64,000 nucleotides of DNA from Streptomyces pactum. GTDB lineage: Bacteria; Actinomycetota; Actinomycetes; Streptomycetales; Streptomycetaceae. The notes beneath the pieces were generated by a model. That model ran no database searches. It was not told where the DNA came from and saw only the letters and a list, made by a program, of their open reading frames with translations. How positions within the stretch are numbered: position 1 is the first letter of the stretch; every line of letters starts with the position of its first letter. The DNA lies in assembly GCF_002005225.1 (NCBI RefSeq), contig NZ_CP019724.1, positions 5,783,501 to 5,847,500 on the forward strand, given 5' to 3'. Of the stretch, positions 1 to 64,000 are shown piece after piece. The position numbers were made by a program, and so were the translations under genes.

Positions 1-736
1 ACGACCCCACCCGCGCCAGGATCGTCTGCCACACCGCCCCGGTGTTCTCGGACGGCCACCCCAGCGCCCGGCACACCCCCGTTTTCCAGTCCTGCCCGCG
101 CGGCACCCGCGGCCAGCCGGGGATCCCCAGGGACGACGGTTTGACCGCCTCCCAGATGTCGATGTACGGGTGGCCGACGACCAGCGCGTGCTCGCTCGTC
201 ACCGCCTCCGCGATCCGCCACTCCTTCGAACCGGGCACCAGGTGGTCCACCAGGACCCCCAGCCGCGCGTCCGGCCCCGGTGCGAAGTCGGCGACGATCG
301 ACGGCAGATCGTCCACGCCCTCCAGGTACTCCACGACCACGCCCTCGATGCGCAGGTCGTCGCCCCACACCCGCTCGACCAGCTCGGCGTCGTGCCGGCC
401 CTCGACGTAGATGCGCCCGGCGCGGGCCACGCGCGCGCGTGCTCCCGGGACCGCCACGGAGCCCGATGCCGTACGGGTGGGCCGTACCGGGCCCGAGACG
501 GGCCGTACGAGGGTCACCACCCGCCCCTCCAGCAGGAAGCCGCGCGGTTCCATCGGGAAGACCCGGCGTTTGCCGAAGCGGTCCTCCAGGGTCACCGTGC
601 CCGCCTCGCAGCCCGTCACCGCGCCGCAGAAGCCGGTGCCGGGCTCCTCGACCACCAGGCCGGGGTCGGCCGGGACCTCCGGTACCGGCTGCGGTTTCTT
701 CCACGGAGGGGTCAGGTCGGCGGAGTACTGGCGCAT
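1..736 (-). CDS. DUF3097 family protein (3' end outside window)
   Basis: Reading leftward from an ATG at 736, the frame stays open to the window edge, giving about 245 codons of the N-terminal part; the C-terminus is missing. The protein starts MRQYSADLTPPWKKPQ and has a later acidic stretch, VEGRHDAELVERVWG, that looks like a Toprim-type motif (VEG-x-HD-x-EL). These are hallmarks I associate with the actinobacterial DUF3097 family, usually about 270-280 residues. Function is unknown; nucleic-acid metabolism is only an inference from the Toprim-like stretch. The next gene upstream, a hydrolase, ends 34 bp away on the same strand, so the two may be co-transcribed. Confidence 0.8.
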   Translation of the reverse strand, partial: MRQYSADLTPPWKKPQPVPEVPADPGLVVEEPGTGFCGAVTGCEAGTVTLEDRFGKRRVFPMEPRGFLLEGRVVTLVRPVSGPVRPTRTASGSVAVPGARARVARAGRIYVEGRHDAELVERVWGDDLRIEGVVVEYLEGVDDLPSIVADFAPGPDARLGVLVDHLVPGSKEWRIAEAVTSEHALVVGHPYIDIWEAVKPSSLGIPGWPRVPRGQDWKTGVCRALGWPSENTGAVWQTILARVGS

Positions 737-770
737 TCTGACGACGATACGAGAAACGGACCCGGCGTGA

Positions 771-1505
771 TCAGCGCGACACGCCGAACCGGTCGGCCAG
801 CGCGTCCCGTTGGGCCCGGACGAACGCCGCGTCCACCACCGCTCCGTGACCGGGCACGTACAGTGCGTCCTCGCCGCCCAGGGCGAGCAGCCGGTCCAGG
901 GCGGCGGGCCAGTGCGACGGCACGGCGTCGGGGCCCGCCTGCGGCTCACCGGACTCCTCGACCAGGTCGCCGCAGAAGACCACCCCCGGCTCGCCCGGCA
1001 CCAGCACCGCGAGGTCGTGACCGGTGTGCCCCGGGCCCACGTCGGCGAGCCTGACCCGCCGGGCGGCACCCAGGTCGAGCGTCCACTCGCCGCGGACCTC
1101 GTGGCGGACGCGGACGAGTGCGTCGGCCGCCTCCCGCGCCGGCCGCGCGTCCAGTCCCTCCGCCACCGCGTCCGACCGCAGGGCCTCCCGCCCGTGTCCG
1201 CCAGGCGCGAACACCGCGTCCGTGCCCGCCGCGCCGTACACCTCCGCGCCCGTGAAGGCGGCCGCGCCGAAGACGTGGTCGAAGTGCGGATGGGTCAGCG
1301 CGAGATGCGTCACACGGTGGCCGGCGAGTTCCCGCGCCTCCGCGCGCAACCGGGCGCCCTCGTCGAGGCTCGATCCCGCGTCCACCACCAGCGCCGCGCC
1401 CGCGCCGACGACCAGCCCCGCCGTGCAGTCCCAGCCCGGCAGCCGGCGCCGCCCCACCCCGGCCGCCAGCCGCTCCCATCCCAGGTCTTCCCAAGTCACC
1501 GTCAC
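771..1505 (-). CDS. MBL-fold metallo-hydrolase
   Basis: A 244-residue protein with the metallo-beta-lactamase signature THPHFDH (about residues 91-97), a later GHTGHD and C-terminal PGHGAVVD, the usual metal-ligand motifs of the fold. It has no signal peptide, so it is probably cytoplasmic. The substrate cannot be read from the sequence; hydroxyacylglutathione hydrolase-like or lactonase-like activity is possible. The start is uncertain: I chose the GTG at 1505 (V-T-V-T-W-E-D-L), the last in-frame start before the conserved domain, though no strong ribosome site precedes it. The same frame stays open far upstream, antisense to hrcA and dnaJ, which is a GC-rich artefact. It is divergent from hrcA. 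Confidence 0.8.
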   Translation of the reverse strand: MTVTWEDLGWERLAAGVGRRRLPGWDCTAGLVVGAGAALVVDAGSSLDEGARLRAEARELAGHRVTHLALTHPHFDHVFGAAAFTGAEVYGAAGTDAVFAPGGHGREALRSDAVAEGLDARPAREAADALVRVRHEVRGEWTLDLGAARRVRLADVGPGHTGHDLAVLVPGEPGVVFCGDLVEESGEPQAGPDAVPSHWPAALDRLLALGGEDALYVPGHGAVVDAAFVRAQRDALADRFGVSR

Positions 1506-1548
1506 GACGACGACGCTAGCGCCGCGACACCTCCGTTCACGGCGGTGT

Positions 1549-1569
1549 GCCCCCGGCCTTGCCGGGGGC
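1549..1569. other. Perfect 9-bp stem-loop in the MBL/hrcA intergenic region
   Basis: GCCCCCGGC and its exact complement GCCGGGGGC are separated by CTT. It lies between two divergently transcribed genes, where a terminator is not expected, and overlaps the best candidate -35 (TTGCCG, 1559-1564) for a TACACT -10 at 1584-1589 ahead of hrcA, although the 19-bp spacing is long. It may be an operator or chance GC-rich symmetry. Confidence 0.4.
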
Positions 1570-1602
1570 GTACCCCACGGCCGTACACTGGGCCGGGGAA
1601 GT

Positions 1603-1629
1603 CTGGCACTCGCGCGCCGTGAGTGCCAG
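1603..1629. promoter_or_regulatory. CIRCE operator of the hrcA operon
   Basis: The sequence CTGGCACTC, nine spacer bases, then GAGTGCCAG is a perfect 9-9-9 inverted repeat matching the CIRCE consensus (TTAGCACTC-N9-GAGTGCTAA) except for G-C changes at the outer arms. It sits 57 bp upstream of the hrcA start. CIRCE is the known binding site of HrcA, so the hrcA-dnaJ operon is expected to be autoregulated and heat-inducible. Confidence 0.93.
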
Positions 1630-1685
1630 GAGGACAGTGAGACGGTCAGGACGCCGGGCGGACGACATGCTGGAGGTGCGCGCGA

Positions 1686-2702
1686 ATGCTGAGTGAACGC
1701 AGGCTCCAGGTGCTGCGCGCCATCGTCCAGGACTACGTGGGCACCGAGGAGCCGGTCGGCTCCAAGGCGCTCACCGAGCGGCACAACCTCGGCGTCTCCC
1801 CGGCCACCGTGCGCAATGACATGGCGGCCCTGGAGGACGAGGGGTTCATCGCCCAGCCGCACACCAGCGCCGGACGCATTCCGACCGACAAGGGCTACCG
1901 GCTCTTCGTCGACAAGCTGGCCGGCGTCAAGCCGATGACCCCGCCCGAGCGGCGCGCCATCCAGAACTTCCTGGAGGGCGCCGTCGACCTCGACGACGTG
2001 GTGGCCCGCACGGTGCGGCTGCTCGCGCAGCTCACCCGGCAGGTCGCCGTCGTGCAGTATCCGTCGCTGACCCGCTCGACCGTGCGGCACGTGGAGTTGC
2101 TCTCCCTGGCGCCCGCGCGCCTGATGCTCGTGCTGATCACGGACACCGGCCGGGTCGAGCAGCGGATGGTGGACTGCCCGGCGCCGTTCGGCGAGGCGTC
2201 CCTGGCGGACCTGCGCGCGCGGCTCAACAGCCGGGTGGCCGGGCGCCGTTTCTCGGACGTGCCGAGCCTGGTGGAGGATCTGGCGGAGGCCTTCGAGGCC
2301 GAGGACCGCGGTACGGTCTCCACGGTGCTCTCCACTCTCCTGGAGACGCTGGTCGAGGAGAACGAGGAGCGGTTGATGATCGGCGGCACCGCCAATCTGA
2401 CCCGCTTCGGGCACGACTTCCCCTTGGTGATCCGACCCGTCCTCGAGGCGCTGGAGGAGCAGGTCGTGCTCCTCAAGCTGCTCGGCGAGGCGAAGGATCC
2501 GGGCGTGACCGTCCGTATCGGTCATGAGAACGCCCACGAAGGACTCAACTCCACGTCCGTCGTGTCGGTGGGCTACGGTTCGGGCGGCGAGGCGGTTGCC
2601 AAGCTCGGCGTGGTCGGACCGACCCGCATGGACTACCCGGGAACGATGGGAGCGGTACGCGCAGTGGCACGGTACGTCGGACAGATCCTGGCGGAGTCGT
2701 AG
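1686..2702 (+). CDS. hrcA: Heat-inducible transcription repressor HrcA
   Basis: A 338-residue protein of normal length for HrcA, with an N-terminal winged-helix ([18 protein letters not shown], about residues 37-51) followed by [17 protein letters not shown], the conserved HrcA signature. The rest is the GAF-like dimerisation domain with its inserted segment. HrcA represses class I heat-shock genes by binding CIRCE, and in other bacteria is helped to fold by GroEL. A clear GGAGGTG (1672-1678) lies 7 bases before the ATG. The CIRCE element upstream indicates autoregulation. The stop codon directly abuts the GTG start of dnaJ, so the two genes form an operon and are probably translationally coupled. 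Confidence 0.97.
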
Positions 2703-3839
2703 GTGGCCACGGACTACTACGCCGTACTCGGCGTACGCCGCGACGCGTCCCAGGACGAGATCAAGAAGGCGTTCCGGAGGCTCGCCCGCGAGCTGCACCC
2801 GGACGTCAACCCCGATCCGAAGACCCAGGAGCGGTTCAAGGAGATCAACGCCGCCTACGAGGTGCTGTCGGACCCGCAGAAGAAGCAGGTCTACGACCTC
2901 GGCGGCGACCCCCTCTCGCAGGCCGCCGGCGGCGGCGCGGGCGGCTTCGGCGCGGGTGGCTTCGGCAACTTCTCGGACATCATGGACGCCTTCTTCGGCA
3001 CGGCGTCGCAGCGCGGACCGCGCTCGCGCACCCGCCGGGGCCAGGACGCGATGATCCGCATCGAGGTCGAGCTGGACGAGGCCGCGTTCGGCACGACCAA
3101 GGACATCCAGGTCGACACGGCCGTCGTCTGCAACACCTGCAACGGCGAGGGCGCGGCGCCCGGCACGTCGGCCCAGACGTGTGACATGTGCCGCGGCCGC
3201 GGCGAGGTGTCGCAGGTCACCCGGTCCTTCCTGGGCCAGGTCATGACCTCCCGCCCCTGCCCGCAGTGCCAGGGCTTCGGCACCGTGGTCCCGACCCCGT
3301 GCCCCGAGTGCGCGGGCGACGGCCGGGTCCGCTCCCGGCGCACGCTGACCGTGAAGATCCCGGCCGGCGTCGACAACGGCACCCGGATCCAGCTCGCGGG
3401 CGAGGGCGAGGTCGGCCCCGGCGGCGGCCCCGCCGGCGACCTGTACGTCGAGATCCACGAGCTGCCGCACTCGACCTTCCAGCGGCGCGGGGACGACCTG
3501 CACTGCACGGTCACCATCCCGATGACGGCGGCGGCCCTCGGCACCAAGGTGCCGCTGGAGACGCTCGACGGCATGGAGGAGATCGACATCCGCCCGGGCA
3601 CCCAGTCCGGCCAGTCGGTCCCGCTGCACGGCCGCGGCGTCACGCACCTGCGCGGCGGCGGCCGGGGTGACCTCATCGTCCACGTCGAGGTCATGACCCC
3701 GAGCAAGCTCGACCCCGAGCAGGAACGCCTCCTGCGCGAGCTGGCCAAGCTACGTGGCGAGGAGCGTCCGACGGGGCAGTTCCAGCCGGGGCAGCAGGGG
3801 CTCTTCTCGCGCCTGAAGGACGCCTTCAACGGGCGCTGA
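2703..3839 (+). CDS. dnaJ: Molecular chaperone DnaJ (second, HrcA-linked copy)
   Basis: A 378-residue type I DnaJ. The J domain (1-70) carries the HPD motif at 32-34 that stimulates DnaK ATPase. A Gly/Phe-rich linker follows (about 75-95, GGFGAGGFGNF). Four zinc-finger repeats come next, CNTCNGEG, CDMCRGRG, CPQCQGFG and CPECAGDG, and then the substrate-binding C-terminal domains. It starts at a GTG immediately after the hrcA TAG with no gap, so translation probably depends on hrcA. Streptomyces typically have one dnaJ in the dnaK operon and this one with hrcA; the location identifies it as the latter. Expression should follow HrcA/CIRCE control. Confidence 0.96.
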   Translation: MATDYYAVLGVRRDASQDEIKKAFRRLARELHPDVNPDPKTQERFKEINAAYEVLSDPQKKQVYDLGGDPLSQAAGGGAGGFGAGGFGNFSDIMDAFFGTASQRGPRSRTRRGQDAMIRIEVELDEAAFGTTKDIQVDTAVVCNTCNGEGAAPGTSAQTCDMCRGRGEVSQVTRSFLGQVMTSRPCPQCQGFGTVVPTPCPECAGDGRVRSRRTLTVKIPAGVDNGTRIQLAGEGEVGPGGGPAGDLYVEIHELPHSTFQRRGDDLHCTVTIPMTAAALGTKVPLETLDGMEEIDIRPGTQSGQSVPLHGRGVTHLRGGGRGDLIVHVEVMTPSKLDPEQERLLRELAKLRGEERPTGQFQPGQQGLFSRLKDAFNGR

Positions 3840-3939
3840 CATCGGCCGCCGCCAGGGGCTTCCCGATGCGGATGCTCCTGGCGTATGCCAACGGAAGCCC
3901 GGATTCGGACTTGTTCGGAGGACGTGACAACATGCGGTC

Positions 3940-5025
3940 ATGTCCTCCGCACTGACCGATCTCTTCCCCTACCCGATCGTGCAGGCGCCCATGGCGGGCG
4001 GCGTCTCCGTGCCGCAGCTCGCCGCCGCGGTCTGCGAGGCGGGCGGGCTGGGATTCCTCGCCGCCGGGTACAAGACCGCGGACGGGATGTACCAGGAGAT
4101 CAAGCAGCTCCGGGGACTGACGAACCGCCCCTTCGGCGTCAACCTCTTCATGCCGCAGCCCGAGACGGCCGACCCCGCCGCCGTCGGCGTCTACGCCCAC
4201 CAGTTGGCCGGCGAGGCCGCCTGGTACGAGACGGAGCTCGGCGACCCCGAGTGCGGTCGGGACGACGGCTACGAGACCAAGCTCGCGGTGCTGCTGGACA
4301 ACCCGGTGCCGGTGGTGTCGTTCCACTTCGGCGTCCCGAGCCGCGAGGTCGTCGACTCCCTGCACCGCGTCGGCTCGTTCGCCCTGGTCGCGGCGACCAC
4401 GGCGGAGGAGGCCAGGGCCGTCGAGCGGTCCGGCGCGGACGCGGTGATCGCGCAGGGCGCCGAGGCCGGCGGACACCAGGGCACCCACCGGGACCACCCC
4501 GAGACGGGCGGTGCCGGCACCGGACTGCTGTCGCTGGTCGCCCAGGTCCGGGAGGCGGTGAGCCTGCCGATCGTCGCCGCCGGAGGCATCATGCGCGGCG
4601 GTCAGATCGCCGCGGTCCTCGCGGCCGGCGCGAGCGCGGCCCAGCTCGGCACCGCCTTCCTCGCCACCCCCGAGTCCGGCGCGCACGCCCTGCACAAGCA
4701 GGCGCTGACCAACCCCCTGTTCGTCCGCACCGAACTCACCCGCGCCTTCTCCGGCCGCCCCGCCCGCGGCCTGGTCAACCGCTTCCTGCGCGAACACGGC
4801 CCCTACGCCCCCGCCGCCTACCCGGAGGTGCACCACCTCACCGCCCCGCTGCGCAAGGCGGCGGCGAAGGCGGGCGACGCGCAGGGCATGGCGCTCTGGG
4901 CGGGACAGGGCCACCGGATGGCCCGGGAGCTGCCCGCCGGCCGGCTCGTGGAGGTGCTGGCCGCCGAACTCGCCTCGGCCGGGGCGGCGTTGTCGGCGTA
5001 CGCGACGGGAGGTACGGGCCGATGA
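3940..5025 (+). CDS. Nitronate monooxygenase / 2-nitropropane dioxygenase-like flavoprotein
   Basis: A 361-residue TIM-barrel flavoenzyme of the nitronate monooxygenase family. It opens with YPIVQAPMAGG, the conserved N-terminal FMN-site strand. It has the glycine-rich AQGAEAGGHQGTH stretch near residue 185, whose histidine is the catalytic base in characterised members, then IVAAGGI and GTAFLATPES for phosphate binding. Such enzymes oxidise alkyl nitronates with FMN and oxygen; FabK-like enoyl reductases share the fold, so the exact substrate is inferred. Its TGA overlaps the ATG of rsmE (ATGA, 5022-5025), so the two are translationally coupled, an arrangement with no obvious shared pathway. 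Confidence 0.88.
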   Translation: MSSALTDLFPYPIVQAPMAGGVSVPQLAAAVCEAGGLGFLAAGYKTADGMYQEIKQLRGLTNRPFGVNLFMPQPETADPAAVGVYAHQLAGEAAWYETELGDPECGRDDGYETKLAVLLDNPVPVVSFHFGVPSREVVDSLHRVGSFALVAATTAEEARAVERSGADAVIAQGAEAGGHQGTHRDHPETGGAGTGLLSLVAQVREAVSLPIVAAGGIMRGGQIAAVLAAGASAAQLGTAFLATPESGAHALHKQALTNPLFVRTELTRAFSGRPARGLVNRFLREHGPYAPAAYPEVHHLTAPLRKAAAKAGDAQGMALWAGQGHRMARELPAGRLVEVLAAELASAGAALSAYATGGTGR

Positions 5026-5771
5026 CGGCACCGGTGTTCGTGGTCGACTCCCTCCGGCCGGGGGACCTGCCCGCGGGGGAGTACGTCCTGGACGGCCCCG
5101 AGGGGCGGCACGCCGTCTCCGTGAAGCGGCTGCGGGCCGGCGAGGACGTCGTCCTCACCGACGGACGCGGACGCTGGGCCGAGGGCGTGGTGAAGGCCGC
5201 CGAGGGCAAGGACCGTCTGATCGTCACGGAGCTGGAGACGGTCCACGAGGAACCGGTGGAGCGGCCCCGTGTCACCGTCGTCCAGGCCCTGCCCAAGGGC
5301 GACCGCGGGGAGCTGGCCGTCGAGACGATGACCGAGGTCGGTGTCGACGCGATCGTGCCGTGGGCGGCGTCCCGCTGCGTCACGCGGTGGAAGGGCGACC
5401 GCGGCCTCAAGGCACTCGGCAAGTGGCGGGCGACGGCCCGGGAGGCCGGCAAGCAGTCCCGCCGGGTCCGCTTCCCCGACGTCGCGGACGCGGCGACGAG
5501 CAAGCAGGTTGCCTCGCTTCTGGCCGACGCCGAATTCGCCGCCGTACTCCACGAGAGCGGCGACGAGCCCCTGGCCGCCGTCGAACTCCCCACCGCCGGT
5601 GACATCGTGCTGGTCGTCGGGCCGGAAGGCGGGGTCTCCCCGGAGGAGCTGGCCCTCTTCGCCCGGGCCGGCGCCAAGCCCTACCGCCTGGGACGCAGCG
5701 TCCTGCGCACCTCCACCGCCGGCACCGCGGCGACGGCCGTACTCCTGGCCCGCACCGGCCGCTGGTCCTGA
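5022..5771 (+). CDS. rsmE: 16S rRNA m3U1498 methyltransferase RsmE
   Basis: A 249-residue SPOUT methyltransferase. An N-terminal PUA-like region (about 1-75, GRHAVSVKRLRAGE) precedes the trefoil-knot domain. That domain contains QALPKGDRGELAVETMTEVG near residue 88, VVGPEGGVSPEE near 198 and the C-terminal LGRSVLRTSTAGTAA, which forms the SAM-binding knot. RsmE methylates N3 of uridine 1498 in 16S rRNA. The start is the ATG overlapping the TGA of the preceding flavoprotein gene. A longer frame open upstream is only read-through of the flavoprotein region. It is followed by a non-coding tandem repeat. Confidence 0.95.
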   Translation: MTAPVFVVDSLRPGDLPAGEYVLDGPEGRHAVSVKRLRAGEDVVLTDGRGRWAEGVVKAAEGKDRLIVTELETVHEEPVERPRVTVVQALPKGDRGELAVETMTEVGVDAIVPWAASRCVTRWKGDRGLKALGKWRATAREAGKQSRRVRFPDVADAATSKQVASLLADAEFAAVLHESGDEPLAAVELPTAGDIVLVVGPEGGVSPEELALFARAGAKPYRLGRSVLRTSTAGTAATAVLLARTGRWS

Positions 5772-5810
5772 CGGCGAGGACCACCGCCCCGACGGCCGCT
5801 GCCCTCGCGG

Positions 5811-6020
5811 GCCGCCGTCCCGCGGGCCCTCGGTCCCGACTGCCTCTGGCCCCGCGGGCCCTGGCCCCACGGCGCAGGCGCAGGCCCGTGGTCCCGCAGG
5901 CCGCCGGTCCCGCAGGCCGCCGTCCCGCGGGCCCTCGGTCCCGACTGCCTCTGGCCCCGCGGGCCCTGGCCCCACGGCGCAGGCGCAGGCCCGTGGTCCC
6001 GCAGGCCGCCGGTCCCGCAC
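5811..6020. repeat. Two tandem copies of a 105-bp unit
   Basis: The interval 5811-5915 is repeated almost without change at 5916-6020; the copies stay identical through 5914/6019 by eye. Each unit contains further short repeats of the type GTCCCGCAGGCCGCC. The gap between rsmE and the next gene (5772-6113, 342 bp) holds nothing else I can recognise. Because 105 is a multiple of three, all reading frames stay open across it, producing spurious repetitive proline/arginine or glycine/arginine frames. I see no ribosome site or conserved protein, so I treat it as a non-coding minisatellite. Confidence 0.85.
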
Positions 6021-6113
6021 GCCACCGGCTCCGACGGTCCCTGGCCCCGCCGACCGCCGACCGCCGACCGCCGCCCCCCGGCCCCGAGGGTGCCCGATTT
6101 CGGCGGCCGTCGT

Positions 6114-6476
6114 TCAGTCGTCCGCCGAGCGGGCCGCGGCGACCGCCGCGAACAGGTCCCATCCGTTCAGTTCCGCGGGCCGGTCGAGCAGCCCACGCCG
6201 GGCCGCCTCGTCGATGAAACCCCGTACGACACCGGGTTCGTGCAGGTTGAGCGACGCGTCCCCCACGGCCACGCAGCCCGAGGGCAGGAAGCCGTCGGGG
6301 ACGAACCGCCCCTCGCCGCCCCGGAACAGCAGAAGAACCCTCGTCCTCATCCCTTCCCGGGTGAGGCTGAGTACCTCCTGGCAGGGCCCCGAGACGCTGT
6401 GCCGGTGCCGCACCGACCACACGTACGTCGTGGTTTCGTCCACTACGAGCCTTCTGCGCCGCCGTCCGCTGTGCAT
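6114..6476 (-). CDS. Conserved hypothetical protein, 120 aa
   Basis: A small soluble protein starting MHSGRRRRRLVVDETTTYVW and ending with AELNGWDLFAAVAAARSADD. A mixed alpha/beta N-terminal half (VLLLFRGGEGRFVPDGFLPS) is followed by a helical C-terminal half (VRGFIDEAARRGLLDRP). No transmembrane segment or catalytic motif is visible and I do not recognise a characterised family. I chose the ATG at 6476 because upstream sequence in frame has poor codon use and runs into the divergent lipoprotein gene. The 3' end is followed by the 105-bp tandem repeat. Confidence 0.65.
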   Translation of the reverse strand: MHSGRRRRRLVVDETTTYVWSVRHRHSVSGPCQEVLSLTREGMRTRVLLLFRGGEGRFVPDGFLPSGCVAVGDASLNLHEPGVVRGFIDEAARRGLLDRPAELNGWDLFAAVAAARSADD

Positions 6477-6547
6477 GCGCCCACGGTAGTGAGGAGTGGC
6501 CGTATGCGCCCTACCGCCCGCCCCGCACCGGTGGCAGGCTGCCCTCC

Positions 6548-7081
6548 ATGGGGGCATTGAGGCGGATTTGGCGGCGGCCGCGCGGGCCGCGAGTGGCATG
6601 GGTGGCGGGGAGCGCGGTCGTCGCCGTCGGCGGTGTCGTCGCGTGCGAACCGGGCGGGCTCAGCTCCGCGTCGGTGGCGTACACGACCGACCAGACCGTG
6701 ACGCGGGAACTGGAGCGGCAGAAGGCCAAGGTGCGGTGGCTCACCTGCACCGCCTCCTTCGGGGACGACGGTGCCACCGCCTCGGCGGGCGAGGACACCG
6801 TCGCCGCCGTCCACTGCGAGGGGAAGACCGACGGCGGACAGGACATCACCGTCGACGGCGAGGTGACCCGTGTCGTCAACGGCGCCTGTGTGCGCGGTGA
6901 TCTCACCGCCAAGGTGGACGGCAAGGAGTGGTTCCGGGTCAAGGGGCTGGGCGACTGCGACGCCACGAGCGCCCCGCCCGTGAACCGGCCCTCCCAGCAG
7001 GGGCCCGGGCCCACCGTGACCGTCACCCGCACCATCTGGTGCCCGGACGACCCGCACTGCCGGCCGGTGGAGGGCAAGTAG
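6548..7081 (+). CDS. Putative lipoprotein, 177 aa
   Basis: The N-terminus is basic (RRIWRRPRGPR), followed by a hydrophobic run and a lipobox V-V-A-C with the cysteine at residue 33, so it is probably an exported, lipid-anchored protein. The mature part resembles the DUF4333-type small secreted domain: paired cysteines (WLTCTAS and AAVHCEGK), then DGEVTRVVNGACVRGDLTAKVDGKEW. The C-terminus is a proline/threonine-rich tail ending in a short cysteine pair (WCPDDPHC). Function is unknown. It is divergent from the hypothetical gene at 6114 and followed by a 21-bp triple repeat. Confidence 0.75.
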   Translation: MGALRRIWRRPRGPRVAWVAGSAVVAVGGVVACEPGGLSSASVAYTTDQTVTRELERQKAKVRWLTCTASFGDDGATASAGEDTVAAVHCEGKTDGGQDITVDGEVTRVVNGACVRGDLTAKVDGKEWFRVKGLGDCDATSAPPVNRPSQQGPGPTVTVTRTIWCPDDPHCRPVEGK

Positions 7082-7083
7082 CC

Positions 7084-7146
7084 GGCCCTGCGCGTGCCGT
7101 GGGCGGCCTTGCGCGTGCCGTGGGCGGCCCCGCGCGTGCCGTGGCC
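7084..7146. repeat. Three tandem copies of a 21-bp unit
   Basis: Units begin at 7084, 7105 and 7126 and share GCGCGTGCCGTGG; a few positions differ between copies. They fill the gap between the lipoprotein stop (7081) and the tricorn protease start (7201). No coding role is apparent. Confidence 0.8.
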
Positions 7147-7200
7147 GGTAAGTGATCCAAACCTCTGTCGGCGGACCCCGCCCCTGCATAGGGTGAGGGG

Positions 7201-10200
7201 GTGACACAGCCCGCAGCGCCTGCCTACCTCCGCTTTCCGCACCCGCACGGCGAGTTGGTCGCCTTCACCGCCGAGGACGACGTGTGGCTCGCCCCGCTCG
7301 ACGGCGGCCGGGCCTGGCGGGTCAGCGCCGACAACGTGCCGGTGAACCACCCGCGCATCTCGCCCGACGGCACCACGGTCGCCTGGACCTCCACACGCGA
7401 CGGCGCCCCCGAGGTGCACGTCGCCCCCGCCGACGGCGGCCCCGCCAAGCGCCTCACCCACTGGGGCAGCCTGAAGACCCAGGTACGCGGCTGGACCCCG
7501 GAAGGTCGGGTCCTCGCCCTCAGCACCTACGGTCAGGCCAGCCTGCGCCGAAGCTGGGCCCGCGCCGTCCCGCTCGACGGGGGACCGGCCGCCACCCTGC
7601 CGTACGGGCCCGTCGGCGACGTCGCGTACGGGCCGCGCACCGTGCTGCTGTCCGCGCCGATGGGCCGCGAGGCCGCCTGGTGGAAGCGCTACCGGGGCGG
7701 CACGGCGGGCAAGCTGTGGATCGACGCCGAAGAGGCCGGGGAGGCCGGGGAGTTCACCCGGCTGCACGGCGACCTCGACGGCAACGTCGAGTACCCCTTC
7801 TGGGTCGGCGACCGGATCGCGTTCCTCTCCGACCACGAGGGCACCGGCGCCCTCTACTCCTCCCTCGCCGACGGCTCCGACCTGCGCCGGCACACACCGA
7901 TCGACGGCTTCTACGCCCGGCACGCCGCCACCGACGGCGTCCGCGTCGTCTACTCCTCCGCCGGTGAACTGTGGGTGCTGGACGACCTGGACGGCGCCGA
8001 GCCGCGCCGGCTCGACATCCGCCTCGGCGGCACCCGCGTCGACCTCCAGGCCCACCCCGTCAACGCCGCCCGCTGGTTCGGCTCCGCGTCACCCGACCAC
8101 ACCGCGCGCGGCAGCGCCGTCGCCGTACGCGGTGGCGTGCACTGGGTCACCCACCGCGCCGGACCGGCCCGCGCGCTCGCGGCGACGCCCGGCGTCCGCA
8201 CCCGGCTGCCGCGCACCTTCCGCGCGGACGGCGAGGAGTGGGTGGTGTGGGTGACGGACGCCGAGGGCGACGACGCCCTGGAGTTCGCGCCCGCCACCGG
8301 ACTCGCGCCCGGCGCCACGGCCCGCCGCCTCGCCGCCGGACAGCTCGGCCGGGTGCTCGCCCTCGCCATGGCGCCGGACGGCAGCCGCGCCGCCGTCGCC
8401 TCGCACGACGGGCGGGTGCTGCTCGTCGAGCGGGAGACCGGCGAGGTCCGCGAGGTCGACCGCAGCGACGACGGCGACGCCTCCGGGCTGGTCTTCTCAC
8501 CCGACTCCGCGTGGCTCGCCTGGTCCCACCCCGGCCCCGACCCGTTGCGCCAGCTCAAGCTCGCCAACACCACCGACCTGTCGGTGAGCGAGGCGACCCC
8601 GCTGCGCTTCAAGGACTACTCGCCGGCCTTCACCCTGGACGGCAAGCACCTCGCCTTCCTCTCCACCCGCTCCTTCGACCCGGTCTACGACGAGCACGTC
8701 TTCGACCTGGCCTTCGTCGAGGGCGCCCGCCCGTACCTGATCACGCTGGCCGCGACCACCCCGTCGCCGTTCGGCCCGCAGCGCCACGGCCGGCCCTTCG
8801 AGACCCCGGACCGGGAGGAGACCCCCGACAGCGAGGGCACCCCGACCACCCGGATCGACATCGAGGGCCTCGCCGACCGCATCGTGCCCTTCCCGGTCGA
8901 GGCCGCCCGCTACTCCCGGCTGCGCGCCGCCAAGGACGGCGTCCTGTGGCTGCGCCACCCGGTCACCGGCGTCCTCGGTGCCTCCCGCGCCACCCCGGAC
9001 GACCCCGACCCGCACACCGAGCTGGAGCGCTACGACCTCGCCCAGCAGCGCGTCGAGCACCTCGCCGCCGACGCCGACCACTTCGAGGTCAGCGGCGACG
9101 GCAAGCGGGTGCTGCTGTGGACCGACGGACGCCTCAAGGTCGTCCCCAGTGACCGGCGGGCCTCCGGCGACGAGGACAGCGACACCAACATCACCGTCGA
9201 CCTGAGCCGCGTGCGGCAGACCGTCGACCCGGCCGCCGAGTGGCGGCAGATGTACGACGAGACCGGCCGCATCATGCGGGACCACTTCTGGCGGGCCGAC
9301 ATGAACGGCGTCGACTGGGACGGCGTCCTCGACCGTTACCGGCCCGTCCTCGACCGCCTCGCCACCCACGACGACCTCGTCGACCTCCTCTGGGAGGTGC
9401 ACGGCGAACTCGGCACCTCGCACGCCTACGTCACCCCGCGCGGCGGCCACGGCTCCGGCGCCCGGCAGGGACTGCTCGGCGCCGACCTCTCCCGGCACGA
9501 GGACGGCGCCTGGCGCATCGACCGCGTCCTGCCCTCGGAGACCTCCGACCCCGACGCCCGTTCCCCGCTCGCCGCGCCCGGCGTCGCCGTGCGCGCCGGG
9601 GACGCGATCGTCGCGGTCGCCGGACAGCGCGTCGACCCGGTCACCGGGCCCGGCCCGCTGCTGGTCGGCACGGCGGGCAAGCCGGTCGAGCTGACCATCT
9701 CCCCGTCCGGCGGCGGCGAGCTGCGGCACGCCGTCGTCGTCCCCCTCGCCGACGAGGAGCCCCTGCGCTACCACGCCTGGGTCGCCGACCGCCGCGCCTA
9801 CGTCCACGAGAAGTCCGGCGGCCGGCTCGGCTACCTCCACGTCCCCGACATGCAGGCCCCCGGCTGGGCGCAGATCCACCGCGACCTGCGCGTCGAGGTG
9901 GCCCGGGAGGGCCTGGTCGTCGACGTCCGCGAGAACCGCGGCGGCCACACCTCCCAACTGGTCGTCGAGAAGCTCGCCCGGCGCATCGTCGGCTGGGACC
10001 TGCCGCGCGGCATGCGGCCGGCCAGCTACCCGCTGGACGCGCCCCGGGGCCCGGTCGTCGCCGTCGCCAACGAGTTCTCCGGCTCCGACGGCGACATCGT
10101 CAACGCCGCGATCAAGGCGCTCGGTATCGGTCCGGTCGTCGGCACCCGTACCTGGGGCGGCGTCATCGGCATCGACAGCCGCTACCGCCTGGTCGACGGC

Positions 10201-10407
10201 ACGCTGATCACCCAGCCCAAGTACGCCTTCTGGCTGGAGGGTTACGGCTGGGGCGTGGAGAACCACGGCGTCGACCCCGACGTCGAGGTCCCCCAGCGCC
10301 CGCAGGACCACGCGGCGGGCCGCGATCCCCAACTGGACGAGGCGGTCGGGCTCGCGCTGGCGGCACTGGAGGAGACCCCGGCCAAGACGCCGCCGGCCCT
10401 GCCCTAA
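7201..10407 (+). CDS. Tricorn protease homologue (S41 family)
   Basis: A 1068-residue protein, the length expected for tricorn. The N-terminal two-thirds is beta-propeller repeat sequence (FPHPHGELVAFTAEDDVW, ISPDGTTVAWTS). Then come a helical domain and GTSHAYVTPRGGHG, with Ser740-His741 at the tricorn Ser/His positions. A PDZ-like segment (about 760-850) and the S41 peptidase core follow. Ser962 in SGSDGDIVNAA is the probable nucleophile and Glu1020 in WGVENHG completes the tetrad. Tricorn is a large cytosolic protease working downstream of the proteasome on oligopeptides; Streptomyces homologues are known. The GTG start is preceded by a purine-rich GGGTGAGGGG. Confidence 0.95.
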   Translation: MTQPAAPAYLRFPHPHGELVAFTAEDDVWLAPLDGGRAWRVSADNVPVNHPRISPDGTTVAWTSTRDGAPEVHVAPADGGPAKRLTHWGSLKTQVRGWTPEGRVLALSTYGQASLRRSWARAVPLDGGPAATLPYGPVGDVAYGPRTVLLSAPMGREAAWWKRYRGGTAGKLWIDAEEAGEAGEFTRLHGDLDGNVEYPFWVGDRIAFLSDHEGTGALYSSLADGSDLRRHTPIDGFYARHAATDGVRVVYSSAGELWVLDDLDGAEPRRLDIRLGGTRVDLQAHPVNAARWFGSASPDHTARGSAVAVRGGVHWVTHRAGPARALAATPGVRTRLPRTFRADGEEWVVWVTDAEGDDALEFAPATGLAPGATARRLAAGQLGRVLALAMAPDGSRAAVASHDGRVLLVERETGEVREVDRSDDGDASGLVFSPDSAWLAWSHPGPDPLRQLKLANTTDLSVSEATPLRFKDYSPAFTLDGKHLAFLSTRSFDPVYDEHVFDLAFVEGARPYLITLAATTPSPFGPQRHGRPFETPDREETPDSEGTPTTRIDIEGLADRIVPFPVEAARYSRLRAAKDGVLWLRHPVTGVLGASRATPDDPDPHTELERYDLAQQRVEHLAADADHFEVSGDGKRVLLWTDGRLKVVPSDRRASGDEDSDTNITVDLSRVRQTVDPAAEWRQMYDETGRIMRDHFWRADMNGVDWDGVLDRYRPVLDRLATHDDLVDLLWEVHGELGTSHAYVTPRGGHGSGARQGLLGADLSRHEDGAWRIDRVLPSETSDPDARSPLAAPGVAVRAGDAIVAVAGQRVDPVTGPGPLLVGTAGKPVELTISPSGGGELRHAVVVPLADEEPLRYHAWVADRRAYVHEKSGGRLGYLHVPDMQAPGWAQIHRDLRVEVAREGLVVDVRENRGGHTSQLVVEKLARRIVGWDLPRGMRPASYPLDAPRGPVVAVANEFSGSDGDIVNAAIKALGIGPVVGTRTWGGVIGIDSRYRLVDGTLITQPKYAFWLEGYGWGVENHGVDPDVEVPQRPQDHAAGRDPQLDEAVGLALAALEETPAKTPPALP

Positions 10408-10512
10408 CCGCCGACCCCGCCCAGCCGCCGCGGCGGTGACCCGAGCGCCCGGTGCGCCGGACACCGACCCGGATACGATGCCGTAGAAGATCACCGGCGT
10501 GAGGAGAGCCCC

Positions 10513-10866
10513 ATGACAGGGGAACCACGGGACGACTGCCTGTTCTGCAAGATCGTCGCAGGTCAGATCCCCGCGACGATCGTCCGCGAGACGGACACGA
10601 CCGTCGCCTTCCGGGACATCAACCCGCAGGCACCCACCCACGTGCTGGTGATCCCCAAGGCCCACTACCGGGACGCCGCCGCCCTCGCCGAAGGCGCCCC
10701 GGAACTCGCCGCGGACGTGCTGCGCGAGACCCGGGCGGTCGCCGAGCAGGAGCAACTGGACAGTTACCGCACCATCTTCAACACCGGCAGCGGCGCGGGC
10801 CAGACCGTCTGGCACACCCACGCCCACGTCCTCGGCGGCCGCGGCCTCGAATGGCCCCCCGGCTAG
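10513..10866 (+). CDS. HIT-family nucleotide-binding protein
   Basis: A 117-residue histidine-triad protein. It begins with [14 protein letters not shown], typical of the Hint/PKCI branch, and ends with the diagnostic [10 protein letters not shown], whose histidines form the nucleotidyl-transfer site. Hint proteins hydrolyse AMP-lysine or other adenosine phosphoramidates. GAGGAGAGCCCC precedes the ATG. The RNase Z gene starts 8 bp after this stop codon, so the two are probably one transcript. Confidence 0.95.
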
Positions 10867-10873
10867 GCGTCCC

Positions 10874-11779
10874 GTGTCCGTACGCGAACTCGTGGTCCTC
10901 GGCACCGCCAGCCAGGTCCCGACCCGGCACCGCAACCACAACGGCTACCTGCTGCGCTGGGACGGCGAGGGCATCCTGTTCGACCCCGGCGAGGGCACGC
11001 AGCGCCAGATGCTGCGCGCCGGGGTCGCCGCCCATGACCTGAACCGGATCTGCGTCACGCACTTCCACGGCGACCACAGCCTCGGCCTGGCCGGCGTCAT
11101 CCAGCGCATCAACCTCGACCAGGTGCCGCACGAGGTCACCGCCCACTACCCGCGCTCCGGCCGGCGCTTCTTCGAGCGACTGCGGTACGCCACCGCCTAC
11201 CGCGAGACGGTCGCCCTCACCGAGGCCCCGGTCGCCACGGACGGGCCCCTGGCCGTCACCCCCGCCTACACCCTGGACGCCCGCAAGCTCTCCCACCCCG
11301 TCGAGTCCTACGGCTACCGCCTCACCGAGCCCGACGGCCGCCGCATGCTGCCCGAACGCCTCGCCGCGCACGGCATCGAGGGCCCCGACGTGGGCCGCGT
11401 CCAGCGCGAGGGCTCGCTGAACGGCGTCCCGCTCGACGAGGTCAGCGAGATCCGGCGCGGCCAGCGGTTCGCGTTCGTCATGGACACCCGGCTGTGCGAG
11501 GGCGTGCACGCGCTCGCCGAAGGCTGCGACCTGCTGGTCATCGAGTCCACGTTCCTCGACGAGGACGAGGCGCTCGCCACCGACCACGGCCACCTCACCG
11601 CCGGCCAGGCGGCGCGGGTCGCCCGGGACGCGGGCGTACGGCACCTGGTCCTGACGCACTTCAGCCAGCGCTACCCGGATCCGGAGGAGTTCGAGCGGCA
11701 GGCCCGGGCGGCCGGCTACGACGGTGAGCTGACCGTGGCCCACGACCTGCTGAGAGTCCCGGTTCCGAAACGCCGGTAA
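10874..11779 (+). CDS. rnz: Ribonuclease Z
   Basis: A 301-residue metallo-beta-lactamase-fold protein with the RNase Z pattern: [20 protein letters not shown] at the N-terminus, [10 protein letters not shown] as the zinc-ligand motif (about residues 60-69), DTR in place of the later aspartate ligand, and a C-terminal [10 protein letters not shown] histidine. RNase Z trims tRNA 3' trailers endonucleolytically. GTG start, 8 bp after the HIT gene. The deaminase gene begins 20 bp downstream, so HIT-rnz-deaminase probably forms one operon. Confidence 0.9.
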
Positions 11780-11799
11780 GACGGTCGTACGATTCTCTG

Positions 11800-12798
11800 A
11801 TGCCCCTGCCCAAAGCTGAACTGCACCTCCACATCGAAGGCACCCTGGAACCCGAGCTGGCCTTCGAGCTGGCCGCCCGCAACGGCGTGTCCCTGCCCTA
11901 CGCGGACACGGACGCGCTGCGCGAGGCGTACCGGTTCGAGGACCTCCAGTCCTTCCTGAACCTGTACTACGAGCTCATGGCCGTCCTGCGCACCGAGCGG
12001 GACTTCGCGGACCTCGCGAACGCCTACCTCGCCCGCGCCGCCGCGCAGGGCGTGCGGCACGCGGAGATCTTCTTCGACCCGCAGGCGCACCTCGCCCGGG
12101 GCGTGGAGATGGGCACGGTCGTGGAGGGGCTGTGGCGGGCGCTGAGCACCAGCCGCGAGAACCACGGGGTCTCCACCCGGCTGATCATGTGCTTCCTGCG
12201 CGACGAGTCCGCCGAGTCGGCGCTGGCCACCCTGGACGCCGCGAAGCCGTACCTCGACCGCATCACCGGCGTCGGCCTGGACTCGGCCGAGGTCGGCCAC
12301 CCGCCGGTCGAGTTCCGCGAGGTGTACGAGGCCGCCGCCGCCCTCGGCCTGCGCCGGGTCGCGCACGCGGGCGAGGAGGGGCCGCCGGAGTACGTCACCG
12401 AGGCCCTGGACGTCCTGGGCGTCGAGCGGATCGACCACGGCCTGCGCTCGGTGGAGGATGCGGCGCTGGTCGAGCGGCTGGTGCGCGAGCGCGTCCCGCT
12501 GACCCTGTGCCCGCTGTCCAACGTACGGCTGCGCACGGTCGACACCCTCGCCGACCACCCGCTGCCCGCGATGCTCGACGCCGGGCTGATGTGCACGGTC
12601 AACAGCGACGACCCGGCCTACTTCGGCGGCTACGCGGGCGACAACTTCGACGCCGTACGCCAGGCCCTCGGTCTCACCGAGGAGCGGCTGCGGGAGCTGG
12701 CCCGCAACTCCTTCCTCGCCTCCTTCCTGGAGGACGACGAGGAACTGCGGGCGCGCTGCCTCGCCGAGGTCGAGGCCTACGAGTTCCCGTCCGCCTAG
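11800..12798 (+). CDS. add: Adenosine/adenine deaminase
   Basis: A 332-residue amidohydrolase with AELHLHIEGT (zinc ligands His9 and His11), AHAGEEGPPEY, RIDHGLRS, PLTLCPLSN and NSDDPAYFGGY. HAGEEGP with VNSDDPAYFGGY is the version I associate with the adenine aminohydrolase branch, while adenosine deaminases more often have HAGE followed by a TDDP; the substrate is therefore more likely adenine, though this is inference. Either way it deaminates a purine in salvage. It lies 20 bp after rnz on the same strand. Confidence 0.85.
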   Translation: MPLPKAELHLHIEGTLEPELAFELAARNGVSLPYADTDALREAYRFEDLQSFLNLYYELMAVLRTERDFADLANAYLARAAAQGVRHAEIFFDPQAHLARGVEMGTVVEGLWRALSTSRENHGVSTRLIMCFLRDESAESALATLDAAKPYLDRITGVGLDSAEVGHPPVEFREVYEAAAALGLRRVAHAGEEGPPEYVTEALDVLGVERIDHGLRSVEDAALVERLVRERVPLTLCPLSNVRLRTVDTLADHPLPAMLDAGLMCTVNSDDPAYFGGYAGDNFDAVRQALGLTEERLRELARNSFLASFLEDDEELRARCLAEVEAYEFPSA

Positions 12799-13256
12799 GC
12801 GTACCGACCCAGGCGTACCGACTCGGCGTACCGCGTAGAGGCCCCCGTAGGAAGGGGACCGCGCAGGAGGGGAACCGCGCAGGACTCAGCCCGTCCCGGC
12901 CCCCGGTGTGGCCGCCGCCGACCGGGGCCCGCCGTCTCGTAGGCGTGCCGGACCGGGCCGGCCCGGGCCTCCACGTCGATCTCCACGCCCGGCTGCTCCG
13001 TGGCCCCGACCTCGGGCACGGCACCGCTGGGCGTGCCGGTGGCGGCGGCGACCAGGGCGGCCGGGGTGCCGCCGCGGCGGCGGATCGCGCCGGGCAGCAG
13101 CGGGCGTCCTCCGGTGTGCAGGGCGACGGCGGTCATCGGTACGGCGACCAGCAGCAGACCGGCACCGAGGGCCTGACGGCCACCGGCCCGGACGCCGCCG
13201 CCCCGTCCCCGGCGTGGTGCACACTGGCGGGGTCCGCACCATGCCAGGGAGCGCAC
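12795..13256 (-). CDS. Possible small membrane-anchored protein
   Basis: The gap between the deaminase and the kinase gene contains a leftward frame whose middle (about 12870-13190) has very GC-rich third codon positions and encodes a hydrophobic segment, ALGAGLLLVAVPMTAVALH, then an Ala/Pro/Glu-rich segment (VEIDVEARAGPVRHAYET). The only standard in-frame start is a GTG at 13256, two bases from the divergent kinase start, and codon use there is poor, so the true start is doubtful. The end is also poor and overlaps the deaminase stop. It may be a real but mis-bounded gene or a decayed one; no family recognised. Confidence 0.35.
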   Translation of the reverse strand: MRSLAWCGPRQCAPRRGRGGGVRAGGRQALGAGLLLVAVPMTAVALHTGGRPLLPGAIRRRGGTPAALVAAATGTPSGAVPEVGATEQPGVEIDVEARAGPVRHAYETAGPGRRRPHRGPGRAESCAVPLLRGPLPTGASTRYAESVRLGRYA

Positions 13257-13257
13257 C

Positions 13258-14448
13258 GTGACAGCGTCCACCGTGTCCACCGCGTCCGACGTGCCCGCCA
13301 TGCCCGTCATGCCGGCCGACGAGAGAACACACCGCCACGCCCACGTCCCGGACGAGGCACCGCACCGCCACGCCCAGGTCGATCCCCTCGCCGCCCTGCG
13401 CACACCGCAGGACCCGCCCTGGGACGTGTATCTGACCGGCACCGTCTTCCTCGACGTCGTCTTCACGGGGCTCGACTCCGCCCCGGTGCGCGGGACCGAG
13501 TCCTGGGCACGCGGGATGGGGTCGAGCCCGGGCGGCATCGCCAACATGGCGACCGCGCTGGCCCGCCTGGGCCTGCGCACCTCGCTGGCCGCGGCCTTCG
13601 GCGACGACCACTACGGCGACTACTGCTGGGACGCCCTCTCCCAGGGCGAGGGCATCGATCTGAGCCCCTCGCGCACCGTGCCCGGCTGGCACTCGCCGGT
13701 GACGGTCTCGATGGCGTACGAGGGGGAGCGCACGATGGTCTCCCACGGCCACGAGCCGCCGCCCGAGGAACCGACCCCCGACTGCCCGCCCCGCGCCCGT
13801 GCCGCCGTCGCCTCCCTCACGCCCGGCGTCCGCGCCCCCTGGATCGCCCAGGCCGCCGGGCGCGGCACCCGCGTCTTCGCCGACGTCGGCTGGGACGACA
13901 CCGGTGCCTGGGACCTGGCCGGGCTGCCCGACCTCGCGCACTGCGAGGCGTTCCTGCCGAACGCGGAGGAGGCCATGCGCTACACGGGCGCCGGCTGCCC
14001 CCGGGCCGCCGCGCACGCCCTGACCGAGCACGTGCCGCTCGCCGTGGTCACCCTCGGCGCGGACGGCGCGTACGCGGTGGACCGGCGTACCGGGGAGAGC
14101 GCCGAGGTCCCGGCCATCGAGGTCGAGGCCCTGGACCCGACCGGCGCCGGGGACGTCTTCGTCGCCGGGTTCGTCACCGGCACGCTGGCCGGCTGGCCGC
14201 TGGCCGACCGCCTCGCCTTCGCCGGCCTGACCGCCGCCCTCTCCGTCCAGGAGTTCGGCGGCTCCCTGTCGGCGCCCGGCTGGTGCGAGATCGCCACCTG
14301 GTGGCGCAAGGTCCAGTCGGTCCGGGAGCAGGATCCGACGGCCCTGCGGCGCTACGCGTTCCTCGCGGACCTGGTACCGGACGACCTGGTGGCCCCGTGG
14401 CCGCTGCGCCGCGCGGTCCCGACCATCGGCTTCCGCCCCCCGGCCTGA
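13258..14448 (+). CDS. PfkB-family carbohydrate kinase
   Basis: A 396-residue protein. The first ~55 residues are low-complexity and His-rich (THRHAHVPDEAPHRHAQ). The ribokinase fold follows: WDVYLTGTVFLDVVF, SSPGGIANMATALARLGL for sugar binding, and DPTGAGDVFVAGF near residue 300, the PfkB signature 2 with the catalytic aspartate. The phosphorylated substrate (sugar or nucleoside) cannot be told from sequence. The GTG at 13258 is the upstream limit; a later start is possible because the His-rich leader is not part of the fold. It converges on era. Confidence 0.85.
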   Translation: MTASTVSTASDVPAMPVMPADERTHRHAHVPDEAPHRHAQVDPLAALRTPQDPPWDVYLTGTVFLDVVFTGLDSAPVRGTESWARGMGSSPGGIANMATALARLGLRTSLAAAFGDDHYGDYCWDALSQGEGIDLSPSRTVPGWHSPVTVSMAYEGERTMVSHGHEPPPEEPTPDCPPRARAAVASLTPGVRAPWIAQAAGRGTRVFADVGWDDTGAWDLAGLPDLAHCEAFLPNAEEAMRYTGAGCPRAAAHALTEHVPLAVVTLGADGAYAVDRRTGESAEVPAIEVEALDPTGAGDVFVAGFVTGTLAGWPLADRLAFAGLTAALSVQEFGGSLSAPGWCEIATWWRKVQSVREQDPTALRRYAFLADLVPDDLVAPWPLRRAVPTIGFRPPA

Positions 14449-14494
14449 CCGGGCAGGGCCCCGGGAGCGCCGCCGAAAAGGCCGCCGGAAGGGT

Positions 14495-15457
14495 TCAGAA
14501 CCCGAGTCGCCGAAGTTGCTTCGGGTCGCGCTGCCAGTCCTTGGCGACCTTGACGTGCAGGTCCAGGAAGACGGGGGTACCGAGCAGGGCCTCGATCTGC
14601 TTGCGGGACTTGATGCCGACGTCCTTGAGGCGCTTGCCCTTGGGGCCGATGATGATGCCCTTCTGGCTGGGACGCTCGATGAAGACGTTGGCGTGGATGT
14701 CCAGCAGCGGCTTGTCGGCGGGACGGTCCTCGCGCGGGAGCATCTCCTCGACGACCACCGCGATGGAGTGCGGCAGCTCGTCCCGGACGCCCTCCAGCGC
14801 GGCCTCCCGGATCAGCTCCGCGACCATGACCTGCTCGGGCTCGTCGGTCAGGTCGCCCTCGGGGTAGAGCGTCGGGCCCTCGGGCAGCAGCGGGATCAGC
14901 AGGTCCGCGAGCAGGTCCACCTGCTCGTTCCCGGTCGCCGACACCGGCACGATCTCCGCCCAGGTGATCCCCAGCTCCTGGCCGAGCTGGTCGATCGCGA
15001 TGAGCTGCTCGGCCAGCGTCTTGGAGTCCACCAGGTCGGTCTTGGTGACGATCGCGACCTTCGGGGTCTTCTTGATCCCCGCCAGTTCCTTGGCGATGAA
15101 GCGGTCCCCGGGGCCCAGCTTCTCGTTGGCCGGCAGGCAGAAACCGATGACGTCCACCTCGGCCCACGTCGTCCGCACGACGTCGTTGAGCCGCTCGCCC
15201 AGCAGTGTGCGCGGCTTGTGCAGCCCCGGGGTGTCCACCAGGATGAGCTGTGCCTCCGGGCGGTGCACGATGCCCCGCACGGTGTGCCGGGTCGTCTGCG
15301 GACGGTTCGAGGTGATCGCCACCTTCTGCCCGACCAGAGCGTTCGTGAGGGTGGACTTGCCCGCGTTGGGACGGCCCACGAAGCAGGCGAAACCGGCCCT
15401 GTGGACAGCCTCGGCCGACTCTTCGGATGACTGGGTACGAACGCTCATGGCGCCCAT
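14495..15457 (-). CDS. era: GTPase Era
   Basis: A 320-residue TRAFAC GTPase. G1 is GRPNAGKST (about 28-36), G3 is DTPGLH (75-80), G4 is TKTD (138-141), and the C-terminal KH domain contains IIIGPKGKRLKDVG, the RNA-binding loop. Era binds the 3' end of 16S rRNA in 30S assembly. The ATG at 15457 or that at 15448 could be the start (MGAMSV). The gene leads the leftward block that includes ybeY and phoH, matching the conserved actinobacterial neighbourhood, but here an XRE/MFS pair separates era and its deaminase-like neighbour from the rest. Confidence 0.97.
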   Translation of the reverse strand: MGAMSVRTQSSEESAEAVHRAGFACFVGRPNAGKSTLTNALVGQKVAITSNRPQTTRHTVRGIVHRPEAQLILVDTPGLHKPRTLLGERLNDVVRTTWAEVDVIGFCLPANEKLGPGDRFIAKELAGIKKTPKVAIVTKTDLVDSKTLAEQLIAIDQLGQELGITWAEIVPVSATGNEQVDLLADLLIPLLPEGPTLYPEGDLTDEPEQVMVAELIREAALEGVRDELPHSIAVVVEEMLPREDRPADKPLLDIHANVFIERPSQKGIIIGPKGKRLKDVGIKSRKQIEALLGTPVFLDLHVKVAKDWQRDPKQLRRLGF

Positions 15458-15518
15458 TGTCCCTGATCCCCGGAGCCCCGCCGTACCACGGTCGCCCGAC
15501 GGGCCCGCGACGCCCGGG

Positions 15519-15872
15519 TCAGCCCGCGCTCACCGTGTCGCGCACGGTGCCGTCCGGGCCCGCGACGAGAACCGGCGTCCCGGGACCGCCCAGGTCCCGT
15601 ACCGCCGCCCGGTCCTCCTCCGACGCCGACTCCGCCTCCGTCACCACGGCCGCCGCCTCCAGCGACCGGGCGCCGGACGCCACCGCCATCGCCACCGCCG
15701 TCCGCAGCGCGCTGAGCTTCAGCGAGTCCAGGCCGACGGTCCCGGCGACATACGTACGGCCGGTCTCGTCGCGTACGGCCGCGCCCTCGGGCACGCCGTT
15801 GCGGGCCCGTGCGGAACGGGCCAGGGTGACGATCTTGCGGTCCTCGGGATCGAGGGCGGGAGTCTCGGTCAT
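15519..15872 (-). CDS. Cytidine deaminase-like protein lacking zinc ligands
   Basis: A 117-residue protein aligned by position and pattern with the cytidine deaminase gene that usually precedes era in actinobacteria (VTLARSARARNGVPEGAAVRD, then TYVAGTVGLDSLKLSALRTA). The diagnostic HAE and PCxxC zinc-ligand motifs are absent: the place where HAE should be reads LSALRTAVAMAVASG, and no cysteine is present anywhere. It is therefore unlikely to be a deaminase and more likely keeps only the fold, perhaps as a partner or sensor. It ends 61 bp upstream of era on the same strand. Confidence 0.8.
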   Translation of the reverse strand: MTETPALDPEDRKIVTLARSARARNGVPEGAAVRDETGRTYVAGTVGLDSLKLSALRTAVAMAVASGARSLEAAAVVTEAESASEEDRAAVRDLGGPGTPVLVAGPDGTVRDTVSAG

Positions 15873-15909
15873 GAGGCGAGCATACGTAGCCCCGCCGACC
15901 GCCGGCCGA

Positions 15910-16803
15910 TCACCCCGCCACCGGGTACATCGCCCCGCGCCGGCCCTCCGGCGAGGCCAGCCACTCCAGCTTCGCCGCGCTGTTCGCCTCGTCCAGCGGC
16001 GTGTGCAGCACGATGGTCAGATCGGGCCGCGCGGGCACCTTCAGCGCCGTCGACTCCAGGCTGAGCAGCCCGACCAGCGGGTGGTCCAGCTCCTTGCGGA
16101 TCTGCCCGGCGTCCTCGATGTCCCGCTCCTCCCACAGCGCCGCGAACTGGGCGCTGGCCTCCTTCAGGTCGGCCAGCACCTGCTGGAACCCCTCGTCATC
16201 CGGGTTGGCCGCGCAGGTGGCCCGGAACTGGGCGACGACCGTGCGCGCGTTCTCCTCCCAACTGCGGGCGCGGGCCCGGTACAGCGGGTCGGTGAAGAAG
16301 TCGACGATGCAGTTCCACGTCGTCCCGGGCCGCATGCCCAGCACCGTCGCCGCCGCGTCGTTGTACATCACGCAGTTGTAGTACCGGTCCATGATGTGCG
16401 CCGGATACGGCATCCACGTGTCGATCAGCCGCCGCAGCCCCTCGCACATGTCCCGCTTCGCCGGCTCCACCTCGGGCGCGGGCGGGTTCAGCCCGGCCAG
16501 CACGTACAGATGGCGGCGTTCGGCGTTGCTGAGCCGCAGCACCCGGGCCACGGAGTCCAGGACCTGCGGGGACACGGAGATGTCGCGGCCCTGCTCCAGC
16601 CACTGGTACCAGGAGGCGCCCACCCCCGCGAGCACGGCCACCTCCTCGCGGCGCAGCCCCGGCGTCCGGCGCCGTGCCCCGCCGTCCGGCAGACCGACGT
16701 CGGCGGGGGAGACCCGGGCCCGCCGGCTCATCAGGAACTCCCGCAGCTCACTGCGGCGACGGTCCCTGCCCACCGCCCCGGCCCTCACGATCACGTCCGG
16801 CAC
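15910..16803 (-). CDS. XRE-family regulator with MmyB-like ligand domain
   Basis: A 297-residue regulator. The N-terminal helix-turn-helix has RRRTPGLRREEVAVLAGVG followed by SWYQWLEQGRDISVS, the characteristic actinobacterial form. The C-terminal half (YYNCVMYNDAAATVLG, then ENARTVVAQFRATCAAN) is the MmyB-like PAS-type domain, which binds small or fatty-acyl ligands in studied members. I used the GTG at 16803; a slightly later GTG is also possible. It is divergent from the MFS gene at 16908, and the shared intergenic region has a 14-bp palindrome, so it probably regulates the transporter and itself. A paralogous pair lies at 55.8-58.3 kb. Confidence 0.85.
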   Translation of the reverse strand: MPDVIVRAGAVGRDRRRSELREFLMSRRARVSPADVGLPDGGARRRTPGLRREEVAVLAGVGASWYQWLEQGRDISVSPQVLDSVARVLRLSNAERRHLYVLAGLNPPAPEVEPAKRDMCEGLRRLIDTWMPYPAHIMDRYYNCVMYNDAAATVLGMRPGTTWNCIVDFFTDPLYRARARSWEENARTVVAQFRATCAANPDDEGFQQVLADLKEASAQFAALWEERDIEDAGQIRKELDHPLVGLLSLESTALKVPARPDLTIVLHTPLDEANSAAKLEWLASPEGRRGAMYPVAG

Positions 16804-16839
16804 GTACGTACTCCCCCCGGTGGCCCCGCTGGTGGTGGC

Positions 16840-16853
16840 TGGTGGCGCCACCA
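16840..16853. promoter_or_regulatory. Candidate operator: 14-bp perfect palindrome between XRE and MFS genes
   Basis: TGGTGGCGCCACCA is fully self-complementary and lies in the 104-bp divergent promoter region. Its place suggests a binding site for the XRE regulator. No footprint evidence; inference only. Confidence 0.5.
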
Positions 16854-16907
16854 CCAGGACAACTTGCCGCTCCCCACGCCTATTCCGGGGCCCGCAGGCT
16901 CCTGTCC

Positions 16908-18392
16908 ATGGCGATCGACACCACCTCAACCACCGCCCCAGTCGCCGAGCCGGCCGCTCCCCGGCTCTCGCCCCGCGACCGGCTCGTCCTGTTCGTGCTC
17001 TGCGCGGCCCAGTTCATGGTCGCGCTCGACTTCTCCGTCCTCAACGTCGCACTGCCCGTCCTCGGCGCGGACCTGGGCATGAGCACCTCCGCCCTCCAAT
17101 GGGCGGTCACCGCGTTCGCGCTGCCGTCCGGCGGGTTCCTGCTGCTCTTCGGCCGCATGGGCGACCTGTACGGGCGCCGTCGGCTGTTCCTCGCCGGCCT
17201 CGCGCTCTTCGGCGCCGCCTCGCTGCTGGCCGCCTTCGCCTGGGACCCGGCCTCCTTCCTCGCCGGACGCGCCCTGCAGGGCCTCGGCGCGGCGGCCATC
17301 GTCCCGACCGGGATGTCCCTGCTGACGACGACCTTCCCGGAGGGCCCGGCCCGCGACCGCGCCCTCGGCATCTCCGGGACCCTGCTCTCGCTCGGCTTCA
17401 CCGTCGGCATGGTGGCCGGGGGAGTGCTGACCGACCTGCTGAGCTGGCGCTCCACCATGGGCCTGCTGGCGCTGTTCGCCCTGGTCGTGCTGCCCCTCGC
17501 CCCGGCCCTGCTGCCCGAGTCCCTCCCCCATGGCGTCAAAGGCATGGGCGGTGCCCCCGTCCCGGAGCGGCCCCGCCTCGACGTCCCCGGCGCGGTCACC
17601 GTCACCGGCGGCCTGCTCGCCCTGATCTACGCCCTGTCGACGGCCGCCGAACACGGCTTCGGCCGCACCGACGTCCTCGTCACCCTCGTCGCGGGCCTGC
17701 TGCTCCTGGCCGCCTTCGCGCTCGTCGAGTCCCGCACCGACCAGCCACTGGTCTCCCTGCCGATGCTGCGGCGCCGCACGGTGGCGTGGGGCAACCTGGG
17801 CGGACTCGTCACCTTCTCGATGATGTCCACGGTGGTCTTCGTGCTGACCCTGTACCTCCAGGAGATCCTGGGCCTGACCGCCTTCGAGACCGGTCTGGTC
17901 TTCGGTGTGCAGGGTGTGCTGTCGGTGGTGGCCGGTTCGTACGCCCCCCGCGTCATCGGTCGCTTCGGCGCACGCCGCACCCTGGTCGGCTCGCTCGCCG
18001 GGCAGGGTGTCCTGGTCCTGTCCCTGCTGGCGCTGGGGCAGGGCGGCTGGTCGGTGGTGCTGGCCACGGCCGCCGTCTCGCTGGCCAGCATGTGCCACCT
18101 GGGCGCGATCATCTCCTACGGCCTGACCGTCACCTCGGGCGTCCCCGACGAGGAGCAGGGACTGGCGACCGGCCTGGTCACCTCCACCCAGCAGGTCGGC
18201 GTCACCGTCGGCATCCCGCTGCTGGGCGTCCTGGCCACCACCTCCAGCGACCTGATGTCCGGCGTCCACACGGTGCTCGTCCTGGACGCGGTGATCGTGC
18301 TGGCGGCGGCCGCGCTGGTGGCGGCCGGGCTGCGGACCCGCCGGACGACGGGCTCAGGAACGGTCGAGGCGGAGCCGCTCCGCGCGCGGTAG
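16908..18392 (+). CDS. MFS drug/solute exporter, DHA2 (14-TM) type
   Basis: A 494-residue integral membrane protein starting MAIDTTSTTAPVAEP. TM1 contains QFMVALDFSVLNVALPVL, and the loop between TM2 and TM3 carries GRMGDLYGRRRLFLAG, the MFS signature. The long sequence and number of hydrophobic segments fit the EmrB/QacA DHA2 proton antiporters. A frame open further upstream overlaps the divergent regulator and is not likely to be translated. The 3' end overlaps the convergent MmcQ/YjbR gene by 39 bp. Expression is probably controlled by the divergent XRE regulator; substrate unknown. Confidence 0.9.
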   Translation: MAIDTTSTTAPVAEPAAPRLSPRDRLVLFVLCAAQFMVALDFSVLNVALPVLGADLGMSTSALQWAVTAFALPSGGFLLLFGRMGDLYGRRRLFLAGLALFGAASLLAAFAWDPASFLAGRALQGLGAAAIVPTGMSLLTTTFPEGPARDRALGISGTLLSLGFTVGMVAGGVLTDLLSWRSTMGLLALFALVVLPLAPALLPESLPHGVKGMGGAPVPERPRLDVPGAVTVTGGLLALIYALSTAAEHGFGRTDVLVTLVAGLLLLAAFALVESRTDQPLVSLPMLRRRTVAWGNLGGLVTFSMMSTVVFVLTLYLQEILGLTAFETGLVFGVQGVLSVVAGSYAPRVIGRFGARRTLVGSLAGQGVLVLSLLALGQGGWSVVLATAAVSLASMCHLGAIISYGLTVTSGVPDEEQGLATGLVTSTQQVGVTVGIPLLGVLATTSSDLMSGVHTVLVLDAVIVLAAAALVAAGLRTRRTTGSGTVEAEPLRAR

Positions 18393-18713
18393 GCCGGCGA
18401 CCACCAGGTCGTACGAGTCCTCCACGAGCTCCCGGACGACACGGTCCGGGAGCCCGCCGTCCACGGTCACCGTGTTCCAGTGCCGCTTGTTCATGTGCCA
18501 GCCCGGGACGATCAGGCCCGGGTGGGCGGTGCGCAGCCGGATCGCCTCGTCCGGGTCGCACTTGAGGTTGACCGTGAGGGGACGCCCGTCCAGCGAGGGC
18601 AGCGCGAACATCTTCCCCAGCACCTTGAAGACCGAGATCTCCGGATCGAAGGGGAAGTCCTCCACCGCGGCGTTGAAGGACAGACAGAAGGCGCGCAGTT
18701 CCCCGGGGGTCAT
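18354..18713 (-). CDS. MmcQ/YjbR family DNA-binding-like protein
   Basis: A 119-residue protein of typical length for MmcQ/YjbR (double-wing, CyaY-like fold). Visible family features are the N-terminal PGELRAFCLSF, FKVLGKMFALPSL, VNLKCDPDEAIRLR and HMNKRHWNTVTVDGG. Biochemical function is not established. The ATG overlaps the stop of the upstream CBS-domain gene by four bases, so they are co-translated. The 3' end overlaps the convergent MFS gene, which fits the MFS gene having been inserted tightly next to it. Confidence 0.9.
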   Translation of the reverse strand: MTPGELRAFCLSFNAAVEDFPFDPEISVFKVLGKMFALPSLDGRPLTVNLKCDPDEAIRLRTAHPGLIVPGWHMNKRHWNTVTVDGGLPDRVVRELVEDSYDLVVAGLPRAERLRLDRS

Positions 18714-20014
18714 TCCGACGCGGCCTCCTCGGCCGGTTCCACCGCGCCCACCGGCTCCACCAGCACCGTCACGATCTTGTTCCGGCGGCCCGCCGCGGCC
18801 TCCGCCGTCAGCCGCACCTCGCGGCCGTCGGGCAGCTCCACGATCGAGGAGGCACCGGCGATCGGCACCCGGCCGAGCGCCTTCGCCAGCAGACCGCCCA
18901 CCGTCTCCACGTCCTCGTCGTCGAACTCCTCCAGGCCGTACAGCTCGCCCAGGTCGCCGATGTCGAGGCGGGCGGTGACCCGGAAGCGGTCCTCGCCCAG
19001 CTCCTCGACCGGCGGGAGCTCACGGTCGTACTCGTCGGTGATCTCGCCGACGATCTCCTCCAGGATGTCCTCGATGGTGACGATGCCCGCCGTGCCGCCG
19101 TACTCGTCGATGACGACGGCGACGTGGTTGCGCTCCTTCTGCATCTCGCGCAGCAGGTCACCGGCGTTCTTGGTGTCCGGCACGAAGAACGCCGGGCGCA
19201 TCGCCGTGGAGACCAGGTCGCTCTCCGCGTCCCGGCTGATGTGCGTCCGGCGGACCAGGTCCTTCAGGTACACGATGCCGACGATGTCGTCCTCGCTGTC
19301 CCCGGTGACCGGGATCCGCGAGAAACCGGACCGCAGGGCGAGGGTGAGCGCCTGCCGGATGGTCTTGTAGCGCTCGATGACGACGAGGTCGGTGCGCGGG
19401 ACCATGACCTCCCGCACCAGGGTGTCGCCCAGCTCGAACACCGAGTGCACCATGCGGCGCTCCTCGGCCTCGATCAGGGACTCCTTCTCGGCGTAGTCGA
19501 CCAGTGCGCGCAGCTCCGCCTCGGAGGCGAAGGGGCCCCGGCGGAAACCCTTGCCGGGGGTGAGGGCGTTGCCGATGAGGATGAGCAGCGACGGGACGGG
19601 CCCCATGATCCGGGCCAGTGGCACCAGGACGTACGCCGCCGCGGTCGCCGTGTTCAGCGGGTGCTGGCGTCCGATGGTGCGCGGGGACACCCCGACGGCG
19701 ACGTACGAGACGAGCACCATGACCGCGATGGCGATCACCAGCGCCTCGCCGGTGCCGTCGAACTCCTGCAGACAGGCGTACGTGACCAGCGCGGCGGCCG
19801 ACATCTCGCAGGCGACCCGGACCAGCAGCGCCACGTTCAGATAGCGCGTCGGGTCGGCGGCGACCTTGGCGAGTCTCACGGCGCCGCGCCGCCCGGACCG
19901 TACCGCCTCCTCGGCGCGGAAGCTGGAGACCCGGGCGAGCCCCGCCTCCGCGCACGCGGCGAGCCAGGCGATCACCACCAGGGCGACCGCACCGGCCAGT
20001 AGCGGGAGGCTCAT
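18710..20014 (-). CDS. Membrane protein with CNNM/DUF21 and CBS domains (hemolysin-C like)
   Basis: A 434-residue protein. The N-terminal third has membrane segments of the DUF21/CNNM type ([21 protein letters not shown], then [19 protein letters not shown]). A paired CBS module follows ([53 protein letters not shown]), then the C-terminal CorC/HlyC transporter-associated domain. Relatives are linked to Mg2+/Co2+ efflux; the 'hemolysin' name is historical. The ATG at 20014 overlaps the ybeY stop (ATGA), and its own stop overlaps the next gene, giving a tightly coupled operon. Confidence 0.92.
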
Positions 20015-20508
20015 GAGACGGTCGGGGCCGGGGACGGGCCGGTCAGGCCCTTCTCCGCACGCCAGCCGTCCACGATGGCGGCCTGCAGACCGAACATCTC
20101 GGCCTTCTCGTCCGGCTCCTCGTGGTCGTAGCCGAGCAGGTGCAGCACCCCGTGGACGGTCAGGAGCTGGAGCTCCTCGTCCATGGAGTGCTGCGTCGGT
20201 GCCTCGGTGCCCTGCCTGGCGGCGACCTCCGGGCAGAGCACGATGTCGCCGAGCAGCCCCTGCGGCGGCTCGTCCACGTCCTTCGCCGGCGGGCGCAGCT
20301 CGTCCATCGGGAAGGACATGACATCCGTCGGGCCCGGCAGGTCCATCCACTGGATGTGGAGCTGCTCCATGGCGTCGGCGTCCACGACGATCACCGAGAG
20401 CTCGGAGAGCGGGTGGATGCGCATCCGTGCGAGCGCGTAGCGGGCGATGTCGAGGATCGCCCGCTCGTCGACCTCGGTTCCGGACTCGTTGTTGACGTCG
20501 ATCGACAT
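20011..20508 (-). CDS. ybeY: Endoribonuclease YbeY
   Basis: A 165-residue protein with the UPF0054 zinc motif [16 protein letters not shown] near residue 118, whose three histidines bind the metal, plus the conserved [11 protein letters not shown]. YbeY is a single-strand-specific RNase in 16S rRNA maturation and ribosome quality control. It lies 12 bp downstream of phoH and overlaps the CBS-domain gene, the usual actinobacterial phoH-ybeY-CBS order. Confidence 0.96.
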
Positions 20509-20520
20509 GGTCGTGCTGGT

Positions 20521-22680
<2,160 letters not shown>

Positions 22681-22902
22681 GGGCCGGCGCTCGAGGCCTG
22701 CAAGTCCTCCTCTGCGGCGTGCGCCGCGTGACTGGCGTGTCTGATGTCTCCAGCGTACGACTCCCCGCCGACAGCGCCGAGGTCTTTTATCCGACCGGTG
22801 CCCGGCGTACCGCCCGCGTTCACTCCACGTCCCGGATCCGCCCCGCGAACACCGCCCCCGTTCGTCCGGCGACGGCCCGTGACCGGCGTCGTCGCCAACC
22901 GG

Positions 22903-22968
22903 CCGTCCCCGGCCGTCCGGCGGCGGCGCCACCATGCCCGTCCCCGGCCGTCCGGCGGCGGCGCCACC
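22903..22968. repeat. 31-bp direct repeat, two copies at 35-bp spacing
   Basis: Identical 31-base copies occupy 22903-22933 and 22938-22968, separated by ATGC. They lie in the 301-bp gap between the phoH start (22680) and the glucosidase stop (22982). The remainder of that gap is GC-rich sequence that should include the phoH promoter, but I see no convincing promoter or other signal. Confidence 0.8.
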
Positions 22969-22981
22969 GCGCCCGCCCCTG

Positions 22982-24316
22982 TCATCCGGGCGGCCGCCGC
23001 TGGCCCCGCAGGACCTCCCTGAACCAGCCGTACGACGCCTTGGGCGTGCGTTCCCGGGTGGCGAAGTCGACGTGCACCAGTCCGAACCGGCGCCCGTACC
23101 CCTCCGCCCACTCGAAGTTGTCCAGCAGCGACCACACGAAGTAGCCGCGCACGTCCACGCCCGCCTCCAGCGCACGGTGCAGGGCGCGGACGTGCCCGTC
23201 GAGGTAGGTGATGCGGTCCTGGTCGTCGAGTCCCTCGTAGGAGCAGCCGTTCTCGGTGATGACGACGGGCGGGAGCCGGTCGCCGTAGCGGTCGCGGAAG
23301 CCGGTGAGCAGTTCCGTCAGCCCCTCGGGGACGACGGGCCAGCCGAAGTCGGTCAGTGGCCGGCCCTCGATCTCGCGCACCGAGAAGGGCAGTTCCGCAG
23401 GGAGCGCCAGACCGCCGGACTCGGTCTCCGCGCCCTGCGGAGCGCCCACCCGGGCCGGCGCGTAGTAGTTCACGCCGTACCAGTCCAGCGGCTCGCCGAT
23501 GATCTCCAGGTCCGCCCGCACGTCCCCCGGCATCAGCTCCCCGATGCCGTCCGGGTACCGCCCGGTCAGTACCGGGTCGGCGAACAGCCGGTTCAGGAGG
23601 ACGTCGTAGAACTCCGCCGCCTCCAGGTCGGCCGGGTCGTCCGACGCCGGCCAGGTCGGTCCGTGCGAGTTGGCGATCCCGACGTCCCCGGCGCCACAGG
23701 CGCGCAGCGCCCGCACCGCCAGGCCGTGTGCGAGGAGCTGGTGGTGGGCCGCCGGCAGGGCGTCGAACAGCAGCTTCCGGCCGGGGGCGTGCACGCCGAG
23801 GGCGTGGCCCAGCAGGGTGTGCTCGGCGGGCTCGTTGAGAGTGATCCACTTGCCGACGCGGTCGCCGAGCCGGTCCGCGACCCGCGTCACGTACTCCGCG
23901 AAGCGCGACGCCGTGTCCCGTTCCAGCCAGTCCAGGCCCACCGGCAGATCCCAGTGGAAGAGCGTCGCCACCGGCCGGACGCCCGCCGCGCACAGCTCGT
24001 CGACCAGCCGGTCGTAGAAGCCGAGGCCGCCGGGGGAGTCCACCCGCGGCCAGGAGACCGAGAAGCGGTACGCGTCCACCCCCAGGTCCGCCAGCAGCGC
24101 CACGTCCTCGCGGTAGCGGTGGTAGTGGTCGCAGGCCACCGCCGCCGTCGAGCCGTCCTTCACCCGCCCCGGCTCGGACGTGAAGACGTCCCACACCGAC
24201 GGTCCCCGCGTTCCGGCCGCGCCCTCGATCTGGTGCGCCGAGGTCGACACGCCCCACAGGAAGCCGTCCGGGAACCGGGGTACCGGGTTCGTCACCGTGC
24301 TCGGATCAGTCGCCAT
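22982..24316 (-). CDS. GH1 beta-glucosidase
   Basis: A 444-residue glycoside hydrolase family 1 enzyme. It has FPDGFLWGVSTSAHQIEGA at the N-terminus, TLNEPAEH with the acid/base Glu162, ITENGCSY with the nucleophile Glu355, and VRGYFVWSLLDNFEW near the C-terminus. No signal peptide, so it probably cleaves imported beta-glucosides in the cytoplasm. I took the ATG at 24316 (MATDPSTVTNPVPRF) rather than further upstream, because this gives the standard GH1 N-terminus. No sugar transporter is adjacent. Confidence 0.94.
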   Translation of the reverse strand: MATDPSTVTNPVPRFPDGFLWGVSTSAHQIEGAAGTRGPSVWDVFTSEPGRVKDGSTAAVACDHYHRYREDVALLADLGVDAYRFSVSWPRVDSPGGLGFYDRLVDELCAAGVRPVATLFHWDLPVGLDWLERDTASRFAEYVTRVADRLGDRVGKWITLNEPAEHTLLGHALGVHAPGRKLLFDALPAAHHQLLAHGLAVRALRACGAGDVGIANSHGPTWPASDDPADLEAAEFYDVLLNRLFADPVLTGRYPDGIGELMPGDVRADLEIIGEPLDWYGVNYYAPARVGAPQGAETESGGLALPAELPFSVREIEGRPLTDFGWPVVPEGLTELLTGFRDRYGDRLPPVVITENGCSYEGLDDQDRITYLDGHVRALHRALEAGVDVRGYFVWSLLDNFEWAEGYGRRFGLVHVDFATRERTPKASYGWFREVLRGQRRPPG

Positions 24317-24373
24317 GCGCGGATCATCCGTACCCCCGGTAACCGAAGTCAACGCCCGCGCGGCGGGCCCGGC

Positions 24374-24640
24374 TCACGCCCCTTCCTTCAGTACCCACGA
24401 GATCAGCCTCCGCTGCTCGTCCGTCAGCCGGGGATCGGCGGCGTACACCGTCTTCCCGTCCACGGTGATCTGGTAGCTGAACCCGTCCGGCACTCCGACG
24501 GGCGGGGTGCTCCGTCCGTCGGCGGCCGCCCGCTCCGCCAGGGCGTGCCACTCGTCCGAGTCGGGGCGTCCCGCGGTCTCGACCTCCGCGTGGCGTTCGA
24601 TGCCCGCGAAGCCTCCTGTGCGCCTCACCTGAATCCGCAT
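24374..24640 (-). CDS. Protealysin inhibitor emfourin-like protein
   Basis: An 88-residue protein: MRIQVRRTGGFAGI, then FSYQITVDGKTVYAADPRLTDEQRRLISWVL. The opening GGFAGI and the terminal DEQR helix are features of emfourin, the proteinaceous inhibitor of protealysin-type M4 metallopeptidases. It lies 21 bp downstream of exactly such a peptidase gene on the same strand. Emfourin acts as a cytosolic inhibitor protecting the producing cell. Short and of moderate sequence signal, but the context makes the assignment strong. Confidence 0.85.
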   Translation of the reverse strand: MRIQVRRTGGFAGIERHAEVETAGRPDSDEWHALAERAAADGRSTPPVGVPDGFSYQITVDGKTVYAADPRLTDEQRRLISWVLKEGA

Positions 24641-24661
24641 GGGTCCGTGTCTAGTACGGAA

Positions 24662-25732
24662 CTACAGGGTGCGCACCCCGACCTGCTCCCAGGCCTTGCG
24701 CACCGCCTCCAGCTCCTCGGCGTCGCCGTAGCGCTCCCGGGCGGCCTTCACCGTCAGGGTCGCGAAGTCCGCGAACAGCGCGTCCTGCGCCAGCTCGCCG
24801 CCGGTCAGCACGTCGTACCAGACCAGTCCCGCCCGCTCCCAGGCGTGTCCGCCGAGCGCGGTGGCGACGAGGTGGAAGGCGTGGTTGGGGATGCCGGAGT
24901 TGATGTGGACGCCGCCGTTGTCGCGGCCGGTGCGCACGAAGTCGTCCATCGTCGCGGGCTGCGGGTCCTTGCCGAGGACGTCGTCGTCGTAGGCCGTGCC
25001 CGGCGCGTTCATCGAGCGCAGCGCCACCCCCGTGACGCGCGGGGCGAGCAGCCCGGCGCCGATCAGCCAGTCGGCCTCGGCGGCGGTCTGGCCGAGTGAG
25101 TACTGCTTGATGAGGGCGCCGAAGACATCCGACACCGACTCGTTGAGGGCGCCGGGCTGGCCGTAGTAGGTCAGGTTGGCGGTGTGCTGGGTGACGCCGT
25201 GGGTCAGCTCGTGGCCGATGACGTCGAGGGGGATGGTGAAGTCGAGGAAGACCTCGCCGTCGCCGTCGCCGAAGACCATCTGCTCGCCGTTCCAGAATGC
25301 GTTGTTGTACTCGCGGTCGTAGTGCACGGTCGCGTCCAGCGGCAGTCCGGCGCCGTCGATGGAGTTGCGCCCGTACACCTTCAGGAAGTGCTCGAAGGTG
25401 GCGCCGAGGCCCGCGTAGGCGCGGTTCACGGTGGCGTCCTTGCCGGGTTCCTCGCCCTCGCCGCGCACCTTCCTGCCCGGCAGGTCGGTGCCGTGCCGGG
25501 CGTCGAAGACGGTGCGCTGCGGCTTCTCGGGCTCGGCGCCGGCGCGCGGGGCGACGGCGGGGGCGCCGATGACCGTGGTCAGCGAGCGGTGGGTGCGCTC
25601 GAAGGCGTCGCGCTGGAGGGTCCGGCGGGCGGGTCCGGCGAGCACGGGGTCCTCGTGCTGGGCGAGCTTGTCGAGGACGTGGGGCGGCACGATGGTGCAG
25701 AAGACGGGCTCGAAGCCCCCGTATGTCGTCAT
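24662..25732 (-). CDS. Protealysin-like M4 metallopeptidase
   Basis: A 356-residue thermolysin-family peptidase. VIGHELTHGVTQH contains the zinc ligands His174 and His178 and catalytic Glu175; the third ligand Glu198 is in ALNESVSDVFG; GGVHINSGIPNHAF supplies the late active-site histidine. There is no signal peptide, and the short N-terminal prosequence has CTIVPPHVL, the PPxxL-like motif of protealysin precursors, rather than the long FTP/PepSY propeptide of secreted thermolysins. It is therefore probably made in the cytoplasm as a protealysin-type zymogen. The adjacent emfourin gene supports this. ATG start at 25732. Confidence 0.93.
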   Translation of the reverse strand: MTTYGGFEPVFCTIVPPHVLDKLAQHEDPVLAGPARRTLQRDAFERTHRSLTTVIGAPAVAPRAGAEPEKPQRTVFDARHGTDLPGRKVRGEGEEPGKDATVNRAYAGLGATFEHFLKVYGRNSIDGAGLPLDATVHYDREYNNAFWNGEQMVFGDGDGEVFLDFTIPLDVIGHELTHGVTQHTANLTYYGQPGALNESVSDVFGALIKQYSLGQTAAEADWLIGAGLLAPRVTGVALRSMNAPGTAYDDDVLGKDPQPATMDDFVRTGRDNGGVHINSGIPNHAFHLVATALGGHAWERAGLVWYDVLTGGELAQDALFADFATLTVKAARERYGDAEELEAVRKAWEQVGVRTL

Positions 25733-25756
25733 GTTCGGCACCCTTGCACTGCGTGA

Positions 25757-27805
<2,049 letters not shown>

Positions 27806-27826
27806 CCAGCCGAATCGGCGGTTTGA

Positions 27827-27859
27827 GGCCCCGCTCGCCGGAGAACGGCGGGCGGGGCC
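27827..27859 (+). terminator. Terminator of leuA
   Basis: A 14-bp stem (GGCCCCGCTCGCCG against CGGCGGGCGGGGCC, one G-U pair) with a GAGAA loop, 21 bp past the leuA stop. GC-rich stem-loops without a long T-run are the usual Streptomyces terminators. Confidence 0.85.
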
Positions 27860-27989
27860 CCGTCGTATACCGGCCATATCCGTGTGCAGGTCACGGAAAG
27901 GTCTCTTCCCGGGTACTGACTCCGCGTCGGTGATGTGGCTAACATCACGCAAGCGCGACGATGCTGCCGCGCGGTTACGGAGGTGCGAC

Positions 27990-28685
27990 GTGCTGCCTGG
28001 ACCGGGACGAAACGGCCGAGCTGCCCGGCTGCCGCGCATCCTGGGCACACGCACCGCGTGGACACCCGTCGGCGACGGCGAGTTCTTCTGCCCCGGTTGC
28101 GGAGGCGACCGCAACTACCAGCGGCTCACCGGCCGCCGCCGCTTCACCCTGCTCGGCGTGCCCGTGCTGCCGCGCGGCGAGTCGGCGCCGACCGTCGAGT
28201 GCGCGGCCTGCCGCCGCCACTTCGGCACCGACGTCCTCGACCACCCGACCACCACCCGCTTCTCCGCGATGCTCCGCGACGCCGTCCACACCGTCGCCCT
28301 CGCGGTCCTGGCCGCGGGCGGCACCTGCTCCCGTACGGCACTGGAGACGGCGGCCGTCGCGGTGCGCGCGGCCGGCTTCGAGGACTGCACCGAGGACCAG
28401 CTCAACGCGCTGGTCGAAGCACTGGAGGCGGACACCGGCCGGGTCCGCGGCGAGCCCTGCGTACCCGGCCTGGCCATAGAGCTGCACGAGGCGCTGGACC
28501 CGCTGGCCCCGCACCTCGCCGCCGTCGGCCGCGAATCGATCCTGCTCCAGGGCGCCCGCATCGCCCTGGCCGACGGCCCCTACACCCCCGCCGAACGGGA
28601 TGCCCTGGCGACGGTCGGCGCGGCCCTGACCCTCTGCTCCGACGACGTGACCCGCCTGCTGGAGTCGGCCGGCACGCCCTCCTAG
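27990..28685 (+). CDS. TerB-family protein with N-terminal zinc ribbon
   Basis: A 231-residue protein. The N-terminal part has two CxxC pairs (FCPGCGGDRNYQ and ECAACRRHFGTDVL), a zinc ribbon. The C-terminal part is helical and resembles the TerB (tellurite-resistance) fold: RFSAMLRDAVHTVALAVLAAGG and, at the end, RIALADGPYTPAERDALATVG, with the acidic DG-x-x-x-P-E pattern typical of TerB. TerB domains are metal-linked and often membrane-associated; a direct role in tellurite resistance is not implied. I chose the GTG at 27990 because GGAGG (27979-27983) precedes it by six bases. Confidence 0.8.
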   Translation: MLPGPGRNGRAARLPRILGTRTAWTPVGDGEFFCPGCGGDRNYQRLTGRRRFTLLGVPVLPRGESAPTVECAACRRHFGTDVLDHPTTTRFSAMLRDAVHTVALAVLAAGGTCSRTALETAAVAVRAAGFEDCTEDQLNALVEALEADTGRVRGEPCVPGLAIELHEALDPLAPHLAAVGRESILLQGARIALADGPYTPAERDALATVGAALTLCSDDVTRLLESAGTPS

Positions 28686-28749
28686 GACCTGCCGTTCGCA
28701 CCGTGCCGGCGTCGCGGGGCGTGGCACGCGCATGTCCGGACGTCAGGCC

Positions 28750-29292
28750 CTACGCGGGGATGTCCAGCCGCATGACCTGGCGGTGCATGCCCGGGCCGAA
28801 GTAGTCCGGGCGCAGGCCGCCGTCGGGTTCCTCGGGCCGGAAACCCAGGGAGCGGTAGAGCAGGATCGCGGCGAGGTTGGCGGGTTCCACGGTGAGGCGG
28901 ACCACCCCTATGCCGTCCCGGCGCAGCCGTGTCAGGACCTCCCTCATCAGCTCCCGGCCCAGCCCGTGCCGGCGCCGGTCCAGGGTGACGCACAGGCCGA
29001 GGATCCAACTGTCCGCGCCGATCGCCCGGGTGGCGGCGAGCACATAGCCGCGCAGCCGGCCCGTGCCGTCGTCGAGCACCAGGAAGTGCTCCTCGTACAT
29101 GTCGAAGAGCTGGCGCAGGAGGAAACCGGGATAGGCGACCTCCTGGAAGACCTCCTCGTCGAGCCGCCGCAGTTCGGGCAGGTCGGTCTCCCGTGCCGTC
29201 CGCAGGACCAGTGGCAGGGCGTCCGGGCGGGGATCGGGCCCGGTGAGCTGCTCGTGGCGGTCCAAGGAGCGTTCCAGCGGTTCGGCGGTCAT
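28750..29292 (-). CDS. GNAT-family N-acetyltransferase
   Basis: A 180-residue acetyltransferase. VLRTARETDLPELRRLDEEVF is the N-terminal strand-helix, LGLCVTLDRRRHGLGRELM provides the acetyl-CoA pyrophosphate loop (RRHGLGRELM), and LYRSLGF near residue 150 is the conserved C-terminal motif. The acceptor substrate is unknown. It is divergent from the methyltransferase-led operon; the 277-bp gap (29293-29569) should carry both promoters, but I see only a weak TAGAGT-type -10 near 29394. Confidence 0.88.
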   Translation of the reverse strand: MTAEPLERSLDRHEQLTGPDPRPDALPLVLRTARETDLPELRRLDEEVFQEVAYPGFLLRQLFDMYEEHFLVLDDGTGRLRGYVLAATRAIGADSWILGLCVTLDRRRHGLGRELMREVLTRLRRDGIGVVRLTVEPANLAAILLYRSLGFRPEEPDGGLRPDYFGPGMHRQVMRLDIPA

Positions 29293-29569
29293 GCCACCCC
29301 CCAGTCAGGACATGCGGACGTCAACTCGACGACACCGGCGCCGCCCACGAAGGAATGAGGCTTCATGTGGCGGCCGGTGACTGCTTCTGGCTAGAGTGAG
29401 CTTCCAACTTCCCCTGTGCAAGGGCGAGTTCGGGTGTGCGTCGGTGCGCCGGACGTGCGCCCGGCGTAAGAGGACTGGCGTGTTCCCGGCTGTCTCGACC
29501 TGTCCTGGTGGCCTACCGTGCACGACACTGGGGCTTGTTCGGAATCGAATGGAACGCGGCAGGGTGATT

Positions 29570-30322
29570 ATGGATCGCAACGCCGACGCACCTTGGTCGC
29601 AGTTCGATCCAGAGGTGTACGTCGACAACAATTACCGCACGCCGCTCGAAGCCGACCTTTTGATCGTCCGGTTGATGCGCGACTACTTCGGCCGCTGCTT
29701 CACCGGGGGCGTTCCGGAATCGGTGCGGGGCGTCGACGTCGGGGCCGGTGCCAATCTCTACCCCGCGCTCTCCATGCTGCCGTGGTGCGAAAAGGTGCTC
29801 CTGCTGGAATACGCGCAACCGAACGTCGAATACCTGGAGAAGCAGGTCTCCCCGGGCGGGTACGACACCGCCTGGGACGCTTTCTGGGAAGTGCTGCGCG
29901 AGTCGCCCGCGTACCGCGCCGTCGAACCGAAGAACCTGGTCAGCGAGATCGTCCGGGTGGAGCGCGGCAACCTGTTCGACCTGGAGCACGGGCACCGGCG
30001 CTGGGGCGTCGGGACCATGTTCTTCGTCGCCGACTCGATGTCCGAGTGCCCCGACGAGTTCCACCGGGGAGTGCGGTGCTTCATGAACGCGCTCAGCGCG
30101 GGCGCGCCGTTCGCCGCCGCCTTCATGAAGGAGTCGGTCGGCTACCGCGTCGGCGAACACGACTACCCGGCCTACCGGGTGAACGAGGACCGGGTCAGGG
30201 AGAGCCTGGAACCGTTCACCGGAGAGCTGGAAATCCACGATCTGCACCACATGGTGCGGCCGGGACACGAGGGAATGATCCTCGCCCTGGGGCGGCGCAA
30301 TTCGGAGGTTGCCGTCCCGTAG
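29570..30322 (+). CDS. SAM-dependent methyltransferase, SCO2525-like
   Basis: A 250-residue class I methyltransferase and the first gene of the unusual operon. GVDVGAGANLYPALSML is motif I (SAM binding), VLLLEYAQPNVEYLEKQV supplies the acidic ribose contact, and TMFFVADSMSE is the motif II region. Order and spacing resemble the NNMT/PNMT/TEMT small-amine methyltransferases. I recall Streptomyces homologues being catalogued as the SCO2525 family; the substrate is unknown. The ATG at 29570 is preceded by AGGG at 29561-29564; an in-frame GTG at 29564 and another ATG at 29549 are alternatives. It is separated from the next gene by 54 bp. Confidence 0.85.
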   Translation: MDRNADAPWSQFDPEVYVDNNYRTPLEADLLIVRLMRDYFGRCFTGGVPESVRGVDVGAGANLYPALSMLPWCEKVLLLEYAQPNVEYLEKQVSPGGYDTAWDAFWEVLRESPAYRAVEPKNLVSEIVRVERGNLFDLEHGHRRWGVGTMFFVADSMSECPDEFHRGVRCFMNALSAGAPFAAAFMKESVGYRVGEHDYPAYRVNEDRVRESLEPFTGELEIHDLHHMVRPGHEGMILALGRRNSEVAVP

Positions 30323-30376
30323 GAACGGGGACCATGCTGAACACAGGGCAACGAGATCTGTACGAGGGGTGCGGGG

Positions 30377-32221
30377 ATGCAGATCAAGCCACGCCAGCAC
30401 ATGCTGGAGATCTGGCAGGCCATGGCCCGTCATTCGTTCGACGACGGGAAACTCCTGTGGGGTGACGCCGACGGGCTGAGCAGCGTCGCGGACGCCGAAC
30501 GCCTGCTCTGCCTGCTCTATCCGGCCACCGAGGTCCCCGCCTTCCGCCTCGACCAGCCGGACACCACCGAACGCGACGTCCTGCGCGCGCTGGACCGGGT
30601 CGGCAGCCGGCTGGAGATCCCGCCCAACCTGATCAGCGCGCTGACCCAGTTCATGCGCACCCACACCGGGACGGACGACAGCCCCACCTTCGCCGGCGGA
30701 CACTACTTCCGGCCCGCCGAACCCGGCGGTGAGATCACGCACGAGCAGAGCCAGTTGGGCGTGGTCGACTCCTACTCCATGTCCGTCACGCTCTGCCTCG
30801 CCACCCTCGGATTCCTCAAGGTCTACGAGGGCACCACGACCCGCCCCGAGGTGCGCAGGGCGATCACCGAGCTGAGACAGGCCACGAACGCCCGGCTGAC
30901 CGCCGCCATGGTCAGCCTGCTGCGCTCCTTCACCGTCAACGTCTTCGACGCCGAGTCCGAACAGGGCAGGCGGCTGATCCAGGTCGTGGGACAGGGCAGA
31001 CAGTCCGACCGGGCCGTCCTGCAGCAGTTCTCCCGCAGGTTACGCCCCCTGCGCGCCACCATCATCGAGAGCCTCAGCCGCGGCATCGAGGTCGACGAGG
31101 GCATCCGCGACGAGAGCCAGCTCTTCGAGTGCGGGTGGGCCTGGGGCGTCGTGCAGGACGCCCCGGAGATCACCGACCTCGGCGTCCCGGTCCCCGGCCA
31201 GCCCGCCGGCATCGCCGACCGGCTGCCCTACGTGTACTTCACCGTCGTCGCCCTCGACGGCATCCAGGACCTGTTCTCCGACCGCACCCTCACCCTCGGC
31301 CTGCTCGACGCCGACCAGCAGAAACTCGCCGAGGCACTGCGCCTGCGCTGGGAACTCAGCCAGCAGTACTGGTCCGCGATCGCCCGCTTCGGCACCGAAC
31401 GCTGGCCCCTGGAGGACCTGCCCTGGCAGACCACCGGCCTGCGCCTGGAGTCCGAGTACTTCTCCCTGACCGTCGCGGCCATCGTCGTCCACGACCTGAT
31501 CCGCCGGAAGGCGACCGACGACGACCTCACCCGCACCGTCGCGGTCATGGAGCGCCTCGCCGACCGCGCCCGGATCACCAGCCGCATGACCAGGGGGGAC
31601 CCCACCATCCGGCTGCACAACCCGGGCGTCACCATGCCGCTCGCTGGGTCCGAGCGCACCGGCGGGCAACTGCTGTGGCGCATGCCCGACTTCTCGGCGC
31701 AGCTCCTCAAGCGGAGCATCCAACTCGCCGAACTCTCCCGGAACATCGGCGCGCAGGACCGGTTGCTGCGTCTGTCCGAGCAGACCTTCGAGCACCTGTG
31801 GTCACGGCGCATCGACGACGAAGACGGCCCCGGACTGTGGGACAACGTCCGGGCCGTCTTCCCCGAGGCACACGACGTCGGCTCGCGCATGTCCTGGAGC
31901 ATCACCGAGCGCGTCACCGAATGCCTCGTCGCCGCCCGCAACCTGTACGAGCAGCAGCCCATCCGCAGCCCCGAACTCGCCGAACTGGCCCGCGAACTGC
32001 TCAGCGAGGCCACCCACCTGTTCGGCAGGGAGCAACTCGAGGCCTCCGCGGCCCCCGACGGCAGCAGAGCCCGGGCCATGCGGAGCATCGAGAGCCGCCT
32101 CGACCACGCCCGCGGCCTCGTCGACGACCGGCCCGCCACCGCCTTCGCCCTGGCCCTGCCCGTCCTCCGGGAACTCGACACCCTGGCCCAGGCCAGGGGC
32201 GCCGCCGCCCAGGAGGTGTGA
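30377..32221 (+). CDS. Uncharacterised 614-aa protein, SCO2524-like
   Basis: A large, mostly helical soluble protein beginning MQIKPRQHMLEIWQAMARHS. Visible stretches include GHYFRPAEPGGEITHEQSQL, DSYSMSVTLCLATLGFLKVYE, LRLRWELSQQYWSAIARFGTE and a C-terminal helical region rich in Glu/Arg/Leu. No signal peptide, no membrane segment, no nucleotide-binding motif. I recall homologues as the SCO2524 family, without a known function. Its stop overlaps the ParA-like gene, and it lies within five genes that are co-directional with almost no gaps, which argues that the products work together. Confidence 0.85.
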   Translation: MQIKPRQHMLEIWQAMARHSFDDGKLLWGDADGLSSVADAERLLCLLYPATEVPAFRLDQPDTTERDVLRALDRVGSRLEIPPNLISALTQFMRTHTGTDDSPTFAGGHYFRPAEPGGEITHEQSQLGVVDSYSMSVTLCLATLGFLKVYEGTTTRPEVRRAITELRQATNARLTAAMVSLLRSFTVNVFDAESEQGRRLIQVVGQGRQSDRAVLQQFSRRLRPLRATIIESLSRGIEVDEGIRDESQLFECGWAWGVVQDAPEITDLGVPVPGQPAGIADRLPYVYFTVVALDGIQDLFSDRTLTLGLLDADQQKLAEALRLRWELSQQYWSAIARFGTERWPLEDLPWQTTGLRLESEYFSLTVAAIVVHDLIRRKATDDDLTRTVAVMERLADRARITSRMTRGDPTIRLHNPGVTMPLAGSERTGGQLLWRMPDFSAQLLKRSIQLAELSRNIGAQDRLLRLSEQTFEHLWSRRIDDEDGPGLWDNVRAVFPEAHDVGSRMSWSITERVTECLVAARNLYEQQPIRSPELAELARELLSEATHLFGREQLEASAAPDGSRARAMRSIESRLDHARGLVDDRPATAFALALPVLRELDTLAQARGAAAQEV

Positions 32222-32223
32222 GT

Positions 32224-33129
32224 GTGCTCGTCTTCGCCGCCTCCGACAAAGGGGGCACGGGGCGCTCGGTGACCAGCGCCAACCTGGCCTACCAGCGCGC
32301 CCTCACCGGCGACCACGTGGCCTACGTGGACTTCGACTTCGGCTCGCCCACCGCCGCCGCCGTCTTCGACGTGCCCGGCGCGATGCGCGGCACCGAGGAA
32401 CGCGGCCTCCACTCCTACCTGGAGGGCGAGGCCGCCGAGCCCGCCAGGATCGACGTCTGGCGGCAGACCGAGCACCCCCTGCTGCGCGCCCGCCCCAACC
32501 AGTCCGGCCGCCTCGTCCTGTTCCCCGGCGACGCCGGCGGCGGCGAGTTCGCCACCGGCGAGGAGTCCCTGGAGCGCTGCATCGACCTGCTGCTGCGGCT
32601 CAACGGCGAGTTCGACGTCACCGTCGTCGACCTCAGCGCCGGCCGCAGCTACGCCGTCGACATGGTCCTCGCCGCCACCGCCCACCCCCGGATGCGCAAC
32701 GTCCCCTTCCGCTGGCTCGTCTTCCACCGCTGGACCCGGCAGCACGTCATCGCCGCCTCCGGACTCGTCCACGCCGGCCACGGCATCATCGGCGGCGGCG
32801 TCGAACGCGGGCACGACGAGGAGAGCCTGCGGGCCGCGATCCGCTTCGTGCGGGCCGCCGTCCCCGACCCCGACTCGCCGCTGTGGTCCCAGGGGTCGCC
32901 CGCCCAGGCCGCCTGGATGCAGGCCTGCGACGAGGCGCTGCGCCGCCTCGCCGCCGAGCACCGCATCGGCGACAGCGTCGTACCGCTGGAGCCCATACTC
33001 CAGTGGCGCGAGCAGCTCATCACCGAAGAGGACGTGCTCTCCACCCAGATCGCCAACAAGGAGACCCTGGAAGCGCTGGAGGAGATCGCCCGGCGCCTGA
33101 CGGACGACTCGCACTGGGGGCGGCCATGA
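32224..33129 (+). CDS. ParA/MinD-like protein with variant P-loop, SCO2523-like
   Basis: A 301-residue protein in the SIMIBI (ParA/MinD) class. The P-loop SDKGGTGRSVTSAN (residues 7-20) keeps the signature Lys9 but has Arg14 where the Walker A lysine should be. FDVTVVDLSAGRSYAVD is the Walker B region, and VAYVDFDFGSPTAA is the A' motif. Arg in place of Lys should weaken ATP hydrolysis, so it may be a switch rather than a turnover enzyme. No ParB-like gene is adjacent. Two GTG starts compete: 32218 overlaps the previous TGA, but AGGAGG at 32211-32216 is spaced correctly only for 32224, which I use. Confidence 0.88.
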   Translation: MLVFAASDKGGTGRSVTSANLAYQRALTGDHVAYVDFDFGSPTAAAVFDVPGAMRGTEERGLHSYLEGEAAEPARIDVWRQTEHPLLRARPNQSGRLVLFPGDAGGGEFATGEESLERCIDLLLRLNGEFDVTVVDLSAGRSYAVDMVLAATAHPRMRNVPFRWLVFHRWTRQHVIAASGLVHAGHGIIGGGVERGHDEESLRAAIRFVRAAVPDPDSPLWSQGSPAQAAWMQACDEALRRLAAEHRIGDSVVPLEPILQWREQLITEEDVLSTQIANKETLEALEEIARRLTDDSHWGRP

Positions 33130-34091
33130 CGGACGCGGTGTTCCGGGAGACCGCCGCCGAGCCACGCACCCAGTCGGTGCCGCTGGCCCACCTCTCCCTG
33201 GAGCTGGGCCACCTCTACATGGAGGACTTCGAGGCCGGCCCCGAACGCCTGCGCCGGCACTTCACCGAAGTACGCCCCTGGGTGGACGCCGCCCGCACCG
33301 CCGCCACCGCCCGGACCGGCGGCAAACGCGCCCGGATCAGCACCTGCTTCCTCATCGACGACTACTTCACCCGCTTCGCCACCCCCGCCGAGGTCGTCCC
33401 CATGCTGCTCGCCCAGGCCGAGCGGGCCGGGCTGGACATCGACTACCTGGCCCGCGAGTCCGGCTGCGCGGTGACCGGCAAGGTGCCCGTCGCCGAGGCG
33501 GTGGCCGGCCGCATCGTCGAGTCGCCGCCGCCCGGCAGCTACGGCCTGCGCCCGCCCGCCGCGCAGACCGGCTGGCTGGCCAACGGCGAGCGCAGCCCCG
33601 TGGCCCGCGCCCCGCAGGCGATGAAGCGCGCCGCCGCCTGGCAGCCGCCCCGGGAGACCGCCGCCCGCCGGCACTCCGTCTTCCTCGACGTCGAACTGTG
33701 GAGCGACGACGCCGACGGGCACCGCACCTGGTCCTGCCCCTTCCTCGCCGCCGTGTGGCAGCTCGCCCGCCTCGGGCTCCTGCGCAACGGCGGCGAGGCC
33801 GTCCTCGTCCCCCAGCCGCACACCGCCACCGGCTTCCCCGACGACTGGGACGAACTGCCCGCCCTGCTGCGGCTCAACGACCGCGCGGACCCCTTCGCCG
33901 CCTACCGGACCTGCTCGGTCCTGCCCACCCGGTTCCTCCCCGTCGAGCACGCCGTCCGCGTGATCCTCGACCAGATCGAGGTGGACCCGGGAGCACTGGC
34001 CCAGGTCACCGAACGCTCCGGCCGCGAACGCACGCCCGTCCCCGACTCGGTCGCCGACCGCGTCTCCTACGTCTACTACCCGGGGCTCTGA
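33126..34091 (+). CDS. Uncharacterised 321-aa protein, SCO2522-like
   Basis: A soluble protein starting MTDAVFRETAAEPRTQSVPL. Conserved-looking motifs are LSLELGHLYMEDFEAG, ARISTCFLIDDYFTRFATP and a C-terminal AYRTCSVLPTRFLPVEHAVR. The aspartates in CFLIDDYF and the tyrosines in VSYVYYPGL could form an active site, but I recognise no enzyme family. The ATG overlaps the preceding stop (ATGA), so it is translationally coupled to the ParA-like gene. Known to me only as the SCO2522 family of unknown function. Confidence 0.83.
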   Translation: MTDAVFRETAAEPRTQSVPLAHLSLELGHLYMEDFEAGPERLRRHFTEVRPWVDAARTAATARTGGKRARISTCFLIDDYFTRFATPAEVVPMLLAQAERAGLDIDYLARESGCAVTGKVPVAEAVAGRIVESPPPGSYGLRPPAAQTGWLANGERSPVARAPQAMKRAAAWQPPRETAARRHSVFLDVELWSDDADGHRTWSCPFLAAVWQLARLGLLRNGGEAVLVPQPHTATGFPDDWDELPALLRLNDRADPFAAYRTCSVLPTRFLPVEHAVRVILDQIEVDPGALAQVTERSGRERTPVPDSVADRVSYVYYPGL

Positions 34092-34092
34092 C

Positions 34093-35073
34093 GTGGCGCC
34101 GCGGGAGAGCACACCGCGCGCCGTACTCGCCTGCGGCGAGGTCCGCACCTGCCTGCTGCCCGCCCGGCAGGCCCTCGACAGCCGGTCCGCCGCCCAGCTC
34201 CTGGCCCTGCGCGCCGACGAACGCGTCCTGCTCTCCGAACGCCCGGGCCTCTACGCGCGTTCCCCCGACACCCTCACCGGCGTCGACTGCCCGCTGCCCA
34301 GTGCCAACGGCGCCCGGATCCGCGCGGTCGGCACCGTCACCGCGCACGCCGCGCTCACCGAGGGGCGCGTCCTGCAGACCTCCGCCCACTTCCGCCTCCC
34401 CGCCACCGGCCCCGACCAGCGGCGGCCGTGGGGCGAGTACCTGGTACGCCCCGGTGTGGTCGAACCGCTCGGCAGGCCGAGCCACGAGGCGGTCGCGCGG
34501 GGCGTGCTCGGCGGCCCGCGCCACGGCGACCTCGACGTCGGGCTGATCGCCGACGGGCTGCTCACCCGGCTGCTGCGCCACGCCCTGCTCGACCAGCGCC
34601 CGCCCTTCCGGTCCCGCCCCACCCGGCTGCGCTGGGTCGCCCTGCCCGCGGACCCGGGCGCCGGACCGTCCATCGAACGGTTCACCCTCGCCGAGGAGGA
34701 ACTGCGCACCGTGCGCCTGCGGGTGCCCGAGCAGGTCACCGGCGCCGGTCTCGCCGCGCTCTGCGACGACCTCGCCCTGCACGACTGGCTGCTCACCACC
34801 GTCGTCCGCATGCTCGACGGCCTCCGCCTGGGCGCGGGAGCCGCCGAGGACGCCACCGCCGTCGTCAAAGCGCTGCGTCCGGCCGTCGACCACCTGCTGC
34901 ACCTGTGGATGCCCCGCGCCAGGGTGGCCGGGGAACTGGCCCCGCTGTGGGACCCGCTGGAGGAACGGCCCGGCTTCACCCGGCAGTGGCAGGCCCTGGT
35001 GCAGCGCATCCGCGACCAGCTCACGCTGCACGCCATTCCCGCGCCCCACCGGGAGGTGGAAGCGGTTCCCTGA
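34093..35073 (+). CDS. Uncharacterised 326-aa protein, SCO2521-like
   Basis: Starts at a GTG one base after the previous stop. The N-terminal half is beta-rich (VLACGEVRTCLLPARQALDS, then LRADERVLLSERPGLYARS) and the C-terminal half helical (LCDDLALHDWLLTTVVRML, RQWQALVQRIRDQLTLHA). No membrane segment or recognised catalytic motif. Its place as the fifth gene in an uninterrupted run argues for a shared complex with the ParA-like ATPase and the 614-aa protein. Recalled only as the SCO2521 family, function unknown. Confidence 0.82.
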   Translation: MAPRESTPRAVLACGEVRTCLLPARQALDSRSAAQLLALRADERVLLSERPGLYARSPDTLTGVDCPLPSANGARIRAVGTVTAHAALTEGRVLQTSAHFRLPATGPDQRRPWGEYLVRPGVVEPLGRPSHEAVARGVLGGPRHGDLDVGLIADGLLTRLLRHALLDQRPPFRSRPTRLRWVALPADPGAGPSIERFTLAEEELRTVRLRVPEQVTGAGLAALCDDLALHDWLLTTVVRMLDGLRLGAGAAEDATAVVKALRPAVDHLLHLWMPRARVAGELAPLWDPLEERPGFTRQWQALVQRIRDQLTLHAIPAPHREVEAVP

Positions 35074-35146
35074 CCGGGCGCCGGCACCTCCCACGCACAT
35101 CCCCGCACCCCGATCCGACGCGTATCCCAACGGGGGGAGAAGCGAG

Positions 35147-36262
35147 ATGAGCACGGCACAGTCACCCCAGCCCGACGACACGGCCCGCACGACGGGCCCG
35201 GCCGACCTGAGGGGCGAGTCCCCATGGGCACGCATGCTGCTGGTCGCCCTCGTCGTGGGCGGCCTCTTCTGGAGCGTCACCGCACTGCTGAGCCCACAGG
35301 ACGGCACGCTGCGGCAGTTCGCGGCCGCCGTGCTCTGCGCCGGCGCCGCGGTGCTGGTCCAGTACCTCCTCGGCCTGGCCCCGCGCCCGGGGCACCCGCC
35401 TCTGGAAGAGCACACCCGCCGGGTGGAGAGCGCGCTGGCCGAGAACACCGCCGCCGTACGAGAAGGACTGAACCGGTACGACGACGAGCTGAAAACCGGC
35501 CTGACCCGGCACACCGAGGACGTGAAGCAGCTCGTCGAGACCCACGTCACCCAGGTGGACCACCGGTCCTCCGAGGCCCACCCGCAGCTCGACCGGGTCC
35601 GCGTCGACAGCGTGCCCGAGCTGGCCAAGGGCTTCGCCGACGTACTGCTGCCGGAACCCTCGATCCTGCACACCTTCGTCCACCTGGAGATGGCCCGGGT
35701 GGTCGGCCACATGGCGGACCTCACCAACCAGAGCGCCGAGTGCCCCGGCGAGAACCACGACTGGATGCTCACCCTCACCCGTGCCGCCGAACACTCCATC
35801 TGCGCCACCAGCACCTCCGTCGACCGGGAGTTCTGGAACAGCGAGCCCGCCGGACGCTACCTCGACGCCCAGCAGGCGGCGATCGACGAACAGGGCGTGT
35901 CGGTACGCCGGCTGTTCCTGCTGGAGAGCGCCCGGGAACTCGACGACCGGCTGCTGCGGCTGTGCGAGGAGCAGGAACTGCGCCGCATCGACGTACGCGC
36001 GGCGGTCCTGCCCGAACTGCCCCCGCACCTCCAGCGCGGCACCACCAACGACTTCATCCTCTACGACGAGGAGGTGTCGTTCGAGATCGAGCAGGACCTG
36101 CGCGACGTCAACGTCAGGACCCGGCTCACCGCGCGCCAGGACTACGTAAGGGACCGGCTGAAGCGCTTCAGGGAACTCTGGGACGCGGGCATGGGCCTGC
36201 GCGAACTCGAGGTGCGGGTCGACGCCGAGGAGGACGGCAACTGGATGGTGGACCGGGCCTGA
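35147..36262 (+). CDS. Membrane-anchored coiled-coil protein of unknown function
   Basis: A 371-residue protein. After a short polar N-terminus come two transmembrane segments (about 30-50, MLLVALVVGGLFWSVTALLS, and 57-77, FAAAVLCAGAAVLVQYLLGL). A charged, probably coiled-coil region (about 85-140) follows. The soluble C-terminal domain (about 170-350) contains REFWNSEPAGRYLDAQQAA, VSVRRLFLLESARELDDRLL and NDFILYDEEVSFEIEQDL. That layout is reminiscent of phospholipase D-like folds without catalytic HKD motifs, which is inference. GGGGGGAGAAGCGAG precedes the ATG. It lies 73 bp after the five-gene run and may be its membrane partner. Confidence 0.75.
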   Translation: MSTAQSPQPDDTARTTGPADLRGESPWARMLLVALVVGGLFWSVTALLSPQDGTLRQFAAAVLCAGAAVLVQYLLGLAPRPGHPPLEEHTRRVESALAENTAAVREGLNRYDDELKTGLTRHTEDVKQLVETHVTQVDHRSSEAHPQLDRVRVDSVPELAKGFADVLLPEPSILHTFVHLEMARVVGHMADLTNQSAECPGENHDWMLTLTRAAEHSICATSTSVDREFWNSEPAGRYLDAQQAAIDEQGVSVRRLFLLESARELDDRLLRLCEEQELRRIDVRAAVLPELPPHLQRGTTNDFILYDEEVSFEIEQDLRDVNVRTRLTARQDYVRDRLKRFRELWDAGMGLRELEVRVDAEEDGNWMVDRA

Positions 36263-36268
36263 CACCCG

Positions 36269-36284
36269 TACTCCCCGGGGAGTA
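36269..36284. terminator. 16-bp perfect palindrome after the operon
   Basis: TACTCCCCGGGGAGTA starts 7 bp after the stop at 36262. Without a loop it would form a short hairpin; it could end the upstream operon or be a protein-binding palindrome ahead of the transporter gene. Confidence 0.45.
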
Positions 36285-36362
36285 ACGGCGGCCGGGCGCC
36301 ACCCCGGGCAGTAGCCGCCGGCTCGCCCTCGCGCCCGACGCGTCGGCTCCCCGCCGCCGGAA

Positions 36363-36382
36363 GTCTGGAGACCCACCCAGAC
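36363..36382. promoter_or_regulatory. Dyad upstream of the MMPL gene
   Basis: GTCTGG and CCAGAC are separated by eight bases, 25 bp upstream of the MMPL start. The kinase/regulator pair is encoded just downstream, so this is a candidate site for that LuxR-type regulator; inference only. Confidence 0.4.
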
Positions 36383-36407
36383 ATCCGACCGGAGGGGAGC
36401 CCGGCAC

Positions 36408-38498
36408 ATGGGGGCAGCAAGGACAAGTGGGGGAGCGGGCGGGGGACGGCGACGGGCCGTGCCCTGGCTGGTGCTCGGACTGTGGATCGCCGTACTGGCG
36501 ATCGCCTCGCCGTTCGCGTCGCGACTGTCGGACGTGCAGCGCGACCGCGCCGTCGACTACCTGCCGGCGAGCGCCGACTCGACCCGGGTGGCCAGGATCC
36601 AGGACCGACTGCCGGGCGGCGAGGCCACCGAGACGGTCGTCGTCTACCACCGCGACGCCGGACTGACCGCCGCCGACAAGGCCACCGCCGCCGACCAGAT
36701 CGCCGAGATCGCGGGCGCGCACCGGCTCACCGACCGGCCGGCCGGCATCCCGTCCAAGGACGGCACCACCCTCGTGTACCCGGTCGCCAGCACCGAACCC
36801 GGCCAGGACGAGGAGGCCCGCAACGCACTGGTCAACGCCATACGGGACGTCGCCGAGGGCGGCGACGGGCTGAGCGTCGAGGTCGGCGGCGCGGGCGCCC
36901 TCGCCACCGACGCGGCCGAGGTCTACAACTCCCTCGACGGCCCGCTGCTCTACACCACCGCAGCCGTCGTGGCCCTCCTGCTGATCCTCATCTACCGCAG
37001 CCCGTTCCTGTGGCTGGTCCCGCTCGCCGTCGCCGGAATCGCCGACTACCTCTCCATGGGCGTCGCCTACGGCCTCAACCAGGGGTTGGGCACCTCGGTC
37101 TCCGGCCAGAGCACCGGCATCATGACCATCCTCGTCTTCGGCGTCGGCACCGACTACGCGCTGCTGCTGATCTCCCGCTACCGCGAGGAACTGCGCCGCG
37201 TCGAACGGCCGCACGACGCCATGGCCGCCGCCCTGCGCGGCTGCGGCCCCGCCGTGCTCGCCTCCTCCGGCACCGTCGCCGCCGGACTGCTCTGCCTGCT
37301 CGCCGCCGACCTCAACTCCAGCCGGGGCATGGGACCGCTCGGCACCGTCGGCGTGCTGTGCGCGCTGGCCGCCATGCTGACCCTGCTGCCGGCACTCCTG
37401 GTCCTGCTCGGCCGCCGCGTCTTCTGGCCCCTCGTACCCCGTCACGGCAGCACGCCCAAGACCCGCGGGTCGCTGTTCACCGCGATGGGCGGCTCCGCCG
37501 AACGCCGGCCGCGTGCCGTACTCGCCGGCGGCGCCGTACTCCTCGGCGCACTCGCCCTCGGCTCGTTCAACCTGCCCGGCTCCCTCAAGCAGGAGGACTC
37601 CTTCACCACCAGGCCCGAGGCGATCGCCGCCATGGAGACCCTCGCCGCCGCCTACCCGGAGCGCGGCACCCAGCCCGTCACCGTCATCGCCCCCACCGAC
37701 CGCGCCGACGCCGCCCTCGCCGAGGCCCGCGGGACCCGGGGCGTCAAGAGCGCCGAGCGGGGCCGCAGCGGCGGCGGCTGGACCGAACTGACGGTACTGG
37801 CCTCCGCACCGCCCCAGTCGGCGGCCGAGACCGCCACCATCGACGCCCTGCGCGACACCCTGGACGGCTCCTACGTCGGCGGCCCCAGCGCCCAGCAGAT
37901 CGACCTGGAGGACACCAACGCCCGGGACACCGTCATCGTCGTCCCGCTCGTGCTGCTGTCGGTCCTGCTGATCCTGATCGTCCTCCTGCGGTCCCTGGTC
38001 GCGCCGCTGATCCTGGTCGCCGCCGTCGTCGCCGTGTGGGGCGCCGCCCTCGGCATCGGCGGACTCGTCTTCGGGCCCCTCTTCGGCTTCGAGGGCACCG
38101 ACCCGGGCCTCGGCCTGCTGTCCTTCGTCTTCCTGGTCGCCCTCGGCGTCGACTACGGCATCTTCCTGATGCACCGCATGCGCGAGGAGTCCCTGCACGG
38201 CGCCGAACCCACGCGGGCCGCGCTCACCGCGCTGCGCACCACCGGCGGCGTCATCGCCTCCGCCGGGCTCGTCCTCGCGGCCACCTTCGCGGTGCTCACC
38301 AACATGCCGATGGTGCAACTCGTCGAACTGGGCTTCGTCATCGCGGTCGGCGTCCTCCTCGACACCTTCCTCGTCCGCACCTACCTGGTCACCAGCGCGA
38401 GCGTCGCCCTGCGCCGCCGGGTGTGGTGGCCGGGCCGGCTGTCCCGGGCGCCCGAGGAGCCGGCGCCGGCGGGGGAGCGGGAGCCCGTCGGTGTCTGA
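36408..38498 (+). CDS. MMPL/RND-family transporter
   Basis: A 696-residue membrane protein with the duplicated RND layout: TM1 (about 19-37, PWLVLGLWIAVLAIASPF), a large extracytoplasmic loop, a block of about five TMs, and a second repeat of loop plus TMs. Family motifs GVGTDYALLLISRYREEL (first half) and ALGVDYGIFLMHRMREE (second half) contain the aspartates thought to carry protons. Actinobacterial MMPL proteins export lipids or antibiotics, sometimes under adjacent two-component control, as here. GGAGGGG precedes the ATG by about 11 bases. The histidine kinase gene follows directly. Confidence 0.93.
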   Translation: MGAARTSGGAGGGRRRAVPWLVLGLWIAVLAIASPFASRLSDVQRDRAVDYLPASADSTRVARIQDRLPGGEATETVVVYHRDAGLTAADKATAADQIAEIAGAHRLTDRPAGIPSKDGTTLVYPVASTEPGQDEEARNALVNAIRDVAEGGDGLSVEVGGAGALATDAAEVYNSLDGPLLYTTAAVVALLLILIYRSPFLWLVPLAVAGIADYLSMGVAYGLNQGLGTSVSGQSTGIMTILVFGVGTDYALLLISRYREELRRVERPHDAMAAALRGCGPAVLASSGTVAAGLLCLLAADLNSSRGMGPLGTVGVLCALAAMLTLLPALLVLLGRRVFWPLVPRHGSTPKTRGSLFTAMGGSAERRPRAVLAGGAVLLGALALGSFNLPGSLKQEDSFTTRPEAIAAMETLAAAYPERGTQPVTVIAPTDRADAALAEARGTRGVKSAERGRSGGGWTELTVLASAPPQSAAETATIDALRDTLDGSYVGGPSAQQIDLEDTNARDTVIVVPLVLLSVLLILIVLLRSLVAPLILVAAVVAVWGAALGIGGLVFGPLFGFEGTDPGLGLLSFVFLVALGVDYGIFLMHRMREESLHGAEPTRAALTALRTTGGVIASAGLVLAATFAVLTNMPMVQLVELGFVIAVGVLLDTFLVRTYLVTSASVALRRRVWWPGRLSRAPEEPAPAGEREPVGV

Positions 38499-38565
38499 GG
38501 CACCCGAGGACCGGAGTGCGCCCCTCCTCTCCCGGCGGGGCGCGCCCGTCACGGAGGATGGACGC

Positions 38566-39840
38566 GTGCAGCCAACCACCGAGGCAGCGTCCAGGCCGCC
38601 GCGCGCCGGCGAGCGGATCATGGCCGCCATCAACCGCGACCCGCTCGCCGCCCCGCACCGCGACCGGAACGACACCCTGCTCGCCGCGGCCCTCCTCACC
38701 GCGGCGGCCTGCATCGCGCTGCTCACCGACGAGGGCCGCCGCCCGGACGCGGTGGGCTGGACCCTGCTGGTCGCCGGTCACGCGCCGCTGGCACGGCGCA
38801 GGCAACGCCCCCTGCTGGTGCTCTGCCTGGCGGCAGCCCCGATCGCCGCCTTCCACGCCCTCGACCACAACCACTCGGCGCCCGTGCCCGCGACCATGGT
38901 GGCCCTCTACACGATCGCCACGACCGGCACCGTGCGCCGCACCCTGGTCACCGGCGCCGTCGTCATCGGCCTGGGGCTGACCATGAACGCCCTCACCAAC
39001 CCCGAGGGCATGACCGAGCTGCTCCGGATCACCGGCTGGGTCGTCGCCGTCCTGTTCTGCGGCATCGACGTCCGCTACTACCGCCATTACGTCGCCTCCA
39101 TCGTCGAGCGCGCCGAGCGCGCCGAACGCACGCGTGAGGAGGAGGCCCGGCGCCGCGTCGCCGAGGAGCGCCTGCGCGTCGCCCGGGACCTGCACGACCT
39201 GCTCGCCCACAGCATCACCCTCATCGGCGTGCAGACCTCCGTCGCCGCCCACGTCCTGACCGCCGACCCCGGGCGCCTGGACCGGGCCGCCGTCGCCAAG
39301 GCCCTCGACGACATCGCCGAGACCTGCCGGAACGCGCGCGGCGAACTGCGCACCACGCTGGAGGTCCTCCGGGAGCAGGACGCCCCCGACGCCCGCGGCC
39401 CGCTGCCCGGACTGCACGGCCTGGCCGACCTGGCCGAGGCCGCACGGCTCGCCGGAGCGCGGGTCGACCTGTCGGTACGCGCCGACGGCGTCCCGCCCGC
39501 GGTCGGCGCCGCCGCCTACCGCATCGTGCAGGAGGCGCTGACCAACGCCGTACGGCACGCGGGCCCAAAGCCGTCCGTCCGCGTCGAGGTCCACGCCGAG
39601 CGGGGCGCCCTGCGCCTGGCCGTGACCGACGACGGCACCGGGCCCGACCCCCACGGAACCCCCGGTTTCGGCCTGGTCGGCATGCGCGAACGCGCCCGCA
39701 GCGTGGGCGGCACACTCGACGCCGGGCCGCGGGACGGGGGCGCCGGCGGCTTCGAGGTGACGGCGGTCCTGCCGACGCCCGCGGCGCCTTCGGCACCCGC
39801 CGCGCCCCTGACCACCGTGACCCCGGAGAGAGACGGATGA
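38566..39840 (+). CDS. NarL-type sensor histidine kinase
   Basis: A 424-residue kinase. Four to five predicted TMs are in the N-terminal half (LLAAALLTAAACIALL, AATMVALYTIATTG, VVAVLFCGIDV). HisKA_3 has ARDLHDLLAHSITLIGVQT, with the phosphoacceptor His in DLHDLLAH, and the HATPase C-terminal domain has ALTNAVRHAGPKPSV (N box) and DDGTGPD/GFGLVGMRERA. The GTG at 38566 is preceded by GGAGG (38553-38557) at eight bases, so I prefer it over an upstream GTG at 38491 that overlaps the transporter. The stop overlaps the response regulator start (ATGA). Confidence 0.92.
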   Translation: MQPTTEAASRPPRAGERIMAAINRDPLAAPHRDRNDTLLAAALLTAAACIALLTDEGRRPDAVGWTLLVAGHAPLARRRQRPLLVLCLAAAPIAAFHALDHNHSAPVPATMVALYTIATTGTVRRTLVTGAVVIGLGLTMNALTNPEGMTELLRITGWVVAVLFCGIDVRYYRHYVASIVERAERAERTREEEARRRVAEERLRVARDLHDLLAHSITLIGVQTSVAAHVLTADPGRLDRAAVAKALDDIAETCRNARGELRTTLEVLREQDAPDARGPLPGLHGLADLAEAARLAGARVDLSVRADGVPPAVGAAAYRIVQEALTNAVRHAGPKPSVRVEVHAERGALRLAVTDDGTGPDPHGTPGFGLVGMRERARSVGGTLDAGPRDGGAGGFEVTAVLPTPAAPSAPAAPLTTVTPERDG

Positions 39841-40505
39841 CCATACGCGTGCTGCTCGCGGACGACCAGAACCTCGTCCGTGCCGCGTTCGCCCTGCTCG
39901 TCGCGTCGGCCCCGGACATGGAGGTCGTCGGCGAGGCGGGCACCGGCCGCCAGGCCGTGGAACTGGCCCGCGCCGAGCGCGCCGACCTCGTCGTCATGGA
40001 CATCCGGATGCCCGACCTGGACGGCATCGAGGCGACCCGGCTCATCGCGGCCGACGAGGACCTCGCGGGCGTGAGGGTGCTGGTCCTCACCACCTACGAC
40101 ACCGACGACAACATCGTGGCGGCCCTCCGCGCGGGCGCCTCCGGTTTCCTGGTCAAGGACACGAAGCCCGCCGAACTCCTCGACGCCATCCGCACCGTGA
40201 CGGCGGGCGACGCGCTCCTGTCGCCAGGCCCGACGGCACGGCTGATCGAGCGCTTCCTGCGCAGCCCCTCGGCGCCCGTGGCGGGCGGTGGCGGCCCCGA
40301 CTGCCTGTCGGACCGCGAGCGCCAGGTGCTCACGCTCGTCGCGCGCGGCCTCAACAACACGGAGATCGCCGACTCCCTGGGACTGAGCCCACTCACCGCG
40401 AAGACCCACGTCAGCCGCATCATGGGCAAGCTGGGCGCACGTGACCGGGCCCAACTGGTCATCGTGGGCTACGAGTCGGGGCTGGTGACGCCGGGAGTCC
40501 GCTAG
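39837..40505 (+). CDS. LuxR-family response regulator
   Basis: A 222-residue NarL-type regulator. The receiver domain has Asp9/Asp10, phosphoacceptor Asp55 in VVMDIRMPDLDG, Thr85 and Lys107 (FLVKDT). The C-terminal LuxR helix-turn-helix has LSDRERQVLTLVARGLNNTEIA and TAKTHVSRIMGKLGARDR. It overlaps the kinase gene by four bases, so they form one unit, with the MMPL transporter as the obvious target. Its TAG stop lies inside the CTAG at 40502-40505, which marks the left edge of the mobile segment; see the insertion entry. Confidence 0.95.
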   Translation: MTIRVLLADDQNLVRAAFALLVASAPDMEVVGEAGTGRQAVELARAERADLVVMDIRMPDLDGIEATRLIAADEDLAGVRVLVLTTYDTDDNIVAALRAGASGFLVKDTKPAELLDAIRTVTAGDALLSPGPTARLIERFLRSPSAPVAGGGGPDCLSDRERQVLTLVARGLNNTEIADSLGLSPLTAKTHVSRIMGKLGARDRAQLVIVGYESGLVTPGVR

Positions 40506-40624
40506 ACGAGCTATTGCGACCCGAGTGCCGTGTCCGCCCGCTGGTGGGCGCCGCGCAGTGCGCGGGAATCTCCGCGGGCGGACCTGATGGATCCGGCTGA
40601 CGTCCGGTTCTTGCCGATGCAGCG

Positions 40625-41290
40625 TCACCCGCTGTTGCCCTGCCGGGCGCGGTTCCCGGCAGGCAGCAGATGCCCTAGGGCGAGGCCGGTCGGCGGCGGC
40701 AGCGGCGTGTGCGCGCCGTCGGCGCGAAAGGAGTCGAGCAGATAGCCAACCAGGCGCCGTGAGGCCGCTGCGGGGTCGGGTGTGGCGCCGAGCGCATTGT
40801 TCGCGAGCAGTACGACCGTCAGATCCGAGGGATGGAAGTCCTTCCGCAGCGCTCCCGCGCTCTGCGCCCGTCTGACCAGGGCCGTAAATCCGTGCTCGCC
40901 CTGCAGCCGGCGCCGGGAATGGTCCGCGGCCGCGTCCGGGAAAGCGTTGAGGAACGCCTCCGTGAAGCCGCGCTCGGCTGCCTGCAGAGCGCACACCTTC
41001 TCGATCACGTGACAGAAACCGTGCCATGGATCCGGGTCGTCCAGTGCTTCGACGAGGGCCGCAGTACACGCGTCGAGCTGGTCGGCGAAGATTTCCCTGA
41101 TCAGTTCGGAGCGGGTCGGGAAGCGGCGGTAGAGCGTGGCGACGCCCACCCCGGCCTTCCGCGCGATGGCCGCCATCGGTACCTCAACCCCGTGCCGGGT
41201 GACGGCCTCGCGGGCGGCCTCTACGATCCGTTGCCGGTTGCGCTCGGCGTCTGCGCGCAACCGAGTGGATTTCGCTTCGATCTCTCTCAC
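40625..41290 (-). CDS. TetR-family repressor
   Basis: A 221-residue regulator with a standard N-terminal helix-turn-helix (RQRIVEAAREAVTRHGVEV, then IARKAGVGVATLYRRFPTR). The C-terminal ligand domain resembles the SbtR-like group (HVIEKVCALQAAERGFTEAF). It is divergent from the oxidoreductase gene, and the 79-bp region between them contains a perfect 7-bp-arm inverted repeat (41300-41321). It therefore probably represses the oxidoreductase and itself, as in many TetR/MDR pairs. Base use looks less GC-extreme than in the flanks, fitting acquisition by the mobile segment. Confidence 0.9.
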   Translation of the reverse strand: MREIEAKSTRLRADAERNRQRIVEAAREAVTRHGVEVPMAAIARKAGVGVATLYRRFPTRSELIREIFADQLDACTAALVEALDDPDPWHGFCHVIEKVCALQAAERGFTEAFLNAFPDAAADHSRRRLQGEHGFTALVRRAQSAGALRKDFHPSDLTVVLLANNALGATPDPAAASRRLVGYLLDSFRADGAHTPLPPPTGLALGHLLPAGNRARQGNSG

Positions 41291-41299
41291 CTCCGACTC

Positions 41300-41321
41300 A
41301 AGTGGACGATGGTATCCACTT
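41300..41321. promoter_or_regulatory. TetR-type operator between tetR and oxidoreductase genes
   Basis: AAGTGGA, an 8-bp spacer and TCCACTT form a perfect inverted repeat in the divergent promoter region, a usual TetR-family site. It is 10 bp upstream of the TetR start and 49 bp upstream of the oxidoreductase start. Confidence 0.75.
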
Positions 41322-41369
41322 ACCGTCGTACGGTCGATCGCAGACAGCGATTACGGCGAGGTGTACGAC

Positions 41370-42332
41370 ATGACCGAGATGATGCGAGCCGCACTGTACG
41401 ACCGCTTCGGCGGCCCCGAGGTGCTGTACGTGGGCGAGGTGCCCAAGCCCGTGCCCGGGCCCGGCGAAGTGCTGGTGAAGGTCGGCGCGATGAGCATCAA
41501 CGGCGGTGAGCTGTATGCCCGCGCTGGTCGGCTCAGGCTGCTCACCGGCAGGAAGTTCCCGCTGCGCACCGGCCTGGACTTCGCTGGAGAGATAGCCGGG
41601 TTCGGCTCTCCCGCCGCCGGACTCGCCCCTGGGGATCAAGTCTGGGGCGTCATGGCGCGCTCCTCCGGCTTCGGCAGTGCGGCACAGTACGTCGTCGTCC
41701 GACCGGAGCAGATCTCCCGGAGCCCCAAGGGGCTTGACCCCGTCGACGCTGTCGCGCTGCCCGTGGGCACCACAGCCATCACCGCCCTGCGGGACAAGGC
41801 GCGACTGCGTCCCGGCGAGCGTCTCCTGGTGCGCGGTGCGGCCGGAGGTGTGGGCAATGTGGCAGTTCAGTTGGGAAAGGTGATGGGAGCTCGTGTCACG
41901 GGGCTTGCCCGCGCGGACAACCTGGCCCTGGTCCGCGAGCTGGGCGCCGACGAGGCGCTCGACTACCGATCTACCACGCCGACCGACCTCGGCCACTACG
42001 ACGTTGTCCTGGACACCGTGGGCAAGGATCTACCCGCCTACCGCAGGCTCCTCGCCCCGGGTGGACGTATGGTGGCCATCGCCTTCGACGCCGACCGGAT
42101 CGCCGCCTCTCTCGGCTATCTCCTGGCCAGCGCCGTGCACGGCCGCAGCCGGGCGCGTTTCTTCAGCGGCAACCCGAAGACCGAGCTCTTCACCGAACTG
42201 ACGTCATACGTCGAGCAGGGCATGCTTCGTCCGGTCGTAGACACGGTCTTCCCTCTGGCGGACATCGCGGCCGCCCATCGTGCGCTGGAGGCGGGCGGCG
42301 TGCGCGGCAAGCATGTCGTGCGCATCGACTAG
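41370..42332 (+). CDS. MDR-type NADPH:quinone oxidoreductase
   Basis: A 320-residue zinc-independent medium-chain reductase. YDRFGGPEVLYVGEVPKP begins the catalytic domain, AAGGVGNVAVQLGKVMGA is the NADPH-binding motif (GxGxxA type: GAAGGVGN), and LDTVGKDLPAYRRLLAPGG follows. No structural zinc loop or catalytic Cys/His pair is seen, matching quinone reductases (QOR) that reduce quinones or enones. I use the ATG at 41370, preceded by GAGGTG. It is under likely control of the divergent TetR. Confidence 0.9.
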   Translation: MTEMMRAALYDRFGGPEVLYVGEVPKPVPGPGEVLVKVGAMSINGGELYARAGRLRLLTGRKFPLRTGLDFAGEIAGFGSPAAGLAPGDQVWGVMARSSGFGSAAQYVVVRPEQISRSPKGLDPVDAVALPVGTTAITALRDKARLRPGERLLVRGAAGGVGNVAVQLGKVMGARVTGLARADNLALVRELGADEALDYRSTTPTDLGHYDVVLDTVGKDLPAYRRLLAPGGRMVAIAFDADRIAASLGYLLASAVHGRSRARFFSGNPKTELFTELTSYVEQGMLRPVVDTVFPLADIAAAHRALEAGGVRGKHVVRID

Positions 42333-42397
42333 ACGAGTCGTCCCGAAGCTGACGACGCGTCCGGAAGCGTGATGAGGGTGTCCAGGACCATTCTCTG

Positions 42398-42648
42398 ATG
42401 AATGACCTGGACACCCTGCTGACCGCACTGCACGTGAAGATCGACGACGAGATCGGAGAAACCCGATGGCTGGGCAGGCCACCGAAGTTGGCGGATTCCG
42501 GCCTGTGGGCGCTGGCGAACCCGAAGATCGACGAGCGCGAGGTGCTCACCGCGGTGCTGGATCGCGAGCCAGAGGCGGTCACCGACCGTCCCGGACTGCT
42601 GGTGATCGCGGACAAAGGCTTCGCATCTATGGAGAACAGCTCGTCTAG
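42398..42648 (+). pseudogene. IS982-family transposase remnant
   Basis: The start MNDLDTLLTALHVKIDDEI, then TRWLGRPPKLADS, matches the N-terminus of Streptomyces IS982-type transposases as I recall it. The frame then jumps directly to WALANPKIDEREVLTAVLD and LLVIADKGFAS, motifs that normally lie about 110 residues further on. The middle of the gene has therefore been deleted in frame near 42503, and the C-terminus is lost before the mobile-segment boundary. It cannot encode an active enzyme. Confidence 0.75.
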
Positions 42649-44090
42649 GCCCAATGCCGGTGACTTAAGTTCTGTCCTGCCGAGTGATGGTGACGGTGTC
42701 CGGTGCGGGTGGTGTCCAGTTGGAGTGCTCGGCCCGTTTGAGCGGCCAGTTGGACATCTTGCGTTTGATCACTCGGGGGCAGGTGCGGTGGCGGCGTGGG
42801 GGCAGGAGGCGTTCGGCGATCTCAGCCAGGGTGCGGGCCAGTGCCCGGGCGAGTCGGCCGGGGGGAAAACGCCGCCTGGGCCGGGACCTGGCGGCGCACG
42901 ATCCGCAGGGACCGGGTGAAGGACAGGCGGTCAGGGTCCAGACCCTCGCGCAGGGCGCTTTGGTGCATCAACTGCCGGACGGCGTGGTGCACCAAGAGGA
43001 AGCCGTAGATCTCCTGCTCCACACCCCACGGGTATTTCGAGCGCAGGATGAGCTTCGGGCCGCGTTGGTGAGTCTTGATCTCGTCCAGCGTGGTCTCGAT
43101 CTCCCACCGCTGGGCGTAGAGCGCGGCCAGCTCCCGCGCGGGTGCTTCCTCTGGATCGAGCAGGCTGGTCAGCAGGCGGTAGACGGTGGCGTCGCCGGTG
43201 CGGGCGAGGGTGTACTCGATCACCCGGACCACCACCGGGTTGCGGCGGCTCCTGCGGTCCTTTTCGGCATGGACCGTGCTGAGGTAGGAGCCATCGCCGA
43301 GGACCTGGGTGACAGGCAGGACCGCGCTCTTGCGCACGCGCCACAGCAGGTCCGCGCCGCTGTCCCGGGCGGCCTGCCACAACTCGAATCCGTAAAAGCC
43401 CCGGTCGGCGAGCAGGAGCATCCCTTCCTGAAGCTGGGGGAACAGCTGCCGGGAGAGTTTCTGCTCGCTCGCCGACTGCGGACCGATGACGGCCCCGAAC
43501 ACCGCGTGGGTGCCGCATTCCGCCAGCGCGACCAGCCGTGCCTGCGGGAACGCGGCTGCTCCGCGCGTCGAGGCATGGCGGCCGAAGAACTCCTCGTTGG
43601 CCGCCGTGTCCGCCACGTCCAAGGTCGTGCCGTCCACCGCGACCAGACGCCAGTGCCGGTACCAGGCACCCGCCGTCTCGGGCACGGCCACCGGCCGGCA
43701 GACCCGGGCGAACAATGCCCTCAACGGTTCTGTGCCCAGACGCCGGCGTGCCCGCCCGATCGCGGCGGTCGTCGGCACCCGCCACGACCGCCGCCCATCA
43801 CCGAGCCCCTCGCCCAGCAGCCGGGCGACCTCCTCGTATCCCTGCCCGAAGAACAGGCACATCGCGAGAACGAAGTAGACCACCACCCGCGCCGGCAGCA
43901 GACGGCTGCGCTGCTCGGTCCGGCCGCTCTCGGCGATCACCTCATCGACCAGATGAGGCGGAAACGCCTGCGTCAGCACCCCGATCGCGATCCGGTCCGA
44001 CAACCGCTCATCCGCAGGCGCCCTGACCTGCCCCACCCTCGCCACACAGCAGACAACGAGGCACAGCCGTCTAAGTCACCGGCATTGGTC
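42649..44090 (-). mobile_element. IS4-family insertion sequence, 1442 bp, with CTAG target duplication
   Basis: Left end GCCCAATGCCGGTGACTTA (from 42649) and the reverse complement of the right end, GACCAATGCCGGTGACTTA, differ only at the second base, giving 19-bp terminal inverted repeats. CTAG flanks both ends (42645-42648 and 44091-44094). The right CTAG supplies the TAG stop of the neighbouring peptidase gene. The single transposase is frameshifted. Confidence 0.9.
42665..44045 (-). pseudogene. IS4-family transposase, single-base frameshift
   Basis: From the ATG at 44045, 384 or so intact codons encode the Tnp_IS4 N-terminal domain (LSDRIAIGVLTQAFPPHLVD) and the DDE domain: VDGTTLDVAD, LADRGFYGFELW and YAQRWEIETTLDEIK (the YREK signature). 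At the run GGGGGGAAAA (42860-42869 on the plus strand) the frame shifts and ends early at 42822 with a nonsense tail. One base fewer in the G run restores SPGRLARALARTLAEIAERL through a stop at 42665, the expected C-terminus, about 459 residues in all. It is a one-base insertion, a sequencing error, or a programmed slip. Confidence 0.88.
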
Positions 44091-45590
44091 CTAGTCGCAG
44101 TAGGTGTCCGCGTCCGGCCGCTGCCCGGTCGCCAGGAAGTGCGAGACGACGTGGTCGCCGCAGGCGTTGCCGTTGGCGAGGTAGGCGTCGTGGCCGGTGG
44201 AGTCCACGGTGACCATGACCGCCCGTCGGCCGAGGGCCTCCCGCATCTTCAGGGCGCCGCTGAGCGGGGTGTTGACGTCCCGCTCGTTCTGGACGAGCAG
44301 CACGTTGGACGGCCCCCGGCCGGTGATCCGCACCGGCGCCTCGCGCGGCGGGTACGGCCAGGCGGCGCAGAGCATGGCGTTGCGGGGCATGCCGGCGGTC
44401 AGCGGGTACTCGGCGCGGCTCTCGGTGACGTCCTCCTGGTACTCGGCGGCGGATTTCGGCCAGGCGACGTCGTTGCAGAGCGTCCCGGCTCCCACGGCGG
44501 TCACGTTCTGCAGCACGGTCTCGGGCGGCGCCTGGGGCGCGGGCGGGACGGTGCCCTGCCGCGCGGCCCGCATCAGCTTGGCGAGCGTCGGGTAGCGGCT
44601 GGGGGCGGCGAGGCTGTCCAGCATGGTCTGGCGCAGCACGTTGCCGGTCAGCTCCTCGGGGTTGGCCCCGGGCCACGGGATCGGTTCCCGGTCGAGCCGG
44701 GCGGCCAGCCGCAGGAACAGCGGCCGTACGTCGGCGGCCCGGTGCGCCAGGCGGTCCGGGTTGCCGGGCCGCGACGCCCATGCGGCGAAGTGCGGGAAGG
44801 TGTCCTCCACCCCCTGCTCGTGCCCGGCGAGCCAGGCGCGGTTGACCCGGGCGGGGTCGGGGTCGTCGAGGCTGTCCAGCACGATCCGGTCGGTGCGGTG
44901 CGGGAAGAGCTGCGCGTACACGGCACCGACGTACGTCCCGTACGACACTCCCCACGCGGAGATCTTCCGCTCGCCGAGCGCGGCCCGGAGCCGGTCGATG
45001 TCGCGGGCCTCGTTGGCGGTGCTGAGGTGCCGGATCAGTTCTCCGCCGTTGCGTGCGCAGGCGTCGGCCACGCGCCGGGCGGTGACCATGTTCGCGTCCA
45101 CCGAACCGTCGGGGGCGGGCCAGGGGCGGAGCCTGGAGGTGGCGAGGTCCGCGTGCTCCAGCCCGCAGTCGACGGGGGTGGAAGGGGCGAGCCCGCGCGG
45201 TGCGAACCCGATGAGGTCGTGGGTGTCACGGACGTCCCTTGGCAGCTTCCGCCCCTTTCCCGACGGGTCGTTGAGGCTGGAGCCGCCGGGCCCGCCGGCG
45301 ATGAGCAGAAGGCTCCCGCGCCGGGCGTGCGGGTCCTCGGCGGGGATGCGCGAGACGGCGATGTCGATCCGTGGACCGCCGGGGTCGGAGTAGTCCATGG
45401 GGACCTGGAGGGTGGCGCACCGCTGTCGGGGGTCGACGGTGGCGCCCTCGCAGGCGGTCCAGGCGAGGGGCTCGGTCCCGGGCGGGCCGCCCGTGGCCGC
45501 GGAGGCGGTCACGGGCGCGGTGGCGGCGAGGAGGGCGGTGGACACGCCGAGGAGGGCGGCGTTGCGGAGGGTGCGCGTGCGCTGCGTCAT
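44091..45590 (-). CDS. Exported tripeptidyl aminopeptidase-like alpha/beta hydrolase
   Basis: A 499-residue secreted enzyme. The signal peptide is basic then hydrophobic (TQRTRTLRNAALLGVSTALL, cleavage about ASA-A). The hydrolase domain has GGPGGSS (oxyanion region), nucleophile Ser in WGVSYGTYVGAVYA, a late Asp in LVQNERDVNTP and His in STGHDAYLANG. This matches Streptomyces tripeptidyl aminopeptidase/SlpD-type extracellular peptidases (S33). The TAG stop at 44091 lies inside a CTAG that also borders the IS element. ATG at 45590 chosen because it gives the proper signal peptide; an in-frame ATG 36 bp upstream is an alternative. Confidence 0.92.
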   Translation of the reverse strand: MTQRTRTLRNAALLGVSTALLAATAPVTASAATGGPPGTEPLAWTACEGATVDPRQRCATLQVPMDYSDPGGPRIDIAVSRIPAEDPHARRGSLLLIAGGPGGSSLNDPSGKGRKLPRDVRDTHDLIGFAPRGLAPSTPVDCGLEHADLATSRLRPWPAPDGSVDANMVTARRVADACARNGGELIRHLSTANEARDIDRLRAALGERKISAWGVSYGTYVGAVYAQLFPHRTDRIVLDSLDDPDPARVNRAWLAGHEQGVEDTFPHFAAWASRPGNPDRLAHRAADVRPLFLRLAARLDREPIPWPGANPEELTGNVLRQTMLDSLAAPSRYPTLAKLMRAARQGTVPPAPQAPPETVLQNVTAVGAGTLCNDVAWPKSAAEYQEDVTESRAEYPLTAGMPRNAMLCAAWPYPPREAPVRITGRGPSNVLLVQNERDVNTPLSGALKMREALGRRAVMVTVDSTGHDAYLANGNACGDHVVSHFLATGQRPDADTYCD

Positions 45591-45701
45591 GCGACGAGCC
45601 TCGCGGACCTGCGGGGGTCTCCCCATCCGGGCAACAACCTGAAACAGAGGGGGGATTACCCCAGTGCGCGGCTCAGGGTTCTCCCGGACCGGCCGGGGCT
45701 G

Positions 45702-46181
45702 TCAGACGAAGAAACTGTCGTGCCTGACCTGGAACTCCCGCAACTCCTCGCCGCCCCGCTGCGCGAACTCGGCGACGCGCTCGAAGTACTCCTCGCGCGG
45801 GGCGCCCGGCGAGAACAGCATCAGCATGGACAGGGGCTCGTCACTGTCGTTCTTGAAGGCGTGCAGCCCACCGACCGGCACGTACAGGAAGTCTCCCTGC
45901 CGTCCGGTGACCCAGCGCTCGCCGTTGTAGAGCTCGACCTCGCCCGACAGGACGTAGAAGGACTCCGAGATGCTCCGGTGGAAATGAGTCTTGGCGCCGG
46001 GCGCCTTGGGCCCCATGTCGACCTTGTACAGCCCGAACTCCCCTCCGGTGGAGGCGTGGCTCGCGAGGTAGTGGGTGGTGGTGCCGTTGGGCGCCACGAT
46101 GTCGGGCGGGGTGTCGGCGCCCCTGAACACGGCGTTGATCTCGCCCTTCTCGCCGAGGTAGCGCGGCTCCGGGTACGACAT
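45702..46181 (-). CDS. Cupin-domain protein
   Basis: A 159-residue cupin. The first motif is KTHFHRSISESFYVLSGEVELYNGERW (metal-binding His-x-His and Glu; given in fragments: THFHRS, SESFYVLSGEVEL) and the second is YVPVGGLHAFKND, giving the usual 2-His/Glu plus His metal site. The function is not determined; such stand-alone cupins are often small-molecule oxygenases or sensors. ATG at 46181 (MSYPEPRYLGEKG) is the likely start; CAAAGGGGG precedes it. The 761 bp upstream has no gene. Confidence 0.88.
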   Translation of the reverse strand: MSYPEPRYLGEKGEINAVFRGADTPPDIVAPNGTTTHYLASHASTGGEFGLYKVDMGPKAPGAKTHFHRSISESFYVLSGEVELYNGERWVTGRQGDFLYVPVGGLHAFKNDSDEPLSMLMLFSPGAPREEYFERVAEFAQRGGEELREFQVRHDSFFV

Positions 46182-46323
46182 GGGATGCCCCCTTTGTTCG
46201 TTTGCGGGTCTGCGGGGCAACTCTTGCGTACGAGGGCGCCTCCGGTCATCGTCCGAGAGATCGAGAGGGGCGGGGCGAGAGGCGTAGGTCGTCGGACCGT
46301 CCGCTGGTGGAGTGGCCGTGGGG

Positions 46324-46456
46324 CCGCCCGCTTCTTGGCCAGTGTCGTGCCTCCGCGACCCGCGTCAAGGGCGCTCCGCGTCGCCTTCGGCGATCGGCCT
46401 GCGGCCGCCCCTTGACCCGGCTCGCTCCAGCACGGGTGAGAAGCGTGCGGGCGGCC
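46324..46456. repeat. Left arm of a long inverted duplication
   Basis: About 133 bp that match the reverse complement of 46854-46986 at roughly 88% by eye. Translated rightward it gives GAARFLASVVPPRP, the tail of the DUF397 protein encoded at the right arm, so it is an inverted partial copy of that gene's 3' end plus flank. The two arms surround the 73-bp palindrome. Confidence 0.8.
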
Positions 46457-46646
46457 GGGGGAGAGCGGGTGGCCCGGCCGGTGAGATCCCTTGCGTCGGC
46501 TGTGTACGTGTCCGGTGTGCGGGGGCGCGTCCGCGTCTCGCCAGCACGCCGGGTGGGCTTGGCGGCTTGCGGTGGTGGGTGGTGGGTCGTGAGTGGTGGG
46601 GGGTGCGTGTGTGGTGTGTGGTGAGGAGCGGATTGCGGAGGGGCGG

Positions 46647-46719
46647 GGGGGTGGGACCCCTCTGAAATGGATGACACTTCGGCCCGAAGTGTCATCCATT
46701 TCAGAGGGGTCCCACCCCC
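46647..46719. terminator. 73-bp perfect palindrome (36-bp arms)
   Basis: Thirty-six bases are exactly self-complementary around a central C at 46683; the left arm reads GGGTGGGACCCCTCTG near its outer end. As RNA it would form an extremely stable hairpin in either direction. It lies between the DUF397 gene and the cupin gene, both leftward, so it would end DUF397 transcripts. It is much longer than normal terminators. The rest of 46182-46942 contains only the repeat arms and no gene I can support. Confidence 0.7.
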
Positions 46720-46853
46720 GGGGCCTTGCTGCCTTCTGGCGTTGGCCGCCGAGACGGCGTGGCGTGCCGCCAGCGGAGCCGTCGCGCCCCCCCGCGCCGG
46801 GTGCGTACGCAGTCGGCGGGAGGGGCCGGCGTGCCTGGGCCACCACTTTCCCG

Positions 46854-46986
46854 GGCCGCTCGCTCGCTTCTGACCCGTGGTGGAGCGAGCCGAGTCAAGG
46901 GTGGCCCGCAGGGCCATCGCCGAAGGCGACGCGCAGCGCCCTTTACTCGGGTCGCGGAGGCACGACCCTGGCAAGGAAGCGGGCGG
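46854..46986. repeat. Right arm of a long inverted duplication
   Basis: About 133 bp, roughly 88% identical to the reverse complement of 46324-46456. It includes the end of the DUF397 gene (stop at 46943). Confidence 0.8.
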
Positions 46987-47176
46987 CCCCCACGGTGCGT
47001 ACGAACTCCGTCCAGGCAGCCGACCCGACGACGATCACCGGGCCGCCGCCCACCTTGCTGTCCCGGACGGGTACGACACCGGGCACTCCGGCGGCGACCT
47101 CGATGCAGTTGCCTCCGTCGCCGTTGCTGTAGGTGCTCTTGCGCCAGATGGCGTCGCTCAGGTCGTACTCGTGCAT
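46943..47176 (-). CDS. DUF397 protein
   Basis: A 77-residue protein with the DUF397 hallmark WRKSTYSNGDGGNCIEVA, then VPVRDSKVGGGPVIVVGSAAW and a C-terminal FVRTVG. DUF397 genes very commonly follow an XRE/DUF5753 regulator in Streptomyces, as here (19-bp overlap), and such pairs are thought to regulate development or act toxin-antitoxin-like; the mechanism is unproven. Its 3' end lies in the inverted duplication. Confidence 0.92.
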   Translation of the reverse strand: MHEYDLSDAIWRKSTYSNGDGGNCIEVAAGVPGVVPVRDSKVGGGPVIVVGSAAWTEFVRTVGAARFLARVVPPRPE

Positions 47177-47988
47177 CGTCTGAAGTCCTCAGCCGCCGAT
47201 CGGACCAGGGCGAGGGACGCCTCCGGCGACAGTGCGGCGCCCCTGATCAGATCGTAGGCTCGGCGTGCACGCTTCACCACCGCTGGATCGTCCAGCAAGC
47301 TCCCCGAAAACGACGTTTCTGTATAGGCGGTTGGCGGCGCGTCCTCGAACTCCATGAGTCTGAGGGACCCGCTGTTGGCGGGGGCGCCGGCCGAGAAGGG
47401 GAACACCTGAAGCAGCACCCTGCGCTCGGCGGCCAGCGCAGCCATGTGATCCAGTGTCTCCGCCGTTGCTCCGGGCCCACCGACCGGTACGTGGAGCACC
47501 GTTTCATGTACCACCGCCCAATACTCGGGCCGTGTAGCGTCCTTGAGGATCCCTGATCGTTCCACCCGAGCGGCGACTCTGTCCTCGACGAACTCGTCCG
47601 TCGCGAACGGATGCGTTGCCAGTGTGAGCGCTCTCGCATAGGTCGGCGCTTGCAGGAGCCCGGGCACCACGGTCGGTTCGAAGTCGTAGACCGTCGAAGC
47701 GAGCCGCTCCAGTTCGACGACCCCCGCGAAGTAATCCGCATACCTGGGATCATCAATCAGCTTCCGGCACAGCCGCTCGAAAATACCGTCGGCTTGTAGC
47801 GTCTCGTCAATCCGCTGAGCGACATCCAACTGCGGTTTCCGAATTGCCTGTTCGAACTGCCCGATGTAACCCCCGGACACGAAAACGCGCGCCCCAAGCT
47901 CCACTTGGGTGATTCCCGCGTCCTCCCGCCGGCGTTTGAGTTCCGTTCCGAAGAACTCCCACGCCGCCTGCCGCGAACCATTGGCCAT
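47158..47988 (-). CDS. XRE-family regulator with DUF5753 domain
   Basis: A 276-residue regulator. FFGTELKRRREDAGITQVELG, then VSGGYIGQFEQAIRKP, is the helix-turn-helix. The DUF5753 C-terminal domain has EPTVVPGLLQAPTYARAL, WAVVHETVLHVPVGGP and LLQVFPFSAGAPANSGS. I use the ATG at 47988. It overlaps the downstream DUF397 gene by 19 bp, so the two are coupled. Two small genes run divergently from 48104. The region looks accessory, with less GC-rich third positions than neighbouring recO. Confidence 0.92.
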   Translation of the reverse strand: MANGSRQAAWEFFGTELKRRREDAGITQVELGARVFVSGGYIGQFEQAIRKPQLDVAQRIDETLQADGIFERLCRKLIDDPRYADYFAGVVELERLASTVYDFEPTVVPGLLQAPTYARALTLATHPFATDEFVEDRVAARVERSGILKDATRPEYWAVVHETVLHVPVGGPGATAETLDHMAALAAERRVLLQVFPFSAGAPANSGSLRLMEFEDAPPTAYTETSFSGSLLDDPAVVKRARRAYDLIRGAALSPEASLALVRSAAEDFRRCTSTT

Positions 47989-48103
47989 AACCAACCACCC
48001 TGTACTGAACCGCACTTGTAGTGCACGTACTCCTGCCGAGTGTAGTCACGACACGGCATTCTGGGGACACGAAGAGTGAAACCGTAAAGGGAAGGGGAGC
48101 ACG

Positions 48104-48310
48104 GTGGAAGCACCACACTCGGCGCTCTGCGTCGGAGAAGCGGAGGACACGGTGAAAGAATTGCGCGCAGCGCTCGCGGAGGCCGGAATTACTCTCCCCT
48201 CCCTCGGGCTCGACCCGGTGAGTCTTGCGCGGGAGGCACCCTGTCCACTCATCGAATTGGGGCGGTGTTCCGTCGAGACCGCGCAGCGACTCGCGGCGGC
48301 GCTGCGATGA
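48104..48310 (+). CDS. Small protein, 68 aa, linked to XRE/DUF397
   Basis: A GTG-started frame after GGGAAGGGGAGC with protein ALCVGEAEDTVKELRAALAE and PSLGLDPVSLAREAPCPLIE, ending GRCSVETAQRLAAALR. Similar small proteins often lie divergent from XRE/DUF397 pairs in Streptomyces (recalled). Function unknown; the ELGRCSVETA segment seems the most conserved part. Its stop overlaps the next ATG. Confidence 0.75.
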   Translation: MEAPHSALCVGEAEDTVKELRAALAEAGITLPSLGLDPVSLAREAPCPLIELGRCSVETAQRLAAALR

Positions 48311-48522
48311 TGCCGCCGGTCGGGGCGTACGCCGTCGACACCCGTACGGGCCGGGTCGGCCTCGTCATGGGCCACGAGGGCCCGTACGTCCAGATGCGCC
48401 CGTACGGCGGGGGCCGGGAATGGGACGCCGACCCGGGTGACGTACGCCACGCCACCCCGTCCGAGCGGCTCAGCGCGGCGACGGCGTACACCAACGCCCG
48501 AAGTCGTGGCGAGGTGCCTTGA
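48307..48522 (+). CDS. Small protein, 71 aa
   Basis: Overlaps the preceding small gene (ATGA), so both are translated together. MMPPVGAYAVDTRTGRVGLV and GHEGPYVQMRPYGGGREWDA are followed by DPGDVRHATPSERLSA. The short beta-rich, glycine-containing sequence is of a type common beside XRE/DUF397 regulators; no function is known. Confidence 0.75.
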   Translation: MMPPVGAYAVDTRTGRVGLVMGHEGPYVQMRPYGGGREWDADPGDVRHATPSERLSAATAYTNARSRGEVP

Positions 48523-48544
48523 GGCATGCGCGAGAATGGACGCC

Positions 48545-49294
48545 ATGAGTCTGTTCCGCGACGACGGCATCGTGCTGCGCACCCAGAAGCTGGGTGAGGC
48601 GGACCGGATCATCACCTTGCTCACGCGCGGTCACGGACGCGTACGCGCCGTGGCGCGCGGGGTGCGGCGGACGAAGTCGAAGTTCGGGGCGCGGCTGGAG
48701 CCGTTCTCACACGTGGACGTGCAGTTCTTCTCCAAGGGGAGCGAGCTGGTCGGGCGCGGGCTGCCGCTGTGCACGCAGAGCGAGACCATCGCGCCCTACG
48801 GTGGCGGGATCGTGACGGACTACGCGCGGTACACCGCCGGGACGGCCATGCTGGAGACGGCCGAGCGGTTCACCGACCACGAGGGCGAGCCGGCGGTGCA
48901 GCAGTACCTGCTGCTGGTGGGCGCGCTGCGGACCCTCGCCCGGGGCGAGCACGCGCCGAACCTCGTGCTGGACGCGTTCCTGCTGCGCTCCCTCGCCGTG
49001 AACGGGTACGCCCCGACCTTCGGGGACTGCGCGAAGTGCGGGATGCCCGGCCCGAACCGGTTCTTCTCGGTCGGCTCGGGCGGCTCCGTCTGCGCCGACT
49101 GCCGGGTGCCCGGCAGCGTCGTACCCTCGCCACAGGCCCTGGAACTGCTCGGGGCGCTGCTCACGGGAGACTGGGAGACCGCGGACGCGTGCGAGCCGCG
49201 GTACGTACGGGAGGGCGGCGGGCTGGTGTCCGCGTACCTCCACTGGCATCTGGAGCGCGGCCTGCGCTCCTTGCGATACGTCGAGAAATCCTGA
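48545..49294 (+). CDS. recO: DNA repair protein RecO
   Basis: A 249-residue RecO: N-terminal OB fold ([40 protein letters not shown]), helical C-terminal part, and a zinc-ribbon CAKCG...CADC pair. RecO loads RecA with RecR onto SSB-coated DNA. The ATG at 48545 gives the typical [11 protein letters not shown] start. uppS follows by 16 bp, a conserved actinobacterial pairing. Confidence 0.95.
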
Positions 49295-49310
49295 AGGAGA
49301 CGAGAGACAC

Positions 49311-50159
49311 ATGGCCGTACGCGGGTTCCTGGGGCGTCAGCGCCGGGAGTACAGGACGCCGGAGCAGCACCCGTCCGGCGCGCGGCCCCCGAACCTCGGT
49401 GAGCTGGTACCGGAGCATGTGGCGATCGTCATGGACGGCAACGGGCGCTGGGCCAAGGAGCGCGGGCTGCCCCGCACCGAGGGGCACAAGGTCGGCGCCG
49501 AGCGGGTGCTGGACGTGCTCCAGGGCGCGATCGAGATGGGCGTGCAGAACATCTCCCTGTACGCCTTCTCCACCGAGAACTGGAAGCGGTCGCCGGACGA
49601 GGTGCGCTTCCTGATGAACTTCAACCGGGACTTCATCCGCAAGACCCGCGACCAGCTCGACGAGCTGGGGATCCGGGTGCGCTGGGTGGGACGGATGCCC
49701 AAGCTGTGGAAGTCGGTGGCCAAGGAGCTCCAGGTCGCCCAGGAGCAGACCAAGGACAACGACAGGCTGACCCTGTACTTCTGCATGAACTACGGCGGGC
49801 GTGCCGAGATCGCCGACGCCGCGCAGGCACTCGCCGAGGACGTGCGGGCCGGGCGGCTCGACCCGTCGAAGGTGAACGAGAAGACGCTCGCGAAGTACCT
49901 GTACTACCCGGACATGCCGGACGTGGACCTGTTCCTGCGCCCGAGCGGGGAACAGCGGACGTCGAACTACCTGCTCTGGCAGAGCGCGTACGCCGAGATG
50001 GTCTTCCAGGACGTCCTGTGGCCCGACTTCGACCGGCGCGACCTGTGGCGGGCCTGCCTGGAGTTCGCCTCCCGGGACCGGCGGTTCGGCGGGGCCATCC
50101 CGAACGAGGAGCTCCTCGCCATGGAGGGCCGCGTGGAGGAATCGTCCAGCCCGTCCTGA
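49311..50159 (+). CDS. uppS: Isoprenyl (undecaprenyl) diphosphate synthase
   Basis: A 282-residue cis-prenyltransferase. [20 protein letters not shown] holds the Asp-x-Asn-Gly pyrophosphate site, [13 protein letters not shown] is the middle helix, and [21 protein letters not shown], then DVLWPDF, is the C-terminal Mg2+ and substrate region. The product feeds cell-wall lipid carrier synthesis. GAAGGAGACGAGAGACAC precedes the ATG. A bidirectional terminator separates it from the convergent zur gene. Confidence 0.95.
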
Positions 50160-50203
50160 GTCTGAGGCCGTCAGGCCGTCAGGCCGGGAAACGGGAAAAA
50201 GGA

Positions 50204-50227
50204 GGCCCGGGGCTGCGGCCCCGGGCC
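50204..50227. terminator. Bidirectional terminator between uppS and zur
   Basis: Perfect 10-bp stem GGCCCGGGGC / GCCCCGGGCC with a TGCG loop, preceded by AAAAAGGA and followed by TTGG. It sits in the 76-bp gap between the converging ends of uppS and zur. Confidence 0.88.
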
Positions 50228-50235
50228 TTGGCGGC

Positions 50236-50655
50236 TCAGCCGCCGGAGGCGTTCGCGCAGTCCGCGCAGGTGCCGAAGATCTCCACCGTGTGCGCCACGT
50301 TGACGTAGCCGTGCTCGGCGGCGATGGCCTCCGCCCACTTCTCCACCGCCGGGCCCTCGACCTCGACCGCCTTGCCGCAGGTGCGGCAGACCAGGTGGTG
50401 GTGATGGTCGTCGGTGGAGCAGCGTCGGTAGACGGACTCGCCGTCGGCGGTGCGCAGCACGTCGACCTCACCGGCGTCGGCGAGGGACTGCAGGGTGCGG
50501 TAGACCGTGGTGAGCCCGACCGAGTCGCCCTTGTGCTTGAGCATGTCGTGGAGCTCCTGAGCGCTGCGGAACTCCTCGACCTCCTGGAGGGCCGCCGACA
50601 CGGCGGCCCGCTGCCGGGTGGCGCGGCCCTTCACGGGCGGTCCAGCGGTCGTCAC
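50236..50655 (-). CDS. zur: Zinc uptake regulator Zur (Fur family)
   Basis: A 139-residue Fur-family repressor, the length of the well-studied Streptomyces Zur. The winged helix has TRQRAAVSAALQEVEEFRSA and VGLTTVYRTLQSLADAG; HHHHLVCRTCG and GTCADC supply the metal sites. GAGGAGG precedes the GTG at 50655, so I prefer it over an ATG further upstream. The last gene of the znuA-znuC-znuB-zur operon (58 bp after znuB). Zur with zinc represses zinc-uptake genes. Confidence 0.92.
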   Translation of the reverse strand: MTTAGPPVKGRATRQRAAVSAALQEVEEFRSAQELHDMLKHKGDSVGLTTVYRTLQSLADAGEVDVLRTADGESVYRRCSTDDHHHHLVCRTCGKAVEVEGPAVEKWAEAIAAEHGYVNVAHTVEIFGTCADCANASGG

Positions 50656-50712
50656 CGGTTCCTCCTCACGTCTGCCTTGCCGGGCCATTGTGCCAGCCCG
50701 GCCGGCCGGCAG

Positions 50713-51615
50713 TCAGACGCCGACCTCGTCGGCGGCCCCCCGGGTGGCCGGAATCTTGCACTCCGTCGGATCCGTGGCGGGCTGCGCCGCCCTGAGCTCC
50801 CGCGCGCGTCGCCGGGCCAGTGGCGCCGCCAGCACGGTGAGCAGGACGAACGCGCCGATGGTGAGCAGCACGATGGTCGCGCCGGGCGGCACGTCCTGGT
50901 AGTACGACGTGACCGTGCCGCCGATCGTCACGCTGACACCGATCGCGACGGCGATCGCGAAGGTGGCGGCGAAGCTGCGGGTGAGCTGCTGCGCGGCGGC
51001 CACCGGGACCACCATCAGCGCCGACACCAGCAGCAGCCCGACGACGCGCATCGCGACCGTCACCGTCACCGCGGCGGTGACGGCCGTCAGCAGGTTCAGC
51101 GCGCGCACCGGCAGGCCGGTGACCCGGGCGAACTCCTCGTCCTGGCTGACCGCGAACAACTGGCGGCGCAGGCCGAGGGTGACCAGGACCACGAAGGCCG
51201 CCAGGAGGCAGATCGCGGTGACGTCGGACTCGCTCACCGTCGACAGGGAACCGAAGAGGTACGAGGTGAGGTTGGCGTTGGAGCCCGTCGGCGCGAGGTT
51301 GATGAACATCACGCCGCCGGCCATGCCGCCGTAGAAGAGCATGGCGAGGGCGATGTCGCCGCGGGTCTTGCCGTACCAGCGGATCAGCTCCATGAGGACC
51401 GCGCCGAGTACGGAGACCAGGGTCGCCATCCACACCGGGGACCAGGTGAGCAGGAAGCCGAGGCCGACGCCGGTCATCGCCACGTGGCCGATGCCGTCGC
51501 CCATGAGGGCCTGGCGGCGCTGGACCAGGTAGATGCCGACGGCGGGGGCGGTGATGCCGACCAGGACGGCCGCCAGCAGCGCCCGCTGCATGAAGGCGTA
51601 GTTCAGGATTTCCAT
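50713..51615 (-). CDS. znuB: Zinc ABC transporter permease ZnuB
   Basis: A 300-residue ABC-3 family permease with about eight hydrophobic segments (RALLAAVLVGITAPAVGIYL, AMRVVGLLLVSALMVVPVAA). It has QALMGDGIGHVAMTGVGLGF, the conserved cytoplasmic coupling segment of Znu/Mnt permeases. The ATG overlaps the znuC stop (TGATG). Confidence 0.93.
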   Translation of the reverse strand: MEILNYAFMQRALLAAVLVGITAPAVGIYLVQRRQALMGDGIGHVAMTGVGLGFLLTWSPVWMATLVSVLGAVLMELIRWYGKTRGDIALAMLFYGGMAGGVMFINLAPTGSNANLTSYLFGSLSTVSESDVTAICLLAAFVVLVTLGLRRQLFAVSQDEEFARVTGLPVRALNLLTAVTAAVTVTVAMRVVGLLLVSALMVVPVAAAQQLTRSFAATFAIAVAIGVSVTIGGTVTSYYQDVPPGATIVLLTIGAFVLLTVLAAPLARRRARELRAAQPATDPTECKIPATRGAADEVGV

Positions 51616-52385
51616 CAGCTCAGCAGTCCCGTGCGGATCGGTTCGGCGCCCGCGGGTGCGTGCGGGTGTACGTGGTCGTGGCCGGGCAGCGCGTGCTGGC
51701 CGACGGCCTTCGGGGGCGGGCCGTCGTGCAGGACGCAGCCGTCGCGGAGCACCACGGCCCGGTCGATCAGGGGCTCCAGGGCGCCCAGCTCGTGCAGGAC
51801 GAGGAGGACGGTGGTGCCGGCCGCGACCTGCTCGCGCAGGGTGTCGGCCAGGACCTCCTGGCTGGCCAGGTCGACGCCCGCCATCGGTTCGTCCATGATC
51901 AGCAGCTCGGGTTCGGAGGCGAGCGCGCGGGCGATCAGCACCCGCTGGTGCTGGCCGCCGGAGAGGGCGTTCACCGAGTCCTTGGCCCGGTCCGCCATGC
52001 CGACCAGGCCCAGGGCCCCGCGTACGGCCTCGTGGTCGGCCTTGCGCAGCACGCCGAAGCGGGCGCGGGAGAGGCGGCCGGAGGAGACCACCTCGGTCAC
52101 CGTGGCGGGGACACCGCCCGCGGCCGTGGTGCGCTGCGGGACGTAGCCCACGCGCGCCCAGTCGCCGAAGCGGCGCCGCGGGGTGCCGAACAGCTCGACC
52201 TCGCCGGCCGTGACCGGCACCTGGCCGATGACCGTGCGCACGGCCGTGGACTTGCCCGAGCCGTTGGCGCCGAGCAGCGCCACGACCTCACCGCGTCCCA
52301 CGGTGAGGTCGATACCGCGCAGGACGGGGCGTGAGCCGAGTTCGGCGCGGACGCCGCGCAGGGAAATGACAGGCTCGTCGCTCAC
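51615..52385 (-). CDS. znuC: Zinc ABC transporter ATPase ZnuC
   Basis: A 256-residue ABC ATPase: Walker A GANGSGKST, Q loop VPQRTT, signature LSGGQHQR, Walker B LLIMDEP and the switch His in LVLHE. A His-rich tail, GHDHVHPHAPAG, may bind zinc. GGAGGG lies 5 bp before the GTG at 52385; a GTG at 52415 overlapping the znuA stop is the alternative. Confidence 0.93.
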   Translation of the reverse strand: MSDEPVISLRGVRAELGSRPVLRGIDLTVGRGEVVALLGANGSGKSTAVRTVIGQVPVTAGEVELFGTPRRRFGDWARVGYVPQRTTAAGGVPATVTEVVSSGRLSRARFGVLRKADHEAVRGALGLVGMADRAKDSVNALSGGQHQRVLIARALASEPELLIMDEPMAGVDLASQEVLADTLREQVAAGTTVLLVLHELGALEPLIDRAVVLRDGCVLHDGPPPKAVGQHALPGHDHVHPHAPAGAEPIRTGLLS

Positions 52386-52411
52386 GATGCCCTCCGTAAC
52401 GATCGGTGCGC

Positions 52412-53416
52412 TCACTTGGCGCCGAGGGCGGCCTCGAGCGCCTTGAGGTTGGCCTCCATGACCCCGAAGTAGTCGTCGCCCTTGGACCTGTCGGTGATGC
52501 CCTCCAGCGGGTCGAGGACGTCGGTCTTCAGGCCCGCGTCCTTGGCGAGGGTCTTCGCGGTCTTGTCGGAGACCAGTGTCTCGTAGAAGACGGTGGTGAC
52601 GCCGTCGGCCTTGGCCTCGTCCTGGAGCTCCTTGATCCGGGCGGGGCTGGGCTCGCTCTCCGGATCGAGGCCGTTGATGGCCTCCTGGGTCAGGCCGTAG
52701 CGCTCGGCGAGGTAGCCGAAGGCGGCGTGGTTGGTGAAGAAGACCTTGGTGTCGGTGTCCGCCAGGCCGTCCTTGAACGCCGTGTTCAGGCCGGCCAGCT
52801 TCTTCGCCAGCGCGTCGGCGTTCTCGCGGTAGTCCGCGGCGTTGTCCGGGTCGGCCTTCTCGAAGGCCTTGGCGACGCCCTCGGCGACCTCGGCGTACTT
52901 GACCGGGTCCAGCCAGACGTGCGGGTCGAGGGCGTGCTCCTCCTCCTCGGAGTGCGCCTCCTCGGAGTGCTCCTCTGCGGCGTGCTCCTCCTCGGAGTGG
53001 CCCTCGTCCCCGTGGGCGTGGTCGTGCTCGACGTTCCCGTGGTTCTCGAGCTTGGTCAGCGTGGCCGCGTCGATCTTGGTCTTCACGTCGGCCTGGGCGA
53101 CGGCCTCGTCCACGGCGGGCTGGAGGGACTTCAGGTAGAGCACCGCGTCCGCCTCGCCCATCCGGGCGGTCTGCTTGGCGCTGAGCTCCAGATCGTGCGG
53201 CTCCTGGCCGGGCCCGGTGAGCGTGGTGACGTTCACGTGGTCGCCGCCGATCTGCTCGGCGAGGTACTGCATCGGGTAGAACGACGCGACGACGTCGAAC
53301 TTGTCCGTGTTGCCCGCCGCCGCGCTGTCGCCGGAGCAGGCGGAGAGGGTCCCGAGGCCGAGTGTGGCGGCCGCGGTGACTGCTATGCCGGATATGTGGC
53401 GTCGTCGTACGTTCAT
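52412..53416 (-). CDS. znuA: Zinc-binding lipoprotein ZnuA
   Basis: A 334-residue solute-binding protein. Lipobox L-S-A-C puts the lipidated cysteine at residue 27. The cluster A-1/TroA fold has [15 protein letters not shown], the zinc ligand His74 in QEPHDLELS, a charged His/Glu loop at about 126-161 ([15 protein letters not shown]) typical of zinc transporters, and DPHVWLDP (His166). [13 protein letters not shown] and [10 protein letters not shown] follow. I use the ATG at 53416 ([10 protein letters not shown]) for a normal signal peptide. First gene of the operon; a candidate Zur box lies 22 bp upstream. Confidence 0.94.
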
Positions 53417-53437
53417 GGCATTCATTTTCAACAAATA

Positions 53438-53452
53438 TGGAAACCGTTGTCA
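53438..53452. promoter_or_regulatory. Candidate Zur box upstream of znuA
   Basis: On the minus strand TGACAACGGTTTCCA has the 7-1-7 form of Streptomyces Zur sites (consensus about TGAAAATGATTTTCA), with imperfect symmetry. TTGACA overlaps it, so Zur binding would block a -35. It is 22 bp upstream of znuA. Confidence 0.65.
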
Positions 53453-53586
53453 ACTGGCTGTCGGCCCGTCGGAAGATCGTCGAAGGGGAACCCCGATTTG
53501 GCCGGGGGGCGACCCACGCCGGTAACCTGAAGCATTCTCTGGAAGCATCTCGCTTCGTCGCCCGTCGTCGTAATGAAGAGAGCACC

Positions 53587-54969
<1,383 letters not shown>

Positions 54970-54990
54970 ACGTCCGTTCGCGTTGCCGTA

Positions 54991-55011
54991 CCAGGGGGCT
55001 GCGCCCCCTGG
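54991..55011 (+). terminator. Terminator of glyS
   Basis: Perfect 9-bp stem CCAGGGGGC / GCCCCCTGG with a TGC loop, 21 bp after the glyS stop. Confidence 0.88.
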
Positions 55012-55145
55012 ACCCCGGGCCTGTGCCCACCCGCCGACCGGCTCGGTCGGGAGAGGGGTGAGCGTCCCAGGTCCGTGATTGGCCCCCGATGGAGGATCCC
55101 GAGTGGTCCTCTGCCGGGGGCCGTCGCGTTGTCAGGGTGGTGGGC

Positions 55146-55760
55146 ATGAGCATCGCCTTCCTGCTGACCACCCTCGTGGTCGTCGCGACCCCCGGCACCG
55201 GGGTCGTCTACACCCTCGCCGCGGCCCTCTCGCGCGGGCGCCGTGCGAGTGTCGTCGCCGCTCTCGGGTGCGCGCTCGGCATCGTGCCGCACCTGCTGGC
55301 CACCGTCACCGGGGTCGCGGCGGTGCTGCACGCCAGTGCCACCGCCTTCCAGGTCCTCAAGTACGCCGGCGTGGCCTACCTGCTGTACATGGCGTGGGCC
55401 ACCCTCAGGGACAAGGAGGCGCTCACGGTGCGCGACGAGCGGGCCGCTCCCGTCCCGGCGGGGCGGGTGATCCTGAGGGGTGTGCTGATCAACATCCTGA
55501 ACCCGAAGCTGACGCTGTTCTTCTTCGCCTTCCTGCCGCAGTTCGTGGACCCGGGGCAAGCCGGCGCCCTGCCGCGCATGCTGGTGCTGGGCGGCGTGTT
55601 CATGCTGGTGACCTTCGTGGTGTTCGCCGCGTACGGCGTCCTGGCCGCGTCCGTGCGCAGCCACGTCATCTCCCGGCCGCGGGTGATGGCGTGGCTGCGG
55701 CGGAGCTTCGCGGGGTCGTTCGTGGCGCTCGGGGCGAAGCTGGCGTTCACCGCCCGGTGA
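55146..55760 (+). CDS. LysE-family amino-acid exporter
   Basis: A 204-residue membrane protein of the LysE/RhtB family: six hydrophobic segments, with PGTGVVYTLAAALSRGRRAS (conserved first loop), KYAGVAYLLYMAWATLRDK and LINILNPKLTLFFFAFLPQF near residue 120. It probably exports an amino acid or derivative. Start ATG at 55146 after GGTGGTGGGC; earlier in-frame starts are less likely. Confidence 0.9.
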   Translation: MSIAFLLTTLVVVATPGTGVVYTLAAALSRGRRASVVAALGCALGIVPHLLATVTGVAAVLHASATAFQVLKYAGVAYLLYMAWATLRDKEALTVRDERAAPVPAGRVILRGVLINILNPKLTLFFFAFLPQFVDPGQAGALPRMLVLGGVFMLVTFVVFAAYGVLAASVRSHVISRPRVMAWLRRSFAGSFVALGAKLAFTAR

Positions 55761-55812
55761 GGGGGCGTCAGCGGCCAGGGAGAGCCTTGGCGGTAAGAAG
55801 CGGTGCGGCGGC

Positions 55813-57246
55813 TCAGTCGAGCGTCCGGGGCAGGCGCAGGCTCAGCAGCCCCGTCAGCGCCACCGCGGCCAGTTGGACCAGCAGCGTCGTGATCAGGGCG
55901 TCGCGCATGCCCAGGCCCGGGACGAGGGACAGGAACAGGGAGCCGAGCGTCGCCACACCCAGGGCCAGGGACGACTGCTGAGTGGTGATCATGACGCCGC
56001 TGCCGACGCCCGCGCGGGCGGGCGGGACCTCGGACAGGACGATCCGGAAGACCACGGGGAGCTGGAGCGCCTGCCCGGCACCGGCGACCGCCGCCCCCGG
56101 GAGCAGCTCCACCAGTCCGAGGTCCGGCCAGGAGCGCCAGGCGGCCAGCGTCATCAGGGCCAGCCCCACGCCCTGGAGGACGGCACCGGCCGGCACCACG
56201 CGGGTGCCGTACCGGGCGACCAGCCGGGGGCCGGCCAGGGAGCACAGGAAGAACACCACCGCCAGCGGCGCCAGGGCCAGCCCCGCGTCCACCGGGCCCA
56301 GACCCGCGCCCCGCTGCAACGCCACCGCGATCACGAACATGAAGCCGCTGAAGCCGATCGAGAACGGCACGATGAGCAGCAGCCCCCGCCGCAGCGAGGT
56401 GATCGCGAAGAGGCTCGGCGGGACCAGAGGCGTACGGCCCGCCCGGTCGGCCCCGCGCTCCACCGCGTAGAACGCCGCCGCCACGAACGGGAACGCCGCC
56501 AGCGACAGCCACGTCCACGGCGGCCAGCCCGCCGCCCGGCCCTCGGTGAGCGGGACCAGGAGGGTGAGGAGCGACGCGGCCAGCAGGACCGTGCCGGGGA
56601 GGTCGACCGGCTCCGGGCGCGTGGCGCGGGTCTCCGGGACCGCCCGGACGGCCAGCAGCAGGCCCAGCAGCACGACCGGGACGTTCACCAGGAAGGCGGA
56701 GCGCCACCCCGTGCCGGCGATGTCGGCGGCCACGAGCAAACCGCCCAGGATCTGGCCGGCCACCATCGAGAGGCCGGCCGTGGCCCCGTACAGGCCCATG
56801 GCCTTGGCGCGCCGGGCACCGGACGTGGTCGCCTGGATGGTGGCCAGCACCTGCGGCAGCATCGCGGCGGCCGAGGCGCCCTGCGCCACCCGCGCCGCCA
56901 CCAGGGACCAGGCGTCCGGCGCCAGCCCGCACGCCAGCGAGGTCACCCCGAAGGCCGCCATGCCGCCCAGGAACAGCCGCCGCCGGCCGAACAGGTCGCC
57001 GAGCCGGCCGCCGAGGACGAGCAGGACGGCGTAGGCCACCCCGTATCCGACGACGACGAGTTCCAGGACGGCCTCGCTCGCGGACAGGTCCGCGCCGATG
57101 GCCGGCAGGGCGACGTTGACGATGAAGAAGTCGATGAGGGGGAGTGCCGCGGCCAGCAGCACCGTGAACAGGCCGAGGCCGCCGAGCGCGGGCGGTGGCG
57201 GGGCGGCCGGGCGGACGGGACGGGAGGGGACGGTCGTTTCGGTCAC
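55813..57246 (-). CDS. MFS drug/solute exporter
   Basis: A 477-residue transporter. TM1: GLFTVLLAAALPLIDFFIVN; the MFS signature GGRLGDLFGRRRLFLGGMA; many further TM segments. It resembles the DHA2 exporter at 16.9 kb but is not identical. The GTG at 57246 is divergent from the XRE regulator at 57348, repeating the arrangement near 16 kb. Substrate unknown; the XRE gene probably regulates it. Confidence 0.9.
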   Translation of the reverse strand: MTETTVPSRPVRPAAPPPPALGGLGLFTVLLAAALPLIDFFIVNVALPAIGADLSASEAVLELVVVGYGVAYAVLLVLGGRLGDLFGRRRLFLGGMAAFGVTSLACGLAPDAWSLVAARVAQGASAAAMLPQVLATIQATTSGARRAKAMGLYGATAGLSMVAGQILGGLLVAADIAGTGWRSAFLVNVPVVLLGLLLAVRAVPETRATRPEPVDLPGTVLLAASLLTLLVPLTEGRAAGWPPWTWLSLAAFPFVAAAFYAVERGADRAGRTPLVPPSLFAITSLRRGLLLIVPFSIGFSGFMFVIAVALQRGAGLGPVDAGLALAPLAVVFFLCSLAGPRLVARYGTRVVPAGAVLQGVGLALMTLAAWRSWPDLGLVELLPGAAVAGAGQALQLPVVFRIVLSEVPPARAGVGSGVMITTQQSSLALGVATLGSLFLSLVPGLGMRDALITTLLVQLAAVALTGLLSLRLPRTLD

Positions 57247-57277
57247 GGGGACGAGACTGCGGCGCTTTCCAGGGTGG

Positions 57278-57301
57278 TACCAGAGTGTGCTTGTCCTGGT
57301 A
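57278..57301. promoter_or_regulatory. Candidate operator: TACCAG-N12-CTGGTA
   Basis: Perfect 6-bp inverted repeat in the 101-bp gap between the MFS and XRE genes, with a GGTACC palindrome at its left side. A possible regulator site; inference only. Confidence 0.45.
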
Positions 57302-57347
57302 GAAGAAGTACCTGGCAACAGGGTCCGGAGCGCGGCACCCTGGGTGC

Positions 57348-58250
57348 ATGACGACGACAGCCCAGGAGACGGCCCCGCACTCCCGGCCACGCGACGAGGG
57401 CTCGGCGGTCCGGCGGCACGAACTCGCCGCCTTCCTGCGCAGCCGCCGCGAACGCATCGCCCCCGAGCAGGTCGGGCTGCCCCGCGGCCGTCGGCGCCGT
57501 ACACCGGGGTTGCGGCGCGAGGAGGTCGCCCAGCTCTCGGCCGTCGGCGTCACCTGGTACACCTGGCTGGAGCAGGCCCGTGACATCCAGGTCTCCGTGC
57601 AGGTCCTCGACGCCCTCGCCCGCGCCCTGCTGCTCGACCCCACCGAGCGGGCCCACCTCTTCCAGTTGGCCGGAGCGGTCGACCCGACGCCCGCGACGGC
57701 CTGTCCGTCCGTCACCCCGGCGCTGCGGTCCGTGCTGGAGCAGTTCGAGCCGTACCCCGCCTGCGTGCAGAACAGCCGGTACGACATCCTCGCCCACAAC
57801 CGCACGTACGGGCTGCTGCTGTGCGACCTGGAGGCGGTGCCGCCCGAGGACCGCAACTGCATGGTCCTGAGCTTCACCCACGACGAGTGGCGCTCCTCGA
57901 TCGTCCATCTGGAGGAGACCCAGCGGGTGATGGCCGCCCGCTTCCGCGCGTCGATGGCCACTCACCTCGGCGAGCCCGCCTGGAAGATGCTCCTCAAACG
58001 GCTGAGCGCGCAGTCGCCCGATTTTCGCGAGGCCTGGGACCGGCACGAGGTCGTCGCGCACCGGGGCAAGCGCAAGGAGTTCCTCAACCGGTACGTCGGC
58101 CGGGTCCGCGTCGACCACACGGACCTGTGGCTCGGCCCCGGCGCAGGACCCCGGATGGTGACCTACGTACCGGCCGACGAGGCCTCCCGGGAACGGCTGG
58201 AGAGGCTGCACGCGATCGCTCTGGAGCGCGGGCCGACATCGCCGGGGTGA
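57348..58250 (+). CDS. XRE-family regulator with MmyB-like ligand domain
   Basis: A 300-residue paralogue of the regulator at 15.9 kb. HELAAFLRSRRERIAPEQVG and RRRTPGLRREEVAQLSAVG, then TWYTWLEQARDIQVSVQVL, form the DNA-binding part. The C-terminal ligand domain has CVQNSRYDILAHNRTYGLL and HLEETQRVMAARFRAS. ATG at 57348 is the upstream limit. Divergent from the MFS exporter. Confidence 0.9.
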   Translation: MTTTAQETAPHSRPRDEGSAVRRHELAAFLRSRRERIAPEQVGLPRGRRRRTPGLRREEVAQLSAVGVTWYTWLEQARDIQVSVQVLDALARALLLDPTERAHLFQLAGAVDPTPATACPSVTPALRSVLEQFEPYPACVQNSRYDILAHNRTYGLLLCDLEAVPPEDRNCMVLSFTHDEWRSSIVHLEETQRVMAARFRASMATHLGEPAWKMLLKRLSAQSPDFREAWDRHEVVAHRGKRKEFLNRYVGRVRVDHTDLWLGPGAGPRMVTYVPADEASRERLERLHAIALERGPTSPG

Positions 58251-58345
58251 GTGCCCGAAGTGCGGGAACCCGGAGATATGCGGAAGGTGATGTTCCCAGG
58301 GTTTCCACAGCTTGCACAAGCTTGCACAGGCGAGGACGAACAGCC

Positions 58346-59278
58346 ATGGCTGAGCAGAAATCGGCGCAGACGCTCCCGAGGCCGTTGCACGCGGCCGCGT
58401 CCGCGCTGCGGAAGGTACCGGGCGCCGGGACGGTCGGCAGGGCCGCCGAGGGCACGTTGGACAGGATCGGGGCCGTGTCGCCGCGCGGGCGGCGCGTGCT
58501 CGTGTACACGGGGGCCGGGGTGCTGGGCGTCGCCGGACTGGTGGAGTGGCCGGTGGCGGCCACCGGGGCGGCGGTGGCCTGGCTGACGCGGCCACGGCAG
58601 CAGGAGTCGCCGGAGGCGGAGACCGCGCGGGCGCTGCAGAACGGGGCGAAGCGGCCCGGCGGCGGCGAGAACGGCGGTTCGGAAAAGGCCGGTACGGCCG
58701 GGACGAGTACGGCCGGGACGAGTACGGCCGGGACGAGTACGGCCGGTACGAGTGCGGCGAGGAAGAGCCCCGCGCGGCGCGATACCGCGAAGAAGACCGC
58801 CGGGACACAGGCCGCCGCCAGGAAGAGCCCGGCGACGAAGACCGCCGCGAAGTCGGGCCCCGCCGGGACGAGTGCCGCGAAGACGAGCCGCGCGAAGAGC
58901 ACCGCCGAGAAGACGGCGGCCAAGAGCACCCCGGCGAAGAGCACGGCCGCGAAGAGCACGGCCGCGAGGAGCACGGCCAAGAAGACGGCCGCGAAGAGCA
59001 CCACGGCGAAGAGCACGGCGAAGAAGGCGGCCGCGAAGAGCACCACGGCGAGGAGCACGGCGAAGAAGGCGGCCGCGAAGAGCACCACGGCGAGGAGCAC
59101 GGCGAAGAAGGCGGCCGCGAAGAGCACCGCCAAGAAGAGCACCGCCAAGAAGAGTCCCGCAAGGAAGAGCACCGCCAAGAAGGCCACGTCCGGTCCTTCC
59201 CGCGGCGCTTCCTCCCGCGGTTCCTCCTCTCGCGCGCGCAGCGAGAAGACGGCCGCCTCCACACGAAAGGCGGGCTGA
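58346..59278 (+). CDS. Histone H1-like Lys/Ala-rich protein
   Basis: A 310-residue protein. The N-terminal ~85 residues are ordinary, with a hydrophobic stretch (VLVYTGAGVLGVAGLVEWPV) that could be a membrane anchor. The rest is disordered and basic: four TAGTS repeats, then many AKKTAAKST/KSTAKKAAAK repeats, like histone H1 tails. Such tails bind DNA or other polyanions; a nucleoid role is inference. The hydrophobic segment means a membrane link is also possible. It ends 9 bp before the P-type ATPase gene, so they are probably one operon. The preceding gap has a short CTTGCACA direct repeat. Confidence 0.85.
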   Translation: MAEQKSAQTLPRPLHAAASALRKVPGAGTVGRAAEGTLDRIGAVSPRGRRVLVYTGAGVLGVAGLVEWPVAATGAAVAWLTRPRQQESPEAETARALQNGAKRPGGGENGGSEKAGTAGTSTAGTSTAGTSTAGTSAARKSPARRDTAKKTAGTQAAARKSPATKTAAKSGPAGTSAAKTSRAKSTAEKTAAKSTPAKSTAAKSTAARSTAKKTAAKSTTAKSTAKKAAAKSTTARSTAKKAAAKSTTARSTAKKAAAKSTAKKSTAKKSPARKSTAKKATSGPSRGASSRGSSSRARSEKTAASTRKAG

Positions 59279-59287
59279 GAGACAGCG

Positions 59288-62200
59288 ATGGTCGGTGGAC
59301 TTCTGACGCGTTCCCAGGACGCCGTCACCGGATTCGTCCTCGCCGGGCCCCGGCTCCTCGGGCGCGGCACCGCGCCCGCGGTGGGCGCCGCGGCCGGCGC
59401 CGTGGCGGGCACCGCGCGGGCCGGTGTGCGCGGCGCCGACTTCGCGGCGCGCGCGGCACGGGTCGCCCGCGCCGCGCTGCCGGGCGGCACCCGCGACTGG
59501 CGGGCCGGGCCCCGGGCGCACCTCGCGCTCCGGCCGGCCGCGACGGAGAAGGTGCGCCGGGCGGGCGGCACGGAACGCGTGGCGCGGCGGGTCGCGGCGG
59601 CTCTGGCCGAGCACCCGGACGTGGCACTCGCCTACTGGGACACCGGCCTCGCCCGGCTCGTGGTGACCGCGACCGAGGAGGCACTGAGCGACCGGGTCGT
59701 GGACCGGGCCACCGAACTCGCCGAGCGGCACGGACTGACCCGTGCGGACGGACGGGGCGCCCCGGGCGACCCGGTGGAGGAGCTGTCCCACCCCGGCGAT
59801 CCGGCCTCCGTGCGGGTGGCCGCGACGGCCCTCGGGGCCGACGTGCTGGGCATCGCCGCCGCCGTGACCGGCGCGCGCCTGCGGCTGCCGCCCTCACCCC
59901 GGCTGGTCACCGCCGTGGCGACGCTGCTGCGCGAGAACCCGGCCTTCCGCGCCTGGCTGCGCGAACGCCTCGGCGCCCACGGCATGGACGTGGCCCTGGC
60001 CGCCGCCAACGCGGCCGTCCACGGCGCCGGCCAGAGCCCCACCTCACTGGTGCTCGACGGGGCGCTGCGCGTCTGCCAGCTCACGGAGGCGGTGACCCGG
60101 ACGGCGGCCTTCGAAGTCGTGCACGACCGGCTCTGCGCCCCGGGCCGGGTCAGCCTGCCCGCCGGCCCCGCCCTGCGCCCGCCGCTGCGCAGTTCCCCGG
60201 CGCAGGACTACGCCGCCCACGCCTCCACCGGCAGCGTGGCGGGCGCCGCGGCGACGCTGCTGGTCAAGCACGACGTGGCCGAGGCCGCCGAGGCGGTGCT
60301 GGCCGGTTCGCCCAAGGCCGCGCGCTACGGGCCCGCCGCGTTCCACGCCGTACTGACCGCCGCGCTGTCCCGTACCGGCGTGCTCGTCCGCGACCCCGAG
60401 CGGCTGCGGCAACTGGAGTCGGCGGCCACCGTCGTCCTGCACCCCAGCGCGTTGCGGGCGCCGGACGCGGGCGCCGACCCGTGGACCGAGGACGTCCTGG
60501 ACGCGGCGCGGCGCGCGGGCCTGCGCGTGGTGATGGTGGAGGACCCGGCGCTGGCCGACTTCACCGGCCTCGCGGACCAAGTGGTGACCGCCGGCAGGCC
60601 GTTGCGGGAGGTCGTGGACGGACTGCGGGCCGAGGGCGGCGTCGTCACCGTCGTACGTCCCCGGCCCGGCGACGACGCGTCGGTGGCGGCCGGGCTGCTG
60701 GGCGGGGACGTGGCCGTCGCGCTGGCCGACGGGGACAGCCCGGTGGCCTGGGGCGCGGACGTGCTCGCGCCGCAGGGTCTGGCCGACGTGTGGCGGTTGC
60801 TGCGGGCGGTGCCGGCGGCCCGCGCGATCGGGCGCCGGTCGCAGACGCTGGCCCGGTCCGGGGCCGCGCTGTCCGGGCTGCTGGTGGCGGTCGGCGAGGC
60901 GCGAGGCAACGGCAAGGGCGGTGGCGGGGGTTCGGCGCTGCCGGGGCTGCGGCACGCGCCCGTCGACGTGAGCGCGGCGGCGGCCCTGCTGTCCGGGACG
61001 CGCGCCGCCCTCGGCGTGGCCGTGGCCCGCGCCCCGCACCCCCGGGCGCGGGTGGCCTGGCACACCCTGGACCCCGCCGGCGTACGGGAACGACTGGCGC
61101 GGGAGGAGGAGCCGGAGCCGTCCCTCGCCGAGCAACTGACGGCCAGGGCGCGCGCGGCGGCCGACCGGGCGGGCCGCGTGCCCGTCCTCGCCCCGGTGAA
61201 GTGGACGTGGCAACTGGGACAGGCCGTGCGGGGCGAACTGGACGACCCGCTCACCCCGGTGCTGGCGGTCGGTTCGGCGGCCGAGGCGATCCTCGGCTCC
61301 GTCATGGACGCGCTGCTCGTCGTCGGCGCACTGGACCTGAACGCGCTGGTCGGCGGCTTCCAGCGGCTGCGGGCCGAGCGGGCGCTGTCCGGGCTGCTCG
61401 CGCAGCAGAAGCAGAAGGCGCGGGTCGCCGAGGAGGAGACGCACGACCCGTCGGCCGAGCCACGGGTCATGGACGCGGCCAAACTCCATCCGGGTCACAT
61501 CGTCGACCTCAAGGCGGACGACGTCGTACCGGCCGACGCCCGGCTGCTGTGGGAGGACGGCCTGGAGGTGGACGAGTCCGCGCTCACCGGCGAGTCGCTG
61601 CCGGTGGACAAGTGCGTGGACCCGGTGTCGAACGCCCCCGTGGCCGAGCGGCACTGCATGGTCTTCGAGGGCACGACCGTGGTGGCCGGCCGCGCCCAGG
61701 CCGTCGTCGTGGACACCGGCGAGCACACCGAGGCCGCCCGCGCGGTGTCGCTGGCCGCCCGCACGCCCTCGGCGGCCGGGGTGCAGGCCCGGCTCCAGGA
61801 GCTGACCCGCAAGGCGCTCCCGCTCACCCTCGCCGGCGGGGCCGCGGTGACCGGTCTCTCGCTGCTGCGCGGCACGCCGATCCGGCGGGCCGTCGCCGGC
61901 GGTGTGTCGGTGGCGGTGGCCGCGGTGCCCGAGGGGCTGCCGCTGGTGGCGACGGTGGCGCAGCTCGCGGCGGCCCGCCGGCTCAGCCGCCGCGGCGTCC
62001 TCGTGCGCACCCCGCGCACGCTGGAGGCGCTGGGCCGCATGGACACCATCTGCTTCGACAAGACCGGCACACTCACCGAGAACAGGCTGCGGCTGACGCG
62101 GGTCGCGGGCGCCGACGGCACGGTCCGCAAGGCGGGTGACCCGGACGCCGCCGACGCCGTGCGGATCGCCGCGCGGGCCTGCCCCCGCCTGAACGGCGAC

Positions 62201-63646
62201 GGCGCCCGCCCCACCCACGCCACCGACGAGGCCGTACTCGACGCCGCGGGGCCGGACCCGGAGTGGACGCAGGAGGAGGGCCTGCCCTTCGAGACCTCGC
62301 GCGGCTACGCCGCCGCCGTCGGGCGGGACGGCGACGGGGCGCCGGTGCTGGTGGTCAAGGGCGCCCCCGAGACCGTGCTGCCCGCCTGCGCCGACCTGCC
62401 GTCGCACACCTCCGAGGTGGCGCAGGGCCTGGCCCGCGACGGGCTGCGCATCATCGCGGTGGCCTCCCGCCCCCTGCGCCGGGGCGAGAAGGCGGCCGAC
62501 GTCCTCGAACAGCAGCCGGAGAAACTGGAGTTCACGGCGATGCTCGGGCTGGCCGACGTGGCCCGCGAGACGTCCCCGGCGCTGGTGCGCGGGCTGCGCG
62601 AGGCGGGCGTACGGCCCGTGGTGCTGACCGGCGACCATCCGCAGACCGCCCACGCCATCGCCGTCGACCTGGGCTGGCCCGAGGACGCGGTGGTGGTCAC
62701 CGGCGACGAACTCGCCGCCGCGGACCGCACGGCACGTTCCCGCATGCTGCGCGACGCGGACGTCGTGGCCCGGGTGGCGCCCGAGCAGAAGCTCCAGGTC
62801 GTGGAGTCGCTGCGGGACGCCGGGCGGGTCGTCGGCATGGTCGGCGACGGCGCCAACGACGCCGCGGCCATCCGCGCCGCCGACATCGGCGTCGGCATCA
62901 GCGCCCGCGGCTCGGCCGCCGCCCGCAACGCCGCCGACCTGGTCGTCACGGGCGAGGACCTGCTGGTCCTGGTGGAGGCGGTCCGGGAGGGCCGGGCGCT
63001 GTGGCACAGCGTCGCCGACGCCATCGCCATCCTGATCGGCGGCAACGCGGGCGAGGTCGGCTTCGGCATCCTCGGCACCGTTCTCGGCGGCGCCGCCCCG
63101 CTGTCCACCCGCCAGATGCTGCTGGTCAACCTGTTCACGGACCTGTTCCCCGCGATGGCGGTGGCGGTGACGGAGACGGGGGACCCCGAGCAGGAGGAGG
63201 ACGACGCGGGCACGCCGCTCGGCACGGCGGTGCTGGGCGAGCCCCTGCTCCGGCAGATCCGGCACCGGGCGATGACCACGGCCCTCGGCGCGACCGCGGC
63301 CTGGCTGCTGGGCCGCTTCACGCCGGGCACGGGGCGCCGCTCGACGACGATGGCCCTGTGCGCCGTGGTCGGCACCCAGCTCGCCCAGACCCTCGCCGAC
63401 CGCCGCGGCAGCCGCCTGGTCCAGGTCACGTCGCTGGGCTCCGCCGCCGCGCTGGTGGCCCTGGTGCAGACCCCGGGCGCCAGCCAGCTCTTCGGCTGCA
63501 CGCCGCTGGGCCCGCTCGCCTGGGCGGGCGTGGCCGCGGCGATCGTCCTGGCCCTGGCGGGACAGCGGGCGCTGCCGCGGGTGGAGGAGGCGGTGGTGAG
63601 GTACTGGCCGAAGGTGGCGGAACGGCTGCCGGCCCTCGCGCGCTGA
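59288..63646 (+). CDS. Large P-type cation ATPase
   Basis: A 1452-residue ATPase, much longer than usual because about 600 residues precede the core, with an HMA-like region near 90-155 (RVARRVAAALAEHPDVALAY). Core motifs are TGES (767-770), VAAVPEGLPLVATVAQL (PEGL at 881-884), DKTGTLTEN with phosphorylated Asp924, and MVGDGANDAAAI (from about 1184). PEGL rather than CPC in the membrane means a P2-type (Ca2+/Mg2+-like), not a P1B heavy-metal pump. Long actinobacterial relatives (CtpI-like) are known; substrate undetermined. Follows the H1-like gene by 9 bp. Confidence 0.92.
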   Translation: MVGGLLTRSQDAVTGFVLAGPRLLGRGTAPAVGAAAGAVAGTARAGVRGADFAARAARVARAALPGGTRDWRAGPRAHLALRPAATEKVRRAGGTERVARRVAAALAEHPDVALAYWDTGLARLVVTATEEALSDRVVDRATELAERHGLTRADGRGAPGDPVEELSHPGDPASVRVAATALGADVLGIAAAVTGARLRLPPSPRLVTAVATLLRENPAFRAWLRERLGAHGMDVALAAANAAVHGAGQSPTSLVLDGALRVCQLTEAVTRTAAFEVVHDRLCAPGRVSLPAGPALRPPLRSSPAQDYAAHASTGSVAGAAATLLVKHDVAEAAEAVLAGSPKAARYGPAAFHAVLTAALSRTGVLVRDPERLRQLESAATVVLHPSALRAPDAGADPWTEDVLDAARRAGLRVVMVEDPALADFTGLADQVVTAGRPLREVVDGLRAEGGVVTVVRPRPGDDASVAAGLLGGDVAVALADGDSPVAWGADVLAPQGLADVWRLLRAVPAARAIGRRSQTLARSGAALSGLLVAVGEARGNGKGGGGGSALPGLRHAPVDVSAAAALLSGTRAALGVAVARAPHPRARVAWHTLDPAGVRERLAREEEPEPSLAEQLTARARAAADRAGRVPVLAPVKWTWQLGQAVRGELDDPLTPVLAVGSAAEAILGSVMDALLVVGALDLNALVGGFQRLRAERALSGLLAQQKQKARVAEEETHDPSAEPRVMDAAKLHPGHIVDLKADDVVPADARLLWEDGLEVDESALTGESLPVDKCVDPVSNAPVAERHCMVFEGTTVVAGRAQAVVVDTGEHTEAARAVSLAARTPSAAGVQARLQELTRKALPLTLAGGAAVTGLSLLRGTPIRRAVAGGVSVAVAAVPEGLPLVATVAQLAAARRLSRRGVLVRTPRTLEALGRMDTICFDKTGTLTENRLRLTRVAGADGTVRKAGDPDAADAVRIAARACPRLNGDGARPTHATDEAVLDAAGPDPEWTQEEGLPFETSRGYAAAVGRDGDGAPVLVVKGAPETVLPACADLPSHTSEVAQGLARDGLRIIAVASRPLRRGEKAADVLEQQPEKLEFTAMLGLADVARETSPALVRGLREAGVRPVVLTGDHPQTAHAIAVDLGWPEDAVVVTGDELAAADRTARSRMLRDADVVARVAPEQKLQVVESLRDAGRVVGMVGDGANDAAAIRAADIGVGISARGSAAARNAADLVVTGEDLLVLVEAVREGRALWHSVADAIAILIGGNAGEVGFGILGTVLGGAAPLSTRQMLLVNLFTDLFPAMAVAVTETGDPEQEEDDAGTPLGTAVLGEPLLRQIRHRAMTTALGATAAWLLGRFTPGTGRRSTTMALCAVVGTQLAQTLADRRGSRLVQVTSLGSAAALVALVQTPGASQLFGCTPLGPLAWAGVAAAIVLALAGQRALPRVEEAVVRYWPKVAERLPALAR

Positions 63647-63652
63647 GCCCGG

Positions 63653-63737
63653 CGCTGGCGCCGGAGCCGCAGCCGTGGCCGGAGCCGTGGCCGGAGCCGG
63701 AGCCGCAGCCGTGGCCGGAGCCGGAGCCGTGGCCGGG
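63653..63737. repeat. CCGGAGCCG/CCGTGGCCG hexamer-type repeats
   Basis: The gap between the ATPase stop (63646) and the YHS gene stop (63749) is a run of GGAGCC, GCAGCC and GTGGCC units, including two near-copies of a longer unit. No coding role seen. Confidence 0.7.
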
Positions 63738-63748
63738 AACGCCGCCCG

Positions 63749-63982
63749 CTACCGGCCGAGCGGCACCCCGTGCTCGTCCGCGAAGGACCGTCGGCACAGA
63801 CCGTGGCAGAAGCCGTAGAGGACCCCTTGGTGCACCAGCGTGAGGGGGGAGTCGGCGAGGTCGACACTCATGCCGCAGACCGGGTCGATCAGCCGGCCCC
63901 GCGGCGGCTGTGGTGCCGGACGTGAGGCGGTGTGGTCGCGGTAGGGGCGCGAGACGAGTTCCGTGAGGTCCAGGCTGCTCAT
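63749..63982 (-). CDS. YHS-domain metal-binding protein
   Basis: A 77-residue protein with DPVCGMSVDLADSPL, the YHS/heavy-metal DPxCGM motif, and LYGFCHGLCRRSFADEHG at the C-terminus; the cysteines could bind metal. Small YHS proteins are found with copper and other metal transporters. The convergent P-type ATPase is next door but of P2 type, so a functional link is uncertain. ATG at 63982; upstream is the window edge. Confidence 0.85.
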   Translation of the reverse strand: MSSLDLTELVSRPYRDHTASRPAPQPPRGRLIDPVCGMSVDLADSPLTLVHQGVLYGFCHGLCRRSFADEHGVPLGR

Positions 63983-64000
63983 CGCCTTGCCGTGGATCCC

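Follow-up and report, generated by a model that had tools for sequence, protein, structure and literature searches.

Genes of the locus

The window, meaning here the whole stretch of 64,000 nucleotides of Streptomyces pactum DNA that was analysed, contains five genes encoded in one direction (+), at the positions and with the sizes proposed in an earlier sequence-only reading. They encode a SAM-dependent methyltransferase of the SCO2525 family (250 aa, 29570..30322), a SCO2524-family protein (614 aa, 30377..32221), a SCO2523-family variant P-loop protein resembling ParA and MinD (301 aa, GTG start, 32224..33129), a SCO2522-family protein (321 aa, 33126..34091), and a SCO2521-family protein (326 aa, GTG start, 34093..35073). 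In the window sequence, SCO2525 and SCO2524 lie 54 bp apart and SCO2524 and SCO2523 2 bp apart, SCO2523 and SCO2522 overlap by 4 bp, and 1 bp separates SCO2522 from SCO2521; thus, the earlier description of the last four genes as joined by overlaps or a single-base gap fits the last two junctions, but the gap between SCO2524 and SCO2523 is 2 bp. All five proteins are clear members of their own NCBIfam equivalog models (NF040564 to NF040568, for SCO2521-SCO2525), each scoring well over the cut-off: 311.7 vs 240 bits for SCO2525 (NF040568), 933.7 vs 300 for SCO2524 (NF040567), 488.1 vs 200 for SCO2523 (NF040564), 486.7 vs 200 for SCO2522, and 409.2 vs 150 for SCO2521. The consecutive accessions suggest that these families were defined together; their descriptions are family names that state no process, and SCO2520 is not covered by them. 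In the Pfam database, SCO2525 matches the NNMT/PNMT/TEMT family (PF01234, 34 bits, gathering score 25) and SCO2523 matches CbiA (27.4 bits vs a threshold of 25.4), while no domain lies above threshold in SCO2524, SCO2522, or SCO2521.

The five-gene bounds first drawn around the operon hold for those genes but miss one gene on either side. Upstream, on the - strand, lies a gene for a GNAT N-acetyltransferase (180 aa, 28750..29292; PF00583, 53.8 bits), which matches only general GNAT models in NCBIfam, below their cut-offs, and which, judging from gene order and numbering, is probably the counterpart of SCO2526. Downstream, on the + strand, lies a gene for a SCO2520-like membrane protein (371 aa, 35147..36262), assigned by hydropathy and synteny, with two hydrophobic stretches at its N terminus and a soluble C-terminal domain; no family was recognised for it in NCBIfam or Pfam. 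Outside the module, the left flank is a TerB-domain gene (28158..28685, +; PF05099, 30.1 bits), and the right flank is an MMPL-family transporter gene (36408..38498, +; PF03176, 342.9 bits) followed by genes for a histidine kinase (38491-39840) and a response regulator (39837-40505). LeuA is encoded at 26084-27805, and beyond it, about 3 kb from the GNAT gene, is an M4 metallopeptidase gene (24662-25732) that shows no sign of belonging to the module.

A core of four genes with nested accessories

Each family was searched in 197 class-level genomes, the draw being the same for every search as far as the genome handles show. SCO2524, SCO2523, SCO2522, and SCO2521 each score over cut-off in 21 of the 197, and the 21 genomes are identical; chance alone would give exactly the same 21 for another family with a probability of 10^-28, a figure that ignores genome relatedness. 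These carriers comprise 7 of the 16 sampled Streptomyces, four genomes of family f84, nine of f85, and one of f3. Weak P-loop matches to SCO2523, all under the cut-off, turn up in another 28 of the 197 genomes, and in a phylum-wide sample the family scores over cut-off in 5 of 296. The idea that these genes act as one unit is thus borne out for SCO2524-2523-2522-2521, which form an obligate four-gene unit in the sampled genomes.

Among 81 Streptomyces-type loci, consisting of the best 80 of 259 together with the window, 75 have all six genes from SCO2525 to SCO2520, and 79 have the core. Four of the loci are cut off by contig ends (L053, L054, L071, and L093), and two others (L103 and L106) have lost genes and have other genes upstream of SCO2522. 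All 18 loci fetched from carrier genomes have a complete core; SCO2525 is found in 10 of them and a SCO2520 homologue in 14. The spacing from SCO2524 to SCO2523 is -4 to 14 bp in all loci measured. The next two spacings are more variable, with group medians of -4 to 66 bp from SCO2523 to SCO2522 and 8 to 164 bp from SCO2522 to SCO2521; a small number of long or negative values are due to L103 and L106, to L134, in which SCO2520 sits between SCO2523 and SCO2522, or to automatic start choice (L142).

The accessory genes are nested within this distribution. SCO2525 scores over its 240-bit cut-off in 13 of the 197 genomes, every one of them among the 21 core carriers, which leaves eight carriers without it at that cut-off, and the GNAT is present in all 13, although the reverse fails in two genomes (G050 and G402). 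GNAT homologues at E<=1e-15 occur in 16 of the 197 genomes, of which 15 carry the core and have the match adjoining the operon, an association with a Fisher p of 7e-17 when genome relatedness is ignored; the one other genome with a homologue (G441, 61 bits) lacks the core. At most 17 candidates were scored per genome in this search, so distant relatives could escape it. Among the 81 Streptomyces-type loci (the best 80 of 259 plus the window), the GNAT is found in 75, of which 72 fall within the distance test and three (L062, L083, and L087) just outside it; the six loci lacking it are L069, L071, and L093, which are cut, together with L066, L103, and L106. The GNAT gene is divergent from the operon in Streptomyces, whereas in the f85 loci that have it it lies on the same strand in five of seven and is divergent in two, and in the f3 locus it is on the opposite side of the operon. 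This variable orientation indicates that its linkage to the operon is not merely a matter of a shared promoter. Hence, the core is usually accompanied by the GNAT, the SCO2525 methyltransferase, and the SCO2520 membrane protein as nested accessories, and five proteins known as "SCO25xx family protein" become one defined module, with the core 2524-2523-2522-2521 and optional parts.

Distribution among Streptomyces

Streptomyces genomes carry the module as a unit or not at all. LeuA is encoded in all 15 other sampled Streptomyces, and the stretch downstream of it was read in the nine without the operon. In five of these (L321, L323, L324, L327, and L328), the MMPL-kinase-regulator genes come immediately after TerB, with the GNAT and all six operon genes missing from between them; in the other four (L320, L322, L325, and L326), the MMPL-kinase-regulator genes were also not found in the stretch downstream of LeuA. 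In one carrier (G128), about 23 kb separate LeuA from the operon. When presence is mapped onto a LeuA tree of 16 genomes, three changes are required, compared with a mean of 5.5 for shuffled labels, and 19 of 500 shuffles were as low as three; on the same tree, a carrier and a non-carrier are sisters twice. The shared site between TerB and MMPL tentatively points to repeated loss rather than gain. Such closely related strains with and without the module make its role in Streptomyces growth directly testable.

A ParA-like protein with an invariant arginine

The motif SDKGGTGRS of SCO2523 has Arg at residue 14, where the Walker A lysine is expected, as the sequence-only reading had pointed out for the window protein. 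This holds for relatives as well: Arg14 is invariant in 97 of 97 aligned full-length sequences, as are Lys9, Ser15, Asp36, Asp38, and Asp136. The alignment omits the fragment from L106, and 79 of its 97 sequences are the close Streptomyces set and the window. Such invariance argues that the substitution is old and maintained rather than a sign of decay. No second Arg variant was seen among the six motif-resolved proteins of the other seven matches to the KGGVGR model in the genome. Arg14, together with the retained Lys9, Asp38, and Asp136, fits a protein that would bind a nucleotide with little or no turnover.

SCO2523 resembles the deviant Walker A ATPases of the MinD/ParA group in its N-terminal P-loop, Lys9, the DFDFGSP segment, the Walker B Asp136, and the CbiA match, but it differs from them in Arg14 and in a conserved C-terminal half that is peculiar to SCO2523. 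One explanation is positioning or assembly of the ParA/MinD type, whereby nucleotide-dependent dimers of SCO2523 would place a complex of SCO2524, SCO2522, and SCO2521 at the membrane through SCO2520 during hyphal growth or septation, with the enzymes as side modifiers. The retained deviant Walker A signature (Lys9), the conserved Asp38 and Asp136, and the usual presence of a gene for a two-TM partner, SCO2520, speak for this, as does the morphogenetic role cited for SCO2525 (see below). Oscillating ParA/MinD proteins, however, require hydrolysis, which sits poorly with an arginine at the Walker A lysine position in all 97 sequences. Moreover, no ParB, MinC, or MinE partner was recognised by NCBIfam or Pfam among ten window proteins, although unrecognised relatives are possible; SCO2520 is absent from 4 of the 18 fetched loci; and the core is missing from 9 of the 16 sampled Streptomyces. 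We regard positioning as unlikely, if the strongest of the rivals considered here.

The same protein invites comparison with conflict systems of multicellular actinobacteria, whose MinD/ParA-like domains are, in the cited portions of one study, likewise predicted to have lost catalysis (Kaur et al. 2020, PMC7159879), and the module could be a defence system of that kind. Its patchy, all-or-none presence would suit such a role, and the KGGTGR string that SCO2523 carries recurs in large open frames of 634, 835, and 1703 aa (L016, L021, and L236), which are weak matches of the SCO2523 profile. The passages of that study consulted for conflict-system domains do not name the KGGxGR motif. SCO2523 shares this motif with the KGGVGR family (NF047398) but scores 39.1 bits against a cut-off of 90, and unlike the conflict-system proteins it stands alone, with no MoxR or vWA gene recognised by Pfam among the window and flank proteins scanned. 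A PADLOC search with the six proteins returned two weak single matches, of 19 bits (to the P-loop protein) and 11.5 bits, neither convincing; plasmids yielded no match for either SCO2522 or SCO2524, and phages none for SCO2524. In addition, the site is fixed between TerB and MMPL in several Streptomyces, and the core sequence is strongly conserved, with no variable effector recognised. A defence role thus appears improbable. The parts of the module match none of the systems compared; the nearest comparison is with gene clusters around variant MinD/ParA proteins, and we do not claim membership among them.

A predicted HUP-type fold in SCO2522

About 150-200 residues of the structural model of SCO2522 can be aligned with catalytic cores of the class I aminoacyl-tRNA synthetase type, a likeness that extends to the synthetase offshoots MshC and the cyclodipeptide synthases (PMC2922099). 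A HUP-type Rossmann fold like that of the synthetase cores is tentatively predicted from this one model. Its mean pLDDT is 67 (the other four models have 49-63), and residues 132-188, which include the strongly conserved GWLxNG segment, lie below 50; a Foldseek search with it gave no significant match (best E 0.078). A crude comparison of the SCO2522 profile with ArgRS and Tyr/TrpRS alignments by hhalign did no better than reversed decoys, at a low profile diversity (Neff 2.4) and with rough reference frames. In contrast to class I synthetases, SCO2522 has no KMSKS motif in any of 99 sequences, even under a relaxed pattern, and no HIGH motif at the expected place: H.[GA]H occurs in just 3 of the 99, at differing positions. 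A relaxed HIGH pattern is seen in 98 of 99; its form in the window protein, ELGH, falls on strand 1 of the model rather than at a helix start.

In the other two core proteins, SCO2524 has no recognised domain, though 19 of 42 relatives show a weak partial match to DUF6829 (best E 1.3e-5), and SCO2521 is modelled as mixed alpha/beta with a helical C terminus, for which no fold match was found.

Possible function

The existence of the operon is not new, as its families have been named by NCBI and it appears in transcript data: sco2521-sco2526 are reported as an operon, seemingly under HupS control, in the cited part of a 2024 study (PMC11472566). What is new here is the definition of the module, with its core, accessories, and site, and the lead on the fold of SCO2522. 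The initial view that these families have no known function must be qualified. The literature search found no paper on what the operon as a whole does, but papers citing Gehring et al. (2004) assign SCO2525 a role: one describes it as a putative methyltransferase that normal growth requires (PMC11472566), and another ascribes a morphogenetic role to it (PMC6344877). The link to development comes from papers that cite the SCO2525 mutant, the one phenotype found that bears on growth; if polar, that mutation could also have affected the downstream genes.

We tentatively propose a combined model, at a probability of about one in four. SCO2524, SCO2523, SCO2522, and SCO2521 would form one complex, in which SCO2522, as a HUP enzyme or ligand-binder, may activate or hold an amino-acid-like or nucleotide-linked substrate, while SCO2523 would act as a ParA-like switch, binding a nucleotide but turning over little or no ATP, and would assemble or gate the complex. 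SCO2520 might serve as a membrane tether or sensor, and the outcome would be an influence on colony growth and development. If true, a class I synthetase offshoot with a non-hydrolysing ParA-like partner would be an unfamiliar combination.

The same parts could instead make up a regulatory relay, in which a signal would be sensed by SCO2520 and a developmental regulator bound or set free by the core complex, yielding no small-molecule product. HupS control and the developmental phenotype, both as cited above, and the pairing of a membrane anchor with cytosolic partners are consistent with this. However, the presumed sensor is absent from 4 of the 18 fetched loci, and no DNA-binding or signalling domain lies above threshold in the six proteins considered (NCBIfam, Pfam), so that we consider a relay doubtful, about as much so as defence.

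In the combined model, the substrate or product would be altered further by the GNAT and SCO2525 in genomes that encode them, through optional acetylation and methylation of a small amine-like product or target; SCO2525 is related to small-molecule amine N-methyltransferases. Neither enzyme is encoded in 6 of the 21 carriers, so the core act must be able to proceed without them; in particular, methylation as the central activity, an early suggestion, finds no support, since SCO2525 reaches its cut-off in only 13 of the 21 carriers. This accessory status also sets SCO2525 apart from NNMT/PNMT/TEMT, which it otherwise resembles in exceeding the gathering score of PF01234. A bolder version, to which we give the lowest odds of all, envisages an undescribed actinobacterial pathway: a synthetase-derived SCO2522 lacking HIGH and KMSKS, kept in a complex by the ParA-like protein locked in a non-hydrolysing state, would activate an amino-acid-like substrate. 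The GNAT would then N-acetylate this substrate and SCO2525 N-methylate it, and the resulting signal or protein tag would act on mycelial development. As for the methyltransferase family itself, weaker relatives of SCO2525 (120-141 vs 240 bits) occur in three more Streptomyces in which the core is absent, and one genome (G451) has a second, short SCO2525 match.

The Lys-to-Arg P-loop change of SCO2523, the ParA/MinD-like protein of the module, also occurs in matches that its profile finds only weakly: large open frames in three loci (L016, L021 and L236) carry the motif YSYKGGTGRT, in which the change is identical to that of SCO2523.

Two loci, L103 (S. diastatochromogenes DSM 40608) and L106 (Streptomyces sp. 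MMG1533), appear to have lost genes. In both, SCO2522 is preceded by two other genes, one of them for a DAO-family oxidoreductase, and searches for the accessory GNAT and SCO2520 genes found neither. In L103 the two genes sit between an intact SCO2523 and SCO2522; in L106, SCO2523 is reduced to a 127-aa piece and a search of the locus found no SCO2524. These arrangements may represent either a decaying operon or an assembly fault. In locus L134, the SCO2520-like gene (7407-8357) lies between SCO2523 and SCO2522 rather than after SCO2521, and in L145 the SCO2525 search found a short second SCO2525-like stretch near the operon (13901-14092, 71 bits, below the family cut-off of 240 bits).

To the right of the module, the window encodes an MMPL transporter, a histidine kinase and a response regulator (36408-40505, +), to which, judging from gene order, SCO2519 and EcrA1/A2 of S. 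coelicolor probably correspond. In S. coelicolor, one study groups undecylprodigiosin genes with SCO2519 and the EcrA1/A2 system (PMC11538686), and another lists an insertion in SCO2519 as one of the mutations that raise actinorhodin levels (PMC6585502). A gene with a DDE transposase domain in Pfam (42822-43637, -) follows the window's MMPL, kinase and regulator genes at a distance of about 2.3 kb downstream. Elsewhere in the window, a PhoH-like protein (20521-22602, -) contains an internal Pfam LAGLIDADG_3 domain, which suggests a putative intein in PhoH.
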